A DNA stretch of 64,000 nucleotides from Actinostola sp. cb2023 (taxonomy: Eukaryota; Cnidaria; Anthozoa; Actiniaria; Actinostolidae). How positions within the stretch are numbered: position 1 is the stretch's first letter; every line of letters starts with the position of its first letter. The notes below the pieces were generated by a model that did no database searches, was not told the origin of the DNA, and saw only the letters and a list, made by a program, of their open reading frames with translations. Position numbers and translations under genes: made by a program. The stretch is from the NCBI GenBank assembly GCA_033675265.1, contig JAUJYZ010001058.1:717501-781500 (forward strand), given 5' to 3'. Below are positions 1 to 64,000 of the stretch, one piece after another.

Positions 1-723
1 AATATGTTTTAAAAAGACAGTTGTTCGGTAATTGAACGCCACTTTTTGGAAGGCGGAATGTATCTTTGCAGTTTCAGAGAAACGAACATAATTCTATCGA
101 TTATTTCTATTTGTTCAAAACGTATTCGTTTTAATGAATCGCTAGACATATGATATCTGTGCGTGAAATTGTCACCTGGCTGAGACTATCTCATCCATAA
201 TTCACTGTCCATAACTAGGGTCAATATACAGCCATCTACTCATTTGCACATCTGTAGTGGTTTGGCTTGAGGTACAGCATTGTGATTCATTATATCGTTT
301 GTTGTTCTCCATTAGTGGATCGTGCAAGACCGGGAACTGATTATAAAAGCCAAACAAAAGACTGAGAGTAAATGCTATTAAAATGGATAAACTAGGCATA
401 TAGCTCGAGGCATTGTGGCCATCACTGTCGTAATCTTTACTTTGTGAAAAAAAGAATATAAATGGGAAATTATTTGGAACAGAGAAGAAGCATCTGCATG
501 TAATACTCATCTATACTCTGCTGTCACGCTTGGAGAAACGGGTGGAGAAACGGGTACTTGAACGTCGACGGGATGTCTCGTGCTATATATAACACATACT
601 TTCAATACGTAAATCGTCTGCAAAGAGCATGCGTGAGGAGGTTGAGGGGTATGGGAATGGGGAGGGGGTGGTTGTCTTGTATCGAATACAGTGAATATTG
701 GTGTCGCAGTGGACCAATTGTGA

Positions 724-757
<34 letters not shown>

Positions 758-1179
758 GATTTTATAATATATAGTTAGGACATTTACACTTGTATCGATC
801 ATTTGGATATAGCAGCACATTTATGTAAATTATTATATAGAGTTATATATTTGTTACATTTTTGTTAATTAACGAGTTTTGTAGCTCCTACGCCGGATAC
901 ATCAGAAGAGCGCTATGCGACAGGCCCTGTCGGATTGATTATAGTGTCGAACCAAATAGAATCTGCCGTTCCAAACTGAGTCAGACGCCGCTCTTTTGTA
1001 GAACTTATGTTATTCAACAATTAGGTACGGCACCGACAGGTTCGACGTTTGACCCGGTTTGTACGTTGTCACCGCGACCTATTTTCTCGCGAATCACATC
1101 TTCACTTTCATAAGTGTGCGTCATTTTCTCTCGTATACATGGGCAACATCACATACCGTAAAGTTCCGAAAGTAACGAC
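1..1179. other. No gene seen
   Basis: AT-rich sequence with an ATT microsatellite at 724-757. Short open frames have no protein-like features. The segment 860-1120 is richer in CpG but I can assign nothing to it. Confidence 0.6.
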
Positions 1180-1555
1180 CCCCCGATAGTAGCGACCCAC
1201 CGAAAGTAGCGACCCACCGAAAGTAGCGACCCCAATAAAGTTTTATTCTTTTTTTAATAACCGCTAATCACTAAAATAATGTACATTTATTATAATACAA
1301 AGTGAGTTACTTTTCGGCACAGGTGTAATTAATGTAATACACACAAATAAATCCTGTTTTAGCAACAATTGTTGATACTAATTTCCGTCTTTAACTTAGG
1401 AGATAGTGTGTATCGATGTAAAAGATAACGATATTTTAGCACCCCGAAAGTAGCGACCCCCCGAAAGTAGCGACCCACCGAAAGTAACGACCCACCGAAA
1501 GTAGCGACCCACCGAAAGTAGCGACCCACCGAAAGTAGCGACCCCAATAAAGTTT
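1180..1555 (+). repeat. CCGAAAGTAGCGACC short tandem blocks
   Basis: 16-17 base units (CCGAAAGTAGCGACCCA) at about 1180-1235 and 1442-1545, flanking an AT-rich spacer. The spacer and array recur at 3090-3390, so the whole block is duplicated. Confidence 0.9.
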
Positions 1556-1571
1556 TATTCTTTTTTTAACA

Positions 1572-3088
1572 AGACGCTCAATGAGCGTATACTCGGGCTT
1601 ATGATAAGGAAAATGTCAGTTGCGTGAGGAGAGACCGGACAATGACTGACAGTTGCGTGACGAGGGAGACTATGTATATATGTGTCGAGTTCATTTGATT
1701 TGCTGTTGAGTTTGAGTTGATTTGATAACGTTTTGACTTAGAGTTTAATTGATTTGCTTTAAATTTTATGAGCATTAACACAATAAAAAATATAAACAGA
1801 ATGTAAACAAGGATTGACTTCATTTTCGCCTCAGATTTGTGCAATCACACTTCTGAATCAGTACATCTGGCTTCAAGTTGTGGTATACATGCTTGGCTAG
1901 GCAGTACTCAGTTGAGTTCACATTTAAGTCAACATTAGAGTTCATTTGTATTATAGTTCTTGAGTTCATTTGATTTGCTTTTGAGCTTGATTTCAATTGA
2001 TTACCTTTGGACTTTGAGTTCAATTTTGCTTTTGATGAGTTCATGTAAAAGCCCTGTCGAAAACGCTCAACATCTTTTAGAGTGGGCCCACACGAATCGG
2101 CGTATGCGTTTGTATGTGAGAGCGTATTTAAGAGGAACTGATGGATGGCTTGCCTTGGATACAACATAATTTCTCTTCTGCACAGGTCAACTGCTTCTTT
2201 CACTTCTAGTCGTCGAATACGATGACTTAGCAATATCTCAGTATCTGCCATGAGCGAACAAAACTTCGGATTAATTGACACGTTTGTCGCGCCATGAATA
2301 TTCAACCTCAAGTGACCTCAAGTATGTTTAAAGATGTAATACAGATGTACCTCCACGACTCTTTATGAGTCATCGAGATAAATAGTTTCTCGTCACGCAA
2401 CTGTCATTCTCACAATACCCGAATATACGCTCGTTGAGCGTCTTCTGCAACAGATCCCTAATATCTAATGACGTTTTGATTTTGATTGTATTTTTGCCGT
2501 TCACTGACTTGTTTTCAGCGTGGAAATTCTGCTTTAAATAGCGCTGCGCGGCGGTTCTAAAACAAGGACAATGTCAGTTGCGTGAAGAGGGACCTGACAA
2601 TGACTGACAGTTGCGTGACGTATATCTGTCGGTGAGCACAGATAAAAATCTCCGAATCGTATTTCCGAAGCACGTACTTGGGACGTCTACAGCGCATGCG
2701 AAGCAGACATGAAGTCTGGGCAAGAAAGATTAGAAAGCACAAACCAATCAGGGAAAGCAACGGAGGTCAAGGGGTCAAAATAAAAGTATTTTCTCATCTA
2801 AATTTAGATTGAAGCTATTAACGTTTTTACTGATATACTGTAAAGTTTAACGTTTTTACTGATATACTGTAAAGTTCACAGTACTGAAATTGCAAGGAAA
2901 GCATGTTTTATCGAGCTCGAGTCCTGCAACGACGAGCATTCCCTTATCTGCTGAGTAATCTTGAAACTCGATACGATTAAATACGTCGCATACTTTCGTC
3001 ATTCTTTAACCGAATAAAAAAACTACGACGACTACTACTACCGAAAAACGCATTTTCTAACTCGGGCTTCCTTCGGAAGGGCCCGAGT
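1572..3088 (-). mobile_element. Helitron/Helentron-like composite element C
   Basis: Reverse orientation: the hairpin end AGACGCTCAATGAGCGT lies at 1572-1588 with ACTCGGGC beside it, and the opposite hairpin end (GGAAGGGCCCGAGT) at 3075-3088. A second hairpin terminus in plus orientation ends near 2443, so this is nested or two fused copies. An open frame on the minus strand at about 2020-2311 looks coding-like and may be a captured fragment. Confidence 0.5.
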
Positions 3089-3089
3089 A

Positions 3090-3390
3090 ATAATCTCTAA
3101 TCACTAAAATAATGTACATTTTGTACATTTATTATAATACAAAGTGAGTTACTTTTCGGCACAGGTGTAATTAATGTAATACACACAAATAAATCCTGTT
3201 TTAGCAACAATTGTTGATACTAATTTCCGTCTTTAACTTAGGAGATAGTGTGTATCGATGTAAAAGATAACGATTTTAGCACCCCGAAAGTAGCGACCCC
3301 CCGAAAGTAGCGACCCCCCGAAAGTAGCGACCCCCCGATAGTAGCGACCCCCCGATAGTAGCGACCCCCCGAAAGTAGCGACCCCCAAAG
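3090..3390 (+). repeat. Second copy of spacer plus CCGAAAGTAGCGACC array
   Basis: Nearly identical to 1255-1450 for about 190 bases (TAATCACTAAAATAATGTAC onward), followed by six 17-base units. The duplicate lies just outside the Helitron-like composite that ends at 3088. Confidence 0.88.
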
Positions 3391-3862
3391 GCTGCTAATA
3401 TACTCCAGGTTCACGTTGTTTAGAGATGACCGCTGTCCATGACAAAAGACGCATTTGCACAGGCTTAGCCTTTTTCGTGTTCTTGTTGATATTTGTGAAT
3501 AATTTACACTGACTCGAGGCTAACCCTGTACACATGCGTCTGATGTCAATAAGTACAGCGGTTTTACAACGGGATCTGTGAACATTTATAATTACTAACA
3601 GTAGACACATTTACTCATTCGAGTGACTATTTTTTCCTGTTGTCAGTGCGTGCGTTACTAATTTCCATTGTTCCATCACAGGTACTCATAATAGGTCATC
3701 CAATAAGCTTGAGCGCTGATGGAAGCGTTATGTCGAAGGCTTTCCTTGTCTGGCCCACATGCTGCTAACCGATTGCCTTTTCTCACACCGAACTACTACA
3801 TGGATGTAAACACTAAATCCTGGATTTAGTTGTCAATACTTGGAATTACTCATCAGTGATAT

Positions 3863-6800
3863 ATGAGTCCCTGGCTGGCATATTTACCTCTTAGTCTAGG
3901 AATGAAACCACTGTTGTTGTTTGTGGGGGTTCTATTCCTGGACATATCTGCATGGTATGCATTGGGCAACGACTACAAGCTTGGACTTCTCATCCCATAC
4001 ACAAATGTCGACGTTTTTATGCATAATGATTATTTTTCGGGCGAAAGTTTCGCAGCTGCAATGACTCTCGCAGTGAACGATGTCAACAATAGAACAGATT
4101 TGCTAACTAACGACACGCTATCATTCGAATGGAAGGATACGAACTGTAATGAATTCGATACTTTGAGACATCAAATTAGGATGATTCAGAGGAATGTTAC
4201 AGCGTTTATAGGCCCAGGTTGTGAATGTAAGATGGCCGCGAAAGAATGCCGCCGCGTTTAACAAGACCATGATTTCATATGTAAGTATTTGCTTTACAAA
4301 GTTACTCCAAGTTAATTTTCCTTTGTTGATTGTATTGATTATCGCTGTAAACTCTGCACGTATCTCTCCAATACCTGCATTGCTTTGTGTGTTGTATTCA
4401 TGTGTGATACGACGGTTCAAGTCACTTTATAGAACTGGCACCAATAGCAATGGACTCGCAATTAGCAAGCGTTCACATTAGACACGCAAGTGAAATATGA
4501 TGCCAAAGCATGTCAAGTCCCACGGCATTGGATCAGACATGCGAACGAACGTTGCAGTTCAAGTTGACAAGCTTGGGTTATTCCAAGACCATAGTTTTGG
4601 TTCAACGAGATGTTAATAATTATTACGACGATATTTCGAAGCAAAACATTCGTGTTTCAAAAGCTACATGTACTTTCGACTTCATTTGCCGGGTTGTTGG
4701 ACCTGGCTTAGCCGAAATGATACGAGATTGGGAAGGTCTATACCATTTGAAAGTTCGGGTTCCAGTTGGGATCCATAGCAGTGAGATATTCTGACTAGCC
4801 CATGCTCGAGAATCCATCGGTGCTCTTCGGCGTGGGCTCGGATGAAACATCTCTAGCGTGGCGATTTCCGAGCCCACGCCGAAGAGCACCGATGGATTCT
4901 CGAGCATGTGACTAGCCGAGCATGAACTATCAATTATCCGATATCTTTGAGCGCTGATTGGTCCGAATGTTTACGCTGCTGTTTCTAACCCTCCTAACAG
5001 TTGACTTGGAAATCGCAGGTAAACAACTCCAAAATTGCCCTCTAATTGACCGTAACCAACGCCAACGGGTCTCTCATATGTCAGTGTGAACGTCTGTTAA
5101 TGCACCAGTCAATTGAAGTCCCCGCCCCCCGACCCCCGGGACAGGGCGGGGAATTTAACATTTATGTAGTGTTAAATTTAGCTCTTTTCCCGGTCATCGG
5201 GGAAACGTTTGCTGTTAAAATCCCCGCCATCCTTGCCCCGGTGTTTGTTTATTAACTATTAACTCGAGCTGTAAAACAATTTCAAATTTTGTTCTTTTAG
5301 TTTTTAATACGATAATAATGAATGACTATTCATTTCTTACAACTTTCAATTAATGTGACAACTTTTAAAGAACTGCAACGTAGTTCAGTGCCCTTGGTCT
5401 TCCTTTCGATTTTTAATATATGGAACAATATAAACCCAACATGCAACTAACAATAATATATAATAATGGCGCAGCCACAAAAATATATCTGATGCACCCT
5501 GGAACCTTTGAAAGTAGTGAGTTGTAATTTGTAGTACCTGCCATACTGTTACACTTATCCGTGACGATGAAAATAAAACATATAAATTTGTTAAATAATT
5601 GATCAATTACGGAATACTTTCACGTACTAAACTGCTGATAGAATAATTGTTTCTGATGATATATGGTATTCACCCCGCTTTTCTTTTTGCCATTTTACTA
5701 TTCTTATTAAGCCGTCATGGGACACAATTCCATACCAATTATTGCACATTAAGAAAAACGTATCATTGTACTTTTCAAAATAAGATTTATCGTTTTGAAA
5801 AAATCGAACTGGAACCTCTTTAATATATTTTTATTCGTATTGGTGTTGTCAACCGAAGGTCAAAATGTGCATTATGTTTCTTTAAAAATACGCCGGCTGA
5901 ATCAGACTGATTGGTTTCATATCAATTTGCATCTCAAAATCGTTCACGTTTTTTTATAATAAGTACTGAAAATATATCTTCAATCTTAGAACATATAAAA
6001 GTTCCACAGAAGGATGAAATATACAGAGAATTGACCAGATAATTTAAGATTCCAAAACTAGAAAGTTTACGTTCTTTTCGCCCACGTCCGCCATCTTCCC
6101 ATCTTTTCTCTAGTACCCAGTCCTCAACTTCCGGTGCAGTGTTAAATTCCCCGCTAAAATGCCCGGCTTATAAAAAATATGTTAAATTCCCCGTCCCTCA
6201 GTGATACCACGCTGTTAAATACGTGTTAAATCCCCGGCCTCGCCGCGTTAATTCCCCGCCCTGTCCCGGGGGTCGGGGGGCGGGGACTTCAATTGACTGG
6301 TGCATAACCGTGAGTGACTTGGAAACATCCTAGTGTGAACACACGGGATGATGATTACTGAAGCCCGGGGGAATACTCACCATAATGTAGAGGGGGGGAC
6401 AGTGCCGCCGGGACCACTGAACTCTAACCCTGTTTCGGTGCAAAAAATGTCGATTTTCATACTTAGATTACTAGCCTATCAGCGTTGTACGGTTGCTGAA
6501 TTTGCTACTCTGTTTCTGTGTAGATTGCTGAATTTGTTACTCTGTTTTCCAGTGATGATAGGCTTGAAAACCAGACCCACACCCACTTATATATGGGAGT
6601 ACCGTCCCCCCGGTACAAACAATATCCATGATTTTATTTCCAGCGAGCTCGATCAAGGTATAATTTTCATAAGGTGCCGAAATGATTGTGTGTTTGTGTC
6701 ACAAGTTAGTAGTCTCGTATGCAAATTTATATTTGAATAAATGGTGTGGATTTTTATATATTTCTTTGCTTTTAAAGATCTTAAACTAATTGTAAAACTG

Positions 6801-7408
6801 AGTACAAACAAGTGAACCGTACGTTCTAAGTACGTATAATGAATAATTTGCACGTGATATTAAATATTGCCGGCCGTGTTTACACTTGAGCACTCTACCA
6901 AGGTACAAATCAGAAAACTATTGTTTGTTGCTTGGTGACCGCTCAACAAACAATAGTTTTCTGATTTGTACCTTGGTAGAGCGGTCAAGTGTAAACACGG
7001 CATTAGATGACGGCGGACAGAACAATAATAGAATAAATATATGGACACCGACACTTTGAAAACAACGGATAACACAACCGATTGTATTATTATGCAAATT
7101 CACTACTTTCACATCCTCATTTAATATACACTTTGTTTGCTCCCAAAGTTTTGCATAAAACTATTGTTTTCAATTTCTCTTGGGAACATACACGTATTCT
7201 TTTGACCTCAAATCGCTAACTGGGTTCTACAGCGCATGCGCCCTGTGCCGGCCGCTAAGATAATCACCGAAGGCTCTAACCACATTTATTAGTACTAGTT
7301 TCCTATTTATATTCCTAGTTATATTCCTATTCCTATTATATATTATTTATTATAGTGTCCCCAATTAGTTGTATAAACTAAATACATTGACACTGAAATA
7401 AAGTCATT

Positions 7409-7440
<32 letters not shown>

Positions 7441-10400
7441 TTTATCAACACGATACGTCGCTTCTTCACAAACCTTGTTGGAGGAAGGTTATGCCGTCTT
7501 GTTTTCAAAATAACCACAATAATTCATAGAGATATCGATTTATCAATCCAGTACTAGTACTGCAAAGGGTTTAGAGATCTTTAGAACTTAGAACGAAGTG
7601 AGTTGAGACACGCAGTGAAGAGAAAAAAGCAATTACGTCAGTTGTGAGGTTTTCAGACACCGAGCCGAGGTAAACCCATATTTACACTCCATCCAAACAT
7701 TGTTCAATCACTGCGATATCTAGTTTATGCATACGGTATTTGTATGGAATATATTTATGGTACCAAATAAACTATGTCATTGTCATTCATGATGAATTGC
7801 AAGGAAAGCATGTTCTACCGAGTCACGCAACGAGCGACCAAACACTGCATATCAGTTAGAAGCCCGACTCCAAGCTACGCAGGCTAGACTTCACGCTAGT
7901 AGAACACGGGTAGAGCGTCTAGTTTTCAGAGCGCGCGTTATATCATAGTTACTCGGGCACTTCCAGAGGAAGCCCGAGTTATAAAATGCGCATTCTTTTT
8001 TTTTTTTTTTTCGTAGGCCACAAAATGCGAAGTATTTGTTCGTATCGAGTTTCAAGATTACCCAGCAGATAACGCTGTTGCTTGCTGCATTGACTGCCGT
8101 CACGCCGTGAAAACCCCGTTTAAAAGGTATCGGACAATAACATGAAACACATTTCTGAGAAATATAATGATTGAAGTTTATTTTATTCCACGTTTGAAAC
8201 ATTCAGAAGGAAAAGGAATCGTTAAAATCTTACTTCAAAACTTCATCAAAGCAAATAGGCCGTCATCAACGCCACGGACTGAGCAAAGTCAATGTACGAC
8301 ATTCGGGGATAACTTGTCAAAAGCTAGAGAGCGAGGATTTGATCTCCCAGTAGATCTGCCTTGAAAAATATAATTTCAGTGAATCTCAATATCAAAATAT
8401 AGTCTCCCTCGTAGCCGTGTTTATTGTCGTCACGCAACGCTCTCCAAACACGACTGCGAGCTAGGAGACCACAGGAAGCCCAAGCTCTGTAATGCCCGAG
8501 TAAACGCTCATTGAGCGTCTAGTTAATTTATAAACACATCGTAAGCGCAGGCACAAGGAGCTCTATGTCACAATGGCTTTTAAAATAGACATGACTCAGG
8601 TCGGTGTGGTGTACTTTGAGCTCTTCTCTTTTCAAAATTTTAAACGGGAAATACAACGGAATATATGAATACTTCAGTCAAATATTACATCAACCGTTAT
8701 TAGTGTCGTCACGCAACGCTTTGGGCTCCCTGTGTCGTGAAATAAATTTCCCTTGATACAGGTCAAGTATCGTCCTTCAGTTGAATAAACCTTAGATAAT
8801 GAGCCTGGGCTCCCTGTGAATGAACGTATTGGTTTGTTACCACACGAGCTAGAAAACCCCTATTAAAATGCAACACTAATTAATTGTGAAGTAGAACAAG
8901 GGGTGGCATTGAAATAGCTTCTCACTGATTATTACAGCTATTAGCGCTTAAATGGGTTCTCACTGATTATTACAGCTATTAGCGCTTAAATGGGTTCTCA
9001 CTGATTATTACAGCTATTAGCGCTTATTATTAAATGGCTTCTCACTGATTATTACAGCTATTAGCGCTTAAATGGCTTCTCCGCACTGATTATTACAGCT
9101 ATTAGCGCTTAAATGGGTTCTCACTGATTATTACAGCTATTAGCGCTTAAATGGCTTCTCACTGATTATTACAGCTATTAGCGCTTATTATTAAATGGCT
9201 TCTCACTGATTATTACAGCTATTAGCGCTTAAATGGCTTCTCGCTGATTATTACAGCTATTAGCGCTTAAATGGCTTCTCGCTGATTATTACAGCTATTA
9301 GCGCTTAAATGGCTTCTCGTTGATTATTACAGCTATTAGCGCTTATTATTAAATGGCTTCTCACTGATTATTACAGCTATTAGCGCTTAAATGGCTTCTC
9401 GCTGATTATTACAGCTATTAGCGCTTAAATGGCTTCTCACTGATTATTACACTCTATTAGCGCTTAAACTCATTTTTTGTAGGTGTGTTGCAAATCCTTT
9501 TGATGCCCATAAAGGTCTCCCGCTCATATTTTAACTCACTTATTAAATCCAATGATGTATCTGACTCCATGTTTCCAGTGCTATAAGAAACATATTGATT
9601 TGACCAGGGAGGTGTGATTTGACTAAGGCCTAGTTCAAACGCCGTACTTTCCAAGAGCCGTTCTTAATTACTTCAAAAGAAGCCACCTCATTATCTATTG
9701 TTTTAAATGAGAACGGCTCATGATTAGCACGATGTCTGAACTTGGCCTGAGAAAATCAAAGTTGAAGCTTTTTAAATGCAAATCAGGACGAATCTCTTGG
9801 TTCCGCTTATGATTTCTATTGTATTTTGCTCATTAATTATTCATGAATATGATAATAGGAAATACCACTTAGGGTGCGTTCGATTGACCGTATTCCAGAA
9901 TAGGAATACACAGAATAACATCCCTAAATCGCTGTCACGCAGCTACTCTCCACTGTAAAATAAAACGATTCGTTGTTGTATCATAATAAAGTTACAAGGA
10001 ACAGTTTGGAATTTTAAATGTGCTGAAATAAAAGCATCCAAGTGTTTATTCCGTGTATTCCTATTCTGGAATAGAGTCAATCGAACGCACCCTTAGTTCT
10101 CGAAGAATTAATGAAAAATACCATTACGAACTCGTGGTATTAAGCTACTTTCGTCAAATACGCGTGTCAGTCTTCATAAATCCTTCTTGAACTGTGGTAT
10201 TTCCTATACTAATGATGTGATTTAGCCAATTCCTCTCCCCAATCCCCTCTCTTCGCCTCTCCCCAGTCCCCCTCCTCCCCTCCCCCCCCCAAAAAAAGAG
10301 CCTGGAAGCAGGCTAGATGTGATTTGAGTTGTGACATGCAGCATTGTTCACCTTATAGATGTGCCATTCTCCAGAACTATCGAATAAAACAGAATACCCA

Positions 10401-13400
10401 ACATTTGCACGAACTCTAGCGGTGCACAGTAAAATCGTCCCAACGGTCCTCGCCATTCTAAAGAATTTCCAATGGAACAAAGTAGCAATAATTACTGAAC
10501 GAAGAGAACAATATTATAGAACAACCAAGTACATGAAGAAGGAGTTCAAAAAACTTGGCATCGATGTGACTTACTCCGCAGAGGTGGAAAATATCGAGGA
10601 TTACGAATTGAATACGTTTTACTTCAAAAAGAAAGTTCACGAACAGGAATATGAATCTGTCATGAAGAACATCCGATCAAAAGCCAGAAGTGAGTAGGGT
10701 CTTCTCCACCCTTGAATCCAGGTACCAAGTTCTCCTCCCAAGAACAAAAAAGCCTGAATACAAGGTTGGGTCTGTTAATACATGGCTGGTTTGCCATTAT
10801 TCTGTAGCAACAATAGTCGAACCTCTACTAACGGCCACCTCCCCACAACAACCCTCTCTCTGTAACGGCCAGCGGTTTTTGTCTCGGCCACCAGCGAGGC
10901 CATACATTTATTCGTTTTTAAAACCTCCACACAACAGCCACCTCTACACAACGGCCACATCTACACAACGGCCACAAAATGTTGTCCCGAGGTGGCCGTT
11001 GTATGGAGAGGTTCGACTGTATGTATGGGATCCATCCGTTCGTAAATGATATGCGCAAATGTTTCCTCTTGGTGACGTTGCACATGTTTCGGCTGTTCAT
11101 TACTCGGGCCCTTCCGAAGGAAGCCCGAGTTAGAAAATGCGTTTTTCGGTAGTAGTAGTAGTCGTAGTTTTTTTAGTCGGTTAAAGAATGACGAAAGTAT
11201 GCGACGTATTTAATCGTATTCGGAGTTTCAAGATTACTCCGCAGATTTGAAAAGATAAAGGAGACACAGGACTCAAGTAGATTATGAATCTTAGTTTTGA
11301 AAGCAGCTGTAGATCTTCAAGCTATTAAAAGGTCAGGATTCTAGTTCATCGTTCAATGACTAGAAGTGGTAAAAGGACTAGAAGCTCGCTTAAAATATAT
11401 TTTTTTTTAAACAAACGCGAGGCCGTTATCGGAACCATCTGACCTATGCAACCTCAAGACGTATCATGTTCGTACTCACCGGACTAATAGTCTCCCTCGT
11501 CACTCAACTGTCACTGATTGTCATGACGTCAGAGAAATTATATTGTATTGAAGAAGATGTCCTTGTTTTATTCGACGTTCGAACCGTAACTCGAACCCGA
11601 ACTCGATTCCAAACTCGACGTTTCGGGATCTGAAGCTAGAGAGGGGGCCTTTACACAAACTCATCAAAATCAAATCAATTGAACTCAAAGTCAAAAGGTA
11701 ATCAAATGAACTCAAAGGCAAATCAAATGAACTCGACACATACATGTATATACATAGTCTTCCTCGTCACGCAACTGTCAGTCATTGTCAGGTCTCTCCT
11801 CGCGCAGCTGACATTGTCCTTGTTCTTCAACCAACTGGCATTCATTTTCAAGTACTTCCTCGAACAACTGACATTTTCCTTTTCACAATGCCCGAGTGAA
11901 CGCTCATTGAGCGTCTTGTTTGTAAAACTATGGGGATGTTGATTCTCTGCAGAGCGTATTTTGGCAGTCAACACTGCGTACGCCGGCGAAGTGTTTTGTT
12001 GAACTTACTTTGAACTTTACTTTTTCAAAGTTGTAATCGTGGTAACAAGTTACACCATGGCTCTAGAAGGTATTTACCATGCCAACCAAACAGGACTATT
12101 AAATGGAGACTATGTATTTATACTCTTTGAACTGGATCCGTTGACGTCTAGTTACAAGGTTAAACATCCAATAAAGTGGTTCTACCTGACATCGCGGTAA
12201 ATATATCACCAACTTATCACCATTTATACAGTTGAATTTTTATATTTATTAGCTTCATTATTCTGAATACAAAAGATACCTTATTCGCGCTTAATTTCGC
12301 GCGTACTTAATTTCGCGATTTTAAGACAGCATTTCGCGAGGCTTCATTTTCGCGATTTCGATGAGAAAATGAAAAAAGAGCATTAAATTTCGCGAAAGCG
12401 GTGTCAACATTTATTTTTTCTAAAAATCCAAACTTATTTCTATACAAACAGGAACAAGATGACAATCGACTAGACTAGCTAGACGTTATAAAGTTGTAGC
12501 TAAAACAGACAAAAAAGTTTACGCTATACGGTTGCTCAGTTGCAAATGGTAGTATTATGTTGTTGAATAAGTCGTTTTGAAAACCAATTTCGTATTCAAT
12601 AACGTTTATTGGTCATGTTGATTAAATGGTTTTGATATGTACTTTTTTCTGTGGGTATTATATTTCGCGTTTTTAAAGTCCGCGTGCCTTTTTTCGCGAG
12701 GCTTTAATTAAGTACGAATAAGGTACATAAACAACACAATAACTAAGTAATAATGGGACTAAATAAATGTGGCAGGGGAACCGCAACAGCGTGTAGCCAA
12801 TTACCGCCGACCCATTCTAAAATAACTAAGGGTGCGTTCGTTTGACCCTATTCCAGAATAGGAATACACGGAATAAACACTTGGATGCTTTTATTTCAGC
12901 ACATTTAAAATTCCAAACTGTTCCTTGTAACTTTATTATGATACAACAAGGAATCGTTTTATTTTACAGTGGACAGTAGCTGCGTGACAGCGATTTAGGG
13001 ATGTTATTTTGTGTATTCCTATTCTGGAATAAGGTCAATCGAACGCACCCTAAATTTCTAAAAGCGGAAATGTAATGTAGTCACACTAATGTCAGCAGCT
13101 ATTTCACGGGCAGCTAGATTACTTGTCTCACCAAGGCAACCTACATTATTTACCTTTCCTAGATTCGCTTTATTGAGCCAAGAGCAGAAATCTGCTTTGA
13201 TTGTGACTGTTAAAAGTTCCAAAGGTGAAAGGTACAACAAGTTTGTCAAAAACCTTAAACTTTGGACGTCCAAGCAACCATTCAACAGTGATTTCTACAG
13301 CAGGAAAAAAATAACAGAGGTAACCAATCATTTATACCATGAGCCGCTGGGACTGTTACTCCTACTAATCCAGAACAATAATGTCCACATCCAAGATGGT

Positions 13401-15424
13401 GATCACTCAATTCCTACTGTTGCATTTAGCAGACAGAGCTCTGATAACCTGGGTTCCAGTGTTGAGGGGGCCGTGAGGCCGGATTGCGAGGGAGAGGTTC
13501 CTCTCTCTTCCTCACTGCCCTCTCAATGGCCTCTAAGCTAGAACCCAGGGTAGATCTCTGATGGTCTATCAAATGAATACCATCTTTTGTTTGGGATTGT
13601 TTGGGTTCCCTGTTCCAGAATACCTTTGGGTTCCCTGTGCCAAAGTGGATTTGACTCCTGTTCAGAATATCTTTGGGCTCCCTGTGCCAAAGTGGATTTG
13701 ACTCCTGTTCAGAATATCTTTGGGCTCCCTGTGCCAAAGTGGATTTGGCTCCTGTTCAGAATATCTTAGGGCTCCCTGTGTCAAAGTGGGTTTGGCTCCT
13801 GTTCAGAATATCTTTGGGCTCTCTGTGCCAAAGTGGGTTTGGCTCCTGTTCAGAATATCTTTGGGCTCTCTGTGCCAAAGTGGGTTTGGCTCCTGTTCAG
13901 AATATCTTTGGGCTCCCTGTGTCTTGATACTTGATATTATAATCATGTACATGCACCCAGCGAATCTTCGGTTTTCCACAAGTTTCGTATGTACTAATGG
14001 TTATTTCATTTATCTCAGCCTCCGTTCTTCGGTGCGACTCTGTACGATGCAGTTTTCCAATTTGCAGTAGCACTGAATAAAACCTTAATGAGCGGTGAGC
14101 CTGTAACAGGGTCCACCATCCTTGGCCATCTAACCAACCATGTTTATGAAAGTAAGTGTTTGCACATTACATGCACTCAAGCTAAAAGGGAGCATGGGTA
14201 ATATGAACTAACTACATTGCAAACACAACACTTAAGTCACCACTGACTGAAAGGGAGCATGGGTAATATGAACTATAACTACATTGCAAACACAACACTT
14301 AAGTCACCACTGACTGAAAGGGAGCATGGGTAATATGAACTAACTACATTGCAAACACAACACTTAAGTCACCACTGACTGAAAGGGAGCATGGGTAATA
14401 TGAACTATAACTACATTGCAAACACAACACTAGTCACCACTGACTGAAAGGGATCATGGGTAATATGAACTATAACTACATTGCAAACACAACACTAGTC
14501 ACCACTGACTGAAAGGGATCATGGGTAATATGAACTATAACTACATTGCAAACAGGAAACAGAAAATAATGCTAAAAGCTTGGACAGCATTAACTGAAAT
14601 ATAGACATTGCAGCATGAATACAACAGTGTTTGGTCACTCGATCGTTACATGATTTGGTAAAACATGCATGCATAATTAGATTTATGTATCAAGTAGATT
14701 TTCTCTTCTATATAGTGAACGCAGTCTTTGTTGCCAGCTACCAGAATTTTGTTCCCTTATCAGGTTGGGAAGGGTGTGATAATTAAAATGTGTGTTGCTT
14801 GTGGTAGGTATTCGTGGCTATCAAGTGCATATGGATAACAATGGTGACGCCGAGTATAATTTAACACTAGCAAGTATTACAGCAGATGGTAAGTGTCCGC
14901 TTCCATGTATTCAGTATTGTGATGTCAGCCAATCTATGTTAGGACAGTCGGAACAACATCGATCTAGGAGAGGTAACATGAGTTTCCCCGCAGTCATAGT
15001 TAGGAGCTGTCACACATTCCAATCCCAGAAACTCTTTGACACTAGCAGGGGTTTGTCTCTCAACAAGGGAGGCATGCGTTACTGAGAAACGCTACATGTT
15101 AACAATACTGTAGAATTCCCTGAGGATTTGACAGCATATGATAAGCAGTCGACATCTTCTATTTCCAACACTATACCTGTATCGATCCTATAAGTTGTCC
15201 AATCATGGAAGGGTATATACAAATGCTAAAGGAGCGCATCACTATTTTAGGAACCACCATGCACGAGGTTGCATCCTTCGTCTCCACCAATTCATCTACT
15301 CTGAAGCTCAAGTTTTTGCCTGGAAAACACATTAATTGGTTTCCTGGTCGTAAATGGCCTCCCCCAGACATGCCAAAGTGTGGTTTTGATGGTCAACTGT
15401 GTGTAACAGACATCGAAGATCAAG
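3863..15424 (+). CDS. Cyclase exons 1-7: signal peptide and ANF-type ligand-binding domain
   Basis: Residues 1 to about 486. A hydrophobic signal segment ([12 protein letters not shown]) is followed by a periplasmic-binding-protein-like receptor domain. Family landmarks are [29 protein letters not shown] (exon 2), the W-K-V-A-I-I-T strand, NGDYVFILF (exon 3), a [12 protein letters not shown] helix region (exon 5), M-D-x-N-G-D (exon 6) and the membrane-proximal [16 protein letters not shown] plus paired cysteines (exon 7). Exon 3 (12031-12196) has no ATG-to-stop ORF of its own and was found by matching splice phase: exon 2 ends in phase 1 and exon 3 supplies the two bases; exon 3 ends in phase 2 and exon 4 supplies one. 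In exon 1 the frame changes at 4241-4246, before the AAAFNK motif. Confidence 0.88.
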
Positions 15425-18400
15425 GTGGGTACTTTGGAAACCTGTCCGTGTTCATATTTTTGCTAGCTTCCAGTCAGCAAGCTACCCTAGTCTATGGGAT
15501 TCCTGTGGTAGCAGAAGGGAAGACTCCTTGTCACAGGAAACCCAAAAGGATTTGAGCAAGCACAGACTCATTCCCAGTCTCTACAGAGCTATTCGCAAGA
15601 ATCATGAGAAGGACCAGCTTTTCCAAGGGATTCACGGGAAGGATCATGACGAGCCGCAAGACCGTTTTTAAGGGACACCACATGATTTCTTGGTTGTTAG
15701 GCACGCTTCAGCTAATCTGATTACTGAGAACACCTCCAAGTTTTAATCCAGTTATCGTTCAGAAGAACAGGCACCGATACTGACAGCCCCGTCTACACTC
15801 GACACCGATAATTATCAGGCTACGAAGTTTATATGAAGGAGCTTTTAAATAGACCAAGGAAAACATATATATAATGCAGAGAATGTCACGATTTCAAATC
15901 CCTAGTATATGTGGATTTTTATTATCTTTTACTTGCCGTATTTCATAATAATAATAATAATAATTGCATTTATTATTTACTGTATATAATGTTGGTATTT
16001 TGGATAAAGTTATTATATTAACTAAATACTCAAACCAAACTAAAAGCTCTTCGAAACACCCACGAATCTTGCTACAATTTGCCGGATTGATTATGGAAAC
16101 GATACCATAGCAGTTTTAAAAACAATATACATGGCTAGAGAGCGTTGCGTGACGGCTCATGAGAATAAATCTACTGTAATAAATGACCGATACCGTAATT
16201 GCTAATATACGGGACTTACCAATGTTTTGCTTAAAATATACACCCCACCCCCCACCCCTCCTGGCATGACATTTCTTTCGCCTCATTGGCATAGCTACAA
16301 AATCTCACAAAATCACATGCAGGCAAGTCACCCAAGCGATTCTGTTGCAAGCACTTAGGAGATACATATTATAAACATTAATTAATCTATTAGTATCAGC
16401 TCAGTAAATATTGTTACGTATCTCACAAAATCACAGGCGAGTCGCCCAAGCGATTCTGTTGCAAGCACTTAGGAAATACATATTATAAACATTAATTAAT
16501 CTATTAGTATCAGCTCAGTAAATATTGTTACGTATCTCACAAAATCACAGGCGAGTCGCCCAAGCGATTCTGTTGCAAGCACTTAGGAAATACATATTAT
16601 AAACATTAATTAATCTATTAGTATCAGCTCAGTAAATATTGTTGGTATCTCACAAAATCACAGGCGAGTCGCCCAAGCGATTCTGTTGCAAGCACTTATA
16701 ATTAGGAGATACAAATTATAAACATTAATTAATCTATTAGTATCAGCTCAGTAAATATTGTTACGTATCTCACAAAATCACAGGCGAGTCGCCCAAGCGA
16801 TTCTGTTGCAAGCACTTAGGAGATACATATTATAAACATTAATTAATCTATTAGTATCAGCTCAGTAAATATTGTAGACTTGCCACAAGTCGACTTCTCT
16901 TGTATCCCAGATGTGCGAGCGAAGCGAGCCATTGAGGTCGCGAAGCGACCGAGCGAGCGACCCAAGTGATTATGTTGCAAGCACTTAGGAGATACATATT
17001 ATAAACATTCTTAGCAGTCAAACAAGGAGGCCAAAACCAGTGGCAACATACACCGTTTCGCGATGTAGTGTCGAAGTACTGAACCACGAAAATGGCGGCA
17101 AAAGGGAAAGCTCGTCTTGGAGTTCAGCGTGTTCAGCGATGTATGCAAAATGCATTTGGCTTACAACCGCAAAGAGAAGAATTTAGAGCATACCACATCT
17201 TACTTGCGTCCAATTGAGAAGAATAAACTTTGTTCAACCGAATGTCTTCAGCAACCTTTCTCACAATGCCGTACTGATGTTTACAGTACAGTACATTGTA
17301 TACCGTTTGGCTGCCCGTCAATTTGTACATGGCGAATATCATTCTCACCCTACCGCTGACCCGAAATGGCTCAAACAATTTTATTTGCCGGTTCATCGGA
17401 ACTCTTAGTAATTACGAAAATAGACGAGAGCATGCTAAATATAAGTGGAATTCCGAAATAATTTGACATAGGATAATAAATACTACACAATAACACTACT
17501 TATTCTCCTGCTAGCAAACGTAACCTACTGTGAAAAGAAATACGATGACAGATGAAACCCACATATTCCTTATTCAAAGTAATTTGAGGTGGGCATTTCA
17601 GATGCCCACCTATGTCCGTATCCAAGGCGTGCGGCTCGTCATGAACTGATTCCCCCCTTCCCAGACTCCTTTGAGAGCATCCAATCTTCTAGGCATTCTA
17701 TGCGAAACACAGAGTAAGGACTGGGAACGAGTTCTACTTACATGTAGTCCCTCTCTGTAGACCTAACCACAGGTAGCCCATCAATCATTATGCATAATGG
17801 CTGCTAATTTAAATCACAATTGTTTTCGACTGACGAGCCTCGTTTCCATGATGCTGCACAAAAGAGATTTCACATGGACACGAGGTTAGTCAGTCAAAAA
17901 CAATGACTATTTAAATTTGGGAGCCATTTTTGCATTTGGCCTATTTGATGACGCAGTGGTAAAAGTCCCAGGGGGGGGGGTACTCAGGGGTATCAGTGAC
18001 GGGGGAGGTGCGAATGAGGCCAAACATTTTAACCAAAAAAAAGTCCATTACGCGAAAACAAGACCCAAAAAAAGTCCAACGGCCCAAAATCGTAACCCAA
18101 AAAAGTCCAATTTTTCTCCGCATAAAATCGAGAACGGTAGGATATCATTTTTATCAACCCCCAAAAAAGTCCTTGACAAAATCTTTATATCAAAAAAAGT
18201 CCACCAGAAAAATGAAACCCAAAAAAAGCCTTCGCACCTCCCCGTCACTGATACCCCTGAGTACCCCCCCTGTGGTAAAAGTACAATGCTAAATTAATTG
18301 TGTGATGTGTTTTCTAGATAATACCCATACTATTATAACTACAATATCTGCAGTATTGGTATTACTGGCAGTTCTGTTGGTAGCTGTACTATTTAGGTGA

Positions 18401-21400
18401 GGATAACAAATATAGAGCAGTAATATCATACTAGCTCTCTCTGTCAGTTATCGATCTGTTATTATTATGTTATTATGATTATTTGATAAGGGTATGATAT
18501 TGTGATTCAGTACATTTGTAATGATATTTGTGCTACAGACATTATAAAGTAGAAAGAGAGCTATACAGTCGATTGTGGAAAATCGAATACAACGATCTTT
18601 TCTTTGATCACTGTCGCACAAGATCTGAAGCATCGTTAGCAAGTAGTGTAATGGTAAGTTACAAAGTCAAGGGAGTGGTCGCCAGGGGTTCATGATAAAA
18701 GCACTTCGCAACTAGTACTAGCAGTAGAACAGCAGGGTAACACTTACAAGAGTAAAACTCATGCCCTCTCCCATCCCCTGCTACGCCATTGCCAAAAAAC
18801 TTTGTTTTGCGTCTAGTGACTGCATGTGCCTCCCCCCACCCCCATTGCCAAAAAACTTTGTTTTGTATCTAGTGAGTGTGCCTCCCCCCACCCCCATTGC
18901 CAAAATTGTTTGTTTTGTATCTAGTGAGTGTGCCTCCCCGGGCCCACCCCCATTGCCAATTTTTTTTGTTTTGTATCTAGTGAGTGTGCCTGATCCCCCC
19001 ACCCCCATTCCCAAAAAGCTTTGTTTTGCATCTAGTGAGTGTGCATAAGGGGTACCTTAGTGGCATGGATCTGAGCTGTGTTGAATCATGTCAAGTTTTC
19101 ACTTACTGATATGCGTGAGAACTAGAATGAAATAACTAACCTATTTATACTTTATAGAGATTCACAAATGAAGCAGAAGCTTTGCCACTGATAGATTATG
19201 AGATGGACGGCGAAAAGTCCACCACAGTGGCGCATTATAAGGTATTCTGACTTTAGTTGAACATCTTCAGATTTATATTATAATAAGGGAATATGTCATG
19301 CATGTTCGCATAGACCCTTAATGCACAAATCATATGCAGATTAATCCTTGTTGTGCGTAATAACAAAAGACGGGGTTTATAAACATTTGTTTGCGGCTTA
19401 GCTAAGTCTGGGGCCAAGGTTTAAATAGTGGGTCAGCTATTGCTTCGTTGAGAGGTTTATGATGGATGTATCAGCACTATTTATACAAAGGTCTGTGGCA
19501 ATCAAGAGCTTGCCATTTTCACACGCAGATGCTCAGATCGTGTTGTGATTGGTTGGCATAAATATCACTGTCACATGATTTTAGAACATTGAAAAAGAAA
19601 CGTTTTTTTTATTTCAACATTTTGTGTTTCAGAATAGTGGTGTTGTTACTGTAGCCCGACTTCCCATTCGTAACATAGACATTAATCGATACATTCTACT
19701 TGAGATGAAGCAGGTACATATTATTATTACGTATTATTATTATTACTTATGGCCAACACCGACTACTGCACTATCTACAGCTAGTATATGTTTGAACAAA
19801 TTGTTGGACAGAAAGCCACAATGGAAAAACAAAATTCACTTTCAAATAGAAACGTATGCTTGTACATATACAGACAGCTTTGTCTGGTCCTTCTGCAATG
19901 TTTTAATAGTTGTTTCAAATAAATGTTGGTAAACAAGACCACAAGGAATCATGGTTAATATCAATGGTTTGCTTTGTACATTGCAAACACAGTGTAATCA
20001 GAGTCCTCACAAATCACCATGGTTACCTTATCATTTTCTTTAAGTAACCCTTCCCATGCTACCTTTCGGCCCTGTTGGACAGTTTGAGTTCTTTTACTGA
20101 CAATGTTTTTGAAATGGCTGTAAATAATTAAACAAGTGTTGCATTTATCTTTAGATGAGAGATATACGACATGATAACCTCAACCAGTTTATAGGCGTAT
20201 GTGTTGGACCTCCTAATGTATGTATAGTCATGAACTACTGCTCAAGAGGCAGTCTTCAGGTACTGTATTTCTCATATGGTAGTTGGAGTAATTTATTTTG
20301 TTTCCAATGAGTAACACATTGTAAGTTAGTTATATGGTAAGTTATATGGGCTCAGTATTTTTCTGAGTCTTTTTACGCTTGATGAAACCTTACGAACTAC
20401 ATGAGTAACACATTGTTCAATGTTTTTACAGGATATTTTAGAAAATGAGGAAGTAAAACTTGACATAGTATTTATCGCCTCTCTAGTATCAGACATTGTG
20501 AAGGTAAGGTGTCGTAGAGCTGCTTCTCATCCACCCATCTATCCATCCATCCATCCATCCATCCATCCATCCATCCATCCATCCATCCATCTATCCATCC
20601 ATTTATAATGGCAATCCTCTCCACATCAATTTGGTATATGTGCATTCTGTTCATCAATTCAGCTTTTTGCAGTTCAGTATTCCTTCTTCATCAAGCCATT
20701 CATTAATCGTTCTATATCCTATTCATTTTTCCAATTATCTATCCATCCATTTACTGGCAATCCTATCTATGCATTCATGCTCATCCATCCATCTCTCTGT
20801 CAGTATTCCTTTCGCTCCCTCCCTCCCTTTGCACTCCTGCTGCAACTATGTCATCTTTACATCACAGGGAATGGAGTACATCCATAACTCAGATCTTCGT
20901 TCCCATGGTAACCTTAAATCATCTAACTGCCTGGTTGACAGTAGATGGGTGTTAAAGATAACTGACTATGGGTTGCCCACCATTAGAGCAAGGGCCAAGA
21001 AAGGAATGACAGAAACAAACTGGAGAGGTACGACATGAGAACAAACTCGGTGATGATGATAGTGGTTGTTATGGTGGTGGTGGGGATGATGAGCAATGAT
21101 GGTGATGGAGCATGATTGTGACAATGAATACATTTGATAATATATTTGATGATTATGGCAGCATAGATGATGATGATAGTAGTAGTTGTTGTTATGGTGG
21201 TGGTGGGGACGATGAGCAATGATGGTGATGGCCCCCACACCAAAAATTTAGTATGGGCCATATATGGGCCAAATATGGGGAAAATATGGAAAAGTATATG
21301 GGTTTTATGTGGCCCATATTAAACCCAGAATTCCAAAATATATGGGTTATATATGGATTAAATATGGATTAAGTACGTATTTGGTCATAATCCATGTATT

Positions 21401-23114
21401 ATCCATATATTACCCATATTTTTCCCATATATTACTCATTTATGTGGCCCATATATTTCCCATACTTCCCATATATTTCCCATATACTTCCCATATATTT
21501 CCCATACATGGGCCATATATGGGCCAGATATGGGAAAAGTATGGAATTTATATGGATAAAATGTGGTTACTATATGGGTTTTATGTGGGCCCATATTAAA
21601 CCCATATTAATTCCATATTAAACCCAGCTATTCCAAAATGTATGGGTTATATATGGATTAAATCTGGATTAAGTACGTATTTGGTCAAAATCCATGTATT
21701 ATCCATATATAATCTGTATTATTCCCATATATTACTCATTTATGTGGCCCATATATTTTCCATACTTCCCATATATTTCCCATACTTCCCATATATTTCC
21801 CATATACTTCCCATATATTATCCATACTATTCCCATATATTTCCCATATACTTCCCATATATTATCCATACTATTCCCATATATTTTCCCATATAATTCC
21901 CATATATTATCCATACTATTCCCATATATTTCCCATACAATACCCATATATTATCCATATACTTCCCATATATTTCCCATATACTTCCCATATATTTCCC
22001 ATACTATTCCCATATATTCCCCATATACTTCCCATATATTATCCATACTATTCCCATATATTTCCCATATATTATCCCATATCCCATATATTTCCCATAT
22101 TCCCATACCAATACCCATATATTATCCATATTATTCCCATATATTTCCCATATATTTTCCATATATTATCCATACTATTCCCATATATTTTCCATATTTC
22201 CCATATATTTCCCATACACTTCCCATATATTATCCATACTATTCCCATATATTTCCCATATTTCTCATATATTTCCCATATACTTCCCATATATTATCCA
22301 TATACTTCCCATATATTATCCATACTATTTCCATATATTTTCCATACTTCCCATATATTTCCAATATACTTTCCATATATTATCCATACTATTCCCATCC
22401 TATTCCCATGCATCCCATATATTTCCTATATATTAATTCCCCATACTTACAGTACTGAATATTTCTTAATACAGTATCATTTTTGTGAATAATATTATTT
22501 AAAAATGCACATCATGCAGTATCAAAAAATATTTATTGATAATTGAAAGCTTTTTACAAATGTAAATCAGAAGTATACATGCATAAGTTATTCTTTCTTA
22601 TGGCCAGTCAGTCTACAGTCAATTATATGACTGGTCAAATAACTTTGAATAGATCATGATCAGTTATAACTCGATCATGTAAAGTCGCCGCAATATATTT
22701 GTTAGCCCGGCAAACTTCAAACTATTATAGTTCATGTAAATATTAGATAAATGTCCATCAGTAGCTAATGCAGTATATATGAAATATATGAATCCAAGTG
22801 GAGCCTGAAACTACTTATATGAACCCGCCTGCTCTCAGTGGCTTAGATACATGTAGTGCAGTTGGTAGAACATTACACCGGTATCGCAAAGGTTGTGGGT
22901 TTGATTCCCGTTGTAAGTCTGATTTTTTTTCAGACATTATTTCCAGTAGTTTCAGGCTCCACTTGGATTCATATATTTTATGAATCAGTGCATTAAAGTG
23001 GATTTCTGCAAGTGACTTGGTAATGCATCAATCAATTCCAGCTGTTATCATCCCCCCCCCCCCCCCTCCCCCACTTGTAGTCCCAAGAAAGAAAGAAAAA
23101 TCCCTGGTAGTCAG

Positions 23115-23170
<56 letters not shown>

Positions 23171-26100
23171 GGTAACAGCTGGAATTGATCTATGCATAAC
23201 CTATATACATGTGGGGGTATGCCACCATTACAGTCGACTGGTGAATACACATGCATGGCATTAATTCTGTAAAATAAAGCTGATGAAGTATCACTTCTAA
23301 ATTATGCACTGTACATTGCACATACTTAACTAACAATCATAAAGAAACTGCATCAGTCTTACTTTGATTTGGGGATTTCATGGAAGCTACATGTAACAGA
23401 TAATGGGGGGGGGGGGGGGGTGGTAACAGCTGGAATTGATCTATGCATAACCTATATACATGTACAGTATGCCACCATTACAGTCGACTGGTGAATACAC
23501 ATGCATGAACAGCATTAATTCTGTAAAATAAAGCTGATGAAGTATCACTTCTAAATTATGCACTGTACATTGCACATACTTAACTAACAATCATAAAGAA
23601 ACTGCATCAGTCTTACTTTGATTTGCATATATCTACAGAATGATTTCATGTCCAACAGAAGCTACATGTAACAGATAATGTTGAGGCTTGTCAAAGACCA
23701 AGTTCATGCAATTCAACTCGACTTGTGAATACTTTGCAGTCATCATAAAACTCTTGATCTCTAACTGTAGTTGATGTAGAAAAGTGTTCAAATTAAACCA
23801 CCTGAAAATCAATTGAAAAGAACTTACAATTCGGAAACTCTGACAATAACTTTTTCTTAAGATATTTAATGACTGAATTATGTCTTGTAATAACTAATAA
23901 GCTTATAACTAATATTTAATTTGATAAGTTTAAGTTGAATACTTTAGACTGCAGATTCAACAAATATCAAAAACATGACTACAAGTACTGCATACTTACA
24001 GGTAGAATAGAGTGAAATAGAACAATGAAAAGGATTAAAATACAATGCTTATAGTTTTAGCTTTCAAACTAAGCTATGATAAATAACACAGCAAATAAAA
24101 CTCTAGCTATTTAGCCTTTGTCATGTCTATAAACGAAAGTCTTCAGTCAGCTGCCATCTTGTCACGTTTGTCAACAACAATTTTACCGTGAAAAACAGCT
24201 TTATTCCATAAATTTCCTTCAGAAAAGGAGATATTAAGATTTTAGAACATTTTACAGCTTACTTTATAACAAAAAAAGAACGTTTTACTTACCAGAAAGG
24301 TGAATAAACGGTGTTTTTTGTCTTCTTTGAAGAAAAACAAGCGACTGCCTCGATTTTCCCGCTCTTTTACCGATAGTCACGTGACCTTATGTGGATAACT
24401 GCTGACCAACATTAGCATGTTCATAAAGGAATGGATTTTAATATGCTGACAGTCAAAAACATATACTAATTGTTTTCTGAATAGTTTAAGCAGAAAGTAT
24501 GAAGCTACAGTAATGGTAAAGTAAATACATGCATAATATATTTAAAAATCCAAAGAAATGTGAATGAAGTTAATTACTTGGGATGCCTGTGTAACCCATA
24601 CATTGCCCATATACCACCCATATTTTATCCTTATATTAATAATTGGGCCCATGTATGGCCCACATATCCCAGTATTAACTAAAATGTTAACCCATATATT
24701 GCCCTTATATTAATCATTGGGCCCATATTTGGCCCACATATCCTGAGTATTAACTAAAATGTTAACCCATATATTGCCCATACATACCCATGTTTTACCC
24801 TTATATTAATAATTGGGCCCATATATGGCCCACATATCCCAGTATTAACTAATATGTTAACCCATATATTGCCCATATATCAATAATTGGGCCCATGTAT
24901 AGCCCACATATCCTAAAATGTTATCCCATATATTGCCCACATATACCCATATATTACCCATATATCAATAATTGGGCCATATATGGCCCACATATCCCAG
25001 TATTAACTAAATATTATCCCATATATTGCCCACATATACCCATATATTACCCATATATCAATAAAATGGGCCCATATATGGCCCACATATCCCCTACTGA
25101 CTAAAATAGTATCCCATATATTGCCCACATATACCCATATATTACCCATATATCAATAAAATGGGCCCATATATGGCCCACATATCCCCTACTGACTAAA
25201 ATAGTATCCCATATATTGCCCACATATACCCATATATACCCATATATCAATAAAATGGGCCCATATATGGCCCACATATCCCCTACTGACTAAAATTGTA
25301 TCCCATATATTGCCCACATATACCCATATATCAATAAAATGGGTCCATATATGGCCCACATATCCCCTACTGACTAAAATTGTATCCCATATATTACCCA
25401 CATATACCCATATATTACCCATATATCAATAATTGGGCCATATATGGCCCATATATCCCAGTATTAACTAAATAGTATCCCATATATTGCCCACATATAC
25501 CCATATATTACCCATATATCAATAAAATGGGCCCATATATGGCCCACATATCCCCTACTGACTAAAATATTATCCCATATATTGCCCACATATACCCATA
25601 TATCAATAATTGGGCCCATATACTATGGCCCACATATCCCATATTAAACCCATATATTGTGGAAAAGGTAAAAGCTTGGGCCCATATATGGTCCACATAT
25701 CAATTCTAGCTCCCCATACTATTCCCATATATGGGCCTTATATGGCCCATATACATCCCATATTTAACCCATACTAAACGTTTGGTGTGGGGGAGCATGA
25801 TTGTGACAATGAATACATTTGATAATACATTTGATGATTATGGCAGCATAGATAATGATGATGATAGTGGTTGTTGTTATGGTGGTGGTGGGAACGATGA
25901 GCAATGATGGTGATGGAGCATGATTGTGATAATGAATACATTTGATAATATATTTGATGATTATGACAGCATAGATGATGATGATAGTGGTTGTTGTTAT
26001 GGTGGTGGTGGGGACGATGAGCAATGATGGTGATGGAGCATGATTGTGACAATGAATACATTTGATAATATATTTGATGATTATGGCAGCATAGATGATG

Positions 26101-29100
26101 ATGATGATGATAGTGGTTGTTGTTATGGTGGTGGTGGGGATGATGAGCAATGATGGTGATGGAGCATGATTGTGACAATGAATACATTTGATAATACATT
26201 TGATGATTATGGCAGCATAGATAATGATGATGATAGTGGTTGTTGTTATGGTGGTGGGGACGATGAGCAAAAATGATGACGATGATATCACACAGTCCTC
26301 ATGTCTTTATTTCAGACTTACTATGGGTTGCGCCAGAAATTCTACGCATGCCAGTCCGTCCGCCAAAGGGAACCCACAAAGGGGATGTATATAGTTTTGC
26401 AATAATATTACAAGAATTCCATACAAGAGAAGGACCATTCAGTGGGGATTATATGGAACCTAAATGTAAGAACTGTTAAACCTATCGTAACAGTGTTTCA
26501 GTTTGTATTAGTGTTATGCATTGCCAAAAACGATGACAAGTTGAAGGTCTCAATGCTTTGTTGTACTTTCTAAGGTTTTGCCTTGGTGACCACTTAACTT
26601 GTGGGACAAATATTTTGCGTCACTGCGCATACTTGGACCAAATAATGTAATGTCCAGTCACTAATACAAAGCAATCCTACAAGGGTTGTTCGGAGTGTCT
26701 TCTTTATAAATTCGATCATTGATACTGACAGTCCAGCTCGATGACTTTCAACATCTCTTTCATCTTTTTTGATGCGCATGCTTGTAAAAGCTCTATATGT
26801 CATCCATTGTTATGGTCTTTGTTGTAGCACTCGTAGAGAAAGTGAGAGGTATGGAGTTTCCTCCCTTCCGTCCTGTAGTCCCCAATCTCATCAGTGGAGC
26901 AGAAGAACTTCGTGATTTGATGAAGCAATGTTGGGAAGAAGAGCCGCTGGATCGGCCTGACTACAGCGAGATTAAGAAAACTATTAACAAGATTGTAATA
27001 AATAGTGGCATGTAAGTATATTAATTATGGGATTCCTGTGCTAAAAGTCCTGGGTCTTATTGCACGACAGAGACACTTTATCCCAGTATCATGATAGATA
27101 GATTGGGCAATGTTTTATCAAGTCAGAATAACTCGCGTAAATGTTTGTTTTCAGGAAGAGAAATATTTTCGATAACATGGTTCAAATGATGGAGAAATAT
27201 GCTGATAATTTAGAAGAATTAGTAGCTGAGAAAACTGTGCAACTCATGGACGAAAAAAGAAAAACAGACGCTCTATTAGAAAGTATATTACCAAGGTAAC
27301 CTAGTTACTCACTACAATTGAAAGTACCGTATTCACCGGCGTATAAGCCGCACTCGCAGATAAGCCGCACCCAGAGTTTGACAACGCAAATTTTGGAAAA
27401 AAAGTTTTTTTGAATAAAATTAATAGAAATCACACATTGAGTGGAATCTTGAGAAAGCTATATGCTTTGCGTTATCGGACGTAAACTCCCAGAGAATACT
27501 TGAAAGGCTTACCAATAATTTTAACTTTGTAATAGACTAATCATAAAGACACTTTTTCAATGGAACTCTTTACGACAAATCACGATCCAATGCAACCCTA
27601 TGACTGATTAAAAACGTCTTTCCCACCAACTGTCGGCATTATCAGTTCTAAAATCTAAGGTTCGTTAGCATGCACGTGAGAATGTTATGTTTGAGACACT
27701 TGATTGACACATGTTGTGTTAGCACGTGAACGAACCCGCTCATCAATGAAAATCACTTTAGCAAACCGTTAGGTCTTGTAGTAAAACCGTTGCACGATTG
27801 TTAAACTGTCTGAAAAGGTGTTAGAACCCATTAATTTATCTGTTTAACGTCTAACCAATTGCCAATGCTTTTAGGAGTAACTAACAGTAAATGTACGTAC
27901 TCTTTTATACTTTTATGTTAATTATATGTAAATTTCTGGTACCAATTCCCGATGCCGTCTCCAAGATAAGCCGCTTTTCGGGGAAAAAGTGCGGCTTATA
28001 CGCCGGTGAATACGGTAATTAAATGGCTGTTTTTCACTAGTGACGCAAGGTCAATCAAGTTTTTAGTGAGTCTATAAGTTCCAAGTTACTCTAGGTGCCA
28101 GACAGAGGTTATATTTTCTCTTGTTTCGGCACACGTCACATAGTAAGAAAGCTCTGGTATGCAGGAGCTCTTTAAAGTCATCTATTAACATCTCCTTCTG
28201 CTATAGACCTGTCGCTGAGCAGCTCAAAAAAGGCAAATCTGTGGAGGCTGAGAGTTTCCACGAGGTTACCATCTATTTTAGTGATATTGTTGGTTTTACA
28301 AGTCTAAGTGCAGCGAGTACTCCCATGCAGGTCAGTGCATACTTAACTCAAATAACACATATGAACCGACGATAAAGGTGCGCATTGTCAGAGGGTTGGT
28401 CCGCAATGCGTGGAGTAGGCTGTTTGCAGAGAGGTGGTCATGTGGGAGAGTTATGCATTGTTGCAAGCACACTACAGTTAACTATCGTTAGAATGAGGTT
28501 TATACCTCTGTATGCTATTAATTTTGTCCTCTTTGACGTTCACCATTAATATTCTACTGGTTTAACTGCTAGTCCCTGTCATTTATACTCTAGGTTGTCA
28601 CACTACTAAATGACCTATACACATTATTCGACGACATCATTCAAGAATATGATGTTTATAAGGTAATGTATACTGTGGTATCCATAGAAACTGTCAATCA
28701 GCTATATCATATATATATATATTTCCATTTTCTTTAATTTTAATAGTGTCCACAATTAGTAATAATGCTGAATATTTTGACACTTAAATAAAGTTCTTAC
28801 TTACTAGCTAGACTACGTATGACCAGTTCTTTGGTTCGATTTGTTGCAGGTAGAGACGATTGGTGATGCGTACATGGTGGTCAGTGGATTGCCTATTCGA
28901 AATGGAAGACGTCACGCCGCTGAAATTTGCAAGATGGCGTTACACCTGGTTGATGCTGTATCGAAAAACTTTGTTGTGCGACACAAACCAGATTACAGAT
29001 TACAGCTTCGAGTGGGAATCCATAGTGGTAAGCAAGTTTCCACCAGTTTAACCGCTAGTTCCTATCAGGCCCAGTAGTTACAGGTGTTGTAGGTAACACC

Positions 29101-32100
29101 ATGGTTACATCAATGTTATGTTGGTTGTTTTCAGGCCCAGTAGTTACAGGTGTTGTAGGTAACACCATGGTTACATCAATGTTATGTTGGTTGTTTTCAG
29201 GCCCAGTAGTTACAGGTGTTGTAGGTAACACCATGGTTACATCAATGTTATGTTGGTTGTTTTCAGGCCCAGTAGTTACAGGTGTTAGGTAACACCATGG
29301 TTACATCAATGTTATGTTGGTTGTTTTCAGGCCCAGTAGTCGCAGGTGTTGTAGGTAACACCATGGTTACATCAATGTTATGTTGGTTGTTTTCAGGCCC
29401 AGTAGTTACAGGTGTTGTAGGTAACACCATGGTTACATCAATGTTATGTTGGTTGTTTTCAGGCCCAGTAGTTACAGGTGTTGTAGGTAATACCATGGTT
29501 ACATCAATGTTATGTTGGTTGTTTTTTTCAGGCCCAGTAGTTACAGGTGTTGTAGGTAAACACCATGGTTTTACATCAATGTTATGTTTGGTTCTTTTCA
29601 GGCCCAGTAGTTACAGGTGTTGTAGGTAACACCATGGTTACATCAATGTTATGTTGGTTGTTTTCAGGCCCAGTAGTTACAGGTGTTGTTTTCAGGCCCA
29701 GTAGTTACAGGTGTTGTAGGTAACACCATGGTTACATCAATGTTATGTTGGTTGTTTTCAGGCCCAGTAGTTACAGGTGTTGTAGGTAACACCATGGTTA
29801 CATCAATGTTATGTTGGTTGTTTTCAGGCCCAGTAGTCGCAGGTGTTGTAGGTAACACCATGGTTACATCAATGTTATGTTGGTTGTTTTCAGGCCCAGT
29901 AGTCGCAGGTGTTGTAGGTAACACCATGGTTACATCAATGTTATGTTGGTTGTTTTCAGGCCCAGTAGTCGCAGGTGTTGTAGGTAACACCATGGTTACA
30001 TCAATGTTATGTTGGTTGTTTTCAGGCCCAGTAGTCGCAGGTGTTGTAGGTAATACCATGGCAAGATACTGTTTGTTTGGAGACACTGTTAATACATCGT
30101 CAAGAATGGAGGCTAATGGAGAACGTAAGATATTACCATGGTAACCACCATCATCACCATCATCAAGAAATAACGATGAACTTTTTTTATTTTGGTTTCA
30201 TTATACACATACAGTTTTGCGTCTATGTAACGAGTTTATAATCATCTTTTAACTGAAGAAAGTTGTTAATATTAATGTGCCATCATCATAACCACCAATG
30301 AACTTCTCTGCCACTTATCATCATCATCCACCGCATTATTATCATCATCATCATTGTCCAGCTGATGCCCATTATTATCATGATGCCCATCATTATCATC
30401 ATCTATCATTATCATGTCCATCATTATCATCATCTATCATTATCATTTCCATCATTATCATCATCTATCATTATCATGTCCATCATTATCATCATCTATC
30501 ATTATCATGTCCATCATTATCATCATTCATCAGCATCATCGTCGCCCCTTATTCTTGTAATAACAATTGACAGACCACGTTTCGTTCTGTTACAGCTTTA
30601 CGTATTCATATAAGCGAAGCAACAAAATTAATTTTAAATGAACTTGGTGGGTTTGTAGTGGAAAGTCGAGGACAAGTATATCTCAAGGTAACAACTTTGA
30701 TTGCTTCATTTGTTATATAATATTGTAATTTAATTATTATTAATTATTGTAATTTAATTATTGTATTTAAAAACAAGAATAGTTTACTAGTGTGTGGGTA
30801 AAATCGATCACATGCCAAACTGGATGATGGATGGATGGGTGAATGGATGGAGGATAGATGGATGGGTGGATAGATGGATGGGTGGATAGATGGGTGGATA
30901 GATGGATGGATGGATGGGTGGATAGATGGGTGGATAGATGGATGGATGGACGGATGGATAGATGGATGGGTGGATAGATGGATGGGTGGATAGATGGATG
31001 GATGGACGGATAGATGGATGGATGGGTGGATAGATGGACGGATGGACGGATAGATGGACCGATAGATGGGTGGATGGATGGATGGGTGGATAGATGGATG
31101 GATGGATAGATGGATGGACGGATGGATGGATAGATGGATGGATAGATGGATGGATGGATAGATGGACGGATGGACAGACGGATAGATGGATGGACGGATA
31201 GATGGACGGATAGATGGATGGATAGATGGATGGATGCTATATGGGTGGATGGATAGATGGATGGATGGGTGGATAAATGGATGGATGGGTGGATAGATGG
31301 ATGGATGGATGGATAGATGGATGGATGGGTGGATAGATGGATGGATAGATGGATGCTATATGGATGGATGGATAGATGAGTGGATAGATGGATTGATTTA
31401 GGATAGATGGATGGGTGGATAGATGGATGGATGGATGGATAGATGGATGGATGGGTGGATAGATGGATGGATAGATGGATGCTATATGGATGGATGGATA
31501 GATGAGTGGATAGATGGATTGATTTAGGATAGATGGATGGATGGATAGATGGATGGATGGATAGATGGGTGGATAGATGGATGGATGGATAGATGGGTGG
31601 ATGGATGGACGGACGGATAGATTGACAGATGGATGGAGGGTAGATGGATGGGTGGATAGATGGATGGGTTGATAGATGGATGGATGGACGGATAGATGGC
31701 CGGATGGATGGATGGGAGATAGATGGACGGATGGACGGATAGATGGACGGATAGATGGGTGGATGGATGGATGGGTGGATAAATGGATGGGTGGATAGAT
31801 GGATGGATGGACGGATGGATGGATAGATGGGTGGATGGATGGATAGATGGACGGATGGATAGATGGACGGATAGAGGGATGGACGGATAGATGGATGGAT
31901 AGATGGATGGATAGATGGATGGATGCTATATGGGTGGATGGATAGATGAGTGGATAGATGGATGGATGGGTGGATAGATGGATGGATGGGTGGATAGATG
32001 GATGGATGGGTGGATAGATAGATGGATGGGTGGATAGATGCTATATGGGCGGATGGATAGATGAGTGGATAGATGGATGGATGGATGGATGGATGGATAG

Positions 32101-32947
32101 ATGGACAGACGGATAGATGGATGGACGGATAGATGGACGGATAGATGGATGGATGCTATATGGGTGGATGGATAGATGAGTGGATAGATGGATGGATAGA
32201 TGGATGGATGGATGGATAGATGGATGGATGGATGGACAGACGGATAGATGGATGGATGGATGGATGGGTGGATAGATGGATGGACGGACGGATAGATGGA
32301 TGGACAGATGAAGACACTTTTGAGTTTTGGTTTAGACATCAGTAAGGATGCCTAGTGTAGCTATGCTGCTAAATCAGAAATGTCTAATGCAGTTCTTTCT
32401 CAATGCGCTTTACATAAAGCATAAAGCTGCAGGGATCATAGAAAAATAATACAGTGGAACCCGGTTAATACGGACACCATCGGGACGAGACGCAGTGTCC
32501 ATATTAACTGGGTGTCCGTATTAAACGGGTATATTTTATAGGCATTTGTATGAGTTTCAGCCGGGACAGAACAACATGTCCGTAATAACCGGGTGTCCGT
32601 ATTAACCGGGTGTCCGTAAGGCCGGGTTCCACTGTACTTAAAGCTCACGACTTGGACAATGTTGCTCATCAATTCAAAGAACATGCGTAAAACCTTTTTA
32701 TCTTCCTGTTGTACAGGGTAAAGGGAACGTCGAAACGTACTGGTTAGTGAGTGCAACGAATATAAACGAAAACAGACCACTGCCACGAGTACAAGCACTT
32801 AGTGAAACACCGCCGATTTTAAGCATTTTCGGCACACCATCCGGGTCTCCACTTTTGCAAAGGAACAGTAACCTGAAAGTATCCCTTCGTTCAAGAAATG
32901 GTCAACTTGCTATAAAAACAAACCCTAATCAAACAGCAATTATGTAA
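3863..32947 (+). CDS. Receptor-type (natriuretic peptide receptor-like) guanylyl cyclase, 23 exons
   Basis: Single-pass receptor that by family would convert GTP to cGMP when an extracellular ligand binds. Exons read from the sequence: 3863-4280, 10359-10689, 12031-12196, 13163-13319, 14019-14151, 14808-14888, 15251-15424, 18318-18396, 18539-18653, 19158-19241, 19633-19713, 20155-20259, 20432-20503, 20868-21027, 26316-26465, 26828-27011, 27155-27295, 28207-28330, 28594-28662, 28850-29027, 30026-30124, 30596-30687, 32717-32947. Every intron is GT-AG and every junction phase agrees; the coding sum is 3,424 bases, one more than a multiple of three because of a frame error in exon 1. The product is about 1,140 residues, normal for the family. 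The start could be M1 (3863) or M14 (3902, directly before the hydrophobic signal stretch). No upstream 5' UTR exon or promoter was recognised. If the exon 1 frame error is real, the allele is null. Confidence 0.93.
4792..4917. mobile_element. 108-bp palindromic MITE with 9-bp target duplication (Mutator-like)
   Basis: Element 4801-4908 has 41-base perfect inverted arms starting CATGCTCGAGAATCC. It is flanked by direct TGACTAGCC at 4792-4800 and 4909-4917. A 9-bp duplication is the hallmark of Mutator-like elements. It sits in the first cyclase intron. Confidence 0.85.
5101..6304. mobile_element. 1.2 kb TIR element with GC-rich ends
   Basis: Ends are perfect inverted repeats of about 55 bases starting TGCACCAGTCAATTGAAGTC and running through CCCCGCCCCCCGACCCCCGG. 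Subterminal GTTAAATTCCCCG copies recur near both ends. The middle is AT-rich without a transposase. Flanks read TTAA on the left and TAA on the right, so no clean target duplication is assigned. Confidence 0.85.
6873..7001. mobile_element. Palindromic MITE
   Basis: Arms begin GCCGTGTTTACACTTGA and continue through CTCTACCAAGGTACAAATCA, with a short loop (TTGGTGACCGC). Confidence 0.85.
7360..7440 (+). repeat. Retroposon-like 3' tail, copy 1
   Basis: GTGTCCCCAATTAGTTG ... TTGACACTGAAATAAAGT followed by an ATT run. The same tail occurs at 28747-28800 (GTGTCCACAATTAG ... TTGACACTTAAATAAAGT). Shared tails ending in a simple repeat are usual for SINE/LINE 3' ends. Confidence 0.55.
7951..8520 (+). 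mobile_element. Helitron/Helentron-like non-autonomous element B
   Basis: The left end is a hairpin, ACTCGGGCACTTCC paired with GGAAGCCCGAGT. The right end is GCCCGAGTAAACGCTCATTG then AGCGTCT|AGTT, in which ACGCTCATTGAGCGT forms a hairpin just before the terminus. No TIR in the usual sense, no target duplication. A 65-codon open frame inside (8167-8364) is unassigned. Confidence 0.55.
8913..9468 (+). repeat. 38/45-bp tandem array in cyclase intron 1
   Basis: About 14 copies of a unit containing GATTATTACAGCTATTAGCG, with a longer form that adds TTATTAA. Very low divergence. Confidence 0.95.
9869..10095. mobile_element. Harbinger-like MITE, copy 1
   Basis: Element 9872-10092 has ends GGGTGCGTTCGATTGACC and its inverse, flanked by TTA at 9869-9871 and 10093-10095. 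A three-base TWA duplication with G-rich ends is typical of PIF/Harbinger. It carries TATTCCAGAATAGGAATACA near both ends. Confidence 0.88.
10814..11021. mobile_element. Tc1/mariner (pogo)-like MITE
   Basis: Ends GTCGAACCTCT and AGAGGTTCGACTG, with TA on both sides. The interior is rich in ACAACGGCCAC repeats. Confidence 0.7.
11102..11915 (+). mobile_element. Helitron/Helentron-like non-autonomous element A
   Basis: Same ends as the element at 7951-8520: left hairpin ACTCGGGCCCTTCC with GGAAGCCCGAGT, right end CCCGAGTGAACGCTCATTGA then GCGTCTT. The interior shares ATCAAATGAACTCAAAGGC repeats and a CGCAACTGTCAGTCATTGTC segment with the composite at 1572-3088. Confidence 0.55.
12277..12725. 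mobile_element. TA-flanked MITE rich in TTTCGCG
   Basis: Element 12279-12723 has ends CCTTATTCG(CG/TA)CTTAATT, TA on both sides and many subterminal TTTCGCG copies, probably transposase-binding repeats. Confidence 0.8.
12827..13053. mobile_element. Harbinger-like MITE, copy 2 (inverted)
   Basis: Element 12830-13050 is the same family as 9872-10092 in opposite orientation, flanked by TAA. It lies between cyclase exons 3 and 4. Confidence 0.88.
13612..13925 (+). repeat. 47-bp tandem array
   Basis: Six to seven copies of a unit containing GGGCTCCCTGTGCCAAAGTG and GGCTCCTGTTCAGAATATCT, located between cyclase exons 4 and 5. Confidence 0.93.
14184..14560 (+). repeat. About 70-bp tandem array
   Basis: Five to six copies of a unit containing GGGAGCATGGGTAATATGAA and AAGTCACCACTGACTGAAAG, starting soon after the exon 5 donor. 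Confidence 0.93.
16290..16880 (+). repeat. About 117-bp tandem array
   Basis: Five copies of a unit containing TCTCACAAAATCACAGGCGA, GCGATTCTGTTGCAAGCACT and TTAATTAATCTATTAGTATC. A partial, altered copy follows at 16955-17010. Confidence 0.93.
17092..17408 (+). pseudogene. Possible gene remnant in a cyclase intron
   Basis: Starts ATGGCGGCAAAAGG with a 41-codon frame ([12 protein letters not shown]..., [17 protein letters not shown]) that stops. A second frame then gives protein-like [17 protein letters not shown] and [20 protein letters not shown]. Two frames in succession suggest a frameshifted retrocopy or transposon gene. Not recognised. Confidence 0.3.
17956..18282. mobile_element. G-run-ended MITE, copy 1, with 11-bp direct flanks
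   Basis: Ends CCCAGGGGGGGGGG-TACTCAG and inverse CTGAGTACCCCCCCT; interior carries repeated CCAAAAAAAGTCC. GTGGTAAAAGT flanks both sides. It ends 36 bases before the transmembrane exon of the cyclase. Confidence 0.82.
18318..18396 (+). CDS. Cyclase exon 8: transmembrane helix
   Basis: A short exon, 79 bases, encoding about 26 residues dominated by I, V, L and A ([17 protein letters not shown]) and ending in the usual basic stop-transfer R-H-Y-K supplied across the next junction. It starts after a TTTTCTAG acceptor with the G left by exon 7, and ends before GTGAGG in phase 2. It places the extracellular half upstream and the kinase-like and cyclase parts in the cytosol. Confidence 0.9.
18539..27011 (+). 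CDS. Cyclase exons 9-16: kinase-homology (pseudokinase) domain
   Basis: Residues about 512-829. The segment contains an [13 protein letters not shown] / [16 protein letters not shown] start, a hinge-like [12 protein letters not shown], the degenerate catalytic loop [12 protein letters not shown] (HGN replaces HRD, so the catalytic Asp is absent), TDYGL instead of DFG, WVAPEIL for the APE motif, [12 protein letters not shown] and [15 protein letters not shown]. This is the pattern of the ATP-binding but non-phosphorylating domain of receptor guanylyl cyclases. The intron between 21027 and 26316 holds a 4.5 kb satellite element. Confidence 0.92.
18815..19047 (+). repeat. About 58-bp C-rich tandem array
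   Basis: Four to five copies containing CCCCACCCCCATTGCC and TTTGTTTTGTATCTAGTGAG, between cyclase exons 9 and 10. Confidence 0.92.
20528..20600 (+). repeat. ATCC microsatellite
   Basis: Uninterrupted ATCC repeats about 25 bases after the exon 13 donor. Confidence 0.95.
21036..21236 (+). repeat. GATGATGATAG/GGTGGTGG minisatellite, left part
   Basis: Two copies of an approximately 120-bp unit containing GGTTGTTGTTATGGTGGTGG and GAGCAATGATGGTGATGG. It begins directly after the exon 14 donor (21028). It continues at 25794 beyond the satellite element. Confidence 0.9.
21240..22435. repeat. CCATATATTTCC satellite array
   Basis: About 1.2 kb of imperfect 10-20 base units built on CCCATATATT and CCCATACTATT. 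Strong composition bias gives long spurious open frames ([12 protein letters not shown]). Confidence 0.95.
22782..22977. mobile_element. MITE enclosing a tRNA-like pol III unit
   Basis: Perfect 34-base inverted ends (AAATATATGAATCCAAGTGG...). Between them are an A box TAGTGCAGTTGG at 22854-22865, a B box GGTTTGATTCC at 22898-22908 at the normal spacing, and a run of eight T at 22923-22930. This resembles a tRNA-derived SINE unit captured between inverted repeats. Confidence 0.75.
23022..23197. mobile_element. Poly-G-ended MITE, copy 1
   Basis: Ends ATGCATCAATCAATTCCAGC and inverse GCTGGAATTGATCTATGCAT; just inside each are C or G runs, the right one about 53 G. A truncated right half plus flank repeats at 23404-23640. 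Confidence 0.85.
24590..25790. repeat. About 110-bp tandem repeat of the satellite element
   Basis: Units contain CCCATATATTGCCCACATAT, a CAATAAAATGGGCCCATATA-like centre and CCCCTACTGACTAAAAT. At least nine copies of varying length occur, diverging toward the left. Confidence 0.9.
25794..26285 (+). repeat. GATGATGATAG/GGTGGTGG minisatellite, right part
   Basis: Four further copies of the unit at 21036-21236, ending 30 bases before the exon 15 acceptor. Confidence 0.9.
27155..27295 (+). CDS. Cyclase exon 17: dimerising signalling helix
   Basis: Encodes about 47 residues beginning M-K-R-N-I-F-D-N and containing [13 protein letters not shown] and [15 protein letters not shown]. This coiled-coil linker joins the kinase-like domain to the cyclase domain in all receptor guanylyl cyclases. 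The exon starts one base into a codon and ends in phase 2 (AG|gtaacc). The following intron contains a complete TA-flanked element at 27327-28015. Confidence 0.92.
27325..28017. mobile_element. TA-flanked TIR element in cyclase intron 17
   Basis: Element 27327-28015 has ends CCGTATTCACCGGCGTATAA and inverse, followed inside by repeated ATAAGCCGCAC. TA occurs on both sides. No transposase frame inside. The ends resemble a widespread metazoan family. Confidence 0.88.
28207..30687 (+). CDS. Cyclase exons 18-22: class III guanylyl cyclase catalytic domain
   Basis: Residues about 877-1064. Metal-binding aspartates lie in [11 protein letters not shown] and in the later [10 protein letters not shown]. 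The guanine-specifying Glu is in V-E-T-I-G-D-A-Y and the guanine-specifying Cys in [10 protein letters not shown]; the transition-state Asn and Arg lie in NTSSRME. All residues needed for GTP cyclisation are visible, so this copy looks catalytically competent as a guanylyl rather than adenylyl cyclase. Exon 20 ends (29027) at I-H-S-G and exon 21 (30026) resumes at [10 protein letters not shown]. The intron between them is almost wholly a minisatellite made from the exon 21 acceptor. Confidence 0.93.
28747..28806 (+). repeat. Retroposon-like 3' tail, copy 2
   Basis: Matches 7360-7410 over about 50 bases and ends AAAGTTCTTACTTACT. It lies in the intron before cyclase exon 20. Confidence 0.5.
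29069..30025 (+). repeat. 66-bp minisatellite made of the cyclase exon 21 acceptor junction
   Basis: About 15 head-to-tail copies. Each unit holds 30 bases of intron end (including TTGTTTTCAG) plus the first 36 bases of exon 21, so each copy carries a usable 3' splice site and codons for GPVV(T/A)GVVGNTM. The period is 66, a multiple of three, so long open frames run on both strands. Copies nearest the real exon carry the exon's GTCGCA version; most distal ones carry GTTACA. A few are shortened or have extra T. Confidence 0.95.
30300..30540 (+). repeat. ATCATCATT-type repeat
   Basis: Imperfect TATCATCATC and CCATCATTATCATC units in the intron between exons 21 and 22. Confidence 0.9.
30818..32310 (+). 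repeat. GGATGGATAGAT array, 1.5 kb
   Basis: Nearly pure four-base repeats (GGAT, AGAT, GGGT, GGAC variants) with a higher-order pattern that includes recurrent GCTATATGG interruptions. It fills most of the last cyclase intron. Open frames inside it ([12 protein letters not shown]) are artefacts of the repeat. Confidence 0.97.
32450..32636. mobile_element. Tc1/mariner (pogo)-like MITE
   Basis: Element 32452-32634 has ends CAGTGGAACCCGG and inverse with TA on both sides, and internal repeats of GGTGTCCGTATTAA. It lies 80 bases upstream of the last cyclase exon. Confidence 0.85.
32717..32947 (+). CDS. Cyclase exon 23: end of domain and C-terminal tail
   Basis: Begins after a CTGTTGTACAG acceptor with [12 protein letters not shown], the conserved end of the cyclase fold, then a roughly 65-residue tail rich in S, P, N and R without a domain I recognise. 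The stop TAA is at 32945-32947. About 60 bases downstream a 41-bp tandem array begins, so the 3' UTR may run into it. I did not see a convincing polyadenylation signal before the array. Confidence 0.9.
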   Translation, partial: GKGNVETYWLVSATNINENRPLPRVQALSETPPILSIFGTPSGSPLLQRNSNLKVSLRSRNGQLAIKTNPNQTAIM

Positions 32948-33004
32948 TGGTGTTACCGATGTGAAACTGCTATTCGGGAAGGAAAAAGTAGTGTAGTTCG
33001 ATTA

Positions 33005-33728
33005 TATTGCTGGACAAAACCTGTGTAAACCGACCAGTTCAATCACATTGCTGGACAAAACCTGTGTAAACCGACCAGTTCAATCACATTGCTGGACAAA
33101 ACCTGTGTAAACCGACCAGTTCAATCACATTGCTGGACAAAACCTGTGTAAACCAACCAGTTCAATCATATTGCTGGACAAAACCTGTGTAAACCAACCA
33201 GTTCAATCACATTGCTGGACAAAACCTGTGTAAACCGACCAGTTCAATCACATTGCTGGACAAAACCTGTGTAAACCAACCAGTTCAATCACATTGCTGG
33301 ACAAAACCTGTGTAAACCAACCAGTTCAATCACATTGCTGGACAAAACCTGTGTAAACCGACCAGTTCAATCACATTGCTGGACAAAACCTGTGTAAACC
33401 GACCAGTTCAATCACATTGCTGGACAAAACCTGTGTAAACCGACCAGTTCAATCACATTGCTGGACAAAACCTGTGTAAACCGACCAGTTCAATCACACT
33501 GCTGGACAAAACCTGTGTAAACCGACCAGTTCAATCACACTGCTGAACAAAACCTGTGTAAACTGACCAGTTCAATCACACTGCTGAACAAAACCTGTGT
33601 AAACCGACCAGTTCAATCACACTGCTGAACAAAACCTGTGTAAACCGACCAGTTCAATCACATTGCTGGACAAAACCTGTGTAAACCGACCAGTTCAATC
33701 ACATTGCTGGACAAAACCTGTGTAAACT
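33005..33728 (+). repeat. 41-bp tandem array downstream of the cyclase stop
   Basis: About 17 copies of a 41-base unit containing TTGCTGGACAAAACCTGTGT and AAACCGACCAGTTCAATCAC, with little divergence. It begins about 60 bases after the stop codon and may be part of the 3' UTR. Confidence 0.95.
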
Positions 33729-33811
33729 AAATGGATGAGACCTGTGTTGTAAAAACTGATGCAGGTTTTCTTGCTTAAGTTTGTAGTTTAGTATAACTAT
33801 TTTACCAGGCA

Positions 33812-36439
33812 TATGCACTGGGTTTCCTGTGGTACGTGGGAACCACAGGAAACCCAATCCTTGGCAGTGGAATATGCTTCAGGTTTTGTGATCTCCAAGA
33901 GATTTTGTAAAATAGTTGCAAATTGGCCCTGTACGTTACACAATGTAAATAACATACATTGTATCAAACAAGTACAATAAAAAAGGGTAAAGATATAGAA
34001 ATTATTTAAAATTTGATAATAAAGTTGATGTCAAATCACACATAAATGCAGTGACAAGGATAGAGTTAAAATAAATATTATGCCCATATTAGGAAGTCAG
34101 TCAAAATTAACAAGATGACCTTAATAGGAAATTACTGTCACATGATCAGTATGATGACCACATAAGGTCTATTTTGGTACAGCATATGACTAGTATTCAT
34201 GTCACATGACTGTAGGAAGATTATAATATTAGTGAAGAAAATACTACTTACGCCTGGTTTTTACTAGCAATGTATGTATATGCTTAGGCACAAGAAAAGA
34301 AAATGATGGTTATGCTTGCGTCGGGCCCATGTGCACAGTAAAATAATGCTTCTTGTGCTTGTGCATATACTTGTGTTGTCGTGAGTAAAAAACAGGCTTT
34401 AACCAAACTTATGAAACATTGAAAAGAACAATATTGTGATTTTGAAAACCTGATAATATTATTGATAGAACCATTGTGTAAATACAGTCATTTGCAAAAA
34501 TTCTGGCCGCTACGAAATATCAATATATCGGATGCATTATGGGTAATTAAATAATCGAAAATTCCCTTAAAGCGGGTTAACGCCAGCAAAGTTGGTAGAA
34601 ATATTTAGTATAATGCTTGTTTTAGTCTTACGTTTGTTGTTTGCACATTTTGCTTCATTTAATAAGTTAGGAAACTCTCAAAATAGTATTATTTAATTAC
34701 CCATAATGCAACCGATATATTGATATATTGATATTTCGTGGCGGCCAGAATTTTTGCAAATGACTGTACATTGTAATATGAATGTCTTGATTTCATTATA
34801 AGCAGTACAAGCATAATGCTTTACCTCAAAACAGCTGATTGATTTACCATTAATATATTACTCTAATACAGATTACCAATATGTATGTAATACAGACTAA
34901 TAATATTATTTAGTTAACACTCTCACCAAGTCTAGCTAACATTAATATTTATATGCAGTGACACCCCTCTCTAAACTGGACACCCTTGGGGCAAACTTTT
35001 GCTATCCAAGTCACTATCCTTTAAAAAGAGGGCCACTGAGGGTTATTGCCGAAAGCTGTTACATGTTTTTACCCTCTTTAAATATAAAGTCACTATTTTA
35101 TTCTATATCCATCCTCAATAGAGGGAGCAAAAATTTGATAGTAAACCAGTACTATATGGACCATACAAAGGTGTCTGTCCTAGAGAGATGTCCAGCATAC
35201 ACCAGTGTCTGTCTGGAGAGTATATGTTACATGTATGTCTGCATTGCTTGTGACTTCAGACACTTCATATATAAATATTATTATTAATTATTACTATTAA
35301 TTATTACTATTAAATACAGAGTGTATATTGATTCATAAAAGAGTAGTCCATTGTAAAGTTTTGCATCAATTTGTTTTTTTATTATGTACTAGAGTAAGAA
35401 TTAAGTATTTGTTAGGATCATTACTAAATACTGAGTATAATATTTAATAAAAAACTCATTCATATCTGTTTAAAAGCACTCTTTAACTAACATTTAATAT
35501 AATAATATATTAAAATTCACTGAAGTATATTTGCCGTTGTCTCTGATTCTTCATTAATTAAAATATCAGAAATGAAAAATTTAGGAGACAAAATAGGAAT
35601 CGTTTTTGAAATGCTTATGAAAATATTACTAGATACTCCATTCTTCAGCAGCATGGTTTCAAAGTGTGGGGAGGGGAGGGAGGGGGCCATGTACCAATTA
35701 TGCATGATGATTAACTACAGCACTAGGGAATTTAGATTTCTAGGAATTGCCATTTCCAGCATGTTTGAACACTCGCGCACCATTCATAGAAAAGATACAA
35801 GACCTCTGTTTACTGAGGAATATTTGTTTTATAGAATCCTATGGAATTTATAGGACATATAGCAAATAGTCTGGAATGCCTGTAAGATATGTACTTGATG
35901 CTTAGCTTTGTTGTACAATGTAGCATTGGATCATATCAACAATAGCCTATACATAGGTTGTGAGTTTACACAGGAAGAGAAGTGTCAAGGTATCCCATCA
36001 CTGTACCTAAAAGTATGTATTTGATAGTATGATAAGTACAAGGGATGAAGAGATCAGCCATGTAAGGAGTAATCACAAGACAATCATAAGCACAGTGATC
36101 AATGTATGTGTGTACATGTATGTATTACTCATGAATAATAATTATTAATGTAATGATATACAGCGACGATGAATTCTATTCTAAAAGTGCAACCAGATTA
36201 ATAAATTATAAGACTCGAAGTACAAACAACATTATGTTAGGCCTAGAACATGTCTGCATCTTACTCTACTGACTGACATTTCTGTAAGTATTACAGTGTG
36301 ATGCTCAAGACTGTCACCACCTTGATGTATTCACATACTTATCCAATCATCTTCAGTCATTTTGTTGTATGAATACATTAAGGGTGGCGACACCTGTTTA
36401 CATCACACGGTAACGAGTCTTGAGTTGATACCATCAAAA
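33812..36439. other. Spacer between the convergent cyclase and ZIP11 genes
   Basis: AT-rich. Contains a short palindrome at 33818-33860 (TGGGTTTCCTGTGG with CCACAGGAAACCCA), the MITE at 34485-34766 and a weak inverted repeat at about 36300-36415. The ZIP11 3' UTR must lie below 36440. No other gene supported. Confidence 0.6.
34483..34768. mobile_element. TA-flanked palindromic MITE
   Basis: Element 34485-34766 has arms starting CAGTCATTTGCAAAAATTCT and extending about 80 bases; TA on both sides. A fragment of the same end recurs at 60152-60184. Confidence 0.87.
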
Positions 36440-39400
36440 TTAGCCCAGACCAACATCTAAGGACATCATGATGATGAAACCAATTATTGTCGTCCAAGAA
36501 GCAAGTTTACCATTGCCACTGAAATATGAGTGTTAGAAAACAAGGTAAACATTGGAACCATGTAATAGACTTATTAAAATCCAAATTCTCCATTGGAAAT
36601 CAAGGAGCTACAAGGAGAATTTACATTTTGATCTGAGAACACTAGTGACATGTTCTTGCATGGACACCTTTAATTCATAGAATGAGGATGATTTTAGAGC
36701 TATAAGAACTCACAATCGCGACAGTGTGTATCTTAATTGAAGGGGTCTGTGCAATAACAACGTAAGCGATCTCTGATCATACTCTAAATTCTCCTTAAAT
36801 TTCTTTGAATCTAAAAGGAGAATTCAGATTTTGATCACAAGTCACTTACGTTGTTATTGCACAGACCCCTTCAATTGTAAACCCCTGACCAACCAAATTC
36901 ACTGCTGCAATAAGTTGCACCATCATCATTACTACTACTACCAACAGCATTGTCAACACTGATGTTATCATCAACAACTTACATACATTTACATACATCA
37001 TCATCATTCATTACATCTCATCATCAACTTCATCAACCAAATTCACTGTTGCAATAAGTTACACCATCATCATTACTACTACCAACAGCATTGTCAACAC
37101 TGATGCTATTATCAACAACTTACATGCATCATCATCATTCATTACATCTCATCATCAACTTCAACTTCATCAACCAAATTCACTGTTGCAATAAGTTACA
37201 CCATCATCATTACTACTACCAACAGCATTGCCAACACTGATGCTATTACCAACAACTTACATGCATCATCATCATTCATTACATCTCATCATCAACTTCA
37301 ACTTCATCAACCAAATTCACTGTTGCAATAAGTTACACCATCATCATTACTACTACCAACAGCATTGCCAACACTGATGCTATTATCAACAACTTACATG
37401 CATCATCATCATTCATCACATCTCATCACCATCACCAACAAATTGACATCTAGTTATTATGTGTCTCCTTTTTTTACAATAATAAAAAAATGCAGACTTT
37501 TCAACTTTTTCTAAGAGAAAATACGACATAGAAATCGTGTGTGTGCTTGTATGTGGCATTTATCTAGTGCCTATATCCTCTTATTGATGATAACAATTAA
37601 TCAATCAATCATGCAAGAAATCACAACTACATGTACTGGTCCCAGGGGGGGGTACTCAGGGTTATCAGTGACAGGGAGGTGCGAAGACCTTTTTTGGGTT
37701 TGAAATTCGCGGCTTGGGACTTTTTTTGGGTTATCAATTTTCTGGTGGACTTTTTTTGATATAAAGATTTTGGCAAGGACTTTTTGGGGGGTTGATAAAA
37801 ATGATATCCTACCATTCTCGATTTTATGAGTACCCCCCCTGGGTACCGGTACTGTATTTTAAAGATTTTTACCATGTCTGTGCTTCTGGTATGATATCAT
37901 CTACTACTACATAAACCATGGCACCAGCAGCAAATGATAATGCATATGGAAGGAGTGGCTCAGCAACCTGTCAAAATATTATAATGCTATAGGTGAGCAT
38001 AATGGAATGTAAACTATTGTTATGTAAAATACCATCCAGAAATGTACTGGCTAATTTGACAAAGCTGCGTGACAAAACCCAAGTTTGTAAAAATGGTTGA
38101 CAAATAATAATTATAACGTTTGTAAACATTACATGCCGACCTATAATCAACATGAACATGAAAGTCATCAATGGCCTGCTGGTAGGCTGGTATGTATGTA
38201 AAGATGATGATGATGATGATGATGATGACTTACCACTACAGCATAAGCACCAAGTAAACCTGCTATTGGTTCTACCATACCACTAAGCTGCCCATACCTG
38301 AAAGAACACAATCAACTGAAATATTGTATTGCTTCAAGTAAACTATCATTCAAAAGCACATCTGGCCCTGGTTGCATGAAAGGTGAATAGTGCTATCCAC
38401 CGGATAAGTCTTATCCAACGGATAAAATTTATTGGATAACTGCATCAATTTTATCCATTGGATAGGACTTACATGTATCCTGTGGATAGCGCTATTCACC
38501 TTTCGTGCAACCGGGGCCAGGGTGTTGCTCTTTTACTAGCTGAGTTCACTACTTTGAAACAGTTTTGAATGGGGGAGGAGAAGGAAAGGAAGAGGAGGGG
38601 GAGGAGAGGTAAGGGAGTAGAAAGTTGTTTATTGCACTAATAAAGCAGCCATTGAAAAATCAACAACAACAACATTCAACAATGAAAATAAACATTCTTT
38701 ACCAGAAACTTCTCCACAGAGAAACTCCAGATGCATGTAATGGAAGGCTTACAGCTAAGCCTTCTGGGAAATTCTGAATACCAATACCTATTGCAAGATT
38801 TCTGTTAACAGAATAGAATAAAATTAGACTACATGTAGCTACACACTTATGGCATTATTAAACTAAAGATTAGAATGCTTCATGCCTTTTCACACACAAT
38901 CATACTGTACCTTGCATTTTCAAAAGTGGCAGATTCACTTTTTCCAATTGCACCAAATGCAACCCCAACAGCGAGACCCTCTAAGAAATTATAAACACAA
39001 ATTTACAATCAGTATAAGTGTACATGTAAATACATAGACCAAGATACATGTACATGTATCTCACCGGCTCTATTAAACATCCACCTTTGAACAAGTGGCC
39101 ATAAAGCCAATTACCCAATGGATACCTCTTACTACAGGTTTGACTGACAGTAATGTGGATGTGATGTTATTATAATGTTAATTTGCCAACACGTTTTGTC
39201 TCCCTGCCAACAGATCTCATGTTGTCACTTTACATACACCGAATTCAATTAAGTTAGTCACCCTTGACTCACAAAGGTGCAACCCCAGAGAATCATGGGA
39301 GATACCATTGAAGTCTTTCTACCCAAATTCCTTGACAATTTGACAAAAAAATTGGCCACCTCATTTGGAATGTCACTTGAATTTGCTACCACAACGTTCT

Positions 39401-42400
39401 TGTTTTGTACAAGACGTTCATGAACAATATGGTTGCAAATAGAAACTCCCATGATCCTTCAGGGTCAGACCTTTCACCCTTTTCGGGGGACTAACATAAT
39501 AGTCCCTTTTCGCATTCACAGATCCCGCTGTACTTAATAATAATAATAATAATAATACACTTTATTTAAAGAGGGTGACATCAGACGCATTTGTACAGGC
39601 TTAGCCTCGAGTCAGTGTAAATTATTCACAAATATCAACAAGAACACGAAAAAATGTTGACATGAAACAATAGAAACATTTTTGAATTGCACGGACTGTT
39701 TTCTGAATCAAGGCTAACCCTGTACAAATGCGTCTTTTGTCAAGGACAGCGGTCATCTCTAAACAACGCAAAACTAGAGTATTGAAATAGGTGTCTGAAT
39801 ATAAGAGCCATGGCAAACAGTGTTGAAGAAACATTTGAGTCTCTCATATTTGCTTCCTCATTTTTTTGCACGTACAACATTTGTTTAAGAAAAACAATCA
39901 TTTCCACAACAAATGTTTTGTTGTTTCCTACTGCTCACCCAGAAACAAGTATTACAAGAAACAATGTTTGTGCAACATTGCTCAATTGCTTCCAGGGAAT
40001 TCTTTATGTCATACATACATGTACCTGTGGTATATTATGCACAGTAATGGCTACAATCAAAAGCATTCTTTACGTCATACATACCTGGTATATTATGCAC
40101 AGTAATGGCTACAATCAAAAGCATTCTTTATGTCATACATACCTGGTATATTATGCACAGTAATGGCTACAATCAAAAGCATTCTTTACGTCATACATAC
40201 CTGGTATATTATGCACAGTAATGGCTACAATCAAAAGCATTCTTTATGTCATACATACATGTACCTGTGGTATATTATGCACAGTAATGGCTACAATCAA
40301 AAGCATTCTTTACGTCATACATACCTGGTATATTATGCACAGTAATGGCTACAATCAAAAGCATTCTTTACGTCATACATACCTGGTATATTATGCACAG
40401 TAATGGCTACAATCAAAAGCATTCTTTATGTCATACATACATGTACCTGTGGTATATTATGCACAGTAATGGCTACAATCAAAAGCATTCTTTATGTCAT
40501 ACATACATGTACCTGTGGTATATTATGCACAGTAATGGCTACAATCAAAAGCATTCTTTACGTCATACATACCTGGTATATTATGCACAGTAATGGCTAC
40601 AATCAAAAGCATTCTTTACGTCATACATACCTGGTATATTATGCACAGTAATGGCTACAATCAAAAGCATTCTTTATGTCATACATACATGTACCTGTGG
40701 TATATTATGCACAGTAATGGCTACAATCAAAAGCATTCTTTACGTCATACATACCTGGTATATTATGCACAGTAATGGCTACAATCAAAAGCATTCTTTA
40801 TGTCATACATACCTGGTATATTATGCACAGTAATGGCTACAATCAAAAGCATTCTTTACGTCATACATACCTGGTATATTATGCACAGTAATGGCTACAA
40901 TCAAAAGCATTCTTTATGTCATACATACCTGGTATATTATGCACAGTAATGGCTACAATCAAAAGCATTCTTTATGTCATACATACATGTACCTGTGGTA
41001 TATTATGCACAGTAATGGCTACAATCAAAAGCATTCTTTATGTCATACATACATGTACCTGTGGTATATTATGCACAGTAATGGCTACAATCAAAAGCAT
41101 TCTTTATGTCATACATACATGTACCTGTGGTATATTATGCACAGTAATGGCTACAATCAAAAGCATTCTTTATGTCATACATACCTGGTATATTATGCAC
41201 AGTAATGGCTACAATCAAAAGCATTCTTTATGTCATACATACCTGGTATATTATGCACAGTAATGGCTACAATCAAAAGCATTCTTTATGTCATACATAC
41301 CTGGTATATTATGAAGAAATAGAAAACGAGGCAGCGTGCTCTATCGAGTTATATAATTAATTTATCGAAGCACGCAGGAATTGGAAGACGAGAGAAGTGC
41401 TAGGAGAAGCACGAGGCATAGTCGAGTGCATCTCGCACTTCTCAAGTCTTCTTTCAATTCCCAAGTGCTTCTATAACTCGATAGAGCACAGCTGCCGAGT
41501 TTTCTATTTCTTTTATAAAATAAGTAATGGCTACAATCAAAATCATTCTTTATGTCATACATACCTGGTATATTATGCACAGTAATGGCTACAATCAAAG
41601 GAGCATTCTTTACGTCATACATACATGTACCTGTGGTATATTATGCACAGTAATGGCTACAATCAAAAGCATTCTTTATGTCATACATACCTGGTATATT
41701 ATGCACAGTAATGGCTACAATCAAAGGAGCATTCTTTACGTCATACATACCTGGTATATTATGCACAGTAATGGCTACAATCAAAGGAGCATTCTTTACG
41801 TCATACATACCTGGTATATTATGCACAGTAATGGCTACAATCAAAAGCATTCTTTATGTCATACATACCTGGTATATTATGCACAGTAATGGCTACAATC
41901 AAAAGCATTATTCTTTTCCAACTGGCTAATTTATGTTCTTTGTTCATATCATTTGAAATTGCTTGTTCTTCTATATTCTCATTGAAATGTTTACTTGAGA
42001 TTGTTCTCTTAGTTGCACTGGATTTTGTTTCATTTCGTCTTGTATTATTAACAATAACAGTTTCTTGAGAGTTTTTTTTGAAGTCATTTTGTGTATATGA
42101 GTTTCGGCTGTCTGATGCTACGGCATCTGCAATGTTTGGACATTCTAAACCCTGCAATAAAGAAAACAAAACAGAAAGGTCAATGCTCTTCATTATGTCA
42201 CATTATGCTTTTTATTATTCAAGGTTTTTTTTCTTACTGTCTTATGCATGGATCAATTCCAGCTGTTACCATCCCTCCTCCCCCGGGCTGACCCCCGGGG
42301 ATTTTTTTTTCTTTTTCTTGGGACTACAAATTCCCTGCCCCTGGGCCGCCAGAAATAACAAATTCCCCGCCCCAGGGCAACGGAAAAGCAACCAACAATT

Positions 42401-42714
42401 GAATAATATTAAAGGCATGTTTAATAATAAAGCTAGACACCTTTTAGAAATAATTATTGACCATAACAGTAGAGATAAGAAGTCATCTGCCTTTTTTTAA
42501 TCAAAGAAAGCCTTTAACTTTGCAAGACCTTGTTTTTCAAGCCAATCGGCGACAAAAGTAGTCTCTTTACCGACAAATTCCATTATTATGAATTCCTCCA
42601 TTGATTATACGCTCGGTCAAGTTATCACCGCCCCCCACCCCCGAGACAACCACGTTGTTGTACAAAATCCCCGCCCCTGGGACACAGGTCCTTACAAATC
42701 CCTGGGGTATGCCC

Positions 42715-42746
<32 letters not shown>

Positions 42747-42825
42747 ACCCCCGAGACAACCACGTTGTTGTACAAAATCCCCGCCCCTGGGACACAGGTC
42801 CTTACAAATCCCTGGGGTATGCCCA

Positions 42826-42860
<35 letters not shown>

Positions 42861-45800
42861 TGGTAACAGCTGGAATTGATCCATGCATTATTCCAACAGT
42901 TGCTCGAGAGGGAGAGTGGGAGATGAAAAGGAGAGAGAAGAAAGTGAGGGAGAGGAGAGGAAAGAAGGTGAGGGAGAGTGGGAGATGAAAAGGAGAGACA
43001 CGCTGGGTCAGAGGCCACCCCTCAACGTATCATGTATTTCTGTCGCTTTTTACCGGCTCGGCTAAGTAATTAAGACTGGGGATGAGTAACTTGTAGACCG
43101 GAAGTCTAGAGAAAGAATAATGCAGGACTGTGACGGGTGGTAAGAGTTAAAATTTCGACATGGTTTGAAATATGGCGGCAAATATTGGAGAGAGGTAAGC
43201 ATTGGCTTTATTTCGGTGTTTTCGGTTTTAAAATCGGACTAATATTTAGCGAGATATGACCTCTAGTAAATTTGGTTTGATCTTGAGTTCGTAGCGGTGA
43301 ATGACGGATTTTTCTCCGAGTTTAGAATATTTTTCTTTGCTTCTTTGACAAAATAATCAAAAATCTAAAACGATACGATTCGAGATTGATTCCTCTGCTT
43401 CAAGAATATTGTCGAATTATCTCTCTGTCTTGGGAACTGTATTTTTTAGACCAAGCGTTTTAGATACAACTGTCACACATTCACGTAAACGGAAAAGATT
43501 CCCGATCGGCGAATACGCACGACAGAAGAAGATAGCAAAAGAACAGCTTGTTGAAGACAAAGTGAAGACTCAACAAAACATCAAGCTTCTACGTTCTAAA
43601 TTGAATTACAGAAAAGAAAAGGTAATCTTAGTTGAGATAAATTATACAATTTATATTAGATTTATATATAGATTTCAAAGCATATACAAAGCAGGAAATC
43701 AGTAAATAGTGTATCTAAATTATCATTATGTTAGGATATTCTTGATAGAATGCATATATATAATTTTTGAGATATAAATGATAGGTTTATTTTATAGTGA
43801 TCGAGCATTGAAACAAAACTATATTTGTATTTAATGTTGCTTTAATACTAAAATAAATAAATAAAAATAATATTTTTTTTATTTGATATTTATATTGTCT
43901 TGAGACCATACTGGTAAAGAAAGTAAGTTGTTTTGCTGGAATTTCATGTACATAATATCTACAATAATTATTCTTTGACTCGATGAGAAAACAAAGATCA
44001 AGTTATACTCCCTTGTATTTCATGGTCTGATCTTACTCTTAGAAACAGTGTGTCTTTGTTTAGCAGGGTAGAAGTATCAGGCCAAGACATCAAAATGCTA
44101 AAAGAAAATTGTTCTTTGTATTTTAATAATTGTGCTATTTTTGATACTAAAGCTAGCCAGACTGCATGGACTATTACTGCAGAAGTAAAATATGTTTGTG
44201 TGATCAATGTTAGTATGGCTATGTCATCCTTTGAAATATATTTTATAATAAAAAAATGTATTGGTTTGGCACAGCTTTAGAATACCCACCTTAGTCAATA
44301 GATCACAGAATTACTGAACTTCAAAATGTATAAACACATTTATCACACCAGAAGTAAACTCAGTCGTTCTACCTGATCAGGCGGGTATTCTAGCTGATAT
44401 TGAATATACAATGTTAATTAACAATAACAATTAGCCATTTAGACTGAATAGAAACATTGATATAACTTAGTAGCATTGTTTAATTAGTTAATTTTAATAT
44501 CAGTGTTTCACAAAGGGCAGTTTATTCCAACAATATGAACATATTTATTTATCTAAGAATAATATTGACTGCTATGTAAAGAGTCAAAAGGAAATATGTG
44601 TACATAATTTACATGATTGTAAACCCTAATTTTAGTATTTTATTATATAGAGTGATGGCACTAGTAATAACCCGTGAAATAAAATCTAATAGTTAGTGAC
44701 TAATAGTCAGATCAAAACAAAAGAAAACAATGGAATTAGTGTCTAGTAATATCTACTTGGCTAATATCTGTTTCACGGGTTAAGTGCCATCACTCTAATC
44801 ACAAATCACATGTATATAGTCTGAACTGAGTATAATGTAATTTATTATATAATCACAAATCACATGTATATAGTCTGAACTGAGTATAATATAATTTATT
44901 ATATAATCACAAATCACATGTATATAGTCTGAACTGAGTATAATATAATTTATTTATATAATCACAATATTTACATGTATATAGTCTGAACCGAACTTAT
45001 AATATATAAATTGCTTATATCCTGTATATGAAATGTGAAATATAATAAAGTAAACTACATACCTGAGCTTGTATTACATATCTTAGTGCTGGGCAATCCC
45101 AAAAGCATTCCAGAAACCATAATTAAATGAAACAGTAAAAACCTCACTATTTTTATTGTATTTGAATAATAATAATAATAATAATTTCTTAAAGACGCAT
45201 TAACCGAAGTCTCAATGCTTTTTACAATGTAAACAAAAAACACAACCTTGGCATAACTGGTATCTTCAATTGCTTTCATTAACACTGAGTTCATTCCGTG
45301 GTACACGAACGTGCTCATCATTCATTCGATTGAATATGTAGCTCAATTTCCTGTCATCTATAACTAGAACACGAATGACTGCCGTAGTTTCTGTAGTTGT
45401 GTGACCAAACGAATTATGAGAAATAACTTGATTTAAAATCAAATTGAAAACCTCAAAGGGAACTTCCCGGGTCAATGTGCAGAACCATGGTGTAGTTGAA
45501 GTTGGCGTTGAACGGAGTCTTCGAAGGATAGCTTCATGAACTCGAAACAGCGTACGTACAGCCATAGGCCACATATCCATGAAAACATGACTATTTAAAT
45601 GACGAACAGAACCATATTGATCGCACACATTTCTAACTAAACCATCTATTCCATTGAAGATCTTTCTCACGGCATCTCGCTGTTGATCATCGCTGTCTAT
45701 CTTCCCTAAAATATCCAGTCTGCACAGAAATAAGCTCCTTCGAATAATCCCTTCTACTCCAACTTCAGCCGCCATATTGGATTTTGGAAAAGTTCCCATA

Positions 45801-47068
45801 ATTCTCTGCGCGCTTCCGATGATCACAGGAGAGGGCAGGGGGTATCTGACCCAGCGTGAGAGAGGAAAGTGAGGGAGAGGAGAGGAAAGAAGGTGAGGGA
45901 GAGTGGGAGATGAAAAGGAGAGTGGGAGATGAAATGGAGAGCAAAGGGAGGGAGGAAGAGTGGGAGAGGAGGGAGGGAAAGTGGGAGAAGAAAGGGAGAG
46001 TGAGTAGGAGGGGAAATAACATTAATAATAATAATAATAATAATAAGGTATTACCTATAGGAACATCCCATGGAGCCTTCATTTTCTTACAGAAGGGGAA
46101 TGAGAGGGGGAAATGAGAGAGGGGGAAATGAGAGAGGAATAAAATTTGGGGATGAGAATAGAGAGGGAGTGGATCGAGGTAGAGGTCAGACAGAGAAAAG
46201 GAACAATTAAAAGAGAGCTTGAATACCTAACCTTGAAGCAAAAATCATTTACTAAGAGTACAATTATATGTTAAACACTGTTATATACCATATATGGAAG
46301 TAGCCAATCTGCTGCAAATACAAATGCTGCACCCAAAGCAAAACCAATAGAAACAGGGATGAATGCAAGTCTGCCATCCTTGCCATAAAAAGGTGATTTT
46401 TCTGCCAACTCAATTGCAGGATTAAGAAGTGACCAATACGATGCTGCAAGCATAACCTATGTAGAAATAAAATATGGCAAATAATTAGTAAAACATCCAA
46501 AGCACAAATACAAGTGGCTACAAGTACATGTAGTCTATTGTGTTGATAATGGGATACATGTTGGTTTCTGGGAAATTATCACTGCATGCAGCCCTGATCT
46601 ATCTATCAAAAACCTCAAATATAACTCCCTTTCTCAACCTGGCTTCTTTTATTTTACAAATAATGGTTACTAAGTCTCCCTCCTTAAATAAAGTTATTGT
46701 ATTGTATTGTATTAATGATATTCTTACATCTTGTATCAACACAATTGTCTGTACATGTACACGTCGACTTCATTTTCATTTTCAAAAGTTTTTAAGTCAG
46801 AATTATTCTATTTCTTACCCCTGCAGCAAAACCTAAACTTCCATCGAGGACCTTACGCTGGAAAGTAACAAAATACGATAAGGATAATAGTTTATAAACA
46901 TTAATAAGGTTAGAAGCACAACCAATGCCCATTGCCAATGGTTAATACACATCTCAATACCTGGCCACTGTTGAATAAAAACACTAATGCCGAGCCGGCC
47001 GCTGTAACAGCCCAGGTGAATAGGGTCCCTAGTAGAGCCTGTGTCACTGGGCTATAGTTTGGAAGCAT
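36440..47068 (-). CDS. SLC39A11: ZIP11-type zinc transporter (SLC39A11-like), 10 exons
   Basis: Multi-pass ZIP-family carrier moving zinc into the cytosol; ZIP11 relatives are reported in Golgi and other internal membranes. Exons, in transcript order on the minus strand: 47068-46961, 46857-46819, 46456-46289, 46085-46055, 42144-41869, 38980-38911, 38801-38703, 38297-38234, 37967-37873, 36518-36440. They sum to 1,029 bases: 342 residues plus TAA, close to the length of the human protein. Landmarks in order: [128 protein letters not shown]. The two metal-binding motifs HNIPEG and NFPEG are intact. Exon 4 (31 bases) is the least certain but its phases fit both sides. Confidence 0.93.
36735..36875. 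mobile_element. Palindromic MITE
   Basis: Arms AATTGAAGGGGTCTGTGCAA and inverse, continuing with TAACAACGTAAG. It lies in the last ZIP11 intron. Confidence 0.85.
36890..37440 (+). repeat. About 130-bp CATCATCATT-rich tandem array
   Basis: Four copies of a unit containing CCAAATTCACTGTTGCAATA and CTACCAACAGCATTG, in the last ZIP11 intron. Confidence 0.92.
37640..37850. mobile_element. G-run-ended MITE, copy 2
   Basis: Same family as 17967-18271 in opposite internal orientation (GGACTTTTTTTGG repeats), with ends CCCAGGGGGGGGTACTCAGG and GAGTACCCCCCCTGG. The flanks GTACTGGT and GTACCGGT are an imperfect duplication. It ends about 20 bases before ZIP11 exon 9. Confidence 0.8.
38362..38520. mobile_element. 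Palindromic MITE
   Basis: Ends CTGGCCCTGGTTGCATGAAA and inverse, with internal GGATAAGTCTTATCC-type repeats. It lies just upstream (in transcript terms) of ZIP11 exon 8. Confidence 0.85.
40000..41910 (-). repeat. 58/66-bp minisatellite made of the ZIP11 exon 5 donor junction
   Basis: About 27 copies, interrupted at 41313-41520 by a palindromic insertion. On the minus strand each unit contains 40 bases of exon end (codons for [13 protein letters not shown]), the donor CCAG|gtatgt and 18 intron bases; a second form inserts eight bases (gtacatgt) after CCACAG, also with a plausible donor. Only the copy at about 41869-41909 is joined to the rest of exon 5. The array makes up much of the intron between exons 5 and 6. 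Confidence 0.95.
41313..41520. mobile_element. Palindromic MITE inside the ZIP11 minisatellite
   Basis: Inverted arms of about 40 bases beginning AGAAATAGAAAAC and ending GCTCTATCGAGTTATA, separated by a partly palindromic centre. It interrupts one minisatellite unit, so it arrived after the array had expanded. No clean target duplication was read. Confidence 0.7.
41869..42144 (-). CDS. SLC39A11: ZIP11 exon 5: variable cytosolic loop and HNIP metal site
   Basis: 276 bases. The first part is a polar loop rich in N, S, K and T (about 70 residues), as expected for the poorly conserved loop between helices 3 and 4. It then reads [18 protein letters not shown] and stops at CCAG|gtatgt in phase 1, and exon 6 completes the Glu of HNIPEG. 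The acceptor used is the second AG after TTGCAG, because only it keeps frame with exon 4. The donor and the last 40 coding bases are the source unit of the large minisatellite lying immediately downstream in the intron. Confidence 0.85.
42244..42888. mobile_element. Poly-G-ended MITE, copy 2
   Basis: Same ends as the element at 23022 (ATGCATGGATCAATTCCAGC). The right part holds two copies of an 80-base GC-rich segment, each followed by about 30 G. It lies between ZIP11 exons 4 and 5. Confidence 0.85.
43172..43621 (+). CDS. Left gene of the TIR element: basic coiled-coil N-terminal fragment
   Basis: Exon 43172-43194 (MAANIGE) joins exon 43450-43621 across GTAAGC...TTTTTTAG with matching phase, and the second exon ends at GAAAAG|gtaatc in phase 0. 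The product starts with a basic KRKRF cluster that could be a nuclear localisation signal, then a lysine- and glutamine-rich helix (about 45 residues). I could not find the next exon with certainty. An open stretch at 43987-44210 looks coding but its phase does not fit cleanly. Function unknown. Confidence 0.4.
44648..44797. mobile_element. Palindromic MITE nested in the 2.86 kb element
   Basis: Ends TAGAGTGATGGCACT and inverse, followed by AACCCGTGAAA arms. Confidence 0.8.
44800..44970 (+). repeat. 54-bp AT-rich tandem repeat
   Basis: Three to four copies containing AATCACAAATCACATGTATA and GTCTGAACTGAGTATAAT. Confidence 0.9.
45266..45775 (-). CDS. Right gene of the TIR element: 169-residue unknown protein
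   Basis: Open frame starting [14 protein letters not shown], with natural composition, predicted mostly helical, containing [16 protein letters not shown] and [18 protein letters not shown]. An upstream in-frame Met at 45826 exists, but 45775 matches the ATATGGCGGC context used by the gene at the other end. The stop is at 45266. No domain recognised; it may continue by splicing before the stop. It points toward the left gene. Confidence 0.45.
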   Translation of the reverse strand: MAAEVGVEGIIRRSLFLCRLDILGKIDSDDQQRDAVRKIFNGIDGLVRNVCDQYGSVRHLNSHVFMDMWPMAVRTLFRVHEAILRRLRSTPTSTTPWFCTLTREVPFEVFNLILNQVISHNSFGHTTTETTAVIRVLVIDDRKLSYIFNRMNDEHVRVPRNELSVNESN

Positions 47069-47867
47069 TTCTAGGGTTAATAAGTGAATAATATACAAAG
47101 AAATGAGATGTCTTTACTCCGCCATTCAATCTTCACGAGTCAAAAAAAATTCATTTAGTCGACTGCGTTACTTGTGGTACGCGGTTGAGTACAAAGCAAT
47201 ATAATCAAAGGCTTTATATACTTTACATTTCATTTCCTGTTATAACAGATGCACTGGTGGTTCAGTGGTAGAATTCTCGCCTGCCACGCGGGAGACCCGG
47301 GTTCGATTCCCGGCCAGTGCACTGATATTTTTTTTTCCCCTTATATTATTACTTTTCTTTACTATTTTTTTGGAAAAAAATAATAATCTAGAAATATTAT
47401 AGATCGAACAAATCACAATAAAAATTCGAGTTATTATCTAAAGATTTAAGAAATATTAAAATTCTTCTAAAACAATTGAGTGAAAACTCTTTTTTTGATT
47501 AGATTAAAATCGGGAGAAAATTAGAACATATTCAGAATGTTATCAAATTTATTGTCGATACAATATAATCAGTATGATAATGAATCGCCACAAAGTTCCA
47601 AAATGAGAAAAATTACTAGTTCTCAGGCTCTCCTTGTCAAACGCAAGAAACGCCTGGCGAAAATCGTACTTGATGAATATGTGTAGGCCTCACACAGTCA
47701 ACAATACTCTAGTATTGGTTGAAGAGAGCCCAGTAAGGTGTATCAAAGATAAGGATGTTCAAATTGTTTAAAAGACTCATGATTTATGCGATTAATTGAC
47801 GAAAGAATCATCGTTTTCGGGCGACGGTGATGGCTGTTGCATTTCTTGACTACTGGACGACGATGCC
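47069..47867. other. ZIP11 upstream region and small frames
   Basis: Besides the tRNA gene there is a 49-codon plus-strand frame at 47537-47686 (ends KRKKRLAKIVLDEYV) and a 26-codon minus-strand Ser-rich frame starting at about 47869 next to a possible donor. Either could be an exon of an unseen gene; not enough to call. Confidence 0.3.
47251..47321 (+). tRNA. tRNA-Gly (anticodon GCC)
   Basis: A 71-base gene with a 7-bp acceptor stem (GCACTGG with CCAGTGC), an A box, anticodon loop CTGCCAC with GCC at 47283-47285, a five-pair anticodon stem (CTCGC/GCGGG), the B-box region GGTTCGATTCC and discriminator A. A run of T follows within ten bases and is a normal RNA polymerase III terminator. No intron. 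It lies about 180 bases upstream of the ZIP11 start codon, on the opposite strand, and looks like an intact functional gene. Confidence 0.97.
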
Positions 47868-48284
47868 ATGATCACGCTTCTTCGTCTCAAGCTTCTAGAT
47901 AATCCAGACGATTCACACAAAAGTACTTTTTACCAAAGACCTAGAACACAGTCACCAATGGATAAACTGGCGACGTATTTTCTTGGTAGAGAAAATGGCG
48001 GTCAAAGAACCGATAACCAGTTATATGATGGTCCTCGGACTCAACGCTACCTCTTCATGAGTATAGTGATTTTGATCGCTTTTATCCTGAACACTTTAAT
48101 TGGCCGATTGCTAGAGAAGCTCAAGTCTTTTATCCAGAGGAGAGTTCGAGCATACCAAGAGGATTCTGATGCCGTGACATTGATTTTAGGATGTGTATTT
48201 GAACTCATTAATTTAATTTCCACGGCCATTTTGTCTTGGGAGGTCTACGACGTCGCCAAAAAGGTGTTACATTTGCAGAACTAA
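47868..48284 (+). CDS. Small two-helix membrane protein, unrecognised
   Basis: Uninterrupted 138-codon frame with natural amino-acid composition. A polar N-terminus (about 60 residues, with a second Met at M31 that could be the real start) is followed by two strong hydrophobic segments, about residues 62-80 (YLFMSIVILIAFILNTLIG) and 104-126, separated by a basic amphipathic stretch (LLEKLKSFIQRRVRAYQ). I do not recognise the family. It has no intron and lies between the tRNA gene and the intronless GPCR. A 33-base poly-G tract starts 140 bases after its stop. It could be a single-exon gene or the last exon of a longer one. Confidence 0.55.
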   Translation: MITLLRLKLLDNPDDSHKSTFYQRPRTQSPMDKLATYFLGRENGGQRTDNQLYDGPRTQRYLFMSIVILIAFILNTLIGRLLEKLKSFIQRRVRAYQEDSDAVTLILGCVFELINLISTAILSWEVYDVAKKVLHLQN

Positions 48285-48422
48285 CGAGGAGCGTTTTCAT
48301 CTTTTAAGTGCGTCGCTGTTGAGGTCAAAAGAATCATTATTTATCGATACAGAACTCATGTTTATATTGAATGTTTTGGACTGTAGTGATTTACATGAAA
48401 TGTATTCATTTATTTGATAAAA

Positions 48423-48423
<1 letters not shown>

Positions 48424-48458
<35 letters not shown>

Positions 48459-48480
48459 CCGGTGGGGCGGGGGGGATACG
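48424..48480 (+). repeat. Poly-G tract
   Basis: 33 consecutive G followed by ACCCGGTGGGGCGGGGGGG, downstream of the small membrane-protein gene. Strong G-quadruplex potential. Confidence 0.9.
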
Positions 48481-49158
48481 CGGACGTCTACGTAGTTAGA
48501 GGGGGGTTGACTCCCATGTGATGATCGTCGGAAATTTTGAATTTCACTCCTAAAGGAGACCAACCTGGGCGTGGTTTTTGCTTTATTTGACCCCTAAAAG
48601 ATACCATTCTAAACCAGAAATATTACAGATTTCCTGCCTGATCGGTCTAGACCACCAACACGATATGAGGTTGTTGTTTTTATTTCTTCGCGAGCAACCT
48701 TAAATGATACCTTGATGGCTAAAAATATTGGCGTTTCGTCGTGAACACCCTAAGGGACTCCAAACACCGTAATTTACACCCCTAAAAGAGACGACGATCA
48801 ACCCCGCCCCTTTCACATGGGAGTCCACCCCTTGGGTAAAAACGTAGGTAATTTAGTTAGTGTGTGTTTTTATAAACCCGTGAACTAGACATTAGTATAC
48901 ACCCTAAATCCATTGTGTGTGGTTTTTTTTGGACTATTACACACTAATAGTAGTATATATTGTTTCTCGGGTGTATGAAAAGTACTCTACCGCATACAGA
49001 AAAAAAGATGCTCGGTAGATAAAGAAGACATTTGTTTAATAATTTTCTTCTTTATTCGAGATTTTATTTGATATCAAGTGACATTTATATATAATTGCTA
49101 TATTTCAACTATTAAATGTAAAAATACACTTGCATGTCCATTGTTATTATTATTTTCA

Positions 49159-49303
49159 TAGAGTGCAATTTAGAAAAGTGTGAAATAGTACTAACTTTAA
49201 ATAGTACTAAATAGTGCTATTTCTATTGTTTCCTATTGTTTCATTAGTGCTATTTAGTACTAATTAGTTATTTAGTTTTCAAGCTTTTCTAAATCGCACT
49301 CTA
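49159..49303. mobile_element. Palindromic MITE
   Basis: Ends TAGAGTGCAATTTAGAAAAG and inverse, with internal AAATAGTACTAA repeats. Confidence 0.8.
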
Positions 49304-49585
49304 CTGATTTATAGTTAGTTACCATTCTTTTTACATGTGTAACGTTACTCTGTGGGTAGTCCCTGTCAGTTTTAGTGACATTTATTTACTGATTATTTAC
49401 TAGACCCAGTTCTAATAAGGCGAATTTTGAATATGAAAAATATATTCTTTGGCGAGATTGTATTAATTTGATATCAAGCGGAATTTTACTGACATTGTAA
49501 GATAGCTTTGCAGTTGCTTATCTCGGCAACTCTTGTTGGCATCGATCGGACTCTAGTCTTTGACTGTTCAACCCATTACAACGAC

Positions 49586-49587
<2 letters not shown>

Positions 49588-49673
<86 letters not shown>
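49588..49673 (+). repeat. ATT microsatellite
   Basis: About 28 uninterrupted ATT repeats, 70 bases downstream of the GPCR stop. The polytyrosine frame is an artefact. Confidence 0.97.
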
Positions 49674-49674
<1 letters not shown>

Positions 49675-49741
49675 TGATTACATCGTTCATGTCACGCCTG
49701 ATGACAGTACACACCATCTCAAATTAAAGTATTTACTGTAG

Positions 49742-50866
49742 TTATACAGTTGTCTCGAATACAGCAATTTCTTTTGTATGAAAATTCGGTGCCTTGTGTA
49801 CATAATTATGACGGCGCCTCTCGCCGCGATTACTAAGTAAGCTTTTGCCCTTGAAACTAAGAGATTTCTTTGCTTCTAACTGTCTTCGATATGGGCCATT
49901 TCTGTCTTGTGTGCACCTACGACAAAAGGCACAAAAAATATCGCGAAATCCCTTGCGAAATTGGTTGTTAAGAGAACCATATATAAATGGATTGAAAGAG
50001 CTAGAGAGGAATGTTAAGAGATTACAAACAGAATCTAGTACAAGTGGTATATGTCCTATAACTCCAAAGCCCGCAAGGAGATTAACTACAGTGTAAGGTG
50101 TCCAACAAGCAACAAAGAAACACACTACAATCAATAACAATTTGGTCATTTTAAAATCATGAAAAAGAGAGGTTCGACTTTGGCGGCGAAAACTTGAAGT
50201 GATGTTGTTGGCGCTTAGCCTTCTGTTATGGGTGCGAAGAAAGCGAAAGATCTTAAAGTATGGCACGGTAATCAATAAGAAAGGGGCGATGAACTGTAGT
50301 ATGGTTAAGACAATCGTGTATGACATACTCTCTTTCACTGCAATCACACAAGTCGCTTTGCCATAGTCAAAATGAAACAAACCCCAACCGAACAAAGGTG
50401 GAGCCGCAGAGAATGTCGACAAAACCCATGTTGCTGCTATTATGCCCAATGTTCTCTTCCTGGTAAAAATGGTGGAAAACTTGGAAGGCGAAACAACACA
50501 GCAGAAGCGACTAACACTGACCAATGCTAACGAATAAAGGACCTCGAAAAGAAGAAGTGAGTTGACGAAGCCAACGGCATTACAAAAGTGGTTGTCCCAG
50601 AGCCAGTAATTCTCCACTATGGCAGCAAGAGAAACGGGGATTTTCAAAAGGCAAACGGCCAAATCTGCTACAGCAAGATTCCCGACGATCAGATTGGTTA
50701 CCATGGTGACAGTTCGAAGGCGAGGGCTCCGATAAACTAGCAAGCAGATAACTGAATTACCTGGAATTCCTGTAATGAAGAACAACGTTAAGAAGACTAT
50801 TTCAGTGTTCCTACGATAAGTCCAATCGGACGTGCTAGGCATTATACCAGTGGTATTGTTTTCCAT
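49742..50866 (-). CDS. Class A (rhodopsin-like) GPCR, intronless
   Basis: 374 residues, seven hydrophobic helices, single exon. Family landmarks: N-glycosylation site NNT at residue 3; GN at 36-37 in helix 1; LAVAD at 64-68 in helix 2 (Asp68); Cys95 at the top of helix 3, pairing by family rule with Cys173 in loop 2; W147 in helix 4; CWTPY at 254-258 in helix 6; NPFIY at 292-296 in helix 7; then an F-R-K-G-F helix 8, cysteines and a basic tail. The E/DRY motif is S-R-F (119-121). The position equivalent to the retinal lysine is Phe286, so it is not an opsin. The ligand cannot be told from sequence; the overall pattern resembles melatonin/amine-like orphan receptors common as intronless genes in cnidarians. 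Confidence 0.93.
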   Translation of the reverse strand: MENNTTGIMPSTSDWTYRRNTEIVFLTLFFITGIPGNSVICLLVYRSPRLRTVTMVTNLIVGNLAVADLAVCLLKIPVSLAAIVENYWLWDNHFCNAVGFVNSLLLFEVLYSLALVSVSRFCCVVSPSKFSTIFTRKRTLGIIAATWVLSTFSAAPPLFGWGLFHFDYGKATCVIAVKESMSYTIVLTILQFIAPFLLITVPYFKIFRFLRTHNRRLSANNITSSFRRQSRTSLFHDFKMTKLLLIVVCFFVACWTPYTVVNLLAGFGVIGHIPLVLDSVCNLLTFLSSSFNPFIYGSLNNQFRKGFRDIFCAFCRRCTQDRNGPYRRQLEAKKSLSFKGKSLLSNRGERRRHNYVHKAPNFHTKEIAVFETTV

Positions 50867-52247
50867 CAGCCTTTCTCGTCGTACAATCGAAGAATTCTAC
50901 GTAACTCGACTCAGCTACTGTATGGCCGGTCCGCGTTACTTCATTTACTTGTTGGTTCATTAAAAAGGCATTCAATTTATGATCTTACGCTCATTTGACC
51001 CTCAAACTTGAGCCTTTTCCAGATTCTTTATCGATGTAAACTTCATTAAATCATTCACAACTATTCCACGAACTCCACACGTCCGTCACCCACTGAACTG
51101 TAATGGCTACAGACAGCGCCGAATCGTCAATGTAATCGTCTTTTCTTCGGAGTTATTTGCATCTTTTTGGTGTTTAGCTTATGCGACCACTGACTATGCA
51201 CCGTTGTTCAATTATTCAACCCGCTGGACACAAGGTTGTTGGATTGACTATGTAAAATCCAAACCGGCTTAGTTATCGGAGATGATAATAGCAACGATAT
51301 GGTGATATTTTAGGCTCTATCCGGTCTCGTTTATTTGTTCTTTCTTGACACAAAAAGCCACTTGTGTTGCAGATGTTTTCCAATACAAGTGTTATTGGAC
51401 GAACAACTTTGCCATTTAATTCAAACCGCGCCGGTGTGCACAAAAGTAACAACCGTGTTGCATAGAACACATTCGGGTGCAGTAAGACAATATGTAGGAT
51501 GCACTATCTAATTCAGAAAATCGTTCGACATGGTCTTCCCTGATTATATAGAATGCAACAGCTGTTACTTTCTACTCATCATTATTCCTAGGTTTTCATT
51601 AGTTTTTTTTACGTCAACACAGCTTACTGCAGCTGATAGGAAGTACGTCAACTTAAAAAAACGAAAAAATTATTCCGATTTTATTGAAAATGCCAAGTGT
51701 AAAATTCATTAGTACAATAAAATGAATCGCCTTAATCAATTTAGCTTGTCAGGTTGGACAAGCGACTCTTATATCGTCCTAAATTATCACGATGAATATC
51801 GAACTCACATCGAACTCAATTTGAATATCTGTCCCTAAGTAACACAGGAAACGCGTCATATAACGAGACTCATAAATTGCTCTTCTCTCTGATTGTCATA
51901 TGACTACGACGCCTGTAAAATCATCGATAGGAAAAATGATTGTTATCTACACAGTTTCACTGACAACGATTACAGAGTTTTGCATTCGTTTAAAAATAAG
52001 CGGGTCTAGTTTTTCTTTCGTTTTCATAGTCAGGAAATCTCTTGAATAAGTTAATTCATTAATTGTAAAATAATTTTAGAATAATTTAAAGATGGAAATA
52101 ACTACTTCCGCTTTAAAAGAATGAACTTATAGAAGCAAAATAGAAGGAAAAAACGCCTCCTAAATACAGTTATTAAGACAAGGATTAGAAATCAGCTTCC
52201 TGCTTCTAAATCTCATTAATAATTCATGAATACACAACAAAGGCAAT
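50867..52247. other. GPCR upstream region, no gene seen
   Basis: AT-rich, unique-looking sequence without a convincing open frame; the GPCR promoter and 5' UTR should lie in the first part. Confidence 0.5.
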
Positions 52248-52375
52248 TACAAGTACCAGAATGCTTTGCCCATTTTCTTTGGTTAGATAATTAGCACCAA
52301 TTGTCTTACTATTCTCACGAGGGAATAAAAATCTGAATAAGAAAGAAAATTTCCCAAAGCATTCTGGTACTTGTA
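52248..52375. mobile_element. Palindromic MITE
   Basis: Ends TACAAGTACCAGAATGCTTT and inverse, followed by imperfect TTTTCTTT arms. Confidence 0.82.
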
Positions 52376-52530
52376 GTAAAACAATGTCATCATGCAAGTC
52401 GCCTATTAGCATATAATATGGTGAACTTTGATATTTTCAAAGAATTATATTATTAATGGTTAGCAAGAGACCATTATATAAGAGAGTCGATCGTCCCCAT
52501 GATAATCCGCGCTGAGGCTATTTTTAGCCT

Positions 52531-52845
52531 GTGTTTCTATTTTTAGCCTCGCATGGTGATTGGCTGGATTTCGGCGAAGGCTCAGTGCGGTTTGAGCCGG
52601 TACCGGCTACAAGATCCATTGAAAAAAGAATCAGGAAGAAGAGTTTAAGAAGAGATTCTACAAACCTCATTCAATTATATAGGACAGCAGCATCATGTTA
52701 TGTGTATAAACAGGGCAGCTATGGTCGATTTAGGGTGAGAAAAGATTATTTCAAACCTCCAAGTTCATTGAGCCAAACGAAAGCTACGACACAAAATAAC
52801 TCTAGTTTCTTGATAAAACTTGATGCTGTGAATTACCGGCAATAA
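52531..52845 (+). CDS. Uncertain 104-codon frame
   Basis: Open from an ATG-less context to a TAA, basic, with RIRKKSLRRDS and SYGRFRVRKDYF. No homolog recognised and no splice context established. Possibly chance. Confidence 0.15.
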   Translation: MFLFLASHGDWLDFGEGSVRFEPVPATRSIEKRIRKKSLRRDSTNLIQLYRTAASCYVYKQGSYGRFRVRKDYFKPPSSLSQTKATTQNNSSFLIKLDAVNYRQ

Positions 52846-53315
52846 GGCACATGATGAAAACCTTAACATCAGTTTAAGAAAATAAAACAGTTATTATAAT
52901 TCTTTGGTCGTTTGTTTATTGCAGAATGACATTGAAATTTGAATAAAGTTGAATGAATTCACAGAGTGAAAACTTGTTCTTTTTGTCTTTTGTTCGAGCT
53001 ACATTTTCCGCCCTGCATTGGACTTGACTTCGACTGACATATTGCAGTAACATTTAACGGTTGGATTTTCACAAAATTATGATTTTTAATTTCTCAATCG
53101 ATTCACGATCCGAATCGGCGAATCCAGATTTCAGATTTTTCAGATTTTTATTCCATTTACACCATTTTTTTTTACAATTTGGATTTGTTTTCAATCGCTT
53201 TTCTGCCAAAATGAGAGATGAAATCTTGTCGATCAGTGACATGAAAGAGGAAGCTTGTCAATAGTATACCATTTTCACTACTAAAATCCCCGCTCATTGT
53301 CTCGGTGCGATTAAG

Positions 53316-53612
53316 TTATGGGAGAATGAGATTGGACCGAGGCCATGAGCGAAGCGCGACGCGGACGTACGTACGTACAGGAAGTAAGTAGATCGAGTAA
53401 CGGCGTCGCCGAAGGGGAGGTGGGAGGGTCGGAAAAATCTTTTCGTCGTCCTTGTAGAAGATCGTGTAAAAGCCCCGAAATTGAATAATTTGGTTCTTAA
53501 ATACCCGAATAAAAGCACGTGGTGATGCAGGGCATTCCAACAAACCCTCCCGAGGGAAATGAGACTCATGATTCGCATCCGTTGGTATTTCACGGAGTTT
53601 TTCAGTAATGAA
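53316..53612 (-). pseudogene. Coding-like block, copy 1 of 2, unrecognised
   Basis: Minus-strand frame beginning without ATG (TIFITEKLREIP), continuing ESHFPREGLLECPASPRAF and GFYTIFYKDDEK. About 180 bases match 58945-59127 closely, and the shared segment ends just after the codons for YKDDEKIFP. Composition is protein-like. No GT or AG boundary fits, so this looks like a duplicated gene fragment rather than an exon. Function unknown. Confidence 0.35.
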
Positions 53613-53859
53613 AATAGTATACCATTTTCACTACTAAAATCCCCGCTCATTGTCTCGGTGCGATTAAGTTATGGGAGAATGAGATTGGACCTTTGCCCAC
53701 TCGCTGACGCTGCTTCCGCTACCTTTCGAACTCAACGTGAATACGCCCCAAACGAGGGAAAAGGTGTATAAAATGGGGATCCTCCCGAAACTCAGAAAAA
53801 ACGACCATGGTGAAATTAAATACATTTAAATAACAATTAATAATTACTGACATTTCCAG

Positions 53860-54215
53860 CTGTGAAAGCATTTGGGACCCGGAACCTGTAGTGACCCTAC
53901 GCGGAGAGGCGGCGACCTAGTCGTTTGCCTTGCCGGGCGGGAATGGTCCGGCCCAGCCAGTAGGGCTGCCTTCCCAGTCACACCACTTGACCGTGTGTTT
54001 CTGACGTTCTAATATGCTAGTGTAGAAATGACCCTAGGGATGAGAAGGAGAAATAGGGACACACCCATTCCGACACCTCGAGGGAAATTCAGGGAAGGCC
54101 CCCCACCAGCCAAACCGGACCAGGAACCCGCCCGAAGGCAAGTTATAGGGTGTGAATTTAGTTTACCCTTCTGGCCACGGTTAGGAAAGTGAGGAGGATC
54201 CACCCAGTCGGGAAG
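53860..54215. other. GC-rich block of unknown nature
   Basis: About 350 bases much richer in G and C than the surroundings, including GCGGAGAGGCGGCGACC, TTGCCGGGCGGGAATGG and CCGGCCCAGCCAGTAGGG. No long frame with protein character and no match that I recognise to rRNA, snRNA or tRNA. It may be part of a repeat element or a structured RNA. Confidence 0.3.
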
Positions 54216-54594
54216 AAAAATATAGCAATAAAAGTCAAATTATATTGTAAAAAGCACTTTATTTCAATCATTGCATGAAACGAACGGAAATGATCAGACT
54301 GCATCGCTTACCAACAAATCATGCCCTGTAAACCCTGTCCTTAGCGACCACGCATATTTATAGCACTCCCCATATATACATTCTCTGGCGATGTAGTCTC
54401 TATGGCCACAAGTATAATTGGTAATAATGCCTATTAGTCCAAATGGGACCTACTGGACACTACTGGAAAAAGCGGCCGGAGGAAACATCAAAACCAACCA
54501 TGCACACACTAGGCTTTACATTTTCTATGAGGGTCAGCGGCAAATAACTAATGCTATTCAGCCTTTGCCAGCGCGAAGGGAGATTCAAGCAGTT

Positions 54595-55455
54595 TTGGCA
54601 ATGCCGACAAACGGCCACACCCCTTTCGTCGACAACGGACACTTCATATAATTTTATAAACACACAACTAGAGCACTTTCGGTAATGCCGACACACGGCA
54701 ACGCCCCTTTCGTCGACAACGGACACTTCATATAATTTTATAAACACACAACTAGAGCACTTTCGGTAATGCCGACAAACGGCCACGCCCCTTTCGTCGA
54801 CAACGGACATTTCATATAATTTTATAAACACACAACTAGAGCATTTTCGGTAATGCCGACACACGGCCACGCCCCTTTCGTCGACAACGCACACTTCATA
54901 TAATTTTATGAACACACAACTAGAGCACTTTTGGTAATGCCGACAAACGGCCACGCTAATTCTGCCGACACACGGCTATTTCACATATATCACGTGCCGA
55001 ATGCACTTTTGGTAATGCCGACAAACGGCCACGCCCCTTTCGTCGACAACGGACACTTCATATAATTTTATAAACACACAACTAGAGCACTTTCGGTAAT
55101 GCCGACACACGGCCACGCCAATTCTGCCGACACACGGCTATTTCACATATTTCACGTGCCGAATGCACTTTTGGTAATGCCGACACACGGCCACGCCAAT
55201 TCTGCCGACACACGGCTATTTCACATATTTCACGTGCCGAATGCACTTTTTGGTAATGCCGACACACGGCCACGCCAATTCTGCCGACACACGGCTATTT
55301 CACATATTTCACGTGCCGAATGCACTTTTGATAATGCCGACACACGGCCACGCCAATTCTGCCGACACACGGCTATTTACATATATCACGTGCCGAATGC
55401 AATTTTGGTAATGCCGACACACGGCCACGCCAATTCTGCCGACACACGGCTATTA
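54595..55455 (+). repeat. Two interlinked tandem arrays (88 and 78 bp)
   Basis: Units share AATGCCGACACACGGCCACG. The first form continues CCCCTTTCGTCGACAACGGA and runs four to five times; the second continues CCAATTCTGCCGACACACGG with CACGTGCCGAATGCACTTTT and runs five to six times. One first-form unit (about 55015-55100) is inserted among second-form units, suggesting recombination between forms. Confidence 0.93.
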
Positions 55456-55915
55456 CAGAACTTTCAAATCCTCATTAATTATTCACGAGGTATTCAGCCA
55501 ATCCAATGGTCTGATTTTAATCCCTTGAGGACACTGGATACCTGGTCTAGTCCTCCTAGCAGTAACTGGAAAAGTTTCTAGTTACTGGAACAAGTTGTTC
55601 CAGTAACTGGAAATTTTTCCAGTTACTACGAATAAATTATTGAAAAACATCATGGCATGCATAATTACTCTTTTATTGATCAGATTAAACAATTTCCTTT
55701 CAAATTCCATTCATTATCATTATGAGGTGGATACACCTCTTTTACTAAGTTAGATTATCATCCAAGTGCATTAAACCATGAAATAAACTGAAACTTGCAC
55801 ATCAATCAATCATCCGTCCGTTGATAAAGATACATTGGATATAATATCTATTTATATGAATTTACTTAACACAAAAGAAGATTCTCTCTCGGCTGAATGC
55901 ACTGTAAATGATAAT

Positions 55916-57445
55916 TTAAGGCTTTCTGATTTGATTAATGGTTACATTGCAATTATTGCCACTTATCTTAATTGGCCCATCGGAAGCATACTTCCATCCG
56001 GGCGGTTGTGGAGGTGCTACATTATTAGACATACTTAAGCTTTCATCTTCTCCCAAAATCTCATCAAAAAAGCTATCCAATTCGTCTATTTCAAAAACAG
56101 GCAATTCTTGTTCAGTTGAACTACTAGAAGCACTCGGCTTAGGCTTACTTTCAATAAAATCCTGCTTACTGGGTTTTACAGGACCCAGAATTTCTGAAAC
56201 ATTTTGTTCCTGCTCCTTGCTCGATTTCTCATATGCAAAAAGAGCATTACTAGTGTGGCCACTACGACTCCGAATTAATTTCTCTTCTACTTGAGCATTA
56301 AACAATTTAGTTACAGTTGTAACACGAAGACTGTGGCTCGTTTTTCTAGGAGCTCCTATTGCGGCACACAAATTAGGGAGTATTGCATTTAAACTGTGAA
56401 TACCAACTGGAGCATTCTTAAACGATATATCGTTTTCAAATGGCTGAAAGTAAAACGCCTTATTCTTAACAGCTAAACTATTGACTTTCTCATAATAAAG
56501 CTTATAAATAGAAACTAGGCATCGCTCGTGATTCTCTTCCCCTACACTATGACATAAGTGTCTTACTTTCCTTGGTGTTTTTTTCAAGTCTGAGATCCCC
56601 CCATGATACGTCTTAGATGAATTCTCCTTAAATGTAATGGTTTCCGAGTCTACTATAATTTCAGAAAGCCTTAAACTACGATGCTCCTTCGATCTCATTC
56701 CAAATAATTTCCCATTATAGAAATAAAGTGTATTAAGAATAGTCTTAGCTGTTAAAGGTCCAAATAGTCCGCTTTCCCACATCTTCTCTTCCTCCATGTC
56801 AGACATTGGTAGTTTTTCTGTATTCTGGTTTATGATCCCCATTTTGTGCACGTCTTTCATCTCGGCATCTAAGACTTGACGCAGATAGCTGAAACTGAGA
56901 GCAGAAAATAACATGTTATCTTTATGCAATGAAAAAATAGCTTCTATAATATGAGTAATACCTCTAATAGAACATGCATATAATATACTATGTATACAGC
57001 ATACCTTTCATTTGATTTATTCATCATATTTACATCCGACCGGCCTCTCGACTCCAAAATCTTTTTAGGGAAGCAACAATCTGATACAGAGTTTTTGCCG
57101 GGTATCTCTCTCCTTTCTTGTTGCACACCTCTTGGAGAAATTTGGAAATCCAAAAATTAAGTGACGGCACACTCATTTTTTCCCATGGCTTAATATCCAA
57201 GTTTTCAACTTCCTCGTGAGGTACAAATCTTGACTGACTTTTGGGTTCAAAAGTGGCCATCTTGTTTTCTCTCTATTATCACGCCATTCAGTAAAGATGT
57301 TCACTGCCCAGTTATTCTTGTATAATGTTGCTTTTGGGATAGCATTTTTCAATTTTAAATCTTGTTCCTTCGGCGCTAGAGGTTTTCTGAACCGCTTTAG
57401 TGGAGGCTCAAACTCGTCAGAGGAATCGGTTGCTCTTGACGCCAT
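55916..57445 (-). mobile_element. Crypton-like tyrosine recombinase gene (DUF3504 type), two exons, frame-broken
   Basis: Exon 1 is 57445-57005 and exon 2 is 56894-55916, joined across a GT-AG intron in matching phase (AG|T). The N-terminal half carries the SAM-like DNA-binding part (LYKNNWAVNIFTEW, LNFWISKFLQEV, AKTLYQIVASLKR). The C-terminal half carries all the catalytic residues of tyrosine recombinases: Arg in MRSKEHR, Lys in SSKTYHGG, H-S-L-R, S-G-H and the nucleophile Tyr in FAYEKSS. The tail ends in a GNNCNVTINQI motif typical of these proteins. Exon 1 needs two frame corrections (near 57277 and near 57063), each consistent with one A missing from an A-run. It could be an active element in a flawed assembly, a recently dead copy, or a host-domesticated gene. 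Confidence 0.82.
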
Positions 57446-57904
57446 GCTGGATTTGCACTGAACTGAACCGGAAAACTGTAACTCGCAACTCAGGCTTGAT
57501 TTAGCATATCCCGAGAGACTATGCCTTTAGAAAACATCATTACTTGAAAGCAATATGTACGAATGGCATGAATAGCACTGATTATTATTATGATTGCTCA
57601 ATAAAGTTTTGTTCAATTAACACTGAACTAGCTTAATTGAAACCAGTAACTGTAACAGGTAATGCAGCTAACATATCCCGAGAGACTATGCTTTAAAAAA
57701 TATTTGATTGCATTATGAACAAAAGGCAATTGAATAGCACTGATTGTTCAATTAACTTTGCTCTTCATAATAACAGTGATTAAAAGAATTTGTAGCCCTA
57801 TTTTCTCGATATTTTTTAGTTTTCCTTGCAAAATACTCAACTACCAGCAACTTTTATTTGTCTTTGATTCCTCCCGAATAATTAATGAGGAGTTGAAGTC
57901 GTTC

Positions 57905-58033
57905 AAAGGCCTCCAATTCGGACTTGACGGGATTTCAAAGTCCTTGCAATGAGTTCAAGTCCTCGGCTTCGCCTCGGACTTGAACTCATTGCGCGGACTT
58001 TGAAATCCCGTCAAGTCCTCATTGTCGGCCTTT
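57905..58033. mobile_element. Palindromic MITE
   Basis: Ends AAAGGCC, arms through GGACTTGACGGGATTTCAAA, centre GGCTTCGCC. Confidence 0.82.
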
Positions 58034-58215
58034 AAACATTACATAAACATATGACTAAAGCATAAATAACGGTAAATGCTTACAGATAACAAGACATGGG
58101 TAAATAGTGCTAACCACGATAAATAATAAACGTATAGAATACTACAACCAAATATACTCAAGCTGTAACACAAAATTACTGAAGCAAGGATTATAATTAC
58201 GATAAACTGAGACTC

Positions 58216-58508
58216 TTAAGGCGCGATCAAACGGTGCATGATAGTCGATGATAGTCGATGATAGTTGAAACGCGCGATCACGTTTGATCGCAAACTATCA
58301 TCGACTATCATCAACTATCATCGACTATCATCGACTATCATGCACTTTGAACATGTTCAAAAAGTTCATGATAGTCGATGATAGTTGATGATAGTTTTTC
58401 TTCGTTTGATCGGGTGCGTGATAGTTGATGATAGTCGATGATAGTTGGTGATAGTTCAACTATCATCGACTATCATCGACTATCATGCACCGTTTGATCT
58501 CGCCTTTA
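58216..58508. mobile_element. MITE built of TCGATGATAGT repeats, TTA-flanked
   Basis: Element 58219-58505 has ends AGGCGCGATCAAACGGTGCA and inverse with TTA on both sides (TWA duplication). Inside, the 11-mer TCGATGATAGT recurs about a dozen times in both orientations, giving several alternative hairpins. Confidence 0.87.
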
Positions 58509-58756
58509 GTTATGGGCGATATCGTTAACCCTGAAATACCCAGGCCCTCGAACAGAAAGAGATGCAACCTCATGAGGCAAATGTGAAAATACTGAAGTGA
58601 GGGAGCGAAAATACGGCGGCTAGAGCGAGGGGAAAACAAAGCCTAGAACCATAAAAACCTCGATAGTGACTCGAGTGACAACAAATACATATCGTTGACG
58701 GAACGTATGAGTACTGACCAACTAAACGCGGGATACGAAAAGAAAGAAACAACCTA

Positions 58757-59127
58757 CTACCTCATTTTCACGTTATTAACTGCTAGCTTCGAGACCACAA
58801 CGGGTTCTGCGACCACAACGGGTTCTGCGACTACAGCGGGTTGGAGTTGGCGTTGCAGGGTAGCCAGTTCTTCTGGTTTGGATCGTTCTGAGCAGCTGCC
58901 ATGCGGATATTCGGCTTCGGCGACAGGAAAAAATCAAGAAGGAAAAATCTTTTCGTCGTCCTTGTAGAAGATCGTGTAAAAGCCCCGAAATTGAATAATT
59001 TGGTTCTTAAATACCCGAATAAAAGCACGTGGTGATGCAGGGCATTCCAACAAACCCTCCCGAGGGAAATGAGACTCATGATTCGCATCCGTTGGTATTT
59101 CACGGAGTTTTTCAGTAATGAAAATAG
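58757..59127 (-). pseudogene. Coding-like block, copy 2, with one in-frame TGA
   Basis: Same block as 53435-53612, then after KIFPS an in-frame TGA, after which the same frame stays open for about 55 codons (FFPVAEAEYPHGS, ELATLQRQLQPAVV, a repeated AEPVVV) to a stop. No start codon. The single stop within an otherwise long open stretch suggests a dead copy or a missed intron. Confidence 0.3.
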
Positions 59128-59367
59128 TTCTTTATAATCACTATCATGTTAACTTGACGTTTAAACTGTCATTTTCACTTTTTTTCTTGATCTTTTTGTA
59201 GCAAAAACAGTTTTGAAAAACTTCAAAACCGGCAACGCGCGTAAAACTGTGGTGAGAATTTGAACCAAATCAGAAGACATAGACATAGACATAGACTTTA
59301 TTTTAGTACCAGTAGTACCAGAAGACTCAGAATGATTTCCTTGTTATTTTATTAGGTTTTCTTTCGA

Positions 59368-59546
59368 ATTATTATTCCTCTGCGAGCAGAGGTTCAGTTT
59401 CGTCTTTCTATGTTTACTGTGTCTTTTACTTTTACTTTTGCTGAACGGCTTTTTGTTTTGGCTTTTACCTTGCTGTTCTTGTAGTAGCAAGGTAAAAGCC
59501 AAAACAAAAAAGAAAGACGAAAATGAACCTCTGCTCGCAGGGTAAA
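59368..59546. mobile_element. Palindromic repeat
   Basis: Inverted arms CTCTGCGAGCAGAGGTTC... and TGAACCTCTGCTCGCAG, plus a strong inner stem around TTGGCTTTTACCTTGCTG. Arms are partly mismatched. Confidence 0.7.
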
Positions 59547-59595
59547 TTATTGTAGAATCGTGATACAAACTAATTGCGATTTTGAGACTGCAATA

Positions 59596-60068
59596 CTACA
59601 AAAGTTCAAAGCAGAGTCCCTCCACATCCTCTTGGGAATGTACAGTTTTTACATTTTTAGCCTTTTTCTTGTTCAACTTTGTTGACCTTTGTGTTTGTCG
59701 ACTTCTTTGCGTTGCAGGTCCTTTGAGTTTTCCTAGTTTCTTCTTATCTTCGTTAATTTGAAATTCTTCATCGCTACTAGGACTAGATATCAGTGTCGCT
59801 TGTTTAACTAGAAAAACTCTCTTCTGTCAGTTCTGAACTCACTTCGTCTTCACAGATGAGCCCGGAGATGAGACTTCAGTCCGACTCGCTAAAATGTCCC
59901 TGGCCGTCCTCGCTGCATGTTTTTGCTTTCAAGAAAGACCCAGTTCGAAGTTTTCCGCTCACCAACCAACACAATTCCTTTGTTAGCAACTCTAAAATTG
60001 GATATTTCGTCCCGACAAAACAAACATGCAGTTATTTCACTAGGCGACTTCGCCTTTGCGAAGGGAAG
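59596..60068 (-). pseudogene. Possible frameshifted gene remnant
   Basis: Minus-strand stretches in successive frames with natural composition: CLFCRDEISNFRVANKG, VLVGERKTSNWVFLESK, then after a frame change SSPSSDEEFQINEDKKKLG through a Lys-rich segment to a stop at 59596. The upstream part of the same open frame runs into a MITE end (60152-60184) and is not coding. No domain recognised. Confidence 0.25.
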
Positions 60069-60470
60069 CTGACCGGAAGAAACACTTTTCGACTTGGTCT
60101 CGAGCAGCCAATAACCATGCCAATAACCAATAACCAATTGCCAATAACCATTTCGTGGCGGCCAGAATTTTTGCAAATGACTGTAATGGTCTCTTGTGGT
60201 TAGAGAAGTTATATACTCGAAAGAGTTCTTCCTCCTTCCTTTTTTGAAGAAAGCCAGGGATTGCACTTCATAACTGTCGACTTCATATAACAATGCTTTG
60301 CCTTTATTAACTTCGCTCAAATACAGTTTTTTAGTCGGGCTTCCTGTGGAAGACCCGACTCTAAAAATGCAGAGCGGTCGTCGTTGTCGTATTCTTTGAC
60401 CTCAAATCGCAAACTGGATTCTACAGCGCATGCGCCCTGTGCCGGCCGCGAGGAGAATTACCGAGAATAT

Positions 60471-60880
60471 GCGACTTGCACTAAGAGGTCACGTGACCCT
60501 AACTCCCATAAAACGAACAGCAATGTCAAAATGAACTCCAGAAATGAAAAGAGCAGCTCGGAATTAGTAAAAGGGCGAAGTTTCAGCGCATAATGTCTGA
60601 CACAGGAGAAATGACTAAAAAATTAAAATCGATCGTTTTCTAAGATTTTGTTTGGAAAATGCGTTGGATGGCAAGAGCCATGCCATCCAATTTTCCAAAC
60701 AAAATCTTAGAAAACGATGGATTTTATTTTTATTCCCATTTCTCCTGTGTCAGACATTTTGCCCTGAAAACTTCGCCCTTTTACTAATTTCGAGGTGCTC
60801 TTCTCATTTCTGGAGTTCATTTTGACACTGCTGTTCGATTTAATGGGGTTGGGGTCACGTGACCTCTTAGTGCAAGTCGC
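60471..60880. mobile_element. 410-bp foldback element
   Basis: Arms of about 190 bases starting GCGACTTGCACTAAGAGGTC, meeting at GGATGGCAAGAGCCATGCCATCC. Arms differ by scattered substitutions and small indels. The flank to its left (about 60395-60450) recurs at 7197-7255. Confidence 0.82.
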
Positions 60881-61232
60881 CTATTGCGAGAGTCGATCCA
60901 ACCGCAGTCGATCCGCCCGATGTTTGGTTGATTCGTCCGATGTATATCGCTAATTGCATAATCGTTGTCGGGTTGAAAATCATAAATCATAGAAGCTGAG
61001 ACCGCAAGGATGGATAGGAAATCAGTTCATGACCTGCATTACATGCAGATATATTCAATGTTGTCGTAGTTTTGAAGGTGTATCACAGGCAGCCCAACCA
61101 TTCCTTTTGAGGCTACTATAAAATAATTCAATAAAATGATATTTGCGTCTTTTTTGATGGGTTTCCTGTGGTAGAACGCGCGCGCGCATTACGTATTATG
61201 ATGGGTTCCCTGTGTTGAGTCATATAAGGCGA

Positions 61233-62493
61233 GGTTGCGCACAGGTAGCCCAAACGTAGAATCAGTGGACCGTGACGTCATTGAATATTCTGTTGACCGT
61301 TGGATTTTCGAATGGTCTCAGGAATGAGCTCTTAGAAAGACTTCAAATGATATGGGATTCTCAAACATGTCTTCATAATAGTAGTCTGATAATTAAAGAA
61401 CACTTTGGTGTAGAAATCTGAGCAAGAAATTGTGTTTTTGAGTGGTTTTGAGCGATTCGAAAATTTCACCCGTTTCTAGCGTACATATAATTAGGAAAGG
61501 TTTGCAACTCCGGCCACCAAATTTTTGCAAACACTGTCGCTAAAAAAATTATAGCTCAAAAACTACGCAAGCAAAAAATATCGCTTTCCCACCACACATT
61601 CTCAAATAAATGATCTTTACAATGAGCTTTTGTGCAAATTTTTGGGTCCACCATATGCCGAGAAATATTTTTTTGAAGTTGGGGAAGTCGACGAAAAGTT
61701 CGCCGTGGCCATCCGCAGTCATCAGCTGTGCACCTAAAACGTTCTGAGGGAGGGGACGGACCGATAGATTTGTTAACAAAAGCTACACTGAGTAGGGGAG
61801 GGACCGATAGATGCTAAAGGCAAAAGACTCATCGAAAATCAGAACGATGAAATATAACTCTGCTAGCGGCAGCCAGGGTAATACTGATTAAAACATACAC
61901 CGTAGTAAATTCAAATTATATAGCATTTATCTGTTTGAGGACATCTTTGTAAAACAATCTATCGGTCCGTCCCCTCCCTCAGAACGTTTTAGGTGCACAG
62001 CTGATGACTGCGGATGGCCACGGCGAACTTTTCGTCGACTTCCCCAACTTCAAAAAAATATTTCTCGGCATATGGTGGACCCAAAAATTTGCACAAAAGC
62101 TCATTGTAAAGATCATTTATTTGAGAATGTGTGGTGGGAAAGCGATATTTTTTGCTTGCGTAGTTTTTGAGCTATAATTTTTTTAGCGACAGTGTTTGCA
62201 AAAATTTGGTGGCCGGAGTTGCAAACCTTTCCTAATTATATGTACGCTAGAAACGGGTGAAATTTTCGAATCGCTCAAAACCACTCAAAAACACAATTTC
62301 TTGCTCAGATTTCTACACCAAAGTGTTCTTTAATTATCAGACTACTATTATGAAGACATGTTTGAGAATCCCATATCATTTGAAGTCTTTCTAAGAGCTC
62401 ATTCCTGAGACCATTCGAAAATCCAACGGTCAACAGAATATTCAATGACGTCACGGTCCACTGATTCTACGTTTGGGCTACCTGTGGGTTGCG
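61233..62493. mobile_element. 1.25 kb foldback element with 7-bp target duplication
   Basis: Element 61240-62486 has arms of about 550 bases starting CACAGGTAGCCCAAACGTAG, nearly identical, around a loop of about 125 bases (61805-61930). GGTTGCG flanks both sides (61233-61239, 62487-62493). A 76-codon frame in each arm is a by-product of the duplication; no transposase. Confidence 0.9.
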
Positions 62494-62844
62494 GAGGCCG
62501 TTACGCACGGCGGCTTTGATATGAAAAGTCAAAATTGAGCGAAGTGAGCGAAGAAAATCTTCTCAACTTTCTAGAACATTTTACAAATTTTTACTTCGAA
62601 AATTCAATAAAGGATTTTACCAAATTATCCTTATTGGATTTGACTGAAATTATTGTGAATTTGGGACACTTGGGACGATTCTAACTTGAGGAAAACAGCT
62701 TCAGTTTGCCATGTCCTTCGACAGAGAAAACCGCGGTAGTATCGTCGTGTATATACGTACGGGTTAACCAACTACGTCATTTTCGTAGGACGGTCGGGCT
62801 GTCTCCGTACTATTAACATATAGTCAACGTTTACTCTCATTTGA

Positions 62845-63265
62845 AAAGTGACTTTCGAGGCTATTGAAAAGTGACTTCCGAAGCTATTGAAAAGTGACTT
62901 TCGAGTTCGGAAGCGAACTATAGATCGTTGAACCTTCTCTTTCTCAAAATCCCTGTGACACTGTGACACTAGCGGAAGTGAAACGAACTATTCATTGAAC
63001 CTTCTCTTTCTTAAAATCCCTGTGACACTGTGACACTAGCGGAAGTGAAACGAACTATAGATCGTTGAACCTTCTCTTTCTCAAAATCCCTGTGACACTA
63101 GCGGAAGTGAAACGAACTATAGATCGTTGAACCTTCTCTTTCTCAAAATCCCTGTGACACTGTGACACTAGCGGAAGTGAAACGAACTATAGATCGTTGA
63201 ACCTTCTCCCCGGGCCTTCTCTTTCTCAAAATCCCTGTGACACTGTGACACTAGCGGAAGTGAAA
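62845..63265 (+). repeat. About 70-bp tandem array
   Basis: Five copies containing CGTTGAACCTTCTCTTTCTC and CTGTGACACTAGCGGAAGTG. Confidence 0.93.
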
Positions 63266-63299
63266 ACCGAGAAAACCGACAAGTTCAAGGAGTTTTTTT

Positions 63300-63990
63300 G
63301 TAGTTTGTAGAACGGAAGACCGGGAGATGCTTGTTCCAATCGACGAATTTGGAAATGGTTCTATCAAAATTGCAGAACGTAGCAAATTTCAATACAGTAA
63401 ATATATGGGAGAAATCGACTTTTCCTGATTTTCAGTCGCCTTACTAGGCCACAGCTGCACAAAATCTTTTCCAGTATCGTTTTTTGAAGAATGCCAAGGA
63501 TTGTACGGCTAAAAATCTGGACAATCGACGAATTTGGAAAGGGTTCTATCAAAAGTACATGGCGTAACAAATTTCAATACAGTAACTGCATGGCAGAAAT
63601 CGTGTTTTTCTAGTTTTTCGCATTCCTAGATATTGCAGCTGCTCAGAATCTTTTAATTTCCAAATTCATTTTTTGAAGCAAGCCAAGGATTGTAAGTCAA
63701 AAAATCTGTTCAATCGACGAATTTGGAAAGGGTTCTATCAAAATTGCATAACGTAGCAAATTTCAATACAGTAAATATATGGGAGAAATCGATATCGATT
63801 TTTTCTGATTTTCGCCTTACTAGAAATTAATAATATTGCGCGCGCGCGCGCGTGCGCTAGGCCACAGGAAACCCACGCCAATATCTTTTTATTTATTATT
63901 TTCTCAGCTGGTAGCCCGAGTAAAAATGGAACGTGATCGAACTTTATCGGATAAGCCTCGGAAAGGGATCGTTTCAAACTCGTACATCCT
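63300..63990 (+). repeat. About 180-bp diverged tandem repeat
   Basis: Three copies containing CGACGAATTTGGAAATGGTT-like and GTAGCAAATTTCAATACAGT segments, the last holding a (GC)n tract at 63839-63852. It runs to the window edge. Confidence 0.85.
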
Positions 63991-64000
63991 ATCGATGCCC

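Follow-up and report, generated by a model that had tools for sequence, protein, structure and literature searches.

The stretch of DNA analysed here, a 64,000-nucleotide window from Actinostola sp. cb2023, which is a hydrothermal-vent sea anemone (Cnidaria) according to its genome report (PMC10803348), carries on its minus strand a ZIP11 (SLC39A11) gene in which the boundary between an exon and the following intron is repeated in tandem. The gene was identified by a Pfam Zip match of 111 bits, by its HN[IV]PEG motif and by 78% identity to Exaiptasia ZIP11; animal ZIP11 proteins came closest, and the region could be aligned with the bacterial ZIP 5tsa. The gene and the repeated junction are those named in the original prediction, which numbered the exon 5; in our model it is coding exon 4 of nine. 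The features of the gene are as follows.

36440..47068, minus strand: ZIP11 coding region, nine exons, 334 amino acids
41869..42151, minus strand: ZIP11 coding exon 4, ending with HNIP and the first base of the E codon; unique in the assembly search
38911..38980, minus strand: ZIP11 coding exon 5, starting with the rest of the E codon, then G (EGLAVG)
41909 down to 40002, minus strand: donor array of 28 head-to-tail copies, copies 2-28 lying within intron 4
41909-41852, minus strand: array copy 1, covering the 41 nt at the end of coding exon 4; the genuine donor lies between 41869 and 41868
41314..41522, minus strand: MITE-like element of 209 bp that has terminal inverted repeats and lies in copy 7

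Each array copy consists of up to 41 nt from the end of coding exon 4 and a splice donor, the GT of which is present in 28/28. That a splice-donor array would be found here on the minus strand had been predicted correctly, with a count of about 27 that we revise to 28 tandem copies. Both of the unit lengths predicted are present, 58 bp (15 copies, each with 41 exonic and 17 intronic nt) and 66 bp (nine, the last copy included), together with a third that had been missed, 60 bp (three copies); one further copy, running from 41547 to 41284, is interrupted by the 209-bp insert. Likewise, the consensus that had been ascribed to every unit, CCAG/gtatgt (the slash marks the splice junction), holds for 19 of the 28 copies and fails for the nine of 66 bp, which read CACAG/gtacat. 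The HNIPEG motif does span the junction, as CCA G/AG GGT, and translation past donor 1 reaches a stop within one unit, both as predicted. The result is a series of short tandem units laid across an exon-intron boundary, with the genuine boundary intact at one end. It is more than a chance arrangement, as judged from TRF scores near 2000, from the identity of the units and from a search of the assembly with a 159-bp array query, in which the 11 matches found among the best candidates scored all lay within the ZIP11 array.

The units are very similar to one another, with a mean identity of 0.98 (gaps ignored) over 27 of the 28, the split copy being excluded. Their few differences fall in exonic and intronic parts alike, and the largest is an 8-bp indel located at the donor in nine of the 28 copies, so that the donor itself appears to enjoy no special conservation. 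The units are further arranged, at a higher order, as 58+58+66 bp (TRF period 182), which points to duplication of several units at a time; this pattern and the unit identity are those of minisatellite-type turnover. The heptamer AAAGAAT is common to the exon, the intron and the joints between units, which suggests slippage between short repeats. Across the assembly the 209-bp element was scored 40 times, this copy included, and the other 39 are 87-91% identical over the full length; it is therefore a MITE-like transposon that was inserted into the array. No second haplotype was found for a comparison of copy number in this assembly, which is heterozygosity-reduced and holds exon 4 once.

The neighbouring gene, on the plus strand, encodes a receptor guanylate cyclase, for which we found 23 exons and 60% identity to its Actinia tenebrosa counterpart (P0121). 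It contains the converse arrangement, which had also been foreseen: an array of 16 acceptors running from 29069 to 30026.

29069..30025, plus strand: upstream of cyclase exon 21, 15 additional copies of its acceptor
30026..30124, plus strand: cyclase exon 21, whose genuine acceptor is the 16th and last copy

When the upstream acceptors were read into exon 21, five of the 15 left an open, longer frame. Moreover, 13 of the 15 upstream copies can be read as an in-frame micro-exon of 24 nt (GPVVTGVV), the same length as one that can be read in the ZIP11 units. Between the last two cyclase exons the window also contains a degenerate TGGA tetranucleotide array of 1.5 kb (30821-32304).

Structures of this type have been described in amphioxus as ‘mirages’, that is, tandemly duplicated exon-intron boundaries on both sides of introns (PMC3087553), in the genes for Adh3, the globins BflGb6 and BflGb9, PGBD5 and troponin C (PMC3087553, PMC3902484). 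In the accessible parts of these reports, copy number differs between haplotypes and RT-PCR suggests that splicing is undisturbed (PMC3087553), while PGBD5 has the same structure and includes a doubtful predicted exon within the repeats (PMC3902484). As described there, the mirages share with the anemone arrays the tandem boundary copies with AG or GT signals, on the donor or the acceptor side, the single genuine end, and the doubtful predicted exons inside the repeats. The anemone arrays differ from them in their cnidarian host, in their 28 and 16 copies (compared with up to 7 in the amphioxus cases described there) and in being known from genomic sequence alone. An intron minisatellite described in abalone does not, in the text available, lie at a boundary (PMC6905558). 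In the literature searched, whose coverage leaves out most subscription journals, mirage-type boundary arrays were found for amphioxus only, with no cnidarian report.

We then determined how frequently boundaries are duplicated, counting as a near copy any sequence on the same strand within 3 kb that matched at 24 of 30 bases, whether in tandem or not. Across ZIP11 and the cyclase, near copies were found for 2/60 boundaries, 2/152 exon-interior positions and 163/735 intron positions, the last counted outside the two arrays; the contrast between boundaries and introns is significant (Fisher p about 1e-4) in what is a small sample of boundaries, mostly from one window, with both genes located in this single minisatellite-rich stretch. 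The cyclase boundaries were set by script near the ends of tblastn matches and may in some cases be misplaced by a few bases. A low-complexity filter took 43 intron positions out of the count, whereas the boundaries were left unfiltered; with the arrays included, the intron counts were 130/413 and 46/154 unfiltered and 226/805 filtered. Minisatellites of at least 20 bp account for 17.8% of the window. In a 200-kb sample their share is 10.5% and uneven, with a strong regional difference: about 19% in ten stretches of the contig that holds the window (G000:C520:500001-690000, L015-L024) and about 2% in ten stretches from two other contigs. In two further places, 23117-23625 and 42635-42859, the window contains homopolymer runs of G or C (29-53 bases) together with near-identical tandem copies of 110 or 254 bp.

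Turning to other loci, we found one of 16 match ends duplicated across eight ZIP-family loci. In this case (L007:1430 and 1496; 1430-1517, G000:C1285) the exon acceptor of a second ZIP-family gene, ttttag/GCCATGTACCT, is present in two copies 66 bp apart, and upstream, at about 1182-1240, part of the unit occurs once more in an older and diverged form; by its sequence the pair reads as a decayed two-copy mirage. Three 10-kb myosin stretches, which contain 15 of the 79 listed matches, gave 0/30 match ends spanned by an array; for five of the 30 the flanking intron is repetitive within 50 nt and the end itself is uncrossed. Both sets of ends are those of HMM matches, not all of which are true boundaries. 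A splice-consensus scan of 50 array rows from the window and the sample, carried out without annotation, revealed no clear exon edging L032, L015, L017 or the array at 13609 of the window; besides these and the two known arrays, the rows that it flagged are at 14185, 24913, 62910 and 63332 of the window. Taken together, these counts suggest that a few per cent of boundaries carry such arrays and that, relative to introns, boundaries are depleted of them. Chance expansion combined with purifying selection would yield this pattern; selection in favour of splice-site arrays would not.

Against this background we considered whether the copies might serve in splicing. In a comparison based on a small matrix in which the genuine array sites were themselves included, the array donors scored 9.8 and 8.4 bits, within the 5.7-12.0 of 28 genuine donors, and the AGs internal to the units scored 7.2 and 7.6, within the 4.0-16.5 of 26 genuine acceptors. 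Since all 28 donors fall in the genuine range, their sequence is compatible with the use of copies 2-28, and we found no feature that would be expected to disable them. The copies might then act as a switch: the donors would compete, their balance would fix how much ZIP11 is made full length and how much truncated, and the number of copies would adjust that proportion. Such a switch would draw on the plausible scores of all 28 donors and on the clean early stop reached by read-through. When the donors were joined to exon 5, donor 1 yielded the intact 334-aa protein, and it is both the donor giving the shortest exon and the only one whose direct junction produces plain ZIP11. A direct junction of exon 5 with any of donors 2-28 gave one and the same product, terminated after 215 residues (27/27), because the stop precedes donor 2. 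As this truncation is shared by every downstream donor, additional copies offer no additional choice, and there can be no copy-by-copy tuning. In addition, the donor is altered in nine of the 28 copies, boundary arrays are depleted relative to introns, and in amphioxus the RT-PCR results, so far as they are reported in the accessible text, suggest no interference (PMC3087553). We therefore consider a donor-choice switch improbable. In human segmental duplications, internal tandem repeats at exon-intron boundaries have been described to activate cryptic sites and to generate new introns, with transcript support (PMC2812944). To judge from the part of that report available, the human repeats and ZIP11 have in common a minisatellite expansion at a boundary, whereas the human effects are backed by transcripts and the ZIP11 array is read from the genome; since such repeats can make new introns, we keep non-neutral readings of the array open.

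More improbable still is the idea that the units are spliced as 24-nt exons, so as to add blocks of AITVHNIP to ZIP11 and of GPVVTGVV to the cyclase. This 8-residue reading is open and in frame in 17 of the 27 ZIP11 copies, as is its equivalent in most of the cyclase copies, and the internal AG (7.2) and GT (6.0) that it would employ score on the low side of the genuine ranges, yet within them. Against it, 10 of the 27 ZIP11 copies break the frame, and micro-exons taken from adjacent units would leave introns of only 34 nt between them, which is very short for animals. The insertion would also fall in the conserved metal-site helix, and HN[IV]PEG is uninterrupted in 120/120 homologues among the matches listed (the best 120 of 7996, of which only P0002 comes from the same species). 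P0002 (GenBank QZH41_011631) is the public, predicted ZIP11 model of Actinostola sp. cb2023; it does contain array-derived residues, lacks exon 3 and ends before the last exon. Its 20 extra residues at the array were reproduced when donor 1 was joined to the AG in copy 2 and donor 3 was used next. Because the model was apparently predicted without RNA and exon 3 is missing from it, we did not count it as evidence of splicing; the available account of the public gene models cites homology and de novo prediction and mentions no RNA (PMC10803348). The join between donor 1 and the CCAG in copy 2 recalls the Rogers model of intron gain by tandem genomic duplication, in which AG/GT is repeated, as outlined in the accessible part of PMC3087553. 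Unlike in that model, the ZIP11 intron pre-existed and holds the copies inside it, and the new intron belongs to the predicted model P0002 alone.

Two further origins can be dealt with briefly. Introner elements are sequences present in many copies that carry splice signals, whereas matches to the ZIP11 unit were found in one tandem array only; with all 11 matches of the 159-bp query in that array (best candidates only scored), a dispersed or introner origin was rejected. Assemblies of corrected PacBio reads made with tools such as DBG2OLC, Racon, Pilon and Redundans can mis-size repeats. These are the reads and tools that the available genome description lists, and the copy number might thus have been created or inflated during assembly, which we regard as the least probable reading of all, given that the array of 1.9 kb is short compared with the 20-kb insert library (PMC10803348), that its variant units are ordered, that a MITE lies inside it and that similar arrays are present on other contigs.

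It is therefore very probable that the ZIP11 array is a ‘mirage’ minisatellite, produced by a recent tandem expansion over the boundary of exon 4 and intron 4, and that it is tolerated and not used. The expansion probably began with slippage between the AAAGAAT in the exon and the AAAGAAT in the intron, and the array would then have grown into the intron in multi-unit steps, while the genuine junction stayed intact on the side of the exon. Donor 1 is most likely the one that the spliceosome uses, the 27 other copies being removed together with intron 4. As sequence comparisons gave no indication of donor choice being in use or under selection, we infer that the array is neutral; most likely it arose as a side effect of the short tandem repeats with which this genome is crowded, and is tolerated.

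As far as the literature was searched, what is new is the occurrence of such a case in a cnidarian, the number of its copies and a base rate for arrays of this kind. For annotation the case carries a warning, as the public ZIP11 model was spliced within the array and lost exon 3. A far bolder view, to which we give very little credence, is that splice-site minisatellites are genome-wide and fast-mutating in Actinostola, with some read as in-frame 8-residue micro-exons; if this were true, splice-site copy number would be inherited, would vary with array length and would supply both protein variants and new introns. The ZIP11 array also offers a natural test of how the spliceosome chooses one donor among 28 that are near-identical and mostly spaced 58-66 nt apart, and it is a place in which to seek intron gain by tandem duplication. 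More generally, our data suggest that mirages are perhaps not specific to amphioxus, and that they may be expected wherever introns are rich in minisatellites.
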